The position numbers were made by a program, and so were the translations under genes. The notes beneath the pieces were generated by a model, which did no database searches, was not told the DNA's origin, and was given only the letters and a program-made list of their open reading frames with translations. A stretch of DNA of 64,000 nt from Echinarachnius parma (lineage: Eukaryota; Echinodermata; Echinoidea; Clypeasteroida; Echinarachniidae): positions 1-64,000 of the forward strand of contig JBAMJV010007757.1 of assembly GCA_037951105.1 (NCBI GenBank), in the 5' to 3' direction. Shown in pieces: positions 1 through 64,000 of the stretch (position 1 is the stretch's first letter; every line of letters begins with the position of its first letter).

Positions 1-118
1 GTACTGTGAGAAGGCGTTTATGACTATATCCTGCCTACAATCCCACATGACACGCAGACACCCCGAGTTCACCCCGAGGCCAGCAGGTCAGATGGAAGAC
101 AACGTAGCAGTGAAAAAG
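1..118 (+). CDS. DZIP1: DZIP1 exon 1 of window (3' part): C2H2 zinc finger
   Basis: The frame starts at base 2. The window opens just after the first zinc-ligand Cys would be read; residue 2 is the second Cys, and His15 and His20 complete the finger (local motif LQSHMTRRHPE). A basic TRRHPEF stretch follows the finger, as in DZIP1 and DZIP1L. The donor is AAG|gttggt at 118/119, phase 0. A second possible donor lies 4 bases downstream but would break the frame into the next exon. The acceptor of this exon lies outside the window. Confidence 0.78.
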
Positions 119-1339
119 GTTGGTGAAATTACTGTCAAATTGTTTCTGTTTATTTAAATGCAGGGGGAACAAAAAGATTAGTCTTTATAGGTAATATAGA
201 TCTGTCCTGCGTCACCTCAAGAAACGATTGACGGATTACTATCAAACTTGGTACATATCTTTTATTTTGAGGAGCCAATAAACTGATTAGATTCTGGCCT
301 CATGATGTCAAAGGTCACAGAGCTCATTATGCAAATATATATGTTAATTGTGATGTCAAGAACTTGTCATGCATATACATCACTAAAATCTTCTTTTTAG
401 ATTATAGTCGTGCGATTGAATATGTTTTCAACTGTGCACTATTAAATTGCTCTATCTTTTTTTTCCCGCAAGGCGAAGGAGGTTATGATATCTTTACTTA
501 TAGCCCGGTCACATATCAACGGATTGCGTAAACGGACGTCAAACGGAGCTAAATTTTCCATCTGTTCGTCTCCGTTCGTATGCGTTTCTTGTCCGTTCCT
601 TGTCCGGTGATGTACGTTGTTATATGTTTTGTACATAAAGCAATGGAGACGATTTCATCACCGGATAATTTCATTTTCGCAAATTTTCTATTCGTTGGGC
701 ATTCGTTTCCGCTATCCGTTGATATCTGACCGGGCCATTAACAGTCCATCCTCCTTGTGGCAGGTGGCAGAGATGAACGAGAAGATGGAGAGAGAGATGG
801 AAGAACTGAGGGAGAGGTTGAAGTTCTCGGAATCGCAGCTGGTCGAGCAGAGCAATCGAACGGAAGAGCAGCTGAAGATGGCGCTACAACGAAATCAGCA
901 ACATGTGAGTGATTTTGAACCCATTAATGACTAACTGATTTTGGTGGAATGCCCGACTATTTTCTTGAATGAGTCAACATTGAAGTCTCTTCGATAAAAG
1001 AAAATGTAAATGATTTTTATCAAAATTGTAGGCCTGTTTTAAGAACTTGTTTAACAATTTTACAAGGAAACTAATGCCTTTCCATTATTTTTAAGTCCAA
1101 CTTCGTGTTAAGTTTGACTTAAGATCTCTGTGAAACACCCCCGTAATGAACTGTAATTTCACATGGATTTAAAACCTACCAAAACACTCAACAGCAACTT
1201 CTTATTTACCTTCAATTATTTATTTATTTATTTTATTTCATGGGGGCATATCTCTGGCTCTGGCTCTAAATATTTGTGCTCTCACTGGACTGTTATCTCT
1301 TATTGTCATACCTGCAATTGCACTTGTATACCGTTGAAA

Positions 1340-1370
<31 letters not shown>

Positions 1371-3665
1371 GATTATGATTATGATTATGATTATGATGAT
1401 GATGATTATGATTATGGTTATGATTATGATTATGATTATGATTATGATTATTATTATTATTATTATTATGCCTGCAGAGTCAGGTGGATGTGGATAAACA
1501 GGAGGAGATGCATAGAAAGGAGTTGGAGAGGTGGAAGAACGAACAACTGCAATTACAGAAGGTATGCTTTCCAGCACTCTCCCTTAAAGGGTACCACCAC
1601 CCAAAAATAATATTCTTATTAAAGAAAGGTAACATCTTTAGTATTCCATTCCATCAACAAGTTCACAAAAATATGTTTCCAGAAAAAAATATATAATTGG
1701 AAAACGCCTCACCATTCTAAAGCATGAGTTCATGCGGTCTGAATTGCGAAGGCAAATGTGTGCAGAGCGAACGAATCGCCCGGGATTCTATTGTCTACAA
1801 ACGTACGCGTGAATCGCATTGACGCACTCGCAAATGTTTGGCCCGTACGAACCAGGAAATAGTAGTGGTTCCGTAAGTGGTGGAAATTAATTGCTTTGTT
1901 TATGAATTACACAACCCTTTGCAAAATGTTGGGTATCTATTTGATATCACAAAACGGTACCAAAACATATAATAATGTGTTGTTCTTTGCTTGGTGGTCC
2001 CCTTTAAAGGTAGTTCGTAGATCTGTAGCCCATTTCATAAAACACTTGCAATTGTTGTAAGTGTCCAATTATTGTAAATATTTGATCAACAGCCAATCAG
2101 CACGATGCATTACAGCTGTTGCCATGGTAGTTACAATAATTGGACACTTACAACAATTGCAACAGTTTTATGAAATGGGCTATATGCGCGGTGCCATATA
2201 AATATGTATTGCAAACATCTCGCGCTCAGTGCATAATAAACACTGGCAATCTAGCCTAGGTGAAAATGGCTATCCGTGGTGAAGCATCCCCAACGCTTGC
2301 CAATCTTTAAAGGAAAATTCCACTTGGAACCTTTTGTATTCAAAAGAAGCAGATAATATAGAGGAGATGCACAGAAATGACATGGAGAGGTGGAAGAATG
2401 AACAACTGCAGTTACAGAAGGTATGTATCTAATCCAACCACCACACTCCAGCCCAAACATTGACATCATCCACTCGGTCCACTCCTGGAATTTACACCAT
2501 GCATAAGCGCAAGGCATTCTCTACCAAAGGGTGCCCACGACTTGCTCATCCATGACAAAAAGTATTTATTTATATTTATTTATTTATTTTATTTATTTGA
2601 ATAAACAAATAAATAAATAAATAAATAAATCATCCACTCAGTCCACTCCTGGAATTTACACCATGCATCAGCGCAAGGCATTCTCTACCAAAGGGTGCCC
2701 ACGACTTGCTCATCCATGACAAAAAGTATTTATTTATATTTCTTTATTTTATTTATTTATTTGAATAAACAAATAAATAAATAAATCATCCACTCAGTCC
2801 ACTACTGGAATTTACACCATGCATCGACTCAAGGCATTCTCTACCAAAAGGTGCCCACGACTTCCCCAGATCCATGACAAAAAGAATGGATGCTCTATAC
2901 AAATTGCATAGAGCATCACTTCTTTTTGTAATGCAAGCGCATGTTGTGGGCACGCCTTGGTAGAGAATGCCTCGACTCGAAAATATTCTTCCCTGTGGAA
3001 CAATCAACCCCTCAGTATTGTACATCTGACAATGTTAATGATTAATCTCTAAGTCTAGGTTGAAAACCCACTTGTGAGTGTTTGAAAGATTTGTTTACCT
3101 TGTATGTTTACCCTGCCATGAAGTTATGTTGCTTTTATTCATGTGTACACTTACAGCGCTTAAATGCTCTTTGGCTAAATTGCCCTGATGCTATGTTTAT
3201 CCCTGAAAACCCTTAGTTTTCAATGCTCATGTAGTTCATAAGCTATCATAAACCTGACACAAACCCCCGAGAAACCCTATTATCTTTGCTCATTTTTCAT
3301 TTATTTTGTATTTTGACAATGCAGGAACTTTGATGAACTGATACTAAACTATTATTATTTTGTGTTTTCTCATGTTTGTGCAACAGGTTGAGATGGAGAA
3401 GATGCAGAACATGTTCATGGGGGAGATGAAGGGGATGCACGAGAAGTACACCTCCTCTGTCACGGCCCTGGAGAACATCCAGTCCAAACTGGGTAAGCGA
3501 GATGCAGTCCCTGTTGGCACGGTAACGTATGCGGTCCAAAGTTAGTGGTTGGACTGGTGTATAAATAAGTTTTAGAGATGATGATGATGAGGAGGAGGAT
3601 GAAAGTGACAATGATGATGGTGGTTGTTGATGAAGATGATGGTGATGATGATGGTAATGATGATA

Positions 3666-3698
<33 letters not shown>

Positions 3699-6600
3699 GT
3701 AATGATGATGATGATGATGATGATGACGGTGACAATGGCAAAGATAATGATGATGATGATGATGAAGATGTTATGCCATATTCCATCAGGCTACTGCTAG
3801 TGGCTTCTCTCTTGCATTTCATCTTGTCTACTGGAAACCACCTTCCCCTCTCTCTAATGTCTATTGAACGCCACCTCCTCTTTACTTCTTGCAGGCAAGC
3901 AGTCGATGCTGGGGAGCGTGGTGGACGAGGATGAGCTGGAGGAGTACAGGAAGAAGAGTGAGAAACAGAACAAGGAGATACGCAAACTCAGGGATCAGAT
4001 CCAATCCGAGGTGAGTTAACCCATAGCTTACGGGAACCCGGTGGGACAAGTACAAACTCTGTGGAGATTTCAGAATCTCGAGGTGAACAGGTTTAACAAA
4101 AAAAAGAAACTGTTCAAATGACACAGCTGATTAGAAAAAAGAAAGTCGAGGACTTGAATTCTCAAAAATGTCTCAATTCTTCCTTGATCTGTCCTTTCAA
4201 TGTCTCTTCTATAGAGAACAAGATGTCTGAAGAAATGTGAAAAATGGAGGAGAAGTGGAAGGAAAAGAAAGAATGCTGTTGAGATCCATCTCCTGAGGAT
4301 CGCAGCGATTATACAAAATTAGAAGCTTGATATTATCTTTCTCATCTGTCACTTTAATGTCTCGTCTTTGTTATATCGGAATGATCTATTTATCTTTATA
4401 GGTCTCGTCAATAGAGAACAAGATGTCGGACGAAATGCGCTAGGTGGAGGAGATGTGGAAGGACAAACAGAAAGCGGTGAGGTCACACCACAAGGAAAGG
4501 GGGAAAGAGTTAAAGGGTCGATGAGTTCAAGGCCCAACATATACTATTTCTTTAACTGTCAAGTCAAGGCTCAATTATTCTCAATTTGTTCTCAATCTGT
4601 CCTATTAAGGTTTCATCGATAGAGAACAAGATGTCAGACAAAAAATGGAAGGACAAACAGAAGACGGGGAGGTCCCACAACAGGGAGGAGGTCAAGGAAT
4701 TTAAGGCTCAAAATGTTTGAACATCAAGACAAGGACTTGAATTCTCAAAATGTCTTGATTCTTTCTCAATCTTCCCCTCTTAGGTCTCATCGATAGAGCA
4801 CAAGATGTCGGACGAAATAGAGGAAAAGTAGAGGAAAAGTGGAAGGACAAACAGAAAGCGGTGAGGTCCCGCCACAAGGAAAGGGGGAAAGAGTAAAAGG
4901 GTCGATAATTTAAAGGTCCTGATGTACTCTTTCTTAATCAAGGCTCAATTATTCTCAATTCTTTCTCAATCTGCCCTTTTAAGGTCTCATCGATAGAGCA
5001 CAAGATGTCAGACAAAATGCGCTAGGTGGAGGAGAAGTGGAAGGACAAACAGAAGGCGGTGAGGTCACACCACAAGGAAAGGGGGAAAGAGTTAAAGGGT
5101 CAATGATTTAAAGGCCCCAAATATACTCTTTCTTTATCTGTCAAGTCAAGGCTCAATTATTCTCAATTTGTTCTTAATCTGTCCTTTTGAGGTTTCATCG
5201 ATAGAGAACAAGATGTCAGACAAAAAATGGAAGGACAAACAGAAGGCGGGGAGGTCCCACCACAGGGAGGAGGTCAAGGAGCTGATGGCTCAAAATGTTT
5301 GAACATCAAGACAAGGACTTGAATTCTCAAAATGTCTTGATTCTTTCTCAATCTTCCCCTCTTAGGTCTCATCGATAGAGCACAAGATGTCGGACGAAAT
5401 GCGCAAAGTAGAGGAGAAGTGGAAGGACAAACAGAAAGCGGTGAGGTCCCGCCACAAGGAAAGGGGGAAAGAGTAAAAGGGTCGATAATTTAAAGGTCCT
5501 AATGTACTCTTTCTTAATCAAGGCTCAATTATTCTCAATTCTTTCTCAATCTGCCCTTTTAAGGTCTCATCGATAGAGCACAAGATGTCAGACGAAATGC
5601 GTAAGGTAGAGGAGAAGTGGAAGGACAAACAGAAGGCGGTGAGGTCACACCACCTCGAGGAAGTCAAGCACTTAAAAGCTTGAAATCTGTGAAATAAAGG
5701 GTCAAATTGTCTTCATTCTTTCATAATCTGTCCCTCTAAGGTCTCATCGATAGAGCACAAGATGTCGGACGAAATGCGTAAGGTAGAGGAGAAGTGGAAG
5801 GACAAACAGAAGGCAGTGAGGTCACACCACAAGGAGGAGGTCAAGGAGCTAAAGGGTCTTCTGGAACACACCAAGCAACTGCTGAACATTGAGAGGCAGG
5901 GCGGGGACAAGAAAGGGGCAAAGTACGAGCGCCAAATGGAGGATTTACTCAAGGTAGGTGGAATTATTTGGTTAAGGTGTCTTTTTTTGCATGAAAAACA
6001 AGCACAGAAAATGTGTTTTAATCAATTTAATTGGCTCAAAGGGTCTTCTGGAACACACCAAGCAGTTGCTGAACAAAGAACAATGTGAATGTTTGTTCAT
6101 AGCATCTTTTTTTTATATGAATAGTGAAAAAATGAGCAAAGAAAGTGGAATCAAACCTGAGACCTCTGGGTTCCTAGATCGGTGCTCTAACCATTAAGCC
6201 ACAAGGCCATTGAGCCACAATGATGGTCAAAGGAAGTCAAACAGCTGTGAATTCTTCGTTTAGAATTTTTTTTTTCATTGCCGTTCTGTGATTTAGTATG
6301 CAGATTAAATTTTGAAATCTGAAAACGCATACTTTTTTTTAAGGTCCCCAACTGTTGTGTTGGTTTTCTGAATATCTTTAACTTTAGTTATTTACATGTA
6401 CCTTTCCATTCTCTCTGTTTGTAATTCACACAGAAAAATAAAGAGTATGAAAGACAGATCAGAACTAGTGAAGAGAAGATAAAAGAGTTGAAAGAAAAAT
6501 CTGTAAGTATTTTTCTTTTGTTGAACAAGTTTGCAGAAAATCACATCATGTAATTTGTATGTAAACTCTCTACTATTCAAAGTTTCACAAGTTTTCATAT

Positions 6601-9600
6601 TACCGCCAAACAAAGTTTGAAAGAAATCAGCGTACGGTCGGGCGGTAGTTCCATGCAAAAACGTTGTGTAGCGAACTACTTGCACATTTTTAAAGCCATT
6701 TTTAAGAAATTAAGGTACATTTGATGTTCTTGAGGTGACGACGTGCAAGACATATTTTGTGTGTATGTCGGACAAGGCGCTGCCATGGTGACCACAATTT
6801 TGCACCAAAAATAAGGAGCGCAAAGTTCAATGTCACCATCATTCACGAGTAACTGAGAATAATGAAAGATTGGTTTGCTTCCGTTCCTTCAGCGAGACAC
6901 TTTATCCACACTTGCTGCTCTCAACCCAGGAGGGTGTTTCACAAAGATCCTTCAAGTTTGAATTCTGAGCTTGACTTTAAATTATGAGAAGCCATTATTT
7001 GCTATGTAGGATTTATACATTATTTTTTTTAATACATCATTGAATTTTGTTTTTTTAAGTTTAACTATTTTTTCTTTATTGAGGATATTCAATATTCTTG
7101 GTGTAAATTTGTATTAAAGGCTCAAATATATGCATTTTTGCTCGTGTACATTTTTTTCAATCCGAGGCTACAAATGGCTTTCCATAACTGTGAAACACCC
7201 CCTAGATGTAATAAATGGGTACCTGGCAGGATATGATTCCTTAGGATGCTTGATACGCCTGCAAGGCAGCTCGCCTACAGCCAGGGTAATAATATACTCT
7301 TCAGTATAATACCCGGCAGAATATAACTTCTACATTGATGGCGCAATATAAATGCTGGTCTATTATCCTTTGTTTAATTATTATTATTTCATCTATCGCA
7401 GTCCAAGCACTACGAGGTGGTCGAACCCCGGCTATCCCCTCCGCCCAGGATGACGATCAGCGACGAGAAGAACATGGCGCAGCCGTATTCCGACGATGAC
7501 GAAGAAGAAGAAGAAGACACCGACATGGGTAAGAAATATGTTTTTATTTGTTAACAGTTTATGTTTCTGTTTATTATTATTCTGTTTCGGGGCTACTTGA
7601 TGAATGTTGTTGTTTTTTGTTTTTTTGAGGCTCTCCACCTGACAAATGTTCAACGCTGGAAAAAAAATGCTCAAATGTTGAACCCATTCATGACGATTTG
7701 ATTGCGATGTATGATGCAATCTTCATAGACCAAAGGCAGAGTATTTCCTGGACCAGTCCTAAAACATCATGCTCTATTTCTCCCAATTTAGTCTACATTT
7801 TGAGATTTTTTTTCTCACATAAACATTGAGCTTTTTTTGTTGAACATATGTCGGTGGGGAGAAAGAAGAATATCTATACTGATGTCTTGTTTTATAGTTT
7901 TAATTTTCACTTTTTTAGACAAAATCTTTATCGTTGATAGAACTCTAGAACTGTAGATTGTTTGACTGCCTTCGTATCAATGCCTGCACTTGCATGAGCA
8001 GTGACTTGCTGTTGTTATGACTATTCTATGTTTCTTGAAACAAATAAGGAATTATACAGATAGTACATCTTTAAAAGGATGTAATATACACATAATTTTC
8101 TGCACCCTGCAGTGATTCAACTCTTTCTTGGTTTGCCCCATTTCTTTAATTTTTTTGTTGTTGTTTGCATGTGTATCTCACTCTCAACCTGGCCAGTGTA
8201 TTTCTTCTTTTTTTAAGTCAGTTTGATTGTGTTAGTTTGTTGCATGCAGATAGTTGGCATGAGTGCTTGTTTTTTTCTTTTCTGTTGCACAAATTTGCAT
8301 GAATTAGCTTGAAGTAGGCATCTTTTCAAGTTTCTACAGATAATGGAAAGTACTGCGTTTTCTGTTCCTACATTACTATTTCAACATTGGACAAAGTATG
8401 ATATTCATGCTCAGAGACAAACTAAACATACAAGATAATCAACAATTCATTTCAAACAAATGTTGCACTAAATGTATTGTATTGTGCACTGCACATGTCA
8501 CATTCATTACTTTTTGCAATTTTCATGTGCACAGTAGGCTGGTCAAGTAAACATTACCATGGCATCGCATCACGTTTTGCTTCACAGCAACACATGTCTG
8601 TCTTATGAGCATCACATTAGTCTCACATGACTGTCACATGATCATTTTATTATCACATGACTGTCACCTGATTTGTATCAAGTCTTCCATTTCCTTATCT
8701 AGCTCCTTGTACGTCCAGAAAGTTTACAACAGTATTATGAAGTTTTCATTCCTTTTAATTAATGGATGAGAAATTGATATACAATCTCTTGGAAATATGA
8801 TCAAAGGAATGTTTAAATGATGTATTATACTATTTATATAGTTGATTATTGTAATGCTGACATCGTTTAAAACATAGGAAAATCTAACGTGAAGTAAGAT
8901 CATGTAACTGACTGAACAATTATCCAAATGCAAGTATTACTTTTGACAGATTTTGTCATGCAGGGCTAAAAATAAGCATTGGCCCAGAGCTACTAAAAAT
9001 TGAGCTTGATTATTAAAGTTTGATATAATTATATTGAGCCGAAGTTTGACTCTCTTAAATGAGCAATCAAATCTAACAAATTTGTCAATTGATGTTTCGT
9101 TGATTTTGGTCTTCTGAGTACCTGCTCTGACCACCATTGCCAATATGGAAATATTCTTCTAACTTACTCGCTGGACAGCATCACTGTGAATTTATATGAT
9201 TATTTTGAGCATATATAATAATAATAATAATAATATGAACATTTATATAGCGCAGCTACTATAAATATATATACTCTACTGCGCTTAAATAATTATTTAA
9301 TTATTATTACCCATGGTCATCAGGTACATTTCAAACCGACACAATGATATTGCATACTTTCTCAAGTCCCCAGGGAGCATACTAGCCGAGCTGCCACTGA
9401 TGATGGCGCTAAGGCTAATTAACACCTGAACACGGTACCCATTTATACACCCGAGTAGAGAGCAGTAATTGTGGATTAATTATATGTGACATTAATGTAC
9501 AATATCATCAATCCATTCCATTTTTCTGTTCCACCCATATGCATGTCCAACCAACTCCAATTTCTCACTCGATTCACAAATATGATCGTGACCGTGGTGA

Positions 9601-12600
9601 TTTTGACGGTAACGGTGTCGATGACGATACATAACGAAACTGTTACCAGGAGGCGGTATGGATACGCTATCTCGCGTACTGCAAGAATCCGAATCTTGGT
9701 TGACGGGCACGCATCCGTCCTATCACTCAGGTCAGCATGGATAACAAATATATCTTGAAAAATTAGCTTTTCTAAATAATCTCTTGAACATTAAACTATA
9801 CAAAGGAGACAGAAAGGACTGCTAAAAACTGCTTATTAAAAACTGCTTATTAAAAACTGCTTATCCACAATAAAAGAAATGAGTGTCAATAATATGCCTG
9901 AACTTTTATTCTTTGCACCATCTCCATCATAGGCCAAATTTCCTGGGGGGGGGGGGGGGGGGGGGGTTTCACAACAATTTTTAGTTTAACTTAAATTTAG
10001 GTTGGACTTTAAGCTATGGAAAGCCATTTGTAACCTTGGAATGAAAAACAAATATTCAAGAGCAAAAATGCTGATATTTGAGACTTTTAATGCATTTTAC
10101 ACCAAAAATATTAAATCTCTTTGATAATAGAAAATAGTTATGCTTTTAAAACACAATTTAATGTTAGATTCAAAGAGTAATGTGTACAGTTTACATAGCA
10201 AAATTATGGCTTCCCATAATGTTAAGTCTAACTTAGAATTGAAGTTCAACTTAGGAACTTTTTGTGAAACACCCCCCAGGCCACTGATGAGATTTTGCTA
10301 TGATCGGAAACTCAGGCCTACTTTTGACTCTCAGACTATTGAACTTTTATATTCCATTGGGTATTTAACTATTCAACTTTTATAATCTCTTAACCATTCA
10401 ACTTTTACCATCTCTATATCTTGAACATCTAAAACCTCTTAATGTTTAAGTTTCCTAATCTCATGTGTATATAAAAAAATACCTTTATAGTCTCTTGAAT
10501 GTGCTAATATTTGAAAAGAAAGCTTGAATATCAAATGCTGTTTACTCATTAACATTTACCGAATTAATTTAGGAATAATACACTCTATTACTCAGAAAAT
10601 GTATACCACTAAAACAATACTGTCAAATAACATATTTAATGTGAGAGGGGACATTCCCTAAAAAGTGCTAAATTCATCTCACTTTACCAAAAATTAAGTC
10701 ATTTAATATTAATTCTTAATTTAAAAAAAATTGTTTAAACACTCTTATTTAGTTGAAACAAGCTATTACAAATTCCCATAAATTCCCCATGCCATTTCAC
10801 TATCATCACCCATTTTCAAACTTTGTCCTTATCTTTCATCAGCATTATTTATGTTTGAATTAATCAGCATTTTGAGGTAACACCCCTAATAATATATCAT
10901 CATTTGGCTAATAAATTAATGTTTCAGTCACTTGCATACATTTGTATCATCTAATACGAGACTTACCATTATTTCATGAACAACTAATTATATTATCAAC
11001 TAACTTTCCCCTATTTGGTAGCACTAAACCACATTCCTCATCAACATAATATCTAACATTTTTATCAACTTTGTTGTTTTTTTCATTAACATTTTTATAA
11101 TCTCATTGAGTTTTGCTAATATTTTTTCAAATTTGAATTTAAGCAGGGATCGTTTAATTTTCTCATTATGTTGAGTAATCATCATTCGTTTAAAATAAAG
11201 AATCATTATTTGACTCTGTTTTCGTAATTTGATATAATTTGAGATATTACATTTCTTTCTTTTGTGTAATGAAATCTTTAAACTTAAGGATTACTTTAGT
11301 TTAGGTACTATAAAAAAAAAACATTTTTTGCTAACTTACTTTGCATATTTGAATGCTTTTGAGTTGCTCAGTTGTTTGCTACCAAAAAAAAAATAGTTCC
11401 CTCATGTCCACAAACAAAATATTAAAGAAACTTTCATTCCATTTTTCTTTTTGACTAGAAAGTAGAAAGCTATGTTTTTTTTTCTGTAGCATGTTTTTGT
11501 GATATGTACATGTACGTACGTACCTGCATCTTATGCTTGAATATATTCATGTTTTTTCCCCTGGTGTGGCCGCTGTGAATTATTTTGTGTGAACGACGAC
11601 AGACATTGCAGAGGATGAGCTGGATGGCACTGGCTACGAGCAAATCGACCAGCAGACATGTGGGTATCAGTTTTAAAGACCATCGAGTCATTTTGTAATA
11701 TTACACAACTAACACAAGCCTCCACAGAGTCCACACTAACTTTTTCTCTCTACTAGCCCGGTTGGGCAAGTAAAATCGTAAATGTTCAAATTTTACTTGC
11801 CCAAACAGAAAATTTACTTGCGCATTTACTTCTAGATGAGATTTACATGTATGGAATTACACTCTACTCTCGCAGTTGAAGAGAAATTTAAGTTGCCCGA
11901 TCGAGCGAGCAAACTAGACTTTTTTAATGAAATTTTACTTGCCCAACATCAATTTTTACTTGCCCCTAGTAAGCGGGCAAGTGTTAGTATCAAGCCCTGT
12001 ATAACATAATATTTACATTTATAATTCACTCCTGACGAAGGACAGACAACCTGTAAACATGTCGCGTTCCTCTTATCACTCCACTCTACTTCTTCATATA
12101 ATACCGATGCTGCAGAGCTGCCAACCATTCCGTTTTTGCCGTAATTGTTGTTTTTTCTATGTACATTAATTACGGCAGTACGATTTTTTTCTTTTTTCTA
12201 TCAAATAAAAAAAAGAATATTCTTATTTATTTTGATTTTTTTTAATGTTTAAGAGTTTAGAGACAACGTTCAAACACTTTAATATGTAATATGCACGTTA
12301 TGAGCACCTACCCTGTTCAAATATACAATCTTCAAATTGATTGTCCAATTTTGTGCGCAAACTGCAGTATGTAGAGTATTATAGCTATGAAGGTTATTTT
12401 TTTAATGATAATTAATCAACAAAATTTGTTCTCTGAAAATTCTTTCTTAGGGGGCCATTTCATTCTTTTTTTGTTATCAAGGTTGGCAGCTCTGGCGCAG
12501 TAGTCCTTTCCAGAATACAAGCTCAAAAAAGAATACCAACAGTCCTTTCTGGGACTACCACAGTTCTTTTAGGACACCCCAAGATAGAATTATACAGTTC

Positions 12601-15600
12601 TTTTTAGGACTACCCACTCCCTCCCTTTTCTTGCATGATGCTTCCGTAAGTCAACTGTATCTACATCATAGAGAGCGAGATTTATATGCAACATCTTTGT
12701 TGTTTATTTTTCGCCGTAGCTTTATCTATTTATTCTAGAGAATTTTAAATCAGTAGACACATTTTGTAATCTGTATTTGATTTTGCTTGTTTCAATTAGA
12801 AAAGTTCTGTTGCTTCACTCAAAATTACGTAATCTTTGCTGTTTATTGTTAAATCCTTTTGCTTCGGAAGGACATTAAATCATTAGACACACTTTGAAAT
12901 AGATATTAATACATGTTTATTTCACTGATGTTGCATTCTGTTGCTTTTGAGAAACATATTAGTCATATGTTGTGTCACCGTATCATGCAGTCTTCATTGT
13001 TTATTGAATATCGGCTTTATTGTATCGCTTCTAAAGAGCTTGAAACCAATAGACATATTTTATGTCATCATATGTACTGTTCACTGTTTAATTTACGTTG
13101 GCTTTATTCTATCGCTTCTAAACAAATTTAAACAGTAGACTTTTTATCATCTAATCCTCTATGGCTGTTATATATTCCATCTAGACTACTGTATCAATTT
13201 TGTTTACATACCAAGTTGTTTTTCTTTTGCAACAACAGTTCAGCAGAACAAAGAGAGGATAGTAAGAGGACTGAAGGACGAACTGACCGGCGTCCTGCAG
13301 AGGAATATGGAGAAGAGAGGCATACCGGAGGTAAGTCAGACGATCCTTCTATCATTCTTCATTAGAGTGGTTTCGACATCAAAAGGGCACACTTTCAGTT
13401 TGACTAGAATAGAAGAGGATAGTAAGAGGACTGAAGGATGAACTGACCGGCGTCCTGCAGAGGAATATGGAGAAGAGAGGCATAACGGTCCTTCTATCAT
13501 TCTTCATTAGAGTGGTTTCGACATCAAAAGGGCACACTTTCAGTGTGACTAGAATAGAAGAGGATAGTGAGAGGACTGAAGGATGAACTGACCGGCGTCC
13601 TGCAGAGGAATATGGAGAAGAGAGGCATTCCGGAGGTAAGTCAGACGATCCTTCTATCATTCTTCATTAGAGTGGTTTCGACATCAAAAGGGCACACTTT
13701 CAGTTTGACTAGAATAGAAGAGGATAGTGAGAGGACTGAAGGATGAACTGACCGGCGTCCTGCAGAGGAATATGGAGAAGAGAGGCATACCGGAGGTAAG
13801 TCAGACGATCCTTCTATCATTCTTCATTAGAGTGGTTTCGACATCAAAAGGGCACACTTTCAGTTTGACTAGAATAGAAGAGGATAGTGAGAGGACTGAA
13901 GGATGAACTGACCGGCGTCCTGCAGAGGAATATGGAGAAGAGAGGCATACCAGAGGTAAGTCAGACGATCCTTCTATCATTCTTCATTAGAGTGGTTTCG
14001 ACATCAAAAGGGCACAATTTCAGTTTGACTAGAATAGAAGAGGATAGTAAGAGGACTGAAGGATGAACTGACCGGCGTTCTGCAGAGGAATATGGAGAAG
14101 AGAGGCATTCCTGAGGTAAGTCAGACGATCCTTCTGTCATTCTTCCTTTAAACTGGTTTCGACATCAAAAGGGCACACATACTTTCAGTTTGACTAGAAT
14201 AGAAGAGGATAGTAAGAGGACTGAAGGATGAACTGACCGGCGTCCTGCAGAGGAATATGGAGAAGAGAGGCATTCCGGAGGTAAGTCAGACGATCCTTCT
14301 ATCATTCCTCATTAGGGTGGTTTCAACATCAAAAGGGCACACTTTCAGTTTGACTAGAATAGAAAAGGATTGTGAGAGGACTGAAGGATGAACTGACCGG
14401 CGTCCTGCAGAGGAATATGGAGAAGAGAGGCATTCCGGAGGTAAGTCAGACGATCTTTCTATCATTCTTCATTAGAGTGGTTTCGACATCAAAAGGGCAC
14501 ACTTTCAGTGTGACTAGAATAGAAGAGGATAGTAAGAGGACTGAAGGATGAACTGACCGGCGTCCTGCAGAGGAATATGGAGAAGAGAGGCATTCCGGAG
14601 GTAAGTCAGACAATCTTTCTATCATTCTTCATAAGAGTGGTTTAGACATCAAAAAGGGCACAATTTCAGTTTGACTAGAATAGAAGAGGATAGTGATAGG
14701 ACTGAAGGACGAACTGACTGGTGTTCTGCAGAGGAATATGGAGAAGAGAGGCATTCCGGAGGTAAGTCGGACAATCCTTCTGTTATTCTTCCTTTAAACT
14801 GGTTTCGACATCAAAAGGGCACAATTTCAGTTTGACTAGAATAGAAGAGGATAGTGATAGGACTGAAGGATGAACTGACCGGCGTCCTGCAGAGGAATAT
14901 GGAGAAGAGAGGCATACCGGAGGTAAGTCAGACGATCCTTCTATCATTCTTCATTAGAGTGGTTTCGACATCAAAAGGGCACACTTTCAGTTTGACTAGA
15001 ATAGAAGAGGATAGTAAGAGGACTGAAGGATGAACTGACCGGCGTCCTGCAGAGGAATATGGAGAAGAGAGGCATACCGGAGGTAAGTCAGACGATCCTT
15101 CTATCATTCTTCATTAGAGTGGTTTCGACATCAAAAGGGCACACTTTCAGTTTGACTAGAATAGAAGAGGATAGTGATAGGACTGAAGGATGAACTGACC
15201 GGCGTCCTGCAGAGGAATATGGAGAAGAGAGGCATTCCTGAGGTAAGTCAGACGATCCTTCTATCATTCTTCATAAGAGTGGTTTCGACATCAAAAAGGG
15301 CACACATACTTTCAGTTTGACTAGAATAGAAGAGGATAGTGATAGGACTGAAGGACGAACTGACCGGCGTCCTGCAGAGGAATATGGAGAAGAGAGGCAT
15401 ACCGGAGGTAAGTCAGACGATCCCTCTATCATTCTTCATTAGAGTGGTTTCGACATCAAAAGGGCACACGTACTTTCAGTTTGACTAGAATAGAAGAGGA
15501 TAGTGATAGGACTGAAGGACGAACTGACCGGCGTCCTGCAGAGGAATATGGAGAAGAGAGGCATACCGGAGGTAAGTCAGACGATCCTTCTATCATTCTT

Positions 15601-18600
15601 CATTAGAGTGGTTTCGACATCAAAAGGGCACACTTTCAGTTTGACTAGAATAGAAGAGGATAGTGAGAGGACTGAAGGATGAACTGACCGGCGTCCTGCA
15701 GAGGAATATGGAGAAGAGAGGCATTCCGGAGGTAAGTCAGACGATCCTTCTGTCATTCTTCCTTTAAACTGGTTTAGACATCAAAAGGGCACAATTTCAG
15801 TTTGACTAGAATAGAAGAGGATAGTGATAGGACTGAAGGACGAACTGACCGGCGTCCTGCAGAGGAATATGGAGAAGAGAGGCATTCCGGAGGTAAGTCA
15901 GACGATCCTTCTATCATTCTTCATTAGAGTGGTTTCGACATCAAAAGGGCACACTTTCAGTTTGACTAGAATAGAAGAGGATAGTAAGAGGACTGAAGGA
16001 TGAACTGACCGGCGTTCTGCAGAGGAATATGGAGAAGAGAGGCATTCCTGAGGTAAGTCAGACGATCCTTCTGTCATTCTTCCTTTAAACTGGTTTCGAC
16101 ATCAAAAGGGCACACATACTTTCAGTTTGACTAGAATAGAAGAGGATAGTAAGAGGACTGAAGGATGAACTGACCGGCGTCCTGCAGAGGAATATGGAGA
16201 AGAGAGGCATTCCGGAGGTAAGTCAGACGATCCTTCTATCATTCCTCATTAGGGTGGTTTCAACATCAAAAGGGCACACTTTCAGTTTGACTAGAATAGA
16301 AAAGGATTGTGAGAGGACTGAAGGATGAACTGACCGGCGTCCTGCAGAGGAATATGGAGAAGAGAGGCATTCCGGAGGTAAGTCAGACGATCTTTCTATC
16401 ATTCTTCATTAGAGTGGTTTCGACATCAAAAGGGCACACTTTCAGTGTGACTAGAATAGAAGAGGATAGTAAGAGGACTGAAGGACGAACTGACCGGCGT
16501 CCTGCAGAGGAATATGGAGAAGAGAGGCGTACCAGAGGTAAGTCAGACGATCCTTCTATCATTCCTCATTAGAGTGGTTTCGACATCAAAAGGGCACAAT
16601 TTCAGTTTGACTAGAATAGAAGAGGATAGTAAGAGGACTGAAGGATGAACTGACCGGCGTCCTGCAGAGGAATATGGAGAAGAGAGGCATTCCGGAGGTA
16701 AGTCAGACAATCTTTCTATCATTCTTCATAAGAGTGGTTTAGACATCAAAAAGGGCACAATTTCAGTTTGACTAGAATAGAAGAGGATAGTGATAGGACT
16801 GAAGGACGAACTGACTGGTGTTCTGCAGAGGAATATGGAGAAGAGAGGCATTCCGGAGGTAAGTCGGACAATCCTTCTGTTATTCTTCCTTTAAACTGGT
16901 TTCGACATCAAAAGGGCACAATTTCAGTTTGACTAGAATAGAAGAGGATAGTGATAGGACTGAAGGATGAACTGACCGGCGTCCTGCAGAGGAATATGGA
17001 GAAGAGAGGCATACCGGAGGTAAGTCAGACGATCTTTCTATCATTCTTCATTAAAGTGGTTTCGACATCAAAAGGGCACACATACTTTCAGTTTGACTAG
17101 AATAGAAGAGGATAGTGATAGGACTGAAGGATGAACTGACCGGCGTCCTGCAGAGGAATATGGAGAAGAGAGGCATTCCTGAGGTAAGTCGGACAATCCT
17201 TTTGTCATTCTTCTTTTAAACTGGTTTCGACATCAAAAGGGCACACTTTCAGTTTGACTAGAATAGAAGAGGATAGTGATAGGACTGAAGGATGAACTGA
17301 CCGGCGTCCTGCAGAGGAATATGGAGAAGAGAGGCATTCCGGAGGTAAGTCAGACGATCTTTCTATCATTCTTCATTAGAGTGGTTTCGACATCAAAAGG
17401 GCACACTTTCAGTTTGACTAGAATAGAAGAGGATAGTGAGAGGACTGAAGGATGAACTGACCGGCGTCCTGCAGAGGAATATGGAGAAGAGAGGCATACC
17501 GGAGGTAAGTCAGACGATCCTTCTATCATTCTTCATTAGAGTGGTTTCGACATCAAAAGGGCACACGTACTTTCAGTTTGACTAGAATAGAAGAGGATAG
17601 TGATAGGACTGAAGGATGAACTGACCGGCGTCCTGCAGAGGAATATGGAGAAGAGAGGCATTCCTGAGGTAAGTCAGACGATCCTTCTATCATTCTTCAT
17701 AAGAGTGGTTTCGACATCAAAAAGGGCACACATACTTTCAGTTTGACTAGAATAGAAGAGGATAGTGATAGGACTGAAGGACGAACTGACCGGCGTCCTG
17801 CAGAGGAATATGGAGAAGAGAGGCATACCGGAGGTAAGTCAGACGATCCCTCTATCATTCTTCATTAGAGTGGTTTCGACATCAAAAGGGCACACGTACT
17901 TTCAGTTTGACTAGAATAGAAGAGGATAGTGATAGGACTGAAGGATGAACTGACCGGCGTCCTGCAGAGGAATATGGAGAAGAGAGGCATTCCTGAGGTA
18001 AGTCGGACAATCCTTTTGTCATTCTTCTTTTAAACTGGTTTCGACATCAAAAGGGCACAATTTCAGTTTGACTAGAATAGAAGAGGATAGTGATAGGACT
18101 GAAGGACGAACTGACCGGCGTCCTGCAGAGGAATATGGAGAAGAGAGGCATACCGGAGGTAAGTCAGACGATCCTTCTATCATTCTTCATTAGAGTGGTT
18201 TCGACATCAAAAGGGCACACTTTCAGTTTGACTAGAATAGAAGAGGATAGTGAGAGGACTGAAGGATGAACTGACCGGCGTCCTGCAGAGGAATATGGAG
18301 AAGAGAGGCATTCCGGAGGTAAGTCAGACGATCCTTCTGTCATTCTTCCTTTAAACTGGTTTAGACATCAAAAAGGGCACAATTTCAGTTTGACTAGAAT
18401 AGAAGAGGATAGTGATAGGACTGAAGGACGAACTGACCGGCGTCCTGCAGAGGAATATGGAGAAGAGAGGCATTCCGGAGGTAAGTCAGACGATCCTTCT
18501 ATCATTCTTCATCAAAGTGTTTTTTGACATCAAAAGGGCACACTTTCAGTTTGACTAGAATAGAAGAGGATAGTGATAGGACTGAAGGATGAACTGACCG

Positions 18601-21600
18601 GCGTTCTGCAGAGGAATATGGAGAAGAGAGGCATACCACCATCTAAAGGGCACACATACTTTCAGTTTGACTAGAAAAGATAGGGATAGTAAGAGGACTG
18701 AAGGATGAACTGACCGGTGTTCTGCAGAGGAATATGGAGAAGAGAGGCATACCGGAGGTAAGTCCGACAATCCTTCTGTCATTCTTCCTTTAAACTGGTT
18801 TCGACATCAAAAGGGCACAATTTCAGTTTGACTAGAATAGAAGAGGATAGTGAGAGGACTGAAGGATGAACTGACCGGCGTCCTGCAGAGGAATATGGAG
18901 AAGAGAGGCATACCGGAGGTAAGTCAGACGATCCCTCTATCATTCTTCATTAGAGTGGTTTCGACATCAAAAGGGCACACGTACTTTCAGTTTGACTAGA
19001 ATAGAAGAGGATAGTGATAGGACTGAAGGATGAACTGACCGGCGTCCTGCAGAGGAATATGGAGAAGAGAGGCATTCCTGAGGTAAGTCGGACAATCCTT
19101 TTGTCATTCTTCTTTTAAACTGGTTTCGACATCAAAAGGGCACAATTTCAGTTTGACTAGAATAGAAGAGGATAGTGATAGGACTGAAGGACGAACTGAC
19201 CGGCGTCCTGCAGAGGAATATGGAGAAGAGAGGCATACCGGAGGTAAGTCAGACGATCCTTCTATCATTCTTCATTAGAGTGGTTTCGACATCAAAAGGG
19301 CACACTTTCAGTTTGACTAGAATAGAAGAGGATAGTGAGAGGACTGAAGGATGAACTGACCGGCGTCCTGCAGAGGAATATGGAGAAGAGAGGCATTCCG
19401 GAGGTAAGTCAGACGATCCTTCTGTCATTCTTCCTTTAAACTGGTTTAGACATCAAAAAGGGCACAATTTCAGTTTGACTAGAATAGAAGAGGATAGTGA
19501 TAGGACTGAAGGACGAACTGACCGGCGTCCTGCAGAGGAATATGGAGAAGAGAGGCATTCCGGAGGTAAGTCAGACGATCCTTCTATCATTCTTCATCAA
19601 AGTGTTTTTTGACATCAAAAGGGCACACTTTCAGTTTGACTAGAATAGAAGAGGATAGTGATAGGACTGAAGGATGAACTGACCGGCGTTCTGCAGAGGA
19701 ATATGGAGAAGAGAGGCATACCACCATCTAAAGGGCACACATACTTTCAGTTTGACTAGAAAAGATAGGGATAGTAAGAGGACTGAAGGATGAACTGACC
19801 GGTGTTCTGCAGAGGAATATGGAGAAGAGAGGCATACCGGAGGTAAGTCCGACAATCCTTCTGTCATTCTTCCTTTAAACTGGTTTCGACATCAAAAGGG
19901 CACAATTTCAGTTTGACTAGAATAGAAGAGGATAGTGAGAGGACTGAAGGATGAACTGACCGGCGTCCTGCAGAGGAATATGGAGAAGAGAGGCATTCCG
20001 GAGGTAAGTCAGACGATCCTACTATCATTCTTCATTAGAGTGGTTTCGACATCAAAAGGGCACACGTACTTTCAGTTTGACTAGAATAGAAGAGGATAGT
20101 GAGAGGACTGAAGGACGAACTGACTGGCGTCCTGCAGAGGAATATGGAGAAGAGAGGCATTCCGGAGGTAAGTCAGACGATCCTTCTATCATTCTTCATT
20201 AGAGTGGTTTCGACATCAAAAGGGCACACTTTCAGTTTGACTAGAATAGAAGAGGATAGTAAGAGGACTGAAGGACGAACTGACCGGCGTCCTGCAGAGG
20301 AATATGGAGAAGAGAGGCATACCGGAGGTAAGTCAGACGATCCCTCTATCATTCTTCATTAGAGTGGTTTCGACATCAAAAGGGCACACGTACTTTCAGT
20401 TTGACTAGAATAGAAGAGGATAGTGATAGGACTGAAGGATGAACTGACCGGCGTCCTGCAGAGGAATATGGAGAAGAGAGGCATTCCTGAGGTAAGTCGG
20501 ACAATCCTTTTGTCATTCTTCTTTTAAACTGGTTTCGACATCAAAAGGGCACAATTTCAGTTTGACTAGAATAGAAGAGGATAGTGATAGGACTGAAGGA
20601 CGAACTGACCGGCGTCCTGCAGAGGAATATGGAGAAGAGAGGCATACCGGAGGTAAGTCAGACGATCCTTCTATCATTCTTCATTAGAGTGGTTTCGACA
20701 TCAAAAGGGCACACTTTCAGTTTGACTAGAATAGAAGAGGATAGTGAGAGGACTGAAGGATGAACTGACCGGCGTCCTGCAGAGGAATATGGAGAAGAGA
20801 GGCATTCCGGAGGTAAGTCAGACGATCCTTCTGTCATTCTTCCTTTAAACTGGTTTAGACATCAAAAAGGGCACAATTTCAGTTTGACTAGAATAGAAGA
20901 GGATAGTGATAGGACTGAAGGACGAACTGACCGGCGTCCTGCAGAGGAATATGGAGAAGAGAGGCATTCCGGAGGTAAGTCAGACGATCCTTCTATCATT
21001 CTTCATCAAAGTGTTTTTTGACATCAAAAGGGCACACTTTCAGTTTGACTAGAATAGAAGAGGATAGTGATAGGACTGAAGGATGAACTGACCGGCGTTC
21101 TGCAGAGGAATATGGAGAAGAGAGGCATACCACCATCTAAAGGGCACACATACTTTCAGTTTGACTAGAAAAGATAGGGATAGTAAGAGGACTGAAGGAT
21201 GAACTGACCGGTGTTCTGCAGAGGAATATGGAGAAGAGAGGCATACCGGAGGTAAGTCCGACAATCCTTCTGTCATTCTTCCTTTAAACTGGTTTCGACA
21301 TCAAAAGGGCACAATTTCAGTTTGACTAGAATAGAAGAGGATAGTGAGAGGACTGAAGGATGAACTGACCGGCGTCCTGCAGAGGAATATGGAGAAGAGA
21401 GGCATTCCGGAGGTAAGTCAGACGATCCTACTATCATTCTTCATTAGAGTGGTTTCGACATCAAAAGGGCACACGTACTTTCAGTTTGACTAGAATAGAA
21501 GAGGATAGTGATAGGACTGAAGGACGAACTGACTGGCGTCCTGCAGAGGAATATGGAGAAGAGAGGCATTCCGGAGGTAAGTCAGACGATCCTTCTATCA

Positions 21601-24600
21601 TTCTTCATTAGAGTGGTTTCGACATCAAAAGGGCACACTTTCAGTTTGACTAGAATAGAAGAGGATAGTAAGAGGACTGAAGGACGAACTGACCAGCATC
21701 CTGCAGAGGAATATGGAGAAGAGAGGCATTCCTGAGGTAAGTCGGACGTTATTTCTATCATTCTTCATTAGAGTGGTTTCGACATCAAAAGGGCACACAT
21801 ACTTTCAGTTTGACTAGAAAAGATAGGGATAGTAAGAGGACTGAAGGATGAACTGACCGGTGTTCTGCAGAGGAATATGGAGAAGAGAGGCATTCCGGAG
21901 GTAAGTCAGACGATCTTTCTATCATTCTTCATAAGAGTGGTTTAGACATCAAAAGGGGCACAATTTCAGTTTGACTAGAATAGAAGAGGATAGTGATAGA
22001 ACTGCACGATGAACTGACCGGCGTCCTGCAGAGGAATATGGAGAAGAGAGGCATACCAGAGGTAAGTCAGACGATCCTTCTATCATTCTTCATTAGAGTC
22101 GTTTCGACATCAAAAGGGCACACGTACTTTCAGTTTGACTAGAATAGAAGAGGATAGTGATAGGACTGAAGGATGAACTGACCGGCGTCCTGCAGAGGAA
22201 TATGGAGAAGAGAGGCATACAGAAGTGGTCGAGTGTACTGGGAGTTTATGGCAACATTAAGTTATCGTTTCTGAATTTGCTTTAGGATGATTGCAGCATT
22301 ACGAAGTGGAAATTGGTTGAGAGGGGTATTTAGGGGGTGTTACTCTGAACTACACCGAGCATGGTGGCTTAGCGGGCATGGTGGCTTAGCGGTTAGAGTG
22401 TCCGCCTCATGCACGGGAGGTCCCGGGTTCGAACCCAGACCGGGTCATACCAAAGACTTTAAAAATGGTACCTTCTGCCTTCTAGCCAGACACTCGGCAT
22501 TTATAGAATGGAGAAGGGAAAGTTAATCACACGAGTTACCAGAGGACTAGCCCCCTTCTGTAAATTTCGCTACATTTAGTAGACGTGTGGCCTAGGGCTA
22601 TTGAAACGGAGATAGGCGCCGCCTTATGTGCCAACATTGGTACGGGAAAGACTTTAACTAACTTAACTAACTCTGAACTACACCACCCTAATACATGTAC
22701 AATGTACATATTATTTCTTTCAACAAATGTGGAAATCTCTAGTCAAATAACACTTGTACTTATTCTAATGTAATCAGACACAATATTTGTGTGCATTTGC
22801 TGCGTGCAGTGTTACTCGTGTATAATATGACTTTTTAAAATAACGTGAGGTATTTTCTTGTATTGGTCACAGGGTATGAAGGGAATCTCGGGCCAGTCGC
22901 TCGAGAACAAGATCAAAGTTCTGAAACAAGAGCGTCAGTCGTTGGCCAAGAATCACTTGCAGTTCTACGACATCCGCGAACGTTTCAAGCGGGAGGTCGA
23001 CCGGCGTGCCGCGGAGCTCAGGAAAAGCGGGAAGCCCACCGTAAAGGTCTCTCGTGCAGGTGATTTGAGTTTCATGTTGGTTTAATTTGATTTGATTTGA
23101 CAAATAATTGCATACAAAATACATTTTAACCATTTAGCTGGATATGTAAATGCATTATTATAAGTATTTGTATGACTATTTTTATCATTATTATTATTAT
23201 CATTATTATACAAGTTGCAATAGTTTGTTAAAGCGATCCATTTACTTCAGAAGATTTTTCCAAAAGTGGTATTTGAGACTTGAACCATATATACCAATAC
23301 CATTGTAAAATTCTTTTGAATGATGTGCAAAAGTTTCATGGAAAAATAAAGCTCTTTCTGAATTTGGATACTGTGTGCAATCAATGTATCTGAATTTGTA
23401 TTCTTCTGAATACATTAGAAAAGCACTCTGGAACGCTTGGACAAATTTATCCACCACTTTTCTCATATTTTTGCGTGGAAATAGATTTAATTCTAATAAA
23501 ATCATAGCCTAGGTAAAATCCATCCCAATTTTTGTTATCACCATCCAGTTTCACCGCAACCCAAAGTGAGTAGAGTGCCCGCAACACCGCCGCCAGCTTA
23601 CACAGAGTTGGCCACACCAAATTATGATAGAGTTAAACCCAGGGGGAAACCGCAACCACAACCGCAAAATCAGAAGCAGAATGGGAAACAAAAGCAACAA
23701 CTACAACAGCAACAACAACAACAGTCTTGGCAGCAGAAACAAAACCAAAGACAGAAGCAACAACAACAACAACAACTCGAGCAGCAGAAGAAACCGCTTC
23801 AACCGGCCATCAAGAAGCTTTCTCCAGGGCAAGTGAAGGCCCCGCCCCCAATCGCGCCTCGCAGTCCAGTGATGAACGGGCGGGGGAGGGGTAAAGCGAC
23901 CACCTCGAAGCAAGCCTCAAGAGTGTGAGTAATAACGATTAACCCATAAAGAACTGGGGGTGTATTCTGAAAACGATTTTAAGTTAAAATTTATTGTATC
24001 TACTTCATATCTACGTCACTAAAATATTACACTGTACTTAAAGGGTACCACCACCCAAAAATAATATTCTTATGTTTCCAGAAAAAAAATATATAATTGG
24101 AAAACGCATCGCCATTCTAAAGCATGCGTTCATGCGGTCTAAATTGCGAAGACTAATGTGTGCAGAGCGAACGAATCGCCTGGGAATCTATTGTCTACAA
24201 ACGTACCCGTGAATAGCATTGGCGCACTCGCAAATGGTTGGCCCGTATGGAACCAGGAAATAGTAGTGGTTCCGTAAGTGGTGGAAATCAATTGCTTTGT
24301 TTATGAATTAACAACCCTTTGCAAAATGTTGGGTATCTATTTGATATCACAAAACGGTACCAAAACATATAATGAGGTGTTGTTCTTTGCCTGGTGGTCC
24401 CCTTTAAGGAATAGCGATTTGCAAAGAAATATATTTGAGTGACGTAGATATGACGTAGATAAAATAAATTTAAACTTCAGAATACCCCCCCAGATACATG
24501 TTTTACGAGAATCAAGTGTTGTACAAGTAAAAAAGCCTTGGGGGTTTAGGAACAAAGGATATGGTGTGGGAAGCATTAAGAGGATGCCGGGGGGGGGGGG

Positions 24601-27600
24601 GGGGCAGGGGGCAGGGGCTTTGAGTCAAACTGCCCTGCCTCGAAGTACAGAGTTGAGCGGCAGGGGTAGGGGAAAACCCACCCCCTCTAAACAAGCTAAA
24701 CACTAGCATTATATTTGGAGATGCAGATTAATGAAGAGGAGAAAATATTTTTACAGATCCTCCGAGGACGACAGCGAGGAGGAAGAAGAATAAAGTGAAG
24801 AGGAGAAGGAGGAAAATGATAGTTTTACAGATTCAGAAGACTGAAGAGGAGGAGAAAAGGGGTTAATATATTTTATCAACCATTAATATCTCCTACCTCC
24901 TATTATTTTTTTTACAGATTCCTCGAGGAAGAAGAGTAAGAAAGTGGTAGTTTTATGGATTCAGAAGATGGGAGAGGAGGAGAAAAGAGGCTTGATATGA
25001 TTTTATCAACCATTAATATCTCCTACCTCCTTCTATTTTTTTTAACAGATCCATCAAGGACGACAGCTAGGAAGAAGAGAGTTATGAGGAGGGGGAAAGT
25101 GAAAGTTATGGATATTCAGAAGATGTAGAAAAGAGGCTTGATATCATGGGCGTAGATACTAACGTAATACCTATTCATCAGGGGGGGATGAATGAATAGA
25201 TCACCCCCCCCCTGATGAATAGGTATCAATGACAGATCTACGCCCATGCTTGATATATTTTATCAACCATTAATATCTCCTACCTCCTCCTATTTTTTTT
25301 AACAGATCCTTTGAGGACAGCGAGGAAGAAGACGAGAGTTCTGAGGAGGAGGAAAGTGGAAGTTTTGGAGATTCGGAAGACGAGGAGGAGGATCACTATA
25401 AAAAGCCATCCGTTCCTCCAAGAGCTGCGGCTCACTCCCAGCCGGCCACAAACGGCTTCCATAAAAACGGGATCACTGAGGTAATAATGATTCAGATAAA
25501 AGTTACTTGGTAACTTTGTTGTCAGTTTATAATGATAAAATGTTATGCTGGCAAAATACTCTGTGGAAATTTCATGGCAAATGGATGCATTTTGGCTAGG
25601 GTATGGGTGAAAAGGAAAATGAAGAAAGTAGATGGATGGATAGATAGATAGATAGATATACGTAGATGAACAAAAATAGGGAACATTATACAAAGCTTTT
25701 GTAACTGGTGTAAAAAATAAATAAAGATGGCTAACAATACATTATCTTTTATCATGTAGTCAGTGTCACACTGGGGCAAATTATCTAGATAATTGAATTA
25801 TCTAAATAAGTATATAAATACATAGGTGAGTTGTCTAAATAACTGTTATCTACTGTACTGTACATAGATAATAGTTATTTAGATAATTGTGTGTGACACC
25901 GGCTAATGAGATGCAAATCCCAGCAAGATCACTTGGAGGTGACATTCCAACCTGTTTACAAAATTAGTGTAAATTTTATCCTACTGTTCACATTCCTTCC
26001 TTGTAAATTTCACCCACCACCTGTTAGTCAATTACAAGGGGCTGCATATTTGAAGAGTTAAATTAATTAACTTTGTCTTTTATTTTGTATAATAATTAAC
26101 AAGCAGGAGTGCATTCCTACCTTGTTATGTGACAGGATGTGTGTATATTTCATCCTTGTAGAGATTATAAGCAGTGCATATGTTGAATGTACATTTCAGT
26201 GAGACCTGTCAATCATTGTCAAGAAAGGTCTGGCAATCATTCAGGTTCAGAAATCTATTATGTGGAAAGTTTTATGAACACAATTCCTACTTCATGGCGT
26301 GTAAATGCAATATTTTAGTCTCTCTTGTGTTTTTATTCATTTTTTAAATATTTTGCTTAACTGTGCTAATTTGATTTGGATCTTAAAGGGATGCCTGTAA
26401 AGTTTCTAACTCTACGAATATTACTTGGAGCTTCCTCGTTTCTCTTTTACTGTGTTATGTTTAGCTTATGGTAAGAGAAGAATAAAATAGGGTTAGATTT
26501 TTTCAAATGCCCCTTTAGTATGACGATATCTATCATTCAGCTCAAAAGCGTTAATTAACGGTCGTAAACCTCATAAACGTCCTTTGTAAAAGCTGACGCA
26601 TATTTTCGCTTTTTTAACCAGGTACCATAGCATTTGCGCCGTAATTCACAGCATGGCTAGTATATGCTCCCCGGGGAGTACGCAATTTCATTGTGTGGGT
26701 TTGAAAATATGTACCTGATGACCATGGGTAATAATAATAATAATATAAAGAGCAGTAGAGTATATATTTATAGAAGCTGTGCTATATTTGACCGACTATA
26801 GCAAAACCCTGCACTTGTGGGTAAAAATCAAAATGTAGATGATCATACCATTAGAAAGGCCTCATTACAAGCTTTCATTTGGTGCTTTGCTCTAACGATT
26901 TGGTGAATAATTGACGAAGATATGATTATTTCAAATTTACAATCATAAGTCTTTTACACACATTATGTGAACTTAAAATGCCCAATTCTTCAAAACATGA
27001 ATTACCGACAAGTGCCGGGTTTTGCTATAGCCGGTCACATATGAGACCGGCTCTGACAAAATCCGGAACTTCGTCGCTTGTATGATTTTGCGTAAATGGC
27101 CTGAAAAGGTCAACAATTTAGCTCAGGGACAAAATGGACATTTTAGTAATTGATTGATTGAAGTTTATTATGTCCATGATCATTACATAGAAAATTGTTT
27201 TCCACTGGTTACATTTATCAAACTGGTTGACATATCAAAATACAAATAAATCACATCCATAAACAATATTTGTTGACATCCATAGCATTTCAATATAGTG
27301 TACATTAAATCAAACTACCATTTAACAGTTACATATTCTGTACAATTATTTTCATATAAATTAACAAAATCAATTTCTTCATATGCTCCCTTTCAAACAA
27401 TATAATCCCCCCGTTACCAATGAAATATTTATATAATATTGACTGGCCTTGAGGGGGATACGACATAATATTGCCTGAACTAGATTCATATTGCCCGAGT
27501 CGAAGACGAGGGCAATATGGATCCTAGTGAAGGCAATATATGTCGTATCCCCCGAAAGAGCTAGTCAATATCATTATTATTACCCATATCAGAAATCTTG

Positions 27601-30600
27601 AGCAGTAACGGAAATTAGTAAAATGTAAACTTTGTATTTAAAGGGTACCACCACCCAAAACTAATATTTGTATAATAGAAAGGTAACATCTTTAGTATTC
27701 CATTCCATCAACAAGTTCACAAAAATATGTTTGCAGAAAAAAAATATATAATTGGAAACCGCATCACCATTCTAAAGCATGCGTTTATGCGGTCTGAATT
27801 GTGTAGACTACCGCGGGTGCAGCAAGCGAATCGCTCGGAATTATATTGCCTACAAACGTACGCGTGAGTAGAATTGGCGCACTCGCAAACCAGGAACCAG
27901 GAAATAGTAGTGGTTCCGTAAGTGGTGGAAATTAATTGCTTTGTTTATGAATTACTCAACCCTTTGCAAAATGTTAGGTATCTATTTGATATCACAAAAC
28001 AGTACCAAAACATGTAGTAATGTGTTGTTATTTGCCCGGTGGTCCCCTTTAAACATACCAAAACCAAGTCTCTGCTTGATAAAATGTCACAAGTACGGCT
28101 GCGGCTTGTTTCGTGTACACACCAATGGCAAATCACTATCGCAAGATTTTTCCCGCGGGCCAGTTCACTTTGTACAATTTCGACTACGAATCGTGAAGTG
28201 CCCGGATGTCATATTCCCCTCTTTTTTTAACACGTAAATCCCATAGGCTTTTGTGAAAGAGGGGAATATGGGAAATATTCCCCTATTTCACCTGCTGGCA
28301 CTTGAAACGAGGGGAATATGATTTTGTAAAACCACAGCTCAGATGTCTGATATGGGTAATAATATGTATTAATTGCATCAAAAATAGTTTCACTATAGAG
28401 TATTCAACAACATTAACATATTACGTATCATCATTTTTGTCGAGCCCTCCATAGGTGGAGGGAGACTAAGGGATCCAAATTGCGTCCGTCTGTCCTCCCT
28501 CCGTCCTCCATCCTCCGTTCGTTCGTCCGTGACCCTTACACAAATTGTAATAACTTTCCAACCCTGCATCTGTTTGTAACCAAACTTGATTTGTAGATGC
28601 CCTACATTGGCCTCCGTGATATTCTGGGGTCAAAGGTTAAATGGGGTCAAATGTGAAGTTTTACCTGTAAGAGTCTATTAGGGTTGATAACTTTCCAACC
28701 CTGCATCTCTTTGTAACCAATCTTGATTGGTAGATGCCCTACATTGGCCTCCATGATATTCTGGGGTCAAATGTCACATAAGTAGGTCGAAGGTCAAATG
28801 TGAAGTTTTACCTGTAAGAGTCTATTAGGGTTGATAACTTTCCAACCCTGCATCTGTTTGTAACCAAACTTATTCTGGGGTCAAAGGTCACATAAGTAGG
28901 TCAAAGGTCAGATGAGGCCAAATGTGAAGTTTTACCTGCAAGAGTATATTAGGGTTGATAACTTTCCAACCCTGCATCTGTTTGTAACCAAACTTTATTG
29001 GTAGGTGCCCTATATTGGCCTCTATGATATTATGGGGTCAAAGGTCACATAAGTAGGTCAAAGGTCAAATGTGAAATTTTACCTGCAAGAGTCTTATTAG
29101 GGTTGATAACTTTCCAACCCTGCATCTGTCTGTAACCAAACTTGATTGGTAGGTGCACTATATTAGCCTCCATGATATTCTGGGGTCAAAGGTCAAATGA
29201 GGTCCAATGTTGCATGAATGCGCGCAAGTGGGCGAGACACTTTACGGCTATTGCCTTGTCTATTTACCAACTAGACAGGTTTTATAATTCAGAGTTGAAC
29301 TTTAACATTAAATCATTATATATTAATTCTCAATATTTCAAACAAATATTTAATTACCAATAAATAATTACAAAACAAATCCTATCGTTAAATTCTCCAG
29401 CTTTATCCAATCAACAAAGTTGTGTATGAATAACTATAGTATCATATTGTTAAGCAACTTTTCTAGTTTCTAATGAGATATGCAAAATTCTGAAATATTA
29501 TCGGGAAAATGGCTATATCTTAGGATAAAATCAAGAATGACATGTACTTTAAACTGAATGTTGAACTTTAACCTCAATTATCTCCATTGTTTCAGCAGAA
29601 TAAGAAAAATAATACAAAAATCATAACTTCGTCAATTTTTTTCTGCTCGGCATAAAAATGGTTTCAAAATAAAGGGGAAAAAAACACCAACATCGTATCA
29701 AAAGCTCAATTTTACATTTTGTGTCAAAGTTGCTGGTTTTGCCAGAGCCGGTCACATATAATTGTTCATATTTATGATTACTATATTATTATTTCCCCTC
29801 TTGGTAGGGCCAGGAGGAGGAGGAGGATGAAGATAGCCAGTGGGATTCGGAGGAGATCGACGAATTAGAGGAGAAACGTGATCGAGCGCCCGTGACTAAA
29901 CCACCTGTGACGTCGGTCAGAAAAACAAAGGTAAGCAGTTTTTGCTTTTGATTCAATACTGCCTAGACACTGCACTGCCACTTTCTTTTTATAGTAAATC
30001 TTAAGGGACTATCTCACTGGAGACGTCGCCGCGACTGATCAGTCGCGGCTACTCGGGAGACCCAAAAATGGCTTGCAATCTCACCAAGGCGACGCCAAGG
30101 CAACGTCTCTGCGAAGTCGCACGGACGTCGCCGCGACGTCTCGGGCAGTTGCGACGAGGTCCTCGCAATGTCTCCGGCAGTTGTGGCGACGTCTCCGCAA
30201 TGTCTCCGATAGGACGCCATGGGTCTCCACAAGGTTGCGGAAACGTCGCCGCGACTTCTGCCTGTCTATATATACCTAGATCTACAACTATGATAAAGAC
30301 CTCAGTCACGTGGTCTCTAAAGTGGGTCAAGCAACGTCAAGCAGTGTCGCGGAGACGTCTCCCCAGTCGCGGACATAATTAGTCTCCGCGACGTCGCCGC
30401 AACTGATGGAGATGTCGCGGAGACGTCTCCGAGACCTGCTGGAGACTGGAAAAAGTCTCCAAAAAATCGAACATGTTTGATTTCCCAAGGACAGAAGCCT
30501 GTGGGAAGGGTGGATTTAGGCCCAAGGGATGAGGGGTGGGGGTGGGGGGGGGGGGGGGGGGGGGGTAGAGCCTCAACATTATGTTGGAAAAAATTCTTAG

Positions 30601-33600
30601 CATAATATTCACTATTACTTCACTATTAATAATTTCTTTATTTTTATCTTCATCCCTTTCAAATATTAAGTAAAATGCTTAATTTTGACTTAATATTCTT
30701 AGACAATATTCTAAGAATATCTTCAATAACTTCTTTTTATTTCATTCACCCACTTCACTTCACTATCTAGGGCCCCCTGGTTTCTAGTCTGAGCCGGAGT
30801 ATCGAGTTGCAGCTCAGCGGGCGTCACCAGGGAAAGAAGCCTGTGGGAGGAGTGGATATAGGGGCAGGAGCGTCCAAGCCTCCCCAGCCCGCCCCCAGGA
30901 CCCCATCCCCCTCCCCAACACCAAGGATTCCAGTAAGTTAAAGGGATCTAGTAACTTTGTTGACATGTGCAAAAAGTGATAAATGGTTGGTACAATGTAT
31001 ATTGTTGTTATCCGATACGTCCACAGGGTATTGTCAAATTTCAAGTCAAATGGACGTTATATGGCCGAGTAATGAGCAAAAATGCAAAGTGATATTCACT
31101 AACTCATTGCACTTACTTTGTACACGGTTCTCGCGATCCACTGGATTATTTAGCATCTGAACACTTCAATCGTACAGTAAGTATCTTTTTAACGAAAGGG
31201 AAATTTGAAAAACCAAAACCTGTCCCATGCTTTTATTGTTTATATGAATTCAACAAGGTATGAGGAAACCGCTAGAATTCCAATTGGATTTTGAGGATTT
31301 GGACAATGTTACTAAGTCCCTTTACGCACCGTGTGTAGGGTGTTTGCAAGATGGCACCGTGTGACTGACTTACAAATCGGAACTACCTTTAAAAGGGACC
31401 ACTACGCAAAGAAAAACACAGGGTTATATGTTTTTGGTACCGTTGTTTGATATCAAAAAGATGTCCAACACTTTGCAAAGGGTTGTGTTATTCAAAAACA
31501 AAGCAATTTATATTATATATTATATTTGGTATGCAATGTGTCAAGTAAAAAAAACAAAAAGTTACCAGAAAAATTCTAGTTGTGAAAGAGTAAAATGTTC
31601 CCTTTCCATTTTCCTGCATAGACCATCCCTGATGCCGGTGCGTATGATGATGATGATGATGAAACCGATTCAGGAAGTGTTTCAGTGTCGTCTTTTCAAG
31701 ACAGTTTCTCTGCACCAGCCATGGATAAAACCACCAGCCCCACTCCAGCGTAAGTTTGATATAATGACGATTATGATGATGTTGATGTTGATGATCATGA
31801 TTATGTAGATAATGATGACGGTGATGATGATGATGACATTGAGAATGGTGATGACAGTGATGATGATGATGACATTGAGAATGGTGATGATGATGATGAT
31901 GATGTTGATAATGATGACGATGATGATGATGGTGATGATTATGATGCTGTTGATAATGATGATGATGACGATAATGTGGATAATGATGATGATGATGATG
32001 TAGATAATGACGGTGATGATGATGACGATGATGTTGATAATGATGATGATGATGATGATGTAGATAATGACGGTAATGATGATGATGATGACATTGAGAA
32101 TGGTGATGATGATGTAGATAATGACGGTGATGATGATGATGACATTGAGAATGGTGATGACAGTGATGATGGTGATGACGAGGACAATGATTCAGGAAGT
32201 CTTTCGGTGTCTTCTCCTCAAGACAGTTTTTCCGCTCCAGCCATGGAGAAAATCACCAGCCCCTCTCCAGCATAAGTTTGATTCATATGAGAATGAAGAT
32301 GATGATGATATGAAGATGATGATTATGATGGTGATTAGGATGATGATGAGTAGTTTAAAACTTCTCACAGTCATCATCCCTAATTGAAAACTGCTTCTTT
32401 CCAGGATTTCGTCCTCCTTTTTATACCCTTTCCTTTATTTTACAGCATATTGATCTTTAAAGGGGACCACCAGGCAAAGAACAACACATTATTATATGTT
32501 TTGGTACCGTGTTGTGATATCAAATAGATACCCAACATTTTGCAAAGGTTTATGTAATTCATAAACAAAGCAATTAATTTCCACCACTTACGGAACCACT
32601 ACTATTTCCTGGTTCCATACGGGCCAAACATAATTTTGCGCGTGCGCCAATGCTATTCACGCGTACGCTTGTAGGCCATAGAATCCCCGGCGATTCATTC
32701 GCTCCGCACGCATTAGTCTTCGCAATTCAGACCGCATGAACGCATGCTTCAGAATGTTGATGCGTTTTGCAATAAATTTTTTTTCTTTTCTGAAAACATA
32801 TTTTAGTGAACTTGTTGATGGAATGGAATACTAAAGATGTTACCTTTCTATAATAAGATTATTATTTTTGGGTGGTGGTACCCTTTAATCATGCATTTCT
32901 TTATATTTCCTTTACAGGCCCCGGGCTGGGACAGGCAAGCTGTTAAATAATGACACAGACATGTCCAGCAATACCTACAACACCAGTATGTGGGGCTCGT
33001 CAAAAGGTCAGTACTTATTTTGTCTCACGCTAACTGTCCCACGCTAACTGCCCCCGGAAGCTTTATGTTTTTTAATATACAGAACTAAAGATGTTGTCCA
33101 GATTCCAAAAGGAAACATAGTTAGCTATTAAATAGTTACATATATAGTTAGCTAAATTTGAGTGGGCATAGCGAGAGTTCTTGAATAAAACTATTATACT
33201 CATAAATTGTATCCACTTTCACATAATGAATGATAGGGGGCAATGTCCCTTTATTTTAACATTTTAATATATATTTTAATCCCAAATATTGGGGGGGGGG
33301 GGGGATAATAATACAGGCCATCCCTCCCACCTCAAATATTTGGGGGGATATATCCCAACCATCCCCCCCCCCCCCCAGTGATTGACGCCCATGGCTATAA
33401 CATTTTGAACATTTTAACCCTTCAGGACTGATTGATTTTAATATAACATGTATTCTCCATAGACCCAATTCCGAATACTTTCTGGACCAGTCCTGAACGG
33501 GTTGAAGTGATTTAAGTTTTATCTGGACCAATGATTATTGTTATTATTAATATTATCTTGCATTTAGGTAGGCTATTCATAGTAAAAAGCTATATGACAA

Positions 33601-33806
33601 AATTTACAATAGTAATGAGCAATATAAAACAAAAATCATCAAACATTATACAATCAAAGCAACAATGATAAATAAGTTGGGAAAGAGGTACTCATATTAA
33701 ATGAGTGCTGCTACTCATGAATATCTGAATATTCAATTAGTAGCAGTGTTACTGCTTAAAACTTGCATTTTGTTTTGCTAACCACTATCATTTATGTAGG
33801 AAAAAA

Positions 33807-33849
<43 letters not shown>

Positions 33850-34511
33850 TAACCTGTGTATAAGACGCACCCCCCACTTTGAAAATTTTCCGACAGAAAA
33901 AAAGTGTGTCTTATACTCGGAGTTTTACGGTATGTTTTGAGGAGCCAAAATGGATCTGCATTTGAGCATTTGAGCGATGACCAATGAAATAATAGCGATA
34001 TTTTGTGTGAGTCACAAAGACATGTGCATTTACAAAAATATCAGAACACTTACAGCAATATCAATGTATCCGTCTTGGCTTTGCTTTATTCCTGCAGAGC
34101 AGGAGATTACTAAATAAAGGCCTTCAGCATTTACGTCCTTTCTTTTTTCTAACTTTGTGCCCAAATGTTATTTATATCTCAGTTTGAATAATTGGTACAA
34201 ATGATTGAACTTTGATTGATCTATTTGAGTCTTATGGGGATTTAGTTGAAATCTATTGACAGGAACTAAAAAACAAATATGTGAAACCCATTTAAATTCT
34301 TGTGCGACCAATTTCTGCTCAATATTTTCTTTAAAGTGTACTTTTAAATTTGAAAAATTTTTTTTTTTTTTCTTTTTCTCAACATTTTTCTTGTCTTTGT
34401 TTATTCTATTCATTTTTAATAGCCAGAGGAACCGGTACAGGAAAAAGCTCCATCGTTTCCGTCACCGACTTTGATGATGATGACGACGACTTTGGAATTG
34501 ACGATTTGTAG
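1..34511 (+). CDS. DZIP1: DZIP1-like cilium assembly protein, 18 exons, 5' end outside window
   Basis: Spliced gene model: join(1..118, 764..904, 1478..1561, 3387..3492, 3895..4010, 5741..5953, 6434..6502, 7402..7528, 11603..11659, 13239..13330, 22873..23059, 23549..23924, 25306..25480, 29808..29930, 30771..30932, 31622..31749, 32918..33006, 34423..34511). All junctions use GT-AG and keep phase, giving 816 codons plus TAG. In order, the protein has the second half of a C2H2 finger, about 300 residues of coiled coil, an acidic linker, a short coiled coil, a conserved basic helical region, a Q/P-rich linker, acidic blocks and an Asp-rich end. One C2H2 finger followed by coiled coils and an acidic tail is the architecture of DZIP1/DZIP1L. 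In animals these act at the basal body and ciliary transition zone in ciliogenesis and Hedgehog signalling. The N-terminal DZIP region lies upstream of the window. The assignment comes from family recall, not a search. Confidence 0.8.
503..735. mobile_element. MITE with about 20-bp inverted ends next to exon 2
   Basis: The left end GCCCGGTCACATATCAACGG is mirrored at the right end (CCGTTGATATCTGACCGGGC), and the interior carries further imperfect pairs. It fills most of the intron 119-763 and ends only 28 bases before the exon at 764. The rest of that intron (119-502) shows nothing recognisable. Confidence 0.6.
764..904 (+). CDS. DZIP1: DZIP1 exon: coiled coil
   Basis: 47 codons, phase 0 at both ends. 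The acceptor is ttgtggcag at 763 and the donor CAT|gtgagt at 905. The translation is strongly helical and charged, with heptad-like spacing of Met/Leu (MNEKMEREMEELRERLKF...), as expected for the coiled coil right after the finger of DZIP1. A competing AG seven bases downstream would shift the frame, so 764 is preferred. Confidence 0.75.
1030..1476 (+). repeat. MITE fragment, LINE-like 3' tail and ATT/ATG microsatellite
   Basis: Bases 1040-1145 match the right end of the MITE family seen at 6927, 9942 and 34879 (ends in GTGAAACACCCCC). Bases 1230-1341 resemble a LINE 3' tail running into (ATT)n/(ATG ATT)n at 1342-1470. The microsatellite ends at the acceptor cctgcag of the next exon. Poly-Ile/Met readings here are simple-sequence artefacts. 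Confidence 0.6.
1478..1561 (+). CDS. DZIP1: DZIP1 exon: coiled coil (ERWKNEQLQLQK)
   Basis: 28 codons, phase 0 to phase 0. The acceptor is tgcctgcag at 1477, directly downstream of a TTATTATTATT microsatellite that supplies the pyrimidine-like tract. The donor is CAGAAG|gtatgc. The coding sense is a helical segment rich in Glu, Lys and Gln. A degenerate copy of its 3' 60 bases lies at 2361-2420. Confidence 0.72.
1588..2003 (+). mobile_element. TTAA-flanked MITE, family A (full-length copy 1)
   Basis: Starts AGGGTACCACCACCC and ends GGTGGTCCCCT, with TTAA on both sides (1584-1587 and 2004-2007). Family members lie at 24042-24413, 27652-28048 and 32461-32884 (inverted), with a truncated copy near 31391. 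TTAA duplications and short inverted ends suggest a non-autonomous piggyBac-type element. Confidence 0.75.
2026..2183. mobile_element. Palindromic MITE
   Basis: About 60-base arms pair almost perfectly (AGCCCATTTCATAAAAC at left; GTTTTATGAAATGGGCT at right) around a central loop. It lies in the intron between the exons at 1478 and 3387. Confidence 0.65.
2361..2420 (+). pseudogene. Relic duplicate of exon 1478-1561
   Basis: The 60 bases match the 3' 60 bases of the 1478-1561 exon with about 7 differences, including the donor CAGAAG|gtatgt. The frame is open and still reads helical (ERWKNEQLQLQK). Upstream homology stops, and every nearby AG would enter in phase 1 instead of the required phase 0. 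It cannot be spliced in frame and is scored as a decayed exon copy. Confidence 0.72.
2467..2890 (+). repeat. Three-unit tandem repeat of about 165 bp
   Basis: Units share ccactcctggaatttacacc, the phrase caaggcattctctaccaaa, and a TTTA/AAAT-rich tail that forms an inverted simple repeat. They begin near 2467, 2630 and 2787. A partly inverted continuation lies at 2900-2990. Confidence 0.7.
3387..3492 (+). CDS. DZIP1: DZIP1 exon: Met-rich coiled coil
   Basis: 35 codons plus one base, phase 0 to phase 1. The acceptor is tgcaacag at 3386 and the donor ACTGG/gtaagc at 3493. The translation is Met- and Glu-rich and helical (VEMEKMQNMFMGEMKGM...). The phase-1 end matches the phase of the next exon at 3895. 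Confidence 0.75.
3578..3772 (+). repeat. GAT microsatellite in intron
   Basis: Imperfect (GAT)n/(GATGATGAC)n run between the exons at 3387 and 3895. Long Asp or Ser open frames here are simple-sequence artefacts. Confidence 0.85.
3895..4010 (+). CDS. DZIP1: DZIP1 exon: coiled coil
   Basis: Two bases plus 38 codons, phase 1 to phase 0. The acceptor is cttcttgcag at 3894 and the donor TCCGAG|gtgagt. The translation is an acidic start (GSVVDEDELEEY) followed by a basic and acidic helix ending IRKLRDQIQSE. Confidence 0.78.
4019..4105 (-). repeat. Inverted dispersed monomer of the 43-kb satellite
   Basis: Reverse complement of the motif 'aacctgttccct..agattctg..ccacc(a/c)ggttccc..gcaa(t/g)gggtta' that forms the 76/85-bp satellite at 42.9-46.8 kb. 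Other single copies lie at 36210-36295, 49797-49876 and 59594-59672. Confidence 0.55.
4202..5740 (+). repeat. Tandem array of eight degenerate copies of exon 5741-5953
   Basis: Copies begin right after an AG at about 4202, 4402, 4610, 4784, 4984, 5192, 5366 and 5564. Each opens (G)TCTCATCGATAGAG or a close variant and continues through the ATGTCGGACGAAATG region with flanking intron. Spacings run 200, 208, 174, 200, 208, 174, 198, 177, so copies at 4402-4784 recur at 4984-5366 as a 582-bp higher-order repeat. Most copies carry stops (for example ATGCGCTAG at 4402 and 4984), deletions (4610, 5192) or premature ends (5366, 5564). None keeps the full 71 codons. Confidence 0.88.
5741..5953 (+). 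CDS. DZIP1: DZIP1 exon: long coiled coil, intact member of the 4.2-5.95 kb array
   Basis: 71 codons, phase 0 to phase 0, acceptor tccctctaag at 5740 and donor CTCAAG|gtaggt. The translation is a continuous charged helix (VSSIEHKMSDEMRKVEEKW...) ending MEDLLK. It is the only copy of nine with an uninterrupted frame, a full-length 3' half and a good donor. It joins in phase with the exons at 3895 and 6434. Confidence 0.8.
6035..6080 (+). pseudogene. Fragment echo of the 3' part of exon 5741-5953
   Basis: Bases reading AAAGGGTCTTCTGGAACACA and onward repeat 5859-5905 of the upstream exon almost exactly (GLLEHTKQLLN in translation), then diverge. It has no acceptor or donor. It is a partial duplicate lying 80 bases inside the intron. 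Confidence 0.7.
6146..6212 (-). mobile_element. tRNA-derived SINE fragment
   Basis: On the minus strand a box A-like TGGCTTAATGGTTAGAGC is followed about 35 bases later by a box B-like GGTTTGATTCC. The spacing is tRNA-like but a full cloverleaf is not evident, so this is a SINE head and not a tRNA gene. Confidence 0.55.
6434..6502 (+). CDS. DZIP1: DZIP1 exon: short coiled coil
   Basis: 23 codons, phase 0 to phase 0. The acceptor is ttcacacag at 6433 and the donor TCT|gtaagt at 6503. It encodes KNKEYERQIRTSEEKIKELK and ends EKS, extending the coiled coil. Confidence 0.75.
6927..7203. mobile_element. MITE, family B (GGGTGTTTCACAAAG ends)
   Basis: Left end AGGAGGGTGTTTCACAAAG, right end TGTGAAACACCCCCTAG. 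Related copies lie at 9942-10280 and 34879-35228, with a right-end fragment at about 1040-1145. Confidence 0.65.
7205..7395 (+). mobile_element. LINE-like 3' tail
   Basis: The phrase gatggcgcaatataaatg followed by a TTATTATT tail is typical of 3' ends of CR1/L2-type LINEs. The tail stops next to the acceptor of the exon at 7402. Confidence 0.4.
7402..7528 (+). CDS. DZIP1: DZIP1 exon: Pro-rich then acidic linker
   Basis: 42 codons plus one base, phase 0 to phase 1. The acceptor is atctatcgcag at 7401 and the donor GACATGG/gtaaga. The helix ends here: the segment starts SKHYEVVEPRLSPPPRM and ends in a Ser/Asp/Glu-rich block (YSDDDEEEEEDTDM). Confidence 0.75.
9214..9465 (-). mobile_element. LINE 3' end (same family as 63.45 kb)
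   Basis: Read on the minus strand it has ATGACCATGGGTAATAATAA, then GCGCAGTAGAGTATATA, then a TAT/TTA tail. The same order occurs at 26641-26790 (+), and the last part at 63785-63850 (+). Confidence 0.6.
9942..10280. mobile_element. MITE, family B
   Basis: Inverted ends: left CCTGG followed by a G run and TTTCACAA; right TTTGTGAAACACCCCCCAGG. Internal arms (AGCTATGGAAAGCCAT / ATGGCTTCCCATAAT) also pair. The left G-run is expanded to over 20 bases. Confidence 0.7.
11603..11659 (+). CDS. DZIP1: DZIP1 exon: small acidic exon
   Basis: Two bases, 18 codons and one base, phase 1 to phase 1. The acceptor is gaacgacgacag and the donor GACAT|gtgggt. It encodes an acidic peptide (DIAEDELDGTGYEQIDQQT). 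Only this donor gives phase continuity with the acceptor at 13239, forming Phe across the junction. The alternative donor four bases downstream breaks the frame. Confidence 0.62.
11717..12000. mobile_element. Repeat family C copy (TTTTACTTGCCC repeats)
   Basis: Contains several inverted copies of the word TTTTACTTGCCC / GGGCAAGTAAAA. A second copy with the same layout lies at 56044-56308. The ends read agcctccac and cgggcaagtg..agccctg in both. Confidence 0.65.
12113..12494. mobile_element. Inverted-repeat element (CAGAGCTGCCAACC ends)
   Basis: CAGAGCTGCCAACC at the left is matched by GGTTGGCAGCTCTG at the right. The flanks do not show a convincing 8-bp target duplication, so the superfamily is open. 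The interior is AT-rich without a coding frame. Confidence 0.6.
13239..13330 (+). CDS. DZIP1: DZIP1 exon: founder of the 57-copy exon array
   Basis: Two bases plus 30 codons, phase 1 to phase 0. The acceptor is cttttgcaacaacag at 13238 and the donor CCGGAG|gtaagt. It encodes QQNKERIVRGLKDEL followed by TGVLQRNMEKRGIPE. This amphipathic helix resembles the short helix before the conserved post-coil region of DZIP1. It is the only copy with a long pyrimidine-rich acceptor and the upstream codons CAG AAC AAA GAG. It joins in frame to the exon at 22873 after a 9.5-kb intron made of its own copies. Confidence 0.78.
13331..22220 (+). repeat. Tandem array of about 56 exon-plus-intron copies of exon 13239-13330
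   Basis: Counting CTGCAGAGGAATATGG gives about 57 units including the founder, with periods of 160-165 bp. Each unit has intron (gtaagtcagacgatc...agggcacactttcag...) and a 78-bp core that stays open in the founder's frame from AAGAGGATA to CCGGAG, then gtaagt. Exceptions: unit 2 (near 13490) lost the donor, units near 18640, 19725 and 21130 are shortened, and the last unit (22140-22220) breaks off in 'aggcatac'. Three higher-order repeats are visible: 1937 bp (14281 to 16218), 1085 bp (18555 to 19640) and 1409 bp (19640 to 21049). Confidence 0.92.
22357..22669 (+). mobile_element. tRNA-derived SINE with 15-bp target duplication
   Basis: The direct repeat actctgaactacacc flanks it (22342-22356 and 22670-22684). 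The head has box A TGGCTTAGCGGTTAGAGTG (near 22382) and box B GGTTCGAACCC (22426-22436). The body includes ggcgccgccttatgtgcc and the tail is a (TTAACTAAC)-like repeat. A 5' duplication of catggtggcttagcgg precedes the head. It inserted just downstream of the end of the exon array. Confidence 0.85.
22873..23059 (+). CDS. DZIP1: DZIP1 exon: conserved post-coil helical region
   Basis: 62 codons plus one base, phase 0 to phase 1. The acceptor is attggtcacag at 22872 and the donor GTGCAG/gtgatt. It encodes GMKGISGQSLENKIKVLKQE and continues RQSLAKNHLQFYDIRERFKR, ending PTVKVSRA. This Lys/Arg-rich helix, with an F-x2-IR-x2-hydrophobic pattern after a Gly-Ile-Pro turn, resembles the conserved domain after the coiled coil in DZIP1 and DZIP1L. 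GC content is high compared with the surrounding introns. Confidence 0.85.
23549..23924 (+). CDS. DZIP1: DZIP1 exon: Gln/Pro/Lys-rich low-complexity linker
   Basis: Two bases, 124 codons and two bases, phase 1 to phase 2. The acceptor is atcaccatccag at 23548 and the donor AGAGT|gtgagt. The exon has a Pro-rich start (PATPPPAYTEL), a long CAA/CAG-encoded Gln/Lys tract interrupted by SW and N, then KLSPGQVKAPPPIAPRSP and a GRGRGK basic patch. It is likely disordered. Mixed CAA/CAG codons argue against a simple slippage tract. A decayed copy of its 3' end lies at 24638-24706. Confidence 0.75.
23954..24493. mobile_element. Outer MITE carrying a nested family A MITE
   Basis: Left end CTGGGGGTGTATTCTGAAA, right end TTCAGAATACCCCCCCAG. 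Between them a TTAA-flanked family A element (24042-24413) is inserted. Removing it leaves paired ctacgtcact / gtgacgtagatatg arms. Confidence 0.7.
24042..24413 (+). mobile_element. TTAA-flanked MITE, family A (copy 2, internal deletion)
   Basis: Same ends as the 1588-2003 copy, TTAA at 24038-24041 and 24414-24417. It lacks the block with gaaaggtaacatctttag present in the other copies. Confidence 0.78.
24638..24706 (+). pseudogene. Decayed copy of the 3' end of exon 23549-23924
   Basis: It reads PRSTELSGRGRGKPTPSKQ then AKH and a stop, against PRSPVMNGRGRGKATTSKQ in the intact exon. The donor is lost and a TAG replaces the last codons. It marks a duplication of the exon's end into the downstream intron. 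Confidence 0.72.
24757..25135 (+). repeat. Three decayed copies of acidic exon 25306-25480
   Basis: Copies start after ttttacag/tttaacag at 24757, 24918 and 25049, each with the upstream phrase ttaatatctcctacctcc except the first. All begin like the intact exon (ATCCTCCGAGGACGACAGCG and variants) but hit stops within about 13 codons (GAAGAATAA in the first; in-frame TAGs in the later ones). Homology continues to the gattcagaagac segment. Confidence 0.82.
25145..25248. mobile_element. 104-bp hAT-like hairpin MITE with 8-bp TSD
   Basis: CATGGGCGTAGAT at the left pairs with ATCTACGCCCATG at the right. The 8-bp duplication cttgatat flanks it (25137-25144 and 25249-25256). The corresponding spot beside the second exon relic (about 24992) reads aggcttgatatgattttat without the insert, giving an empty site in the same window. 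Confidence 0.85.
25306..25480 (+). CDS. DZIP1: DZIP1 exon: Glu/Asp/Ser-rich acidic block, intact member of array
   Basis: One base plus 58 codons, phase 2 to phase 0. The acceptor is a long T-run plus aacag at 25305 and the donor ACTGAG|gtaata. It has runs such as SEEEDESSEEEESG and then KKPSVPPRAAAHSQP. It is the only one of four tandem copies without a stop and with a donor in phase with the exon at 29808. Confidence 0.77.
26641..26790 (+). mobile_element. LINE 3' end fragment
   Basis: Contains ATGACCATGGGTAATAATAA and AGCAGTAGAGTATATATTTA, matching 9214-9465 (minus); the second part also matches 63785-63830. Bases 25481-26640 of this intron show only AT-rich sequence and short repeats (gataga microsatellite near 25635). 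Confidence 0.55.
26787..27041. mobile_element. Inverted-repeat MITE (TTTGACCGACTATAGCAAAAC ends)
   Basis: tgaccgactatagcaaaacc near the left end pairs with ggttttgctatagccggtca at the right. It ends beside the left end of a larger inverted pair at 27040/29757. Confidence 0.6.
27436..27571. mobile_element. Palindromic MITE
   Basis: The arms gggggatacgacata..attgcc and ggcaat..tatgtcgtatccccc pair across a centre containing cgagtcgaagacgagggcaa. Confidence 0.6.
27652..28048 (+). mobile_element. TTAA-flanked MITE, family A (copy 3)
   Basis: Same ends as 1588-2003, TTAA at 27648-27651 and 28049-28052. Confidence 0.75.
28440..29215 (+). repeat. Tandem repeat of about 147 bp (gataactttccaaccctgca)
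   Basis: Five units carry the phrase taactttccaaccctgcatc (near 28550, 28690, 28837, 28961, 29108), separated by ggggtcaaaggtca-type text. The start is a cgtccgtc-type low-complexity stretch. A comparable but different array lies at 62213-63190. Confidence 0.75.
29808..29930 (+). CDS. DZIP1: DZIP1 exon: acidic block with QWDSEEIDELEE
   Basis: 41 codons, phase 0 to phase 0. The acceptor is cctcttggtag at 29807 and the donor AAAG|gtaagc. An acidic run is followed by SQWDSEEIDELEEKRD and a Pro/Thr/Lys tail. The Trp-Asp-Ser/Glu-Glu-Ile motif in an acidic context is characteristic of the DZIP1 C-terminal half. Confidence 0.8.
30005..30440. repeat. GC-rich element built of GTCGC/GAGACG words
   Basis: Dense repeats of gtcgcggagacgtctcc-type words on both strands, with facing ends (ggagacgtcgccgcgac at left; gtcgcggagacgtctcc at right). 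It contrasts sharply with the AT-rich intron. Arg-rich frames through it lack any family signature. Confidence 0.5.
30485..30528 (+). pseudogene. Fragment echo of exon 30771-30932
   Basis: ccaaggacagaagcctgtgg followed by gaagggtggatttagg matches ccagggaaagaagcctgtgg / gaggagtggatatagg inside the downstream exon (about 80% over 44 bases). It lacks splice sites and is followed by a poly-G run at 30546-30566. Confidence 0.6.
30771..30932 (+). CDS. DZIP1: DZIP1 exon: SLSRSIELQL helix and Pro-rich tail
   Basis: 54 codons, phase 0 to phase 0. The acceptor is cactatctag at 30770 and the donor ATTCCA|gtaagt. It encodes GPLVSSLSRSIELQLSGR, then GKKPVGGVDIGAG and a Ser/Pro-rich end. The Ser-Leu-x-x-Ile-Glu-x-Gln-Leu helix followed by KKPxGGV is, as I recall it, a conserved late motif of DZIP1 and DZIP1L. 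A MITE target site begins at base +6 of the donor. Confidence 0.82.
30942..31321 (+). mobile_element. TTAA MITE, family D (copy at the exon donor)
   Basis: Starts AGGGATCTAGTAACTTTG and ends TTACTAAGTCCCT. The left flank is TTAA (30938-30941) and the right flank TTAC, a decayed duplication. Other members: 46952-47319 (inverted), 52281-52652, and a copy cut by the window end at 63862. Confidence 0.75.
31388..31510 (-). mobile_element. Truncated family A MITE
   Basis: Matches the inverted family A copy at 32461 (ggaccac..gcaaagaa, ggtaccgttgtttgatatc, ccaacactttgcaaagg) and then breaks off. Confidence 0.6.
31622..31749 (+). CDS. DZIP1: DZIP1 exon: Asp run and Ser-rich motif
   Basis: 42 codons plus two bases, phase 0 to phase 2. 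The acceptor is ttttcctgcatag at 31621 and the donor CCAGC|gtaagt. It encodes TIPDAGAYDDDDDETDSGS followed by VSVSSFQDSFSAPAMDK. The Asp run is encoded by GAT repeats, the likely seed of the GAT microsatellite downstream. A copy with a mutated donor lies at 32178-32271. Confidence 0.78.
31765..32180 (+). repeat. GAT/GAC microsatellite between exon and its copy
   Basis: About 400 bases of imperfect GATGATGAT with gacattgagaatggtgatg blocks recurring near 31837, 31870, 32090 and 32140. Poly-Asp and poly-Met frames here are artefacts. Confidence 0.85.
32178..32271 (+). pseudogene. Duplicate of exon 31622-31749 with a dead splice donor
   Basis: It reads DNDSGSLSVSSPQDSFSAP then AMEKITSPSP, against the intact exon's DSGSVSVSSFQDSFSAP / AMDKTTSPTP. 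The donor GCGTAAGTTTG has become GCATAAGTTTG, so GT is AT and an in-frame TAA follows. Upstream is GAT microsatellite with no clear acceptor. Confidence 0.8.
32461..32884 (-). mobile_element. TTAA-flanked MITE, family A (inverted copy 4)
   Basis: Starts AGGGGACCACC and ends GGTGGTACCCT, TTAA at 32457-32460 and 32885-32888. It ends 33 bases before the next exon. Confidence 0.78.
32918..33006 (+). CDS. DZIP1: DZIP1 exon: C-terminal linker (NTSMWGSS)
   Basis: One base, 29 codons and one base, phase 2 to phase 1. The acceptor is atttcctttacag at 32917 and the donor AAAAG/gtcagt. It encodes a polar Asn/Thr/Ser segment ending TYNTSMWGSSK. Confidence 0.75.
33280..33400. other. Poly-G/poly-C hairpin, MITE-like fragment
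   Basis: G-runs at 33291 and 33341 face a C-run at 33364 followed by agtgattgacgcccatgg, resembling one end of the CATGGGCG hAT-like family at 25145. The opposite end is not clear. Confidence 0.35.
33805..33940. repeat. Poly-T tract and mariner-like MITE end
   Basis: Over 40 consecutive T at 33809-33846, then gtataagacgcacccccca facing a tcttatactcgga..ttacggtat end. This is similar in style to the element at 38146-38560. Confidence 0.5.
34423..34511 (+). CDS. DZIP1: DZIP1 terminal coding exon with stop
   Basis: Two bases, 28 codons and TAG, entering in phase 1. The acceptor is catttttaatag at 34422. It encodes RGTGTGKSSIVSVTDFDDDD and ends DFGIDDL-stop. A short acidic end with an aromatic residue among Asp residues is consistent with DZIP1 C-termini. 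Confidence 0.82.
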
Positions 34512-34616
34512 AACATTATGCAACGATGAGAGACGCATATTTCAGTCCCATACCTACCAATTCGTGTTGTCCATATCATTCACCATATCTGAGATTATAC
34601 ACTGCCCAATTTTCAT

Positions 34617-34728
34617 TGCTGATGATGATGATGATGATGATGATTATGGCAACAAATTTGGCATTGGATGATTTGTATATAACATTATGAGATACCCATA
34701 TGAGAGACCCATATTTACCCATTCAGGG
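34617..34728 (+). pseudogene. Duplicate of terminal exon in the 3' flank
   Basis: A GAT run followed by aaatttggcattggatgatt then TGTATATAACATTATG parallels the true end (gactttggaattgacgattt then GTAGAACATTATG) and continues through similar ccatatttacc text. The stop is changed and there is no acceptor. Confidence 0.68.
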
Positions 34729-34877
34729 CCCCGTTGCAATTGATTGTAAGTTGCAATTACTTGCAAGTCAGAAAATTAACATATTACAACCAATCAGATT
34801 TGCGCATTTAGTCACATGATCTGACTTACAATTAATTGCAACTTTACAATCCATTGCATCTCTTTCTGTAATGGGGC
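34727..34877. mobile_element. Palindromic MITE (GGGCCCCGTTGCAATTG end)
   Basis: gggccccgttgcaattgatt at the left faces aatccattgcat..aatggggccc at the right, with acttgcaagtca/tgacttac-type arms. Confidence 0.6.
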
Positions 34878-34878
34878 C

Positions 34879-35228
34879 CAGGGGGGTGTTTCACAAAGAT
34901 CCTAAGTTGATCTTAGCACTAAGATGGTCTTAAATATTATGGAAAGCCATTAGTGTCTTGAAACATTTTTAGAAAAGTTATGTTGAAATGCATAAAATGT
35001 TGATTCAAATCATATATATTTTCTAATTATCAAAGAGATTCATAATCTTCACATAAAATTCATGAAATCTCTTTGATAATTAGAAAATATTTATGATTTG
35101 AATCAACATTTTACGCATTTCAACATAACTTTTACAAAAATGTTTCAAGACACTAGTGGCTTTCCATAATATTTAAGACCATCTTAGTGCTAAGATCAAC
35201 TTAGGATCTTTGTGAAACACCCCCCAGG
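34879..35228. mobile_element. Near-perfect palindromic MITE, family B
   Basis: Arms of about 170 bases pair with few mismatches: CCAGGGGGGTGTTTCACAAA at the left and TTTGTGAAACACCCCCCAGG at the right, meeting near 35053. High arm identity suggests a recent insertion compared with the 6927 and 9942 copies. Confidence 0.8.
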
Positions 35229-37929
35229 ACTGGTCCCCAAAATATTCGGGCTGGAGTGTGTAAACAATTTTTTACTTTTTTTTTCTAGAGTTTTATTTAT
35301 CCAGGTTATTCTAAACTCAAATGCTTCCCATTTTATATCGCTTTGATATTCCATAAATTTCGGATTTGGAAAAATCAAAAAACTTGATGAATTTTTATAT
35401 TGTATGTACAATACCTCAAACACTGCAGGTTTTGGGAAGTATAATGTAGTATATGGGTGTTCATATTAAGATTGTACATTTTTGTGACATGCATACATGA
35501 TTGTATGCAATAATACTTTTCTGTTAAGTATCAAAGTGTTTTTTTTTATATTGAAATCATACTTTAGAATGAAACAATATAACAAATATCAATAACAAAG
35601 GAGAAATGTAGTGTTCTTAAACCAGAATTTGGTGACATAAAACAAAGAAAATAGGAATAGGAATTGCCTTTAACAAAATAAAATATGCGTGGAAATCAGT
35701 TTTATCGGAAAAAAATGTATTACCAGCAGTCAAGAATATATGTAAACTTTGCAGCTATAAATACTGAATTGGACAATGATTGGTAAAGCATTTATATAAT
35801 GTGCCCCATATTAGAAAAAAATGGATTTTCTGCAATTTACAAAGGAAGGTATTCATTGAAAATGTGCAAATACATGTATGTAGTTACATGTAGTAGTGCT
35901 ACCTACGACACCTTGAAAAGTAGATTTTTTGTGAATTTTTGACTTTGACTCCCAATGCCATGATTAAATGTGCTAATTTCTAAGTATTCCTCCATGTTTT
36001 CAAAACTATACCCAATCTATTCAGTAAATGTACTAATTCCTGTGTATTCTATTATCAATCTACTCTGACGTACTCTGTATTCAAATTTGTTTTGCCGTCC
36101 AAGTGTCATACATGTAGGTCCGCTACATACATTGATATCTTTTTGTATTGCTTGACCTGGCCACTAGCTCCCCAAAAGTAAGTGTAGAGCCCTGTTTTAA
36201 TGTGTATCTATTAAGCTGTTCTCTTCGAGATTCTGTAAATCTCCATAGACTTTGAACACAACCCATCCGGTTCCCGTAGTCAAGGGGTTAATTATTGTGT
36301 ACGTATTCCATGACCCATGACCCAAGTTTGGTGAGAAACCGTCAATCGGTTCTTGAGATAACGCGATCACGAGCTATTTTTGCATATATAATGAGCCCTG
36401 TGACCTTTGACATACTCTGTATCCAAAAGTTATTTCAGCTCTCCATACATTGTTTTCCTTGCCACATTTTCAGTTCGATTCTGACTGCAAATTCAAGTTC
36501 AGGTACATGTACACATCTAATAAAATAACACATGTGACATTTTGTCTTCCTGTAAATGATATATGGCCCAGCCGGGCAGCTTTCCCCCAAATTTAGTGTA
36601 AGGCCCCGTTTTAGAATGAATTCCTGTGTATTCCATAATGTGCTCTGTATTCAAAACTTGTTGCCGTCCAATAGTTATTTCAGCCCTCCATGATTTATTT
36701 TTCTTGCCCTGGTCAGTTTGAGACTGACTGCAATCTCACGTTCAGGTACATATATAATGACACAAGGTATTTGAATTTCCTTTTTAATGACTTGTAATAA
36801 CTCTGCTTTGTTTTTTGATAAGCGCATACCTATATAAAACATGCACAATTATTAAAATTATCATTTTCAGGGTATCATGTAGACCTATGCATAGAAGTAG
36901 TATTTCGAGTTCCTGGAGAATTGTAACATCAATACCATAATTTAATGATTGTTTTGAAATTAGTATTGGATAAAAGATGATTTCTATCTGTGCAGCACTA
37001 GTCATATGATAAGCGTTTCGACCAATGATCTCTCACTAAGAATATAGACATAATTGTCATATGATAATAATAATAATAATAATGTTATATTTATAATGCG
37101 CATACCATGCACAGTAAGAAAGGGAACGTAAGAGAAAAGTTAAGCATATTACAAAAGTAAATTGAGTAATAATAATTGAGTCTTTTTTATGTGTAACTTA
37201 CAAACAAATAGTGTGCCCCTTTTACTTGCCATATTGTACATCAAATATATCTCAGCAAATTCATTGTGACATTTAGGCCTATGACCTTTGATCCTTGTTC
37301 AGTTGTAATTAGTATGCACAGTTGTAGGTTTAGTAGTATATTATGCTAAATTATATGTCACAAAGTTTTGATTATTTCAAGTTTGTATATTATATATGTA
37401 TTTCAGCATGGCATATGGTATAGGTAGAACATTCACTTGGCAAAATAGATTAACAAATGTTTTTGGATGTGCATTTGTAATTGCTACAGAATATAGATAA
37501 GACTATCACTTCTTTTTCTAAACCAATGATGTTGTTATACATTGTATTTTTATCATTTGTAATTTAAGTGGTATATGACAAATGCAACATCAAATTTGTT
37601 TAATGACTGTTATAAGCCCTACCCTCATTATAGTGTTTTGAATGATGTGCCCATATCAGTACTTAATAAGCTATTGTCTTCACACAGTTAAAACAGTACA
37701 AACATTTTTAAAACTTTGTCTTACGGTAACTAGGAAACAAAAGATAAACTTTAATAGTGGTAATGCTAGCATGAATTTGAGGAGATTATACAAAATGGGT
37801 ATCCACCTCTCTCTGTTTCCTTTTTATACATACCGCAGTTTCTTTTTGGTGAGCGATTTTGTAAGTATTATTCAAACAGAGGGAAATGACAAGAAATAAA
37901 TGAAATAAATGAAGAATTAACTACAAAAA

Positions 37930-38012
37930 ATGGGCCTCGCCGAAAATCAAACCCTCTATGGTTAAACCACCGGCCTACCTATCCGGAGGTCTCGGGCTGC
38001 GATTCCCGGCGA
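37930..38012 (+). mobile_element. tRNA-like SINE fragment
   Basis: atggttaaaccaccggcc followed by ggctgcgattcccggcg resembles tRNA A and B boxes, but the acceptor stem and anticodon arm do not form. Low-confidence SINE head. Confidence 0.3.
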
Positions 38013-38145
38013 AGCTTGTTTGTTTTCTTTGCTATTTTTAAAATTTATTTGTCATTGATTTTTAAAGTGATGCAGAACCATAATTCAGGTACTATATTTT
38101 ATAAGTAAAATGATGTGAAGTATTACTCTCTTGCCTGGTGATAAG

Positions 38146-38560
38146 TACGTATTTGCCGGTGTATAAACCGCACCTGTGTATTAACCGCACCCGTGTATTA
38201 ACCGCACCCCCAACTTCGGGTTGTCATTGACTGGGAAAAACATTTTTCTAGATGATAAAACTGTGCTGGGAATCCTTGCAACATAATTAAACTATACACA
38301 CATCCCATGCTTTCCCCTATAACGTATGTTAACTTTTAGTGCATAAAACAACACAAGTCACATACTTGTTTCTGATTTGGAGCATAATTCATAACGGAAA
38401 AGCCTATCAATCTTTTTACTCCACATAAAGTGATATTATAGCCATATGTGGTATTTTCATGAAATATTATTCTATATCTCTGTATATTAACCGCTCCCCC
38501 TTTTTTGCAAGTTCTTCTGTATGTAAAAATGTGCAGTTAATACACCAGCAAATACGGTAT
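38146..38560. mobile_element. MITE with CGTATTTGCCGGTGTAT ends
   Basis: Left end tacgtatttgccggtgtat pairs with right end atacaccagcaaatacggta. Internal copies of gtgtattaaccgcacc repeat at the left and facing text at the right. TA flanks suggest a Tc1/mariner-type element. Confidence 0.65.
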
Positions 38561-38792
38561 TGGGAATGACTACATAACTAATTATTGTTAAATTTTTAAA
38601 AATAATTAGTATAAGAAACATAATAGGCTTCCCAAAATAAGTTATGCTGGCAGTGATTTGAAAATGTCAAAAAAGAAATAGATGTTTTTGTTGCAGTTGT
38701 TTGTGTGAAAAGTTTTCTTTAAGTATGTACATGTAAATAGTTTGTAAATGATTATGTAAACTACAGATTTTGTAAAACCAGATTAAATATTT

Positions 38793-38798
38793 AATAAA
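38793..38798 (+). terminator. Candidate poly(A) signal AATAAA
   Basis: AATAAA follows an AT-rich, coding-free stretch 4.3 kb after the stop. ATTAAA occurs 10 bases earlier. Position only, no transcript evidence. Confidence 0.25.
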
Positions 38799-38892
38799 TG
38801 TAAAAAGAAAATATAACATTGTACACGCAGCTTTTATTTGGAGCATTTGGTCACATCTGTAAGATTGCTTTTATGTGGATGTATATCAACCC

Positions 38893-39325
38893 CTCACAAA
38901 AAGTTCCGCAATTCAAGTTTGAGCGTTATCGTACATGAATTTGGTATCATTAAAAAGCCTGTTTATTCCTCTTTACATTGATACTCCATTTGTAATGGTT
39001 ATGTAATTGTGGAATGTGCATTACACTTGAATATGGGGCCAAGTCAAGATTGAAATGTTTCAAAATGCATTGGACCATTCAAACACACGTAAATCTCCAA
39101 ACAAATGAAGAATTCACATCGACAATAAGGTGTTATCTTGCAACATTTCGCTTTTGATGCGGCTCCATATAATTCAGGTCTACTACACATTCCATAATTA
39201 CAAATGAGGCATCGATGTAAAGGGGAATAAACAAGCTTGTCAAATATATCAAATTCGAGTAGGATCATTTCATAATTCAAGATAGATATCAACGCTCAAA
39301 CTTGAATTGCTGAACTTTTACATAA
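38893..39325. mobile_element. Imperfect inverted-repeat element
   Basis: gcaattcaagtttgagcgtt at the left faces aacgctcaaacttgaattgc at the right. Further arm pairs include ctttacattgatac/gatgtaaag and gtgtagtagacc-type text. Confidence 0.65.
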
Positions 39326-39864
39326 ATTACCTGCTATGGCAACATTAGGCTATTATCAGCAAAAATCTAAATTTATATTTTTATATTAATTGAAATAACT
39401 CATCACAAGTTTTCATTTGATAAACAAAATCGTATCAAAAATTACAATATTTGGTATAATTATGGTCAGTTCAATTTTTGCTGATGTATGAAAATGAGTC
39501 CAAATTGTTCGCTTTTCAAAAACCAATTTTGGAAAATGAGTTGCCAACGAGAATTTGATTTTGCTAGAGCTGATATGCCTGAATATAGGCGTTTGTAGCC
39601 TGCCCTTTTGTTATGAACAATTCACATTTTGTTCCAGTGTTCCTTTATCCAATCATGTAATGCTGCAAAGTCCCACTTACGCACAATTATGCAAGTAAAA
39701 ATTATCTTGTATGCACATAAGTCTGGCATACAGCCCAACCCCTTTGAATGTGGTAAAGTGGCAGGCTAAAATAATTTCAATACATTTTTTTTCAATTCAA
39801 ACAATTCAGTTGTCATGTGTATGTCATGTCATGTCATGTATGTTTTCCATTACTTCAATATTAA

Positions 39865-40327
39865 AGGAACTACAGCGTCTAGATGGCCTAATTTCCACAA
39901 TTAGGCTCTCTATATGTCATTTTTCCTCAAGAAAAAGAATTTGGCAGTCATTTTCCATGAAATCAATCAATTTTGGGGTAATGAGTAAATATCTAATTGT
40001 CCTGGGAACGCCCCTTTTAAATCGCAAAAATCGATTATGCTGCCCTCTATTGGTGTGACGTCATCTACAGAACTTCGCCCCATAGTCTCTGTACACGACG
40101 CCTCTCTCAATTCTGTAGATGACTTAAGCCGTCAAATTGTCAACATAAGTGTCAATCACGCTGCTGATTTTGGACCCTAAACTGGCTGCTAAGTGAGATT
40201 TGGCATCAGAAAATTAGCCTAATATCACTACTGTGTTTATTTTCATGGATTTTTTTTTCTGCAGACCTAGTTTACAAGCCATCAACTATGGAATAAGTGC
40301 CAAAATACGTTATATTCTTTAGTTCCT
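39865..40327. mobile_element. TTAA-flanked MITE (AGGAACTA ends)
   Basis: TTAA at 39861-39864 and 40328-40331. The left end AGGAACTACAG and right end TTTAGTTCCT are inverted. A further element starting AGGGATAGTTGAG abuts the right TTAA, and its facing text lies near 40535-40560. Confidence 0.68.
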
Positions 40328-40799
40328 TTAAAGGGATAGTTGAGTTTTGGTAAAGAGGGCGCTACACAAAATCATTTTTTGTGAGATAATGAAAAACTGA
40401 GTGTCAAATTTGAAACAGCATTCAATTTTAGAATACATTTTATTTGATCAAAATCGGTTCAGAAATGGCTGACAAATTTCAACAAAACATCACATGCACT
40501 ATTTTATTTTAAATGGTTGAAACCAATTAGTTTTTAGAGAGCGCCCTCTTGAGTTTTAACGGCTCTTATTGAATGTAGCAGGCTTTTTACTTTAATAGTC
40601 GTTTGTAATTTGTTATTCATTTTGAGCATGGTGGAGTTATAACTATTAGTTTGTAATATAATGGTGCAGATTCGACGTTTGGCCATGTTTACACTTCTCC
40701 ACCAGCGCCAAGCATTTTCCATCGACATCGAACACACACAAAAAAACAATTCATAAGAAGTAAACAAAAACATTGGAGGAAACGCACATGGTCGTAGAG

Positions 40800-41421
40800 C
40801 TAGAGCGGAACAAAACTTTGTTTAACCAATCACGGCGTAGAATCACTCCTCATGAATATTGATAGTGTCTTTGTCGCGCCACATTGTGAGCGCTGATTGG
40901 TCGGCACACTGCATTTCGCCGACGATCAGCTGTGAAAATCGATGCATATCATTATCATGTTGCGATCAGCTGATAAGATTTCTCAATATGCCGAGATTTA
41001 GCAGCGGCGATAAAAAAAAATATATCATATCAGTCTCCACATCCATGCATTCGTTCCGTGGCTTTTCGCAGTTCAATTTCTCTGCCTGCTTTGAGTTTAG
41101 CGGTGGAAGTGCATGCCACATCTTGTTTACGAGTTTATTTTTAGACTTGAGGCACGGATGAACTGCAGTGAGTCACACATCGGAAGGTCTATCTCAGTTA
41201 GCTATCTCAACTTGTGAGGATTGAATTGAATTTGAACCAGCTACTGTAAAGGCGAAGTTTTGAGGACACGATTACACAGGTGTAATTCAGCCGAGTCCGT
41301 CCCGCTGAGCTCTCCGCTCGCTTCGGCCTCGTGTTGCGTTGGGCCAAGACCGGTCAACTATTTTGACTTGTGATATACTCTTACCTCCGAGCCAACTTAG
41401 CACTTTAGCAGTCAAATTTAG
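40800..41421 (+). other. GC-richer segment; possible promoter or non-coding first exon
   Basis: Relative to its flanks this stretch has more CpG (for example gccgagtccgtcccgctgag, gctcgcttcggcctcgtgttg) and ends in a good donor-like site tttag|gtgagt near 41422. No open frame resembles a known protein and I cannot see a downstream partner exon. Function is unsupported. Confidence 0.2.
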
Positions 41422-41880
41422 GTGAGTTTCACTTATACTATTATAGCCAGTTTGTAGACAGGAAGTTAAATATTCGTGCTACATTGTTGTTTACTTGGTA
41501 CTTGGTAGTTTATTCCTCCAAAACACTCCATAGGAGTTTTAACGGGAGGATTTTAACTGTTTGATCAAATAAAAGTACTTAAAGCTTCAATTGGATCGAG
41601 TACAATGCCAATGTAGTAATTAATTTGATGTCAAAATAGTATGGAGCGCTGTTGAAAACATATGATATAGGGAATTAGATATGTGACAAGAAATAAATAA
41701 ATTAATGTTGAACAGGAGTTTGAGATGGTGCACAAGATGATTATGCAAGTTTAAACTGTACCAATAATAATGACAAGTTTCACATTGTAAGACATTTCAA
41801 GTCGTGTCAGTTCATGAAATTTCTTTGTTTTGTTAGTATACTTACCTAGTGAATGAAATCAAATCAAAAGTAGACGTAAA

Positions 41881-42484
41881 GGGACTGTCCGCATTTTACA
41901 AATCGTCTGAACAGTTTCCAGTAGACAGATGAGGATGAATGTAACAGTAACACACACACAAAAATTCAGATCGAACAGCCCTGTAATTTGGATTCTACAA
42001 ATGAAAAACGAATGCGCCCCTCCACCAAACTATATATCGGTCAATAAAGGAGTTTAAAGCATAATATTACAACAATATAGTAGTTATTCTTGTGAAGCCG
42101 ACATTTTTAAAGGTATGTCACGGAAAAGGTCTCGAAAATGAAGAATATACAATTACATGTAGTCAGTTTTAGCGAGTTTGGGTTATTTTGTTTAGTATTC
42201 GCTTTTGCCTTTGTTCGAATGTGCGCGGGTCACGTAGTGGTCACGTACAGCAACGTGGTACTCCGTGTAATGCGCCGTGAGCGATATTTCACACTGGGTG
42301 AATACTCGTATAATGCACAATTAAACGTGCTGTGTCGTTTTATTATTTTGAGGTCTATAACTCCACGAAAAAGAGATTTCAAGCCCTAATTTTTTCAGGC
42401 ATGCTGTTAATTGACCTTTTCTTTCATATAAGACAATAACCTCGCAACTTTTTAAATTTGGCTTGCAAAAGGCGGACAGTCCCT
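41881..42484. mobile_element. MITE with GGGACTGTCCGC ends
   Basis: AGGGACTGTCCGC at the left is inverted at the right (GCGGACAGTCCCT). The flanks read gtaa and taca. The interior is about 600 bp with no coding similarity. Confidence 0.6.
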
Positions 42485-42894
42485 TACAAGGACTTTCAAC
42501 ATTGCCACAGGCTGTGACATTTCAAGTCCTGTCAGTTTGTGAAATTTCTTTGTTTTGTTATTATCTAGATTCTAGTGAATGAAATCAAACAAAAAATTGG
42601 ACTTTCAACATTGCTACAGGTTGTCCAAAAGAGTAAATGTTATTGTTATATTGAGGTCTTTTGTGATGGGCTTCACAAAGTATGTCATTTAGCGTCCTGT
42701 CGTTGTCACCTCCTGCAGTTCTTTTCCTTTTTTTTCTTCTGTTTCTTCTTTTGACTGAAGGCAAAGGAATATTTGACAATTTCCTTCCATGCCAGTTGTT
42801 CTATCATTTTCCCACCAAATTGCCACATAAATAAAAGCTACTCTAGGGTAATTTCAATTATATTTTCTTATTAATAATTATGCACTATTAATCT

Positions 42895-44345
42895 GTCCCC
42901 TACTAGATTTTGCGATGCCCACCAATTTGTATACAGTACCCACCAGGTTCCCATCTAGGCAATGGGTTAATCTGCTCTACTAGATTTTGCAATCCCCAAG
43001 AGTTAATACAGGACCCACCCGGTTCCTGTAGGCAATGGGTTAACCTGTTCCCTACTAGATTTTGCAATCCCCAAGAGTTAATACAGAGCCCACCCGGTTC
43101 CTGTAGGCAATGGGTTAACCTGTTCCCTACTAGATTTTGTAATCCCCAAGAGTTAATACAGGACCCACCATGTTCCTGTAGGCAATGGATTAACCTGCTG
43201 AGTCGCTCCCTATTAGATTTGGCAATTCCCAAGAGTACCCACCGGGTTCCTGTAGGCAATGGGTTAACCTGTTCCCTACTAGATTTTGCAAACCCTAAGA
43301 GTTAATAGAGGACCCACCAGGTTCCTGTAGGCAATGGGTTAACCTGTTCCCTACTAGATGTTGCAATGCCCACTGATACAGACCCACCAGGTTCCCGTAT
43401 GCAATGGGTTAACCTGTTCCCTACTAGATGTTGTAATCCCCATAGAGTTAATACAGGACCCACCAGGTTCATGTAGGCAATGGGTTAACCTGTTCCCTAC
43501 TAGATGTTGTAATCCCCATAGAGTTAATACAGGACCCACCAGGTTCATGTAGGCAATGGGTTAACCTGTTCCCTACTAGATGTTGTAATCCCCATAGAGT
43601 TAATACAGGACCCACCAGGTTCCTGTAGGCAATGGGTTAACCTGTTCCCTACTAGATGTTGTAATCCCCATAGAGTTAATACAGGACCCACCAGGTTCCT
43701 GTAGGCAATGGGTTAACCTGTTCCCTACTAGATGTTGTAATCCCCATAGAGTTAATACAGGACCCACCAGGTTCATGTAGGCAATGGGTTAACCTGTTCC
43801 CTACTAGATGTTGTAATCCCCATAGAGTTAATACAGGACCCACCAGGTTCCTGTAGGCAATGGGTTAACCTGTTCCCTACTAGATGTTGTAATCCCCATA
43901 GAGTTAATACAGGACCCACCAGGTTCCTGTAGGCAATGGGTTAACCTGTTCCCTACTAGATGTTGTAATCCCCATAGAGTTAATACAGGGCCAACCAGAT
44001 TCCCATAGGCAATGGGTTAACCTGTTCCCTACTAGATGTTGTAATCCCCATAGAGTTAATACAGGACCCACCAGGTTCCCGTATGCAATGGGTTAACCTG
44101 ATCCCTACTAGATTTTGCAATCCCCAAGAGTTAATACAGGACCCACCAGGTTCCTGTATGCAATGGGTTAACCTGTTCCCTACTAGATCTTGCAATCCCT
44201 TATAGAGTTACAGGACCCATCATGTTTCCATAGGCAATGGGTTACTTAGTAACCTGTTCCCCTACTAGATCTTGCAATTTTCATCTAGATTTAATACAGG
44301 GCCCACCAGGTTCCCATAGGCAATGGGTTAACTTCCTGTCACATC
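42895..44345 (+). repeat. Satellite, 76-bp unit subfamily
   Basis: About 19 units of 76 bp: ccctactagatgttgtaatc, ccccatagagttaatacagg, acccaccaggttcctgtagg and caatgggttaacctgtt. Successive ttgtaatcc words are 76 bases apart (43505 to 43581). Open frames on both strands result from the period and lack start context. Confidence 0.9.
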
Positions 44346-44907
44346 CACATATTTTTCTTTTCCTTTTGTTTTGTTTTATCTTTTGACTGAGAGCAAAGGA
44401 AGTTGACAATATCCTTCCATGCCAATTAAAGTATTGTTTTCCCAACAAAATGCCACAGGAATAAAAGCTACTCTAGGGCAATTTCAATTAAATCTTCCCA
44501 TTAATCACCATTAACATGTTCCCTACTACTAGATTTTGCAATGCCTAATCACTGACTTGTATGTACCTGGACCCACAAGTTTCCCATAGGCAATTGGTTT
44601 TAAACCTGTTCCCTACCAGATTTTGCAACCCCCATTAAGTTACATGTTAATGCAGAACCCACCAGGTTCCCATATGTAGGTAATGGGTTAACCTGTTCCC
44701 TTCCAGATTGTGTAGCCCCCATTGAGTTACATGTGAATGCAGAACCCACCAGGTTCCCATATAGGTAATAGGTTAACCTGTTCCCTTCCAGATTGTGTAG
44801 CCCCCATTGAGTTACATGTGAATGCAGAACCCACCAGGTTCCCATATAGGTAATGGGTTAACCTGTTCCCTACCAGATTTTGCAACCCCCATTGAGTTAC
44901 ATGTTAA

Positions 44908-45065
44908 AGGGCATCAAGCGTGGGGATGCTACACAGCGGGTCGCCATTTTGAACTGGGCCAGTTTGCGCGCACCGCATGACACTGAGCTAACGTGCATCA
45001 CGCACCGTGCGCAACGTGTACTTAAGATGGCGCCGCGCATCTGATTTGACGAATCTGAACTACCT
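44908..45065. mobile_element. 158-bp TTAA MITE inside satellite
   Basis: TTAA at 44904-44907 and 45066-45069. Neighbouring satellite units read acatgttaatgcag uninterrupted, giving the empty site. The ends are AGGGCATCAAG and GAACTACCT. Confidence 0.78.
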
Positions 45066-45510
45066 TTAATGCAGAACCCACGAGGCTCCCATATGGGTAA
45101 TAGGTTAACCTGTTCCCTTCCAGATTGTGTAGCCCCCATTGAGTTACATGTGAATGCAGAACCCACCAGGTTCCCATATAGGTAATAGGTTAACCTGTTC
45201 CCTTCCAGATTGTGTAGCCCCCATTGAGTTACATGTGAATGCAGAACCCACCAGGTTCCCATATAGGTAATAGGTTAACCTGATCCCTTCCAGATTGTGT
45301 AGCCCCCATTGAGTTACATGTGAATGCAGAACCCACCAGGTTCCCATATAGGTAATAGGTTAACCTGTTCCCTTCCAGATTGTGTAGCCCCCATTGAGTT
45401 ACATGTTAATGCAGAACCCACCAGGTTCCCATATAGGTAATAGGTTAACCTGTTCCCTTCCAGATTGTGTAGCCCCCATTGAGTTACATGTTAATGCAGA
45501 ACCCACCAGG

Positions 45511-46581
45511 CAGGGGTGTCGATCCGTTTTTGAGATTGGGGGGGCGAAATTTGACAATTTTTCCAGAGTGACCACTGAGAGAGCTAAAAGCCCCACATTG
45601 GCATGCCCGGAAGTTTTTATTATGCGCTCATTGAAAGTGTCTTGATGGCTCGAAGACCTGACTTTGGGGGGCACCCACATTTGGGGACAATAATGGGGGT
45701 CCAGGGGGCGGAGCCCCCGGAAGCTTTTAGATTTCAGACATTTGCTCCTAGCATGGGTGTTAAAATTGTATAAAATAGTGAACCTACTCATAACGTATTT
45801 TTAAAGGGCATAGCGAGGAAAAGACTGAGCCTTGCATGAGATGGATCCACGTGATCATGTATACTATAGAGCCATCGATATAGTCTAGGGCATTGGGCTC
45901 CCATGAAACTAAGCAAGGGCGTCAACAATTTCTCAAAAGTGTAGGGGAGACATTGCGAGGAAGCGAAGCGACCGAGCGGGGGAGGGTGTGGGAGGGGGTG
46001 TCCCCCTCCCACAGTAGGGAGCTTTTGCATTTTTGGGCGTGAAATTGTGCGATTTGGTGCACACCTGAGACGTAATATGAAGTATATGGGTATGGAACCA
46101 AACATACATAATGACAAAGGGAGGGGGACAATCTGCTCCTTTTTCAAATGTGGGGGGACATGATATTCCAATTTGATTTGCGTTCAGCGCATATGTACCG
46201 AGATTATTTTATTTTCTGTGACGGTGTGCTATCTATAGATGAGGGTTTAATAAACTTCGTTTGAGAAATTACGCTGCCCAACACATTTCAAAAGGTGAGT
46301 TCCCGCAACCCAAATGAAACTTGCAATATGAAAAACTGTATGAGCGCGAAGCGCGCGGCAAAAAAGAGATTTACAGTCCTTTTCATACTAAAAAACGGCT
46401 ATTTTGAAGATTAATTATTGATAAATGTGTCTTTCCCCTCTTTGGCATTATATCACTCGATTTTTTTTCTTCCTCATTTTTGGAATTATTGGGGGGGCGA
46501 AATGATATGTTCGCCCCCCCAATATTTTCATTAAGGGGGCGACCGCCCCCCCTGCCCCCCCCCCCAGGATCGACACCCCTG
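45511..46581. mobile_element. 1071-bp hAT-like non-autonomous element
   Basis: The terminal inverted repeats CAGGGGTGTCGATCC and GGATCGACACCCCTG are perfect over 15 bases, and the 8-bp duplication ccaccagg lies at 45503-45510 and 46582-46589. CAGGG-type ends and an 8-bp TSD are hAT hallmarks. Subterminal G/C runs (ttgggggggcgaaat and its inverse) extend the pairing. No transposase frame is visible. Typical gcgcgaagcgcgcgg text occurs near 46345. Confidence 0.88.
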
Positions 46582-46951
46582 CCACCAGGTTCCCATATAG
46601 GTAATAGGTTAACCTGTTCCCTTCCAGATTGTGTAGCCCCCATTGAGTTACATGTTAATGCAGAACCCACGAGGTTCCCATATGTAGGTAATGGGTTAAC
46701 CTGTTCCCTACCAGATTGTGCAACCCCCATTGAGTTACATGTAATACAGGACCCACTAGGTTCCCGTTAGGCAATGGGTTAACTCGTCCTCATGTGTTAT
46801 TCCTAAAGCCAAGGGTTAATCCGTGGTTCTGGGTAATTGCAGTAGGCAATGTTTGTGGCTAATTAAGTTCTCTTTTATTCCATAAATGAGGATGTGTCAT
46901 AAATAAACATTACAAATAACTTTTTATCTTACGGGCATGTTTGCATTTTAA

Positions 46952-47319
46952 GGGATCATTGTCCAAATCCACAACACTTACTTGGAACTCTAGTGGTTCT
47001 CTCATGCCTTGTATTTGTATCACCAATATAAGCATGGAACAGTTTTTCAAATTTGCCTTCCGTTAAACAGATATATTTACGATTGAATTGTTTGGATTTT
47101 TAATTATCCACTGGAAAGTTATAAAGTCTGTGTACAAAGTCAGTGCAATGAGTTAGCAAATAACACTGTAAATTTGTGCTCATTACTCGGCCATATATAA
47201 CGACCATTTAACTTGAAATTTCCACACAATACCCAGTGGACATATCAGATAACAACAATGTACATTGTATCAACCATTCATCACTTTTTGCACATATCAC
47301 CAAAGTTACTAGATCCCTT
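46952..47319 (-). mobile_element. TTAA MITE, family D (inverted copy)
   Basis: Right end AAGTTACTAGATCCCT before TTAA (47320-47323), left end GGGATCATTGTCC after TTAA (46948-46951). The interior matches 30942-31321 in reverse. Confidence 0.7.
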
Positions 47320-47323
47320 TTAA

Positions 47324-50322
47324 GCGCTATCTTATTATTATTATTATTATTATTGTCTGAGTCGTTTGTTTTCTGCTGTCACTATTTGCTTACCTTTACA
47401 TTACATTAGAGTATTGTTCTTATAACAACTGCTGCAGGAATATACTTATGTAAGTGCTATTTTTCTTGGGGCGATACTTAGTATATATATTTTATATTGA
47501 ATCTCATTAATTCATATCCTTTAACTTTTCGATCATGTCATTACCCTATCATCTGGTGAGAGTGAGAAGGGCGTTAATTAGCTAAATTGAGTTAACGCAT
47601 CAAGATGTACCATCATGTAGGTCGGAGGCGCCTCTTTGTGGTGTAAATTTTTCAGATAATAATGATGATTTTAGGAATATTCATTTAAGATATAAATGAG
47701 TGCTACATTGTACATTTGGTTTATATATGCCTTTCGAATATGATTATCTCTGAAGTACAAAAGGAGACTTAGAGCCTTTCTGTTTCTCAACCAACGGTAT
47801 GGAGTGTTGTCCATTGGGTTGCTGTAGGCAGTAGGAATATGCTAATTAAGACTATTAATTCCTGGGTAATAAGGATGTGTAATAATTGAACATTAGGGCA
47901 ACTTTAATTATGTTTTAGTCTGCCTTTTCACCCTTTTGCTGTCACATGCGTTTCATCGCATTAAATGTATTGTTCTCCTAATTCAAGTTACAACTACCAC
48001 AGGAATAAGCACCTTAGCACAAGTCTTAAAGATTGTATTCAAAGAAAAACCAATATTAGCCAAATTATATCTTTACAGAAAGTTGAAATCATACAGAATA
48101 TGAAAATATTACTTTCCAACTACTAGCACATCCAAAAATTGAAAAAAAATGATCATAGTAAACACTGCCTCAAAACCCCCAATCCAGCGACGAGCGGAGT
48201 CAGTAGCTGCGTGTGTTGTAGTGACGTCACCATAGGGGTTATCCAATAGGAAGCTTCGGTATCTACCACGTAATATACGGGAATTATACCCCTTTATACC
48301 GAGGATTCCGTGGTTGTTTAAACTATTTTCTATACAATTATGGTGGTTTAAACTTTTTGAACTAATAAAATAACAATTTATATTCGTTGTAAAGTTATTC
48401 TTTTATTCATTAATGTGTCTGATAAAGTAAAAATAGGTAAATGAATCACCTAGTCTGCGAGTTGAATCATACTCGCTGGCGGCATGCATAATACGTCCAG
48501 AGCCTCGACCGTGCGCGATACGGTGGAAAATATGCATGCAATATATAGCGGCTAGTGCAGTGTATGTAGCTCGCTTCAATTCAGCTCGCGTTAGTGAGTA
48601 ACGGTGCAATATTATCAGCGCAATTTTTTTGCTGTTTTTGCAGGTAATTGTTCTCGTATTTGTTTTAAAAGCCCTACAAACATGTAAGTAAAATAAGAGA
48701 TAGTCTAGAATAGGTGTGATCGTAATAATCTTGCATTTTCGTTCCTTTTCGGAGCTTTTTAAAAGTGCAATTACTTACAAGGCAGTCATGGCAGTTGGCG
48801 CAGCAGCTCAGCTAGGTAGCTAGAGCACAGCCTGTCTCGCGGGGCTGGGCCGCTGAAACTCTAGTGCGTGTTCCGTATCATTTAACTGACGGGCATTTTT
48901 TTTTTTCGAGGCACGTTCAATTTGCGTCTCTCAATTTGTCAAACAAATCTCTAATTTTGGGAAAATAACCACTCATACGGTAAAATATGTACTTTTACAC
49001 TAACATTGGGCAATTTTCTAGATTTTTGTTTCTTCATTTCCGATGTTGCAAAACGAGCAAGCGGTGGTTGTTGTAACGAATACTGCACGCAAACTGATCT
49101 ATCATACCGCGGCGATTGCGCATGCGCCCCTTGCCACACGTCATCGATCTAAGCGGCGAGATCGGAGTGAATTTGGGCCTGGTTTGGAGGGTGATTTTTT
49201 CTCATTTTCAATTTCGATTTAAAAATATTTAAACAATTTCAAAAAATCTGAATTTCTCGAGGCTTGTAAAGTACAAGATTACCTTCACAATCATACCAAA
49301 TTCGACTCAATTTATAATCAATGAACAGACTCTTTAAGTCTGTTTTTGTTGTCACATGTGTTTTAGCATTTGTCACTCTAGTCACCATTTAATGTCATTA
49401 CTTCAGCATATTGTTCTTCTAACAGGTGACAACTGCCACAGGATAAACACTATTGGGGTAATTTTGAGATCACATACATGTAGCAGTGACCGTATGGCCC
49501 ACCAGGTTCTAGTAGGCAATGAATAATTTATTTCTGAGTTTTCCGGGGTTAAAAGGATATAACATTATTGAACATTAGCACCTTTTTCAAAAACTGTTTC
49601 TATTTTGTTGTCATGTGTTTTCAATGTGTTGTCATGTGGTTTCAGTTCTCAATTCTCATGCCCTTCAAGCCCATGCTTATATCTGACAACCCTTCTTTAT
49701 ATTCTCCTCATAACTGTAGTAATGAATTTGATAACCATGCATTCACATGTACCTTTATATATTTTTTTTTATAAATGTCATGTTTCCTGTAACATTTAAC
49801 TGGTTCCCCTCTAGATTCGCCAATCCCCACTGAGTTGATATTGGTCTTACCAGGTTCCTGTAGGCAATAGGTTAATTATTTCAAACTTGTTTAATGTATT
49901 GATCTGTGGCTGAAATCCAAAATGATTGAAGTACAAACAAAATAAAACAAACTTAAACTAAGTCAAGTCATGGAAAATCAGAAATACTTGTGCTGAAATC
50001 ATTGTTACCCTGGATGTGACCATGGGTGTTTTGACTATATATGACCTATTTGACTTTGGGCATTCCTTTGTAAACAGATACTTTATCAGTTGAACTTGAA
50101 GGTACAATTCAGAACTGTCCTACAAATCTGACTGTTTCAACACTTGATCCACTTTTAAATTTGCTTAAATAACGTATTAACTTGTATCAGTCTTGGTTTG
50201 TACCCATTACAAATGCTGCAATACAATAAGAGCAAACTTTTCTTACTTAAGATTGTATTTCTATAGTATACTCTATACAAATAAATACATCATAACAGGT
50301 TACCAAAATAAGTAGGCCACAA
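47324..50322. other. No gene recognised
   Basis: AT-rich with single satellite-type monomers (49797-49876; fragments near 47815 and 49497), an ATT microsatellite at 47334-47354 and a more CpG-containing stretch at 48170-49160. No coding or RNA-gene signal. Confidence 0.5.
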
Positions 50323-50660
50323 CCCAGCTAGCCACCTGACGTTGGGCCGATGTCGGAATTTGGTTGCCGGATGTCGGCATATCGCCGTTGGCTCGAGGTT
50401 AAAATGTCCGCCAGCCCAACATCGTCACGACGTCATTTTTGTGATATATTGGCATAAGGTCATTTTCCGACAATGGCCCAACATCATGTCATGAGATGAT
50501 GTTGGGACATTGTCGGAAAATGACGTTATGCCAATATATCACAAAAATGACGTCGTGACGATGTTGGGCTGGCGGACATTTTAACCTCGAGCCAACGGCG
50601 ATATGCCGACATCCGGCAACCAAATTCCGACATCGGCCCAACGTCAGGTGGCTAGCTGGG
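50323..50660. repeat. Near-perfect 338-bp palindrome
   Basis: Each arm is about 165 bases; I see only two clear arm mismatches outside the centre (near 50458 and its partner, and near 50475). Ends are CCCAGCTAGCCACCTGACGT and its inverse. The centre is around 50490 (catcatgtcatgagatgatg). It is a MITE or recently formed inverted duplication and could form a long hairpin RNA. Confidence 0.85.
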
Positions 50661-52276
50661 AAACTGAATAGTAGAGAATAATCTCTAAAGACCTTGTTTG
50701 ACCTGAACCTCACGCTAAATAAATGTTTGTATTTCAGTTGACACCAGAAAGATTTATATTATATAAAAAGTTTTTTTTTTACAAAATGGTAGGTAAACAA
50801 TGGCACCAGATATAAAGAACAAACATGAATAAAAATGAAATATAAACAAAGAGAGGGGCAGAATTAAGCAAGGAAATTGAGTTTTGTTTTAAAGGGGGGG
50901 TAGTCTCTGATAGATTGAGAGAGTTAACAAAACTCAGCAGGATGATTTCTACTATTAGGCTGCAGACAAAGAAGCCAAATTCAGACAGAAATATAAAAAT
51001 GTCTGCCACTTTATCCATCATGAAGATTGCACAGCAGCGGCTTCATTTTTGTGTTAATAATTGTTGGGGGGGGGTGTGTGCTATGTGGTATTTCTTTGTG
51101 TCACAGAAATCTGGCCACAACAACAAAGTGCATGCTGAGGGAGCAAAGAAACTTGTATTCATGCAGCTTCTGAAAACCCAAACACAAATAGAACGCTAGC
51201 AACAAAAAGTTAATTATGCCTAAATTTGGGATTTCTGTTGAAATTCTTGTCCGCACTTGTCGTTACTTGCTTTATTTGTATTTCTTTGTTCGCTTTTTTT
51301 TTTGTTGCTCTATCATATTTTTCACTTATTCATTCTCCCTGTATTTCTTTTTAAGTTTAGCTTTATATTTTGAGCTAACAATCCAATACAATTTTGCTCT
51401 GGGACAATCCTTTGTTTGCTTACATGTATTTCTATTTGGGTTAAAAATGGCATTTCTTTGTCTGTTTCACCATCACTGCTTGCAAATGTAAACATGGATA
51501 CCAGAGTTGAGAGCTGTGTGGGAGTTGGGGGATTTCAATTGATTCCAGGCATTTTTGTTGTTTCCAAACCATATAAAGGAAGTTATGGTCCCACAATTTC
51601 CAAGCAGAATACTTCAAATCTATTTCCTATTCATTTTTGTTTTTAACTCCTTTGTTGCCATATTCATATTGTGTTTTAGACAAACTTTTTTTTTTTTTTT
51701 TAATATAATGTCATAGAAGTAAATGTGGACATCCTGTGACTCTATATCTATATACGAGCTTGACTCTGCATTATTTATTATTATTTTTTGTTTTTGTTTA
51801 CAATTTACCATGTTATTCTATTTTCATTTGAATAATGTATAGGATGTACAAGAAAATACAGGTCTGTAGTGCACAAGTTGGCTTTTCTTTTACAAAGAGA
51901 AATAGTACACTTGTAACTACACATGCATGAAATATGATTCTATTCACCATGATTGTATTTTGTCAACTCAATTTATTCATGCGCACTTGGACATGCAAGG
52001 CTTGCAAGCCCAGACATGTACTGTGCAATACAAGCAACGTTGCAAATCAAACACCCACACAAATGTTTCAATTAAATACAAGCTTTATTTTGTATAATGC
52101 ATTAAGTTGAATTTTGTTCAAACATGTTGGAAATGGAACTTAGTATTATGCTTTCCCTTGTTTATTTTTGTTTAGTTCTGAATGAATGCATTCGTACAAA
52201 GTGTTGTGATAAAAGGAAAACAAATAATTTCATATTTTTACAGAAAACGTACAAAAAAATGATTATTTCAAATGCA
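50661..52276. other. No gene recognised
   Basis: AT-rich, T-tracts, short open frames without family features. Confidence 0.5.
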
Positions 52277-52280
52277 TTAA

Positions 52281-52652
52281 AGGGATCTTGTAACTTTGTT
52301 GACATGTGCAAGAAATGATGAGTGGTTGATACAATGTTTATTGTTATCTGATATGTCCACTGGGTGTTGTGTGAAAATTTCAAGTTAAATGGACGTTATA
52401 TGGCCGAGTAATGAGCATAAATGCAAAGTGATATTCACTAACTCATTGCACTCACTTTGTACACGGTTTTGGCAATCCAGTGGATAATTTAACATCTGAA
52501 CACTTCAATCGTAAATAGCTTTTTAACAAAAGGGAAATTTGAAAAACCGAAACCTGTCCCATGCTTTTATTGTTAATACCAATACAAGGTATGAGGGAAC
52601 TGCTAGAATTCCAATTGGATTTTGAGGATTTTGACAATGTTACTAAGTCCCT
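52281..52652 (+). mobile_element. TTAA MITE, family D (complete copy)
   Basis: TTAA on both sides (52277-52280, 52653-52656), ends AGGGATCTTGTAAC and TTACTAAGTCCCT, interior like 30942-31321. Confidence 0.8.
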
Positions 52653-53069
52653 TTAATGGTTTTGAAGTATGTTGCAAGAAAGAAACTAATTCAAGATGTC
52701 TACAATTTGAGTGCACACATCGTTTAGATAACACACGTTCAATTTGACTAAATAACTGTCTATAGATTTGTATAGTCATTTCCTAATATAGGAACATTAG
52801 TTGGGATTAAATGTACAATTATGTGTCTAGACAGTGATTGACCACAAATCCAAACACATGAAGGGGTAGACAGAAAAATCCATCTCGTTCTGGAGGGGTC
52901 CTTTAATATTATGACGTCATACTATCCCCTCCATCACGAGGGCAGGTGAGAAAACAAAAATCGTCAAAGAACCCTCGAAACATTGGCTGATTTTTTCGAA
53001 CTAATAAAAGGGCTTCTCACTTAATCAAAATTTGCATTTTTTGTGTGAGTCTTCATTAACCCATTCGGG

Positions 53070-53120
53070 ACTGGTCCCCCCCCCCCCTCCCCCTCCCCCC
53101 TCCCCCCCCCCCCCCCCCCC
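53070..53120 (-). repeat. Poly-C/poly-G tract
   Basis: Nearly pure C with two CTCCCC interruptions; Gly-rich minus-strand frames here are artefacts. Confidence 0.85.
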
Positions 53121-53289
53121 AATGAAAATTGGGCTGGAGAAGTGTATAGTATAGAAAATACATGTGTATGTAGGGTTGTGCCTATAATCAAATTGTCCTG
53201 AATTGGTTAATGAACCCATTGAGGACAGTGGTTAAGATGTCTTTTAGTTAGGTCTATGGGAAATGCATCAACTCCTTGGGTGCCATTAA

Positions 53290-53798
53290 AGGCCAATGCA
53301 ACTCTAGAATAGAGTTTATCCTACTTACTTTATACATCGTAATATGTTTGTTTATTTCGCATGAAATTACCCCGACTCAGATTTCTGCTATAGAAGAAAT
53401 ATGTGAAAACACTATCGGGTACACCACCATTCACGCGAACGCTGGAGGCCGCCATTGTTAGGTCTGTGCGGACTCCACTAGCATTTGATCGATTAATGAT
53501 GCATTCCTGCACTTAACTACCATTGTTTGAATACTTTTAGACGCTTTGATGAGTCTGCAAATCTTTTTGTTCGGCCATCCGCACAGTCGTCAGAATTTGC
53601 GAAGCATGTCGGGTACTTACACAAACATGGCCGCTCCCATCATCTTTTGCCGCGGTAACAATTAGTAAAATTGGGGTATGTTCACAGAAGGATTTCATGG
53701 GATCCAGTAGGCCAAAATTGCCAAGTCATGTATCAAATTAAATGTCTGTTCACCCTCTAAATTATAATAGTAGCTGAAAGCCATGGTTTCATTGTCCT
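53290..53798. mobile_element. TTAA-flanked MITE (AGGCCAATG ends)
   Basis: TTAA at 53286-53289 and 53799-53802; AGGCCAATGCAA faces TTTCATTGTCCT. The interior is about 500 bp with CpG-containing text (gccgccattgttagg) but no protein signature. Confidence 0.65.
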
Positions 53799-54829
53799 TT
53801 AAGCTTGCATTTTTGCGAGTTACAATACATACAAATGCCATAGAGCACTAAAATCCCTGGCACTTTAAGAGTTAATATACTGTATATCCGAATATTGAAA
53901 TTGTCGAGAGTGAATCATATTATCCGTGGGAGTCTATTGACTTCTTCACATGATGCTGTCTGTACTAATCTCTCTTCCAGGCTTATCTATTTGACATACT
54001 TTCCTTCTTTGCGTGTCACATGTAACATAGATTGGCTTGAGAGTACATGGGAAATGTGTGTAATATCAAAATCAAATTGTCCTCCATGAATGAATCATAA
54101 CTTTGTATTATCCGTGGGAGTCTATCGACTTCTTCACATGATGCTGTCTGCACTAACCTCTACTCCAGGCTAAACTAGTTATCAGAGATTGTATTTCCAT
54201 GTATGGTCCATGCATGGTATCAGTATCAGGACACAACACTAAAAAATAACTTAAAATATTGGGCCAGTAAAATTTCCCCAAAGTCAAGTTTCAGTTTATT
54301 AAAATACATTTTTTTCCTCTCATCATATATATATATATTCTCTCGATTCTTGTAATTTGTGCAATATTCAGCATACAGTGTAAATTTGTTATATACACAT
54401 TGTCCACTCTCCTTATCAGCATTTCTGTGTGAAGGGTCATAGTTTTTTAGCCTGAATAACAGACTATACAATTATTCCTTTGTCCAGACAACCATGATTT
54501 GATTCAACAAAGAGGTGTCAATCTCCTACATTTATTTTGAATGATTTCATCTTGGAGAATAACAAGGGAATTTCTCACATGTGGCTCAGCAGAACTTTAT
54601 TTGTGGGATAATAATCAATTCCAAAAGTGCTCAAGAACAAAGAGAGGATACGCCACTTTGTGCAATCACTTTTCCCCATGAGTTATTCATATGAGAAATC
54701 ATCAAACACTTTTAAGTACATTCTGTGCATTTGTGAGAAAAAAATGTATAGATCTCTATTATCATTTATCAAGTTGATCATATTTTAAAAATCTCATGTA
54801 TATATTAGCCTTCACAAAAAAAATACATT

Positions 54830-55345
54830 TTACAACGCTGTAATAAAACAATGTAATGAACAGTATGATCTTTGAAAAAAAGTTATCATACCTTGTAGGT
54901 AAATGTAGTATGATCGAATAGCTTTGTTTTGTTTTTGCTGGCATCATGTTATTAGAAATAGTTGTCACAGTTTTCAAACAATAATTTATTAGTACAACAC
55001 TGTAATACAACAATGTAATCAACAATATAGTCAGTAAAATGAAAGTTATTGTACACTGTAGCCTGTAGGTAAATGTGTGTGATCAAATACATTAATATAT
55101 AGCTTTGTTTTGTTATTGCTAGCATCATGTTATTATAAATATTGGTCACAGTTTTCAAACAAACCTTTATTAGTACACTGTACAACACTAAAACAAAACA
55201 ATTTAATTAATAATATAGTCACTAAAATAAAAGTTAGTGTACACGGTAGGTAAATGTGTTTGATCAAATACATATAGCTTTGTTTTGTTTTTGCTAGCAT
55301 AGTGCCATTATAAATAATTTTCATAGTTTCAAACAATACTTTATT
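54830..55345 (+). repeat. Tandem repeat of about 178 bp, interrupted downstream
   Basis: Three units carry gctttgttttgttttttgct-like text (54921, 55102, 55277) and agtacaacactgtaat-like text. A further unit is split by two insertions: the Penelope-like fragment (55341-55925) and a family C element (56044-56308). It resumes at 56310 with atatagctttgttttg. Confidence 0.78.
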
Positions 55346-55923
55346 ATCGGAAATAATATCGCTAGTGATATTCGTTTGTCTCGCAATGTATGGTCAACAT
55401 GGAATCTGAAAGATCACGACGTTTCGTATGCTGCTGCAATACTTTGTCAAGTGATATAAAGTAACGTAAAACACTCCTATTTATGCTCTCATGCGGCTCC
55501 AAACTCGCATGAGCGAGTTGTTCCTAATTGGTCCATAACGGGCAAATTCTATTGGCCGGTGTACACGGGTGCTAAACCAATCAGCGAGGCGCTGGCTCGG
55601 CTTGCTTGCTAGGCGGGAACAATAGCGAGCTCGACCAATCAACGGACCGCTGGCTCGATACTGGCTGGAATCAACCGTTGCGGGCCGGCTGGTCGGGGGG
55701 TGTCATGGCGGCGTATTGTACGCATCCAAAATTCGGGTATATCCATCCCGTTGTCTCTATTGAAATTACTGGGATTGAGACGGATCTGTATAGCTTCTTT
55801 TACCCTACGTGTGTACCAATGCCGTTCTTGGGAAAGGCAGCGAACCCGTCGTGATCTTTCAGATTCCATGTTGACCATACATTGCGAGACAAACGAATAT
55901 CACTAGCGATATTATTTCCGATA
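55343..55923 (-). mobile_element. Penelope-like element remnant with inverted ends
   Basis: About 75-base inverted repeats bound it: TCGGAAATAATATCGCTAGT at the left and ACTAGCGATATTATTTCCGA at the right. On the minus strand (55878-55639) a frame contains RHWYTRRVKEAIQIR and NPSNFNRDNGMDIPEFW, a pattern typical of the C-terminal GIY-YIG endonuclease region of Penelope-like retroelements. Reverse transcriptase is absent. TA flanks both ends. Whether the inverted repeats are the element's own pseudo-LTRs or a DNA transposon that captured the fragment is open. Confidence 0.6.
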
Positions 55924-56043
55924 CTATATCCGCAATGAGTAATATATTTACCAATACTTTATTAGTACAACACTATTATAAAACAATATAATGAACAATA
56001 TAGTCAGTGAAATAAAAATTATTGTACATTGACAGGTACATGT

Positions 56044-56308
56044 AAGCCTCCACACTAATATTATTATGTACTGGCCCATTCGGGCATGTAAAATCATTAC
56101 ATTTTACTTGCCCCAATATCGAATGTACTTGCCCTCTTACTTCAAGATGAGATTTATTCATATGAAATAGCAATGTTCTCTTGTAGTGGAACAATTACTT
56201 AGCTGTCTGATCAGGGAAGCAAACTAGACAATTTATGAAATTTTACCTGCCCGACACCAATTTTTACTTGCCACGGGCAAGCGGGCAAGTGCTAGTGTCG
56301 AGCCCTGC
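56044..56308. mobile_element. Repeat family C copy
   Basis: Same layout as 11717-12000 (agcctccacac start, TTTTACTTGCCC words, cgggcaagtg..gagccctg end). It is inserted in the 178-bp tandem repeat. Confidence 0.65.
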
Positions 56309-57659
56309 ATATAGCTTTGTTTTGTTTTTGCTAGCATCATGCTCCTGGCAGTGGGCCCAGGCACTAATTAGTAGGATATACTCTATAACAGCTGCAATAA
56401 TTGTCACTTCTCAGTCAGTTCAAAACAAATAAAGAGAGCTTGCGTGAAATAGAGCACATACAGTACATTTGTTCTACTTATTGTTATTAATCTGATCTAT
56501 GTATACTGTTCAATTTCAATATTTCAATTTCAATATTTTATTGGTATTTTATTGGTATACAGAGAGCATCCAGTACATTTGTTCTACTTATTGATATCAA
56601 GACCTACTGTCCAATTTCAATATTTCAATTTCAATATTTTATTGGTCCAACGCAATGGAAAATAGTCTTGGGTTTACAATATCGCAAAGAACATCAACAT
56701 TTAAAAGCTTTTACATACATCGTCAAACACAATTATACACATGAACAAATTTTAAAAGGGCAAGTGAGTGGAGAGCGAGGTAAGGTGAAACGAGAATAGG
56801 CAAAAGGAGAGAAGATATGAGAAAGAATATAGAAGGGAAAAGGAGAAAGGCAAAGATTTATTTCCTTCTTCTATTGACAAGTACCATGTAGTAAAACAAT
56901 TTGTTCTTATTGTGATGAATTTATATTTTAGCACTTACTGATTTGATTTTCAAATGACTATTTGTTAGTAAACAATCAAAATGGATATTGAACTAGAAGG
57001 CCGACAAAGTCAGCATACCCACGCCTCCCATTAGCCCTGTTCTACCCCTTCGTCGGCCTCAACCCTGTTTTGCTTACCGCAGGCTAACCAGCGCGTTTTA
57101 GGCACGATTTGGTGAAAATGCCTAGGCCAGGGTGTAGGCCGCTTGCTTGCGGCGCGGCAGCCCCATGGCGAGGCAGTGTACAAAATTATTGACAATAAAA
57201 ACACCTGAATCATCCAAAAATGTAAGTTTCCAAAGTGCACCCTACTTCCGATTGCTCGAAAATTTGAGATTTCAACAAAGTTCACTGCGAAAATGCGGCA
57301 AAAAATGACTTACGGAGGTTGAAATTGGTCGAGTTTCTCGATTCAAAACACGAACCGGATCTATAATCATCGCAAGCATCTCTTGTGTATACTTCACATG
57401 CATATTACGTACGTGGTTCAATCAGCTGTTTGACCGCATTACATTTGGAAAAATAGTATATCCCTCCACCCTTGCAATAGCGAAGTTGCATTGCCCACAG
57501 CCAAACATCGCGCAAACTACGTGTACAAAAATATGGCCCATGCGCGCACGCCATGTAACGCCGAATGACGATGCCTAATTAAATACATACTCAAACTTCA
57601 AGGTTCCACAGAATTTGCAGGGGTCAACCAATCATCACCAAAATCTAATCGATTCTTCC

Positions 57660-57900
57660 ATGTCACTATCCAAACATTCCCTGACAATTTGGTGCAAATC
57701 CGTTCACCCGTTCTCTAGTTATCTTGTACACAAACAAACAAAAAAAAAAACAAACAAACAAACAAACAAACAAACAAACAAACAAACAAACAAACAAACA
57801 AACAAACAAACAAACAAACAAACAAACAAACAAACAAACAAACAAACATACGGAACCCTTTACATAACCCCCTGCCGATTTCATCGGCGTGGGTAATTAC
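57660..57900 (+). repeat. Retroelement-tail-like text and (AAAC)n microsatellite
   Basis: The phrase tttggtgcaaatccgttcac followed by ccgttctctagttatctt leads into about 28 AAAC repeats (57733-57848). Cys/Leu/Phe-Val and Lys-Gln-Thr frames through the repeat are artefacts. Bases 56310-57660 and 57900-59140 show no gene. Confidence 0.75.
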
Positions 57901-59141
57901 TGATTTCCTATTCATTATAACATATTTGTGCCACTGTCTATTTTTATTATAATTGTTGGCATTCATATCTGACCAACATATTTTTAGAAACATTTTCATC
58001 AAGGCTACATTAATTTAATATCAACAAATAGACCAAATATGTATTGTCATTGGCTTTGAATGGGGGGGGGGGGGGGGCTTTCTATCTATATAATGGAACT
58101 GAACTGATATAATTCTTCACTTTGTGCCACCGAAATGTCATTAATTATCCAAATTATATTCCTCTGAAAGAGAGTGTTTTTCTTTTAGGGCCAACTTGAT
58201 GCAGGTTTCAGGCTACTAAAATTTGAGACATTATGATTTTACTTGCCCAATTGGGCCACAATGAAGATAGAAATTGTAGCATTTCATAAACTAATATTGA
58301 TCCTACGCTAATACAGCATTACCACTCTTCGTCAGTGCTCTTCGTAATCTGTTTGCAAACATTGAACTTATATGTAAGTGGCTAGTTTAACTTGGCACTG
58401 GGGGGTACATTTAACCTGTTCCAGACTTATTGATGTATTTTCCATAGACCCAAGCCTAAATATGTTGGCGACCGGTCCTGAATGGGTTTTTAAAGATGGA
58501 ACAGCTCTGCAAGAGTCTAATTGTAGGAGATTGGATAATGATATCCAAATTGGACGCGAAAGGGACATATTAATCTTGCTGAAGTTATCTTTGAATTCCA
58601 ACTGCCCTTTACTTACCAGTTTCTGCGTGCAATACATGTATGTCTGATCGTGGCATCATCCATGGTTTGATGAAGATCAGGATATTTTCCGTTTTTCTTT
58701 TTCCTGATTAATTTTGCGGCTTTCGTGTTTTAGGGTTAGGGGATATCTTGATCAATGAGTAATTGCTAGTGATTTTGCAAGATCTAACGAACAAGGCTCA
58801 AGTCAAGTACCGTGGCGAAATGGAATCCTTTCTGAAACTTGCAGCGTAATGTGCATGTACAATGAAGTAACTACAATGTACAACTGTAGCTGAGGTCTAG
58901 GTGTATAGGCTACTACATAAACAACTGTTTTCTTTATTAAAATTCTTTGTTTTGGACCATCATAATCCAGTTCTGGGTTACTAAAACTTGACAAGTCTTT
59001 ATTCTACTTGCCGTACAGGGTCCATATGGAAAGAGTTAATTTCAAGCAGTGATTTTGGTTACTTTTACTCAAATTAAGGTCATATGGCAATTTATTAAAT
59101 TTCAATTATGACAAATTTCTAGTGATTTTAATCTATAATAT

Positions 59142-59310
59142 CAGTGGTAGCTTGGGGGGGGGGGGGGGCACGCAAATGATTCAAGAAAGGGGGGGGGGGC
59201 ATCTTGTGTATTCCTTTATTTTTACACAGATTTCCCCCTTCTGTTTTTTTTTCTTCTTCAAATTATTGAGGGTCATGTGCCCCCCCCCCCCCCTTGTAGC
59301 TATGTCACTG
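59142..59310. mobile_element. 169-bp hAT-like MITE
   Basis: CAGTGGTAGCTTGGGGGG at the left, CCCCCCTTGTAGCTATGTCACTG at the right. Flanking 8-mers tataatat and cataatat match at 7 of 8. Confidence 0.65.
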
Positions 59311-59593
59311 CATAATATGAAATCTTGTTCAACTTTCTTTAGAGTGTGCATGTAGTACGTACGAAAGGTAAAACGATCTGATGGTCTAGTCTGAATGTTT
59401 ACATGTATGTAACGTCAATACCATCATCATTGAGTTGGCATCGTTAGCTTGCGTGTCATGAAAACAAATCCTACATCCAACCTATGTAGCCTTTTGCCAA
59501 GGTCCCCACGTAGTAACGAGCAGGGACAACCTTGCGTCGTTGAGCACAAATTTTTAAATGGGACTACCTCGATGAAAAGGGATACAATTAAAT

Positions 59594-59672
59594 TAACCCG
59601 TTCCCTTCAAGATTCTGAAATTCTCATAGACTTTGTACATACCCCACCCGGTTCCCATAGGCAAGGGGTTAA
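59594..59672 (+). repeat. Dispersed monomer related to the 43-kb satellite
   Basis: ttaacccgttcccttcaaga followed by ccacccggttcccataggca and aggggtta follow the order of the satellite unit, as a single copy. Confidence 0.65.
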
Positions 59673-60121
59673 GTGAAGTTTGTCTGATGAGTAAATCGTC
59701 AACTGAGAAATATATATTGGCGCTAAGTCACTTTTTGCACTTTGGAGATAATCTGTTTTTAAATATTTGGGTCTTTGGGAGCGAGCCTGTAAACATTCAG
59801 CTCTCTTTGATTTGTTTTTACTTATATTGCCTAAATTTAAAAAAATAATTATTAGAATAATTTACACCAGATAACAAAGGCTTATTAGACCTACAAGATA
59901 GTATGCAGAACTTAATAATGCCAGAAATCAACTTAATGCTTTCGTACTCTCACCCGACAAAATAAAGACTGAAAGAAGCTAGGCATGCCGATAGCTCACT
60001 TTAAAAAAAAAAGCTACTCATCTGTACCTTGACTAAAGACTAACATCAACCTTGCATGGCGGTTAGTAGGCCTACAGTATGCATCAAAGGTAAATCTGGT
60101 ACTCTGCTGCATGGTGCCATA

Positions 60122-60307
60122 CAGTGGCATAGCGAGGGGGCATGGGGGGCACTTGCCCCCCCCCCCCCCCCCCAATAATTGAAAAAAACAATAGGACACA
60201 TAAGGGGACATTTTTTTAATAAACAAAGAAGTACATAAGGTGTGCCCCCAATAACTTTGCGTTCCCCCCCCCCCCCCTCCAATCAGTCCGACCACGCTGC
60301 GCCACTG
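60122..60307. mobile_element. 186-bp hAT-like MITE
   Basis: CAGTGGCATAGCGAGGGGG at the left, CACGCTGCGCCACTG at the right, with facing C/G-runs. Flanks gtgccata and gtgtcata match at 7 of 8. Confidence 0.72.
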
Positions 60308-60495
60308 GTGTCATATGCCATACAGATATTAGTCAAATGTAAACAGAAGATGAACAGACAGAGAGTTCATGGGAAGATAGTGAAGCATTCTTGTTTGGTA
60401 TATATCAATCCAGTATTTAAAAGGGGGTTAGAAGGTTTTTATTTTGATATACTTTGTGTGTGTGTCTGTGGAACTAGACAGACGTGGTTATTATA

Positions 60496-60960
60496 ACAGG
60501 AAGGATACGACTGCCGGATCGGATCCGTAACTGTCATGGCATGACACAATTCCGTTTTAAAAACAAAATAATATACAGAATTCTTCCCGGACATCATATC
60601 CGACTAAAGGTCTTAATACGTTCATTTCGCAATGTTTATTTTATGCAGTTTTCTTTAGGGAAACATGTTCTCAGTTCCCACTTAGTATCTTGTTTATAAT
60701 CCTATGTTGAGGGGTCTTTATGTATCAATTATTGATTCCTTTTATTGATTCATTGAATATTAATTTAAGAGGAAGGATACGACTGCTGGATCCGTAACTG
60801 TCATGGCATGACACAATTCCGTTTTAAAAACAAAATATACAGAATTCTTCCCCATCATCATATCCGACTAAAGGTCTAAATACGTTCATCTCTCAATGTT
60901 TATTTTATGCTGCTTCCTTCAGGGAAATGTTATCTCAGTTCCCACGTAACATCTTGTCTG
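60496..60960 (+). repeat. Two-copy direct repeat
   Basis: aggaaggatacgactgc.gga, gtaactgtcatggcatgaca and caattccgttttaaaaacaa at about 60500-60680 recur at about 60770-60950 with small changes. Confidence 0.75.
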
Positions 60961-61079
60961 TGATGTTATGTTTTCGATGCAGGATTCCTTCCGTTTGCGG
61001 AACGTGGTACTGTACTGTACATCAAACCATGGTTGCCATGCAATTCTATACTTTTATTCGCCCACCAGAAGGATATAAT

Positions 61080-61270
61080 GTACAGTCAAACCTGTCTTAG
61101 TGGCCACCTGCCTATAGCAGCCATCCTGCCTATAGTGGCCACCACAAGTGATCCCCAGCAGAGCAAAATATAAAACAATGTAATGGAACCTGTCTATAGA
61201 GTTTACCTGTCTACAGTGGCCACTTATATTGTTTCCCTTGGGTGGTTACTATACACAGGTTTGACTGTAT
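61080..61270. mobile_element. MITE with TACAGTCAAACCTGT ends
   Basis: TACAGTCAAACCTGT at the left and ACAGGTTTGACTGTA at the right. The interior has tandem ctatag.ggccacc words. TA flanks point to Tc1/mariner-type mobility. Confidence 0.75.
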
Positions 61271-61365
61271 ATGTTTAGTATGCAGTAAGCTTTACAAATT
61301 TGTCTTAGTGTTTTTGTAATTGAGTCATCTGCTCATCTTGGTATGTATGCTACATTTAAACTTAA

Positions 61366-61700
61366 AGGCCTGTCAAGTCCAATGTATTGATCAGCTAAAT
61401 TGCCTAATGGCATCCTGATAGCTGAAATACCTCTGACATTAAAGTAGTAACAGTGTCCAATTCCACAAAACTTACTTAGAACTCTAGTGGTTCTCTCGTA
61501 CCTTGTTGTATTCATATAACCGATACAAGCATGGAACAGGTTTTGGTTTTTCAGATTCAACCATTCATCCCTTTTTGCATATCATCATATGTATGTCAAC
61601 AATGTTACTAGGTCCCTTTAAACGCCAGACAAGTCCAGTGCATTGATCAGCTAAGCCTAATGACATCCTAATAGCTGAAATACCTTTAGATTTAAAGGGA
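61366..61700. repeat. Mixed repeat fragments incl. family D MITE end
   Basis: cagtccaatgtattgatcag-like text occurs at about 61373 and 61633 with cctgatagctgaaatacct following. Between them 61450-61618 matches family D in inverted order, ending gttactaggtccctttaa. Confidence 0.55.
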
Positions 61701-62212
61701 ACCAACATCAACTAATTCTTATTTCTTTGATGCGTTCGTATGCGTGTACATGTATCTTATCAAATTGTAAGTCAGAATTACTGCTAGCAATTATTCTTGG
61801 GTCTGCAGGAACGGGCTATTTATTTATCAATCATGTTAGGCGCTATATAAATCAAAACAGTATTATTATCATTATTATTTATTTTGTAATTGGATTGGCA
61901 ACATACTGTAACAGTACCTGCCAAAGTCATAGGGTGAGGTTTATACTGTCAAGCTGCAAATTGATGTTCATCTCAGATGTGTGATAAAAGGCGAAAAACC
62001 CTTCCAACTATTACAACATGAGCTGAAAATAGCTGATTTTATGAAAACAAGACATTATAGGCAATGCCAGGTTGTGGTTATGGATAATTTAAACCAGGAT
62101 TTTGTGGTATTTTCTCTTCTTTTTTTAAAAGAGGAAAGGTGGGATTAGATTTGTTGATTCACATTGCCACTAGGTGATCCTTGTGGCATTCATGATTACC
62201 ATTCTCCTTTTT

Positions 62213-63195
62213 AGCTCATCCGGCCCGAAGGGCCCGATGAGCTTATGCCATGGCGTTGCGTCCGGCGTCCGTCCGTCCGTCCGTCCGTCCGTCCGTCCGT
62301 CCACAATTTTCAAAATGCTTCTTCTTCGTTATTTTTCAACCGATTTTGATTCTGATTGTTTCATAAGATAGGGCTAGGAGGGGGATTTCAAACTTCTACA
62401 CAGAATCGTGAAATTCATTATATATGCTAATTTATGCAAATTTATTCAAAATCACAAAAAATGCTACTTCTCCTTCATTTCTTGACCGATTTTGATTTGG
62501 TTTGCTTTATCTGGTAGAGCTAACTTTGGTACACTAAACTTCTACACAGAATTTTGAAATTTTTCTCCATTAATTAATTATGGTAATTTATGCAAATTTA
62601 TTCCAAAAATCACAAAAAATGATTCTTCTCCTTCATTTCTCGACCGATTTTGATTTGGTTTGCTTTATCTGGTAGAGCTAACTTTGGTACACTAAACTTC
62701 TACACAGAATTTTGAAATTTTTCTCCATTAATTAATTATGGTAATTTATGCAAATTTATTCCAAAAATCACAAAAAATGCTTCTTCTCCTTCATTTCTCG
62801 ACCGATTTTGATTTGGTTTGCTTTATCTGGTAGAGCTAACTTTGGTACACTAAACTTCTACACAGAATTTTGAAATTTTTCTCCATTAATTAATTATGGT
62901 AATTTATGCAAATTTATTCCAGAAATCACAAAAAATGCTTCTTCTCCTTCATTTCTCGACCAATTTTCATTCTGTTTGGTTTATCTAATAGGGCTAGGTT
63001 TCATAAGATAGGGCTAAGAGGGGGATTTCAAACTTCTATACAGATTCATGAAATTCATTATCTATGGTAATTTATGCAAATTATTCAAAATCACAAAAAA
63101 TGCTTCTTCTCCTTCATTTCTCGACCGATTTTGATTTGGTTTGCTTTATCTGGTAGAGCTAACTTTGGTACACTAAACTTCTACACAGAATTTTG
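62213..63195 (+). repeat. Tandem repeat of about 155-170 bp after a CGTCCGTC head
   Basis: The head has agctcatccggcccgaaggg and a (CGTC)n run (62262-62302). At least five units share cttcttctccttcatttctc, gaccgattttgatttggttt and ggtagagctaactttggtac. An AT-only low-complexity stretch follows (63200-63410). Confidence 0.82.
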
Positions 63196-63451
63196 AAATT
63201 TTTCTCCATTTTTTATTTTTTAATTTTTTTAATTTTTTTTAATTTAATTTTTATTAATTTTTCTATTTTTATTTTTATTTATTTATTTATTTTTTATTTT
63301 TTATTTTTTTTGTTTGTTTGTTTTGTTTGTTTTTTTGTTTTTTTTTCATTTTTTAAAATTTTTATTTCGATTTTTTAAATTTATTTTTTAATTTTTTTAT
63401 TTTTTCCCATGTCCCTTCCAGGGCATCAAATTTTTATTTTTTGACCAGTTG

Positions 63452-63850
63452 AAAAGTGTACCACATGAAATTTGCGATATTTGATGTTGCGAGATGGCGG
63501 ATGAGCGCTACGTCATTGACGTTCTGGTTACCATTTACCACACTCCTCTTGGAGTTACCCAAATTTTCTGCCAAAACAAAGATAACTTTGGGAGATCGTG
63601 CATTTGTTTGTGTCGCCCCGAAGCTATGGAACAGCTTACCATTTTATTTGAGAAAAATTGAAACTATTGATACATTTAAGTCTACGTTAAAAACCCATTT
63701 GTTTAAGCAGGCCTTTCCATAAGACTGTTTGTTTGTACGTTCCTGTTTTGTTTGTTTTTGTTTACTTAAAAAGGAGCTTTTATAAGCGCAGTAGAGTATA
63801 TATTTATAGTAGCTATGCTATACAAATGTTTGTATTATTATTATTATAAT
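63452..63850 (+). mobile_element. LINE ORF2 C-terminal remnant and 3' tail
   Basis: An open frame (to the TAA at 63720) ends with GDRAFVCVAPKLWNSLPFYL followed by RKIETIDTFKSTLKTHLFKQ, the stereotyped tail after the reverse transcriptase of CR1/Jockey-type non-LTR retrotransposons. Downstream text gcgcagtagagtatatattt and a TATTATTATTAT tail match the 3' ends at 9214-9465 and 26641-26790. The reverse transcriptase core is missing. Confidence 0.75.
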
Positions 63851-63861
63851 ATGTGCATTAA

Positions 63862-64000
63862 AGGGATCTAGTAACATTGTCCAAATCCACAAAACTTACT
63901 TAGAACTGAAATGGTTATTTAAACCTTGTTGTATTCATATTGCCAATGGAAGCTGGTCACAAACATACACATTGTATCAACCATTCATTAATTTGTGCAC
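63862..64000 (-). mobile_element. TTAA MITE, family D, cut by window end
   Basis: TTAA (63858-63861) then AGGGATCTAGTAACATTGTCC, followed by text matching the inverted family D copy at 46952 (aaatccac, acttacttagaact). Confidence 0.6.

Follow-up and report, generated by a model that had tools for sequence, protein, structure and literature searches.

Among genes with tandemly repeated exons, Dscam has a mutually exclusive cluster of dozens of tandem homologous exons, in which the copies have diverged and one is picked per transcript. The LPA KIV-2 array, as presented in passages of PMC11462820, consists of 5.6-kb units with two exons each, present in 1 to about 40 copies per allele and protein-coding. 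Less conspicuous are unannotated tandem exon duplications, for example in OBSCN, UGT1A, and Drosophila hydra and pip; in the sections that deal with them, hydra is given nine initial exons, pip eight repeated clusters, and OBSCN many homologous exons (Ivanov and Pervouchine, 2022; PMC9013439).

The array described here lies in a putative DZIP1 gene within a 64,000-nucleotide stretch of Echinarachnius parma DNA (the window, meaning the whole of the stretch analysed). In the COX1 of this genome (contig C14600), AAA falls at positions that are Asn in animals, ATA at Ile, and AGA at Ser, so that the echinoderm mitochondrial code fits better than the other tables tried; the protein appears sea-urchin-like. 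It resembles LPA KIV-2, as portrayed in those passages, in being an exon-bearing tandem array within one gene, with allelic copy-number polymorphism and silent haplotypes among the units; it differs in its 160-bp units, which contain one partial exon, in its 57 or 55 copies, and in being known from DNA alone (PMC11462820). Like the unannotated duplications, some of which are RNA-supported in the genes concerned, it has exon copies in an intron or adjoining the source exon, but the sections on such duplications give no satellite-like one-exon array of 57 near-identical copies (PMC9013439). With an ordinary intronic minisatellite or variable number tandem repeat (VNTR) it shares a head-to-tail arrangement of ~160-bp units, blocks of higher order, and polymorphism in length; the difference is that its unit carries a coding exon core and an intact donor. 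With Dscam it shares dozens of tandem homologous exons within one gene, but the copies in Dscam are diverged, whereas the exon and intron parts of the units here match the query copy at 89-100% identity. In the literature searched, no array of such copy number with a single-exon unit was found, which does not prove that none has been published.

Judged by these comparisons, the DZIP1 array behaves as an ordinary VNTR at the DNA level and resembles LPA KIV-2 in bearing exons. Its 57 units are probably an intronic VNTR that was seeded by an exon, grew by unequal exchange, and is normally skipped in splicing.

Structure of the array and identity of the gene

An anchor search of the window (bases 1-64000 of contig C7745) found 57 head-to-tail exon-plus-intron units of about 160 bp at 13239-22220 (Table 1), as a preliminary description of this DNA had proposed. 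The 56 spacings between anchors are mostly 160-162 (38 cases) or 164-165 (14); the other four comprise one of 145 and three of 116. The same description took the full 92-bp exon to be repeated, which proved too generous: the repeated part is only its last ~77-78 nt, followed by ~82 nt of intron, and the 14 nt preceding this core in the real exon are unlike those of all 56 other units. Against the 92-nt real exon, the exon parts of the units align over 72 to 81 nt at 91-100% identity. Excluding the truncated last unit, the 56 units comprise 33 distinct units and 24 distinct cores.

Table 1. Features of the putative DZIP1 locus, in window coordinates
Feature	Position	Strand	Remarks
Second exon-bearing array	4202..5740	+	Eight extra partial copies of exon VSSIEHKMSDEMRK; contig C107 has two extra
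Intact VSSIEHKMSDEMRK exon copy	5741..5953	+	Ends CTCAAG/GTAGGT (slash, splice junction)
Real DZIP1 exon, putative array seed (unit 1)	13239..13330	+	92 nt, phase 1 to phase 0, ends GAG/GTAAGT; in-frame join to exon at 22873
56 additional exon-intron units	13331..22220	+	Each a 78-nt core and ~82-nt intron; last unit (57) cut inside exon at 22220
Two-unit stretch, ~325 bp	16942..17266	+	Present in window, missing from C107; exact breakpoint between units 24 and 26
Higher-order structure	17783..21361	+	Run of seven unit types present three times, from units 29, 36, and 45 (unit labels)
Next coding exon	22873..23046	+	Begins GMKGISGQSLENK, phase 0; 3' end approximate
Third exon-bearing array	24757..25305	+	Three upstream copies of acidic exon, starting at ~24757, 24918, and 25049; in-frame stop in each (by eye)
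Intact acidic exon (SFEDSEEEDESSEEEE)	25306..25480	+	

The repeated segment includes an exon with homology to one of the gene's own coding exons, as in a tandem exon duplication, while its head-to-tail units and unequal copy number between alleles are those of an intragenic VNTR. Tandem arrays are not rare in this genome: two of six sampled 10-kb stretches carry one with a period of at least 90 and more than five copies, and the 64-kb window has several more besides the 57-unit array. Searches of the 1.2-Gb genome gave at least 112 matches to the exon query and at least 104 to the intron query; among the matches listed in this filtered search, which may miss some, there was no location beyond the C7745 array and its counterpart on a second contig, C107. 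A dispersed transposon was considered as the origin of the unit and rejected, both parts being absent outside the two allelic arrays in these filtered, lower-bound searches.

Assignment of the array to a DZIP1-like gene, also part of the preliminary description, is supported by linkage, strand, and frame. On C107, a match to PF13815 (Dzip-like_N) was found at 67665-67841 (66 bits, cut-off 27.9; four candidates were scored, and this was the sole match at E up to 1). A C2H2 finger is encoded at C107:69532, on the same strand and downstream of the Dzip-like_N exon; both are upstream of the array. This order, with the Dzip-like_N domain ahead of the C2H2 finger, is a mark of DZIP1. If the array is skipped, with 13330 joined to 22873, the sequence KRGIPE runs in frame into GMKGIS. 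The array exon itself, searched as part of the joined exons, gave no Pfam match above the cut-off and no PDB match below E 0.4. In Drosophila, Dzip1 is a member of a ciliary transition-zone complex, according to a passage in PMC6904220.

A putative second haplotype with 55 units

Contig C107 (255 kb, from the same assembly) holds the same locus and is taken, from alignment of the flanks, to be the other haplotype. The array there has 55 units in unchanged order: what separates the two arrays is a single two-unit difference of 325 bp, together with single-base changes in two other units. At the site of the two-unit difference, the C107 unit resembles a chimera formed from units 24 and 26 of the window. 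Presence of the array on two contigs, with 57 units on one and 55 on the other, argues against an error confined to one contig and indicates that copy number is variable, a polymorphism that the preliminary description had named as support for a biological role; absolute unit number is assembly-based, both contigs coming from a single assembly. The shared order, the chimera-like unit, and the repeated seven-unit block are as unequal exchange or slippage would leave.

Left of the array (7700-13238), 70 SNPs separate the haplotypes over 5,532 aligned bases; at 11001-13000 there are 2 in 2,000, and to the right of the array, at 23001-42000, 12 in 19,000. The shift in divergence is a sharp one, window positions 11001-42000 being near-identical outside the array and much of the leftward stretch differing by several per cent.

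Splice signals and reading frame

The donor GAG/GTAAGT is intact in 52 of 56 units (counting the real exon and excluding the truncated last unit), and the 78-nt core frame is free of stops in all 57 (72 nt were read in the last; the 3' end is altered in four), which bears out the earlier remark that nearly every copy keeps its donor and an open core. For about 20 base changes, however, fewer than one stop is expected, so that open core frames alone say little.

In all 56 non-real units, use of the acceptor homologous to that of the real exon, CTTTCAG, which is out of phase, would give two codons and then a TAG after a phase-0 donor. In the same 56 units an AAWAG lies 14 nt downstream of CTTTCAG, and its use would produce a 78-nt in-frame, phase 0-0 exon; it is the third AG in a row. 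By an approximate scoring matrix, both acceptors fall at about the 62nd percentile among the 3,976 AGs of the window, while the acceptors of four exons taken as real, scored in the same way, are at the 90th to 99th. An alternative acceptor, TTCATTAG, is present in 25 units; it reaches the 93rd percentile, but the frame beyond it, read directly, meets a stop after 13 codons. Because the homologous and in-frame acceptors are weak, and the homologous one leads to a stop, we infer that the units are skipped in splicing, with some room for poison inclusion; expression of array units appears unlikely.

The 26-residue in-frame unit ends in KRGIPE in each copy, and its Gly and Pro should interrupt a continuous helix, and hence a coiled coil. 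The variable-length coiled coils that had been suggested as one role for the array are a weak proposal on this count, and on that of the low-scoring in-frame acceptor.

Variation among the units

Over 160 columns, variation is spread similarly through the exon core (19 of 78 columns variable) and the intron (28 of 82; p 0.22). Divided by class, 10 of 26 third codon positions, 9 of 52 first and second positions, 22 of 51 mid-intron columns, and 2 of 27 splice-flanking columns are variable. In these tests columns were taken to be independent, except that one linked intron block entered a single time; other linkage was left in, and p values are uncorrected for multiple tests; unit 57 was excluded, and unit 1 (the real exon) was included in the column counts and left out of pairwise distances. 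First and second positions are less variable than mid-intron (p 0.005, uncorrected), as are splice-flanking bases (p 0.0016, uncorrected), while third positions show no depletion relative to mid-intron (p 0.81); compared directly, third and first/second positions differ marginally (p 0.052). One run of 27 nt in the exon is invariant across the 56 units tested (p 0.0018).

Silent changes were counted within the core, setting aside the difference of unit 1 at the first core base. With all columns included, 10 of 20 changes are silent (p 0.008 to 0.24, depending on the mutation model; a clustered change at the core start counts as three), and without the clustered change there are 10 silent and 7 replacement (p 0.002 to 0.09). 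Changes found in two or more units, classed by hand, are silent in 10 of 14 cases (p 0.0002 to 0.017 by mutation model), and those in single units in 0 of 6, all altering the amino acid (Fisher p 0.011 for the two groups). Dropping the edge units 54 and 56 strengthens the silent excess greatly; being a post hoc choice, this was not used. Just two core peptides are encoded by 44 of the 57 units, from 16 distinct DNA cores.

The units thus do not look purely neutral, though the signal is modest. The inert intragenic satellite of the preliminary description is still the best-supported of its options, but the neutral evolution of copies that it called for is not cleanly seen, variation being depleted at first and second positions and next to splice sites. 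Present translation, argued from the silent excess, was considered and not accepted; stop-bearing copies in a sister array have the same bias.

Sister arrays at other exons

Arrays also occur at two further exons of the gene (Table 1). With the intact copy included, the VSSIEHKMSDEMRK array has 9 copies in the window and 3 in C107. None of the extra copies aligns past position 120 of the 212-nt intact-exon query, and in the window a stop falls within the 41 codons read in all eight, at or before codon 16 in four of them and at codons 37-40, close to the end of homology, in the other four.

In the main count for this array, which covers eight of the ten extra copies and omits two short or diverged ones (that at window 4202 and the first in C107), 17 of 32 third positions are variable, against 12 of 64 first and second (p 0.0009). 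Including the copy at 4202, over 76 nt, gives 13 of 25 against 7 of 51 (p 0.0007). The bias is also seen among early-stop copies, in the three whose alignment spans the full stretch (10 of 32 against 6 of 64, p 0.0098). Silent bias can therefore outlast exon status, through descent from functional exons or exchange with a living exon, and the same bias in the main array is no proof of present translation. Stop-bearing copies at both sister arrays also indicate that this gene tolerates pseudo-exon arrays.

Possible explanations

A segment made up of the 3' part of one DZIP1 exon and an 82-nt stretch of intron is tandemly multiplied, 57-fold in one haplotype and 55-fold in the other, with higher-order blocks that fit growth through unequal exchange or replication slippage. 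If the array is a skipped VNTR, the spliceosome would recognise the real exon through a stronger acceptor of its own and ignore the units owing to their weak ones; 13330 would be spliced straight to 22873, and the array carried as intron. The silent-leaning variation may have been inherited from an era when the copies were exons, or acquired by exchange with the functional exon, instead of stemming from present translation. This reading draws on the like order of copies in the two haplotypes, the chimera-like unit, the thrice-repeated block, and the in-frame 13330-22873 join, and equally on the low-scoring unit acceptors, the stop inside the homologous acceptor, the stop-bearing sister arrays, and the occurrence of tandem arrays elsewhere in the sampled genome. 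Counted against it are the reduced variation at first and second positions and beside splice sites, the invariant 27-nt run, the perfect donors, and the better-scoring TTCATTAG acceptor.

Alternatively, the exon units of this large, polymorphic array in a cilium gene might be live. The constraint on splice signals and on first and second positions would then reflect real, perhaps tissue-restricted, use of the units, and array length would set the length of DZIP1, or its dose via poison inclusion. Such a reading seems to us unlikely.

More narrowly, the units might serve as poison exons or splicing decoys: occasional inclusion via CTTTCAG or TTCATTAG would bring an early stop, or the many donors would hold U1 and delay or redirect splicing, and copy number would tune DZIP1 output. 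The stop just inside the homologous acceptor in 56 of 56 non-real units fits such a role, as do the 52 perfect donors, the 93rd-percentile acceptor in 25 units, and splice-flanking bases that vary less than mid-intron; but the homologous acceptor is weak, and recent homogenisation may explain the low variation. The splicing trap raised in the preliminary description is possible to this extent, but rather unlikely.

Working cassette exons, spliced via AATAG (or AAAAG) as 78-nt phase 0-0 exons and contributing variable 26-residue repeats to DZIP1, would account for stop-free cores in every unit, for the two peptides that dominate the array, for the silent excess among changes in two or more units, and for the conservation of donors, splice-flanking bases, and first and second positions. 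We consider them improbable: the in-frame acceptor is the low-scoring third of successive AGs; the contrast of third with first and second positions is marginal; the silent excess weakens when all core changes are counted, with all six single-unit changes being replacements; a sister array with stops has the stronger third-position bias, seen even in its early-stop copies; and each unit would add a Gly and a Pro that should break the coil.

Finally, an array inflated or invented through mis-assembly is hardly credible, since, although both array contigs belong to one assembly, they differ in the flank left of the array and in the presence of a SINE, yet have the same unit order with 57 and 55 copies, and the units make an ordered series.

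As a skipped VNTR, the array would amount to a natural experiment in exon definition, in which the real donor is set among 52 perfect donors (itself counted) in a 9.5-kb intron, and function of the gene would require good skipping of the units. Exon-bearing tandem copies occur at three exons of this gene; in two of these sets the haplotypes have unequal copy numbers, and the three together may offer a view of the birth and decay of tandem exons. They also carry a caution, in that a silent-biased pattern in tandem exons is seen in stop-bearing copies too.

Other repeats near the arrays

A tRNA-derived SINE is present at window 22343-22684 (~22357-22670), in the same intron just downstream of the array, and is missing from C107. 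It has a tRNA-Met-like head (22375-22447) and a target-site duplication, CTCTGAACTACACC. A first look across the genome gave 2,270 candidate places for copies of it; 40 were scored, and those 40 matched. An insert that by eye resembles an inverted repeat, near 25146-25250, separates the third copy of the acidic exon from the intact one. Farther along the window, at 42888-45510, two blocks make up a large minisatellite with units of 76-85 bp (TTAACCTGTTCCCTACTAG).
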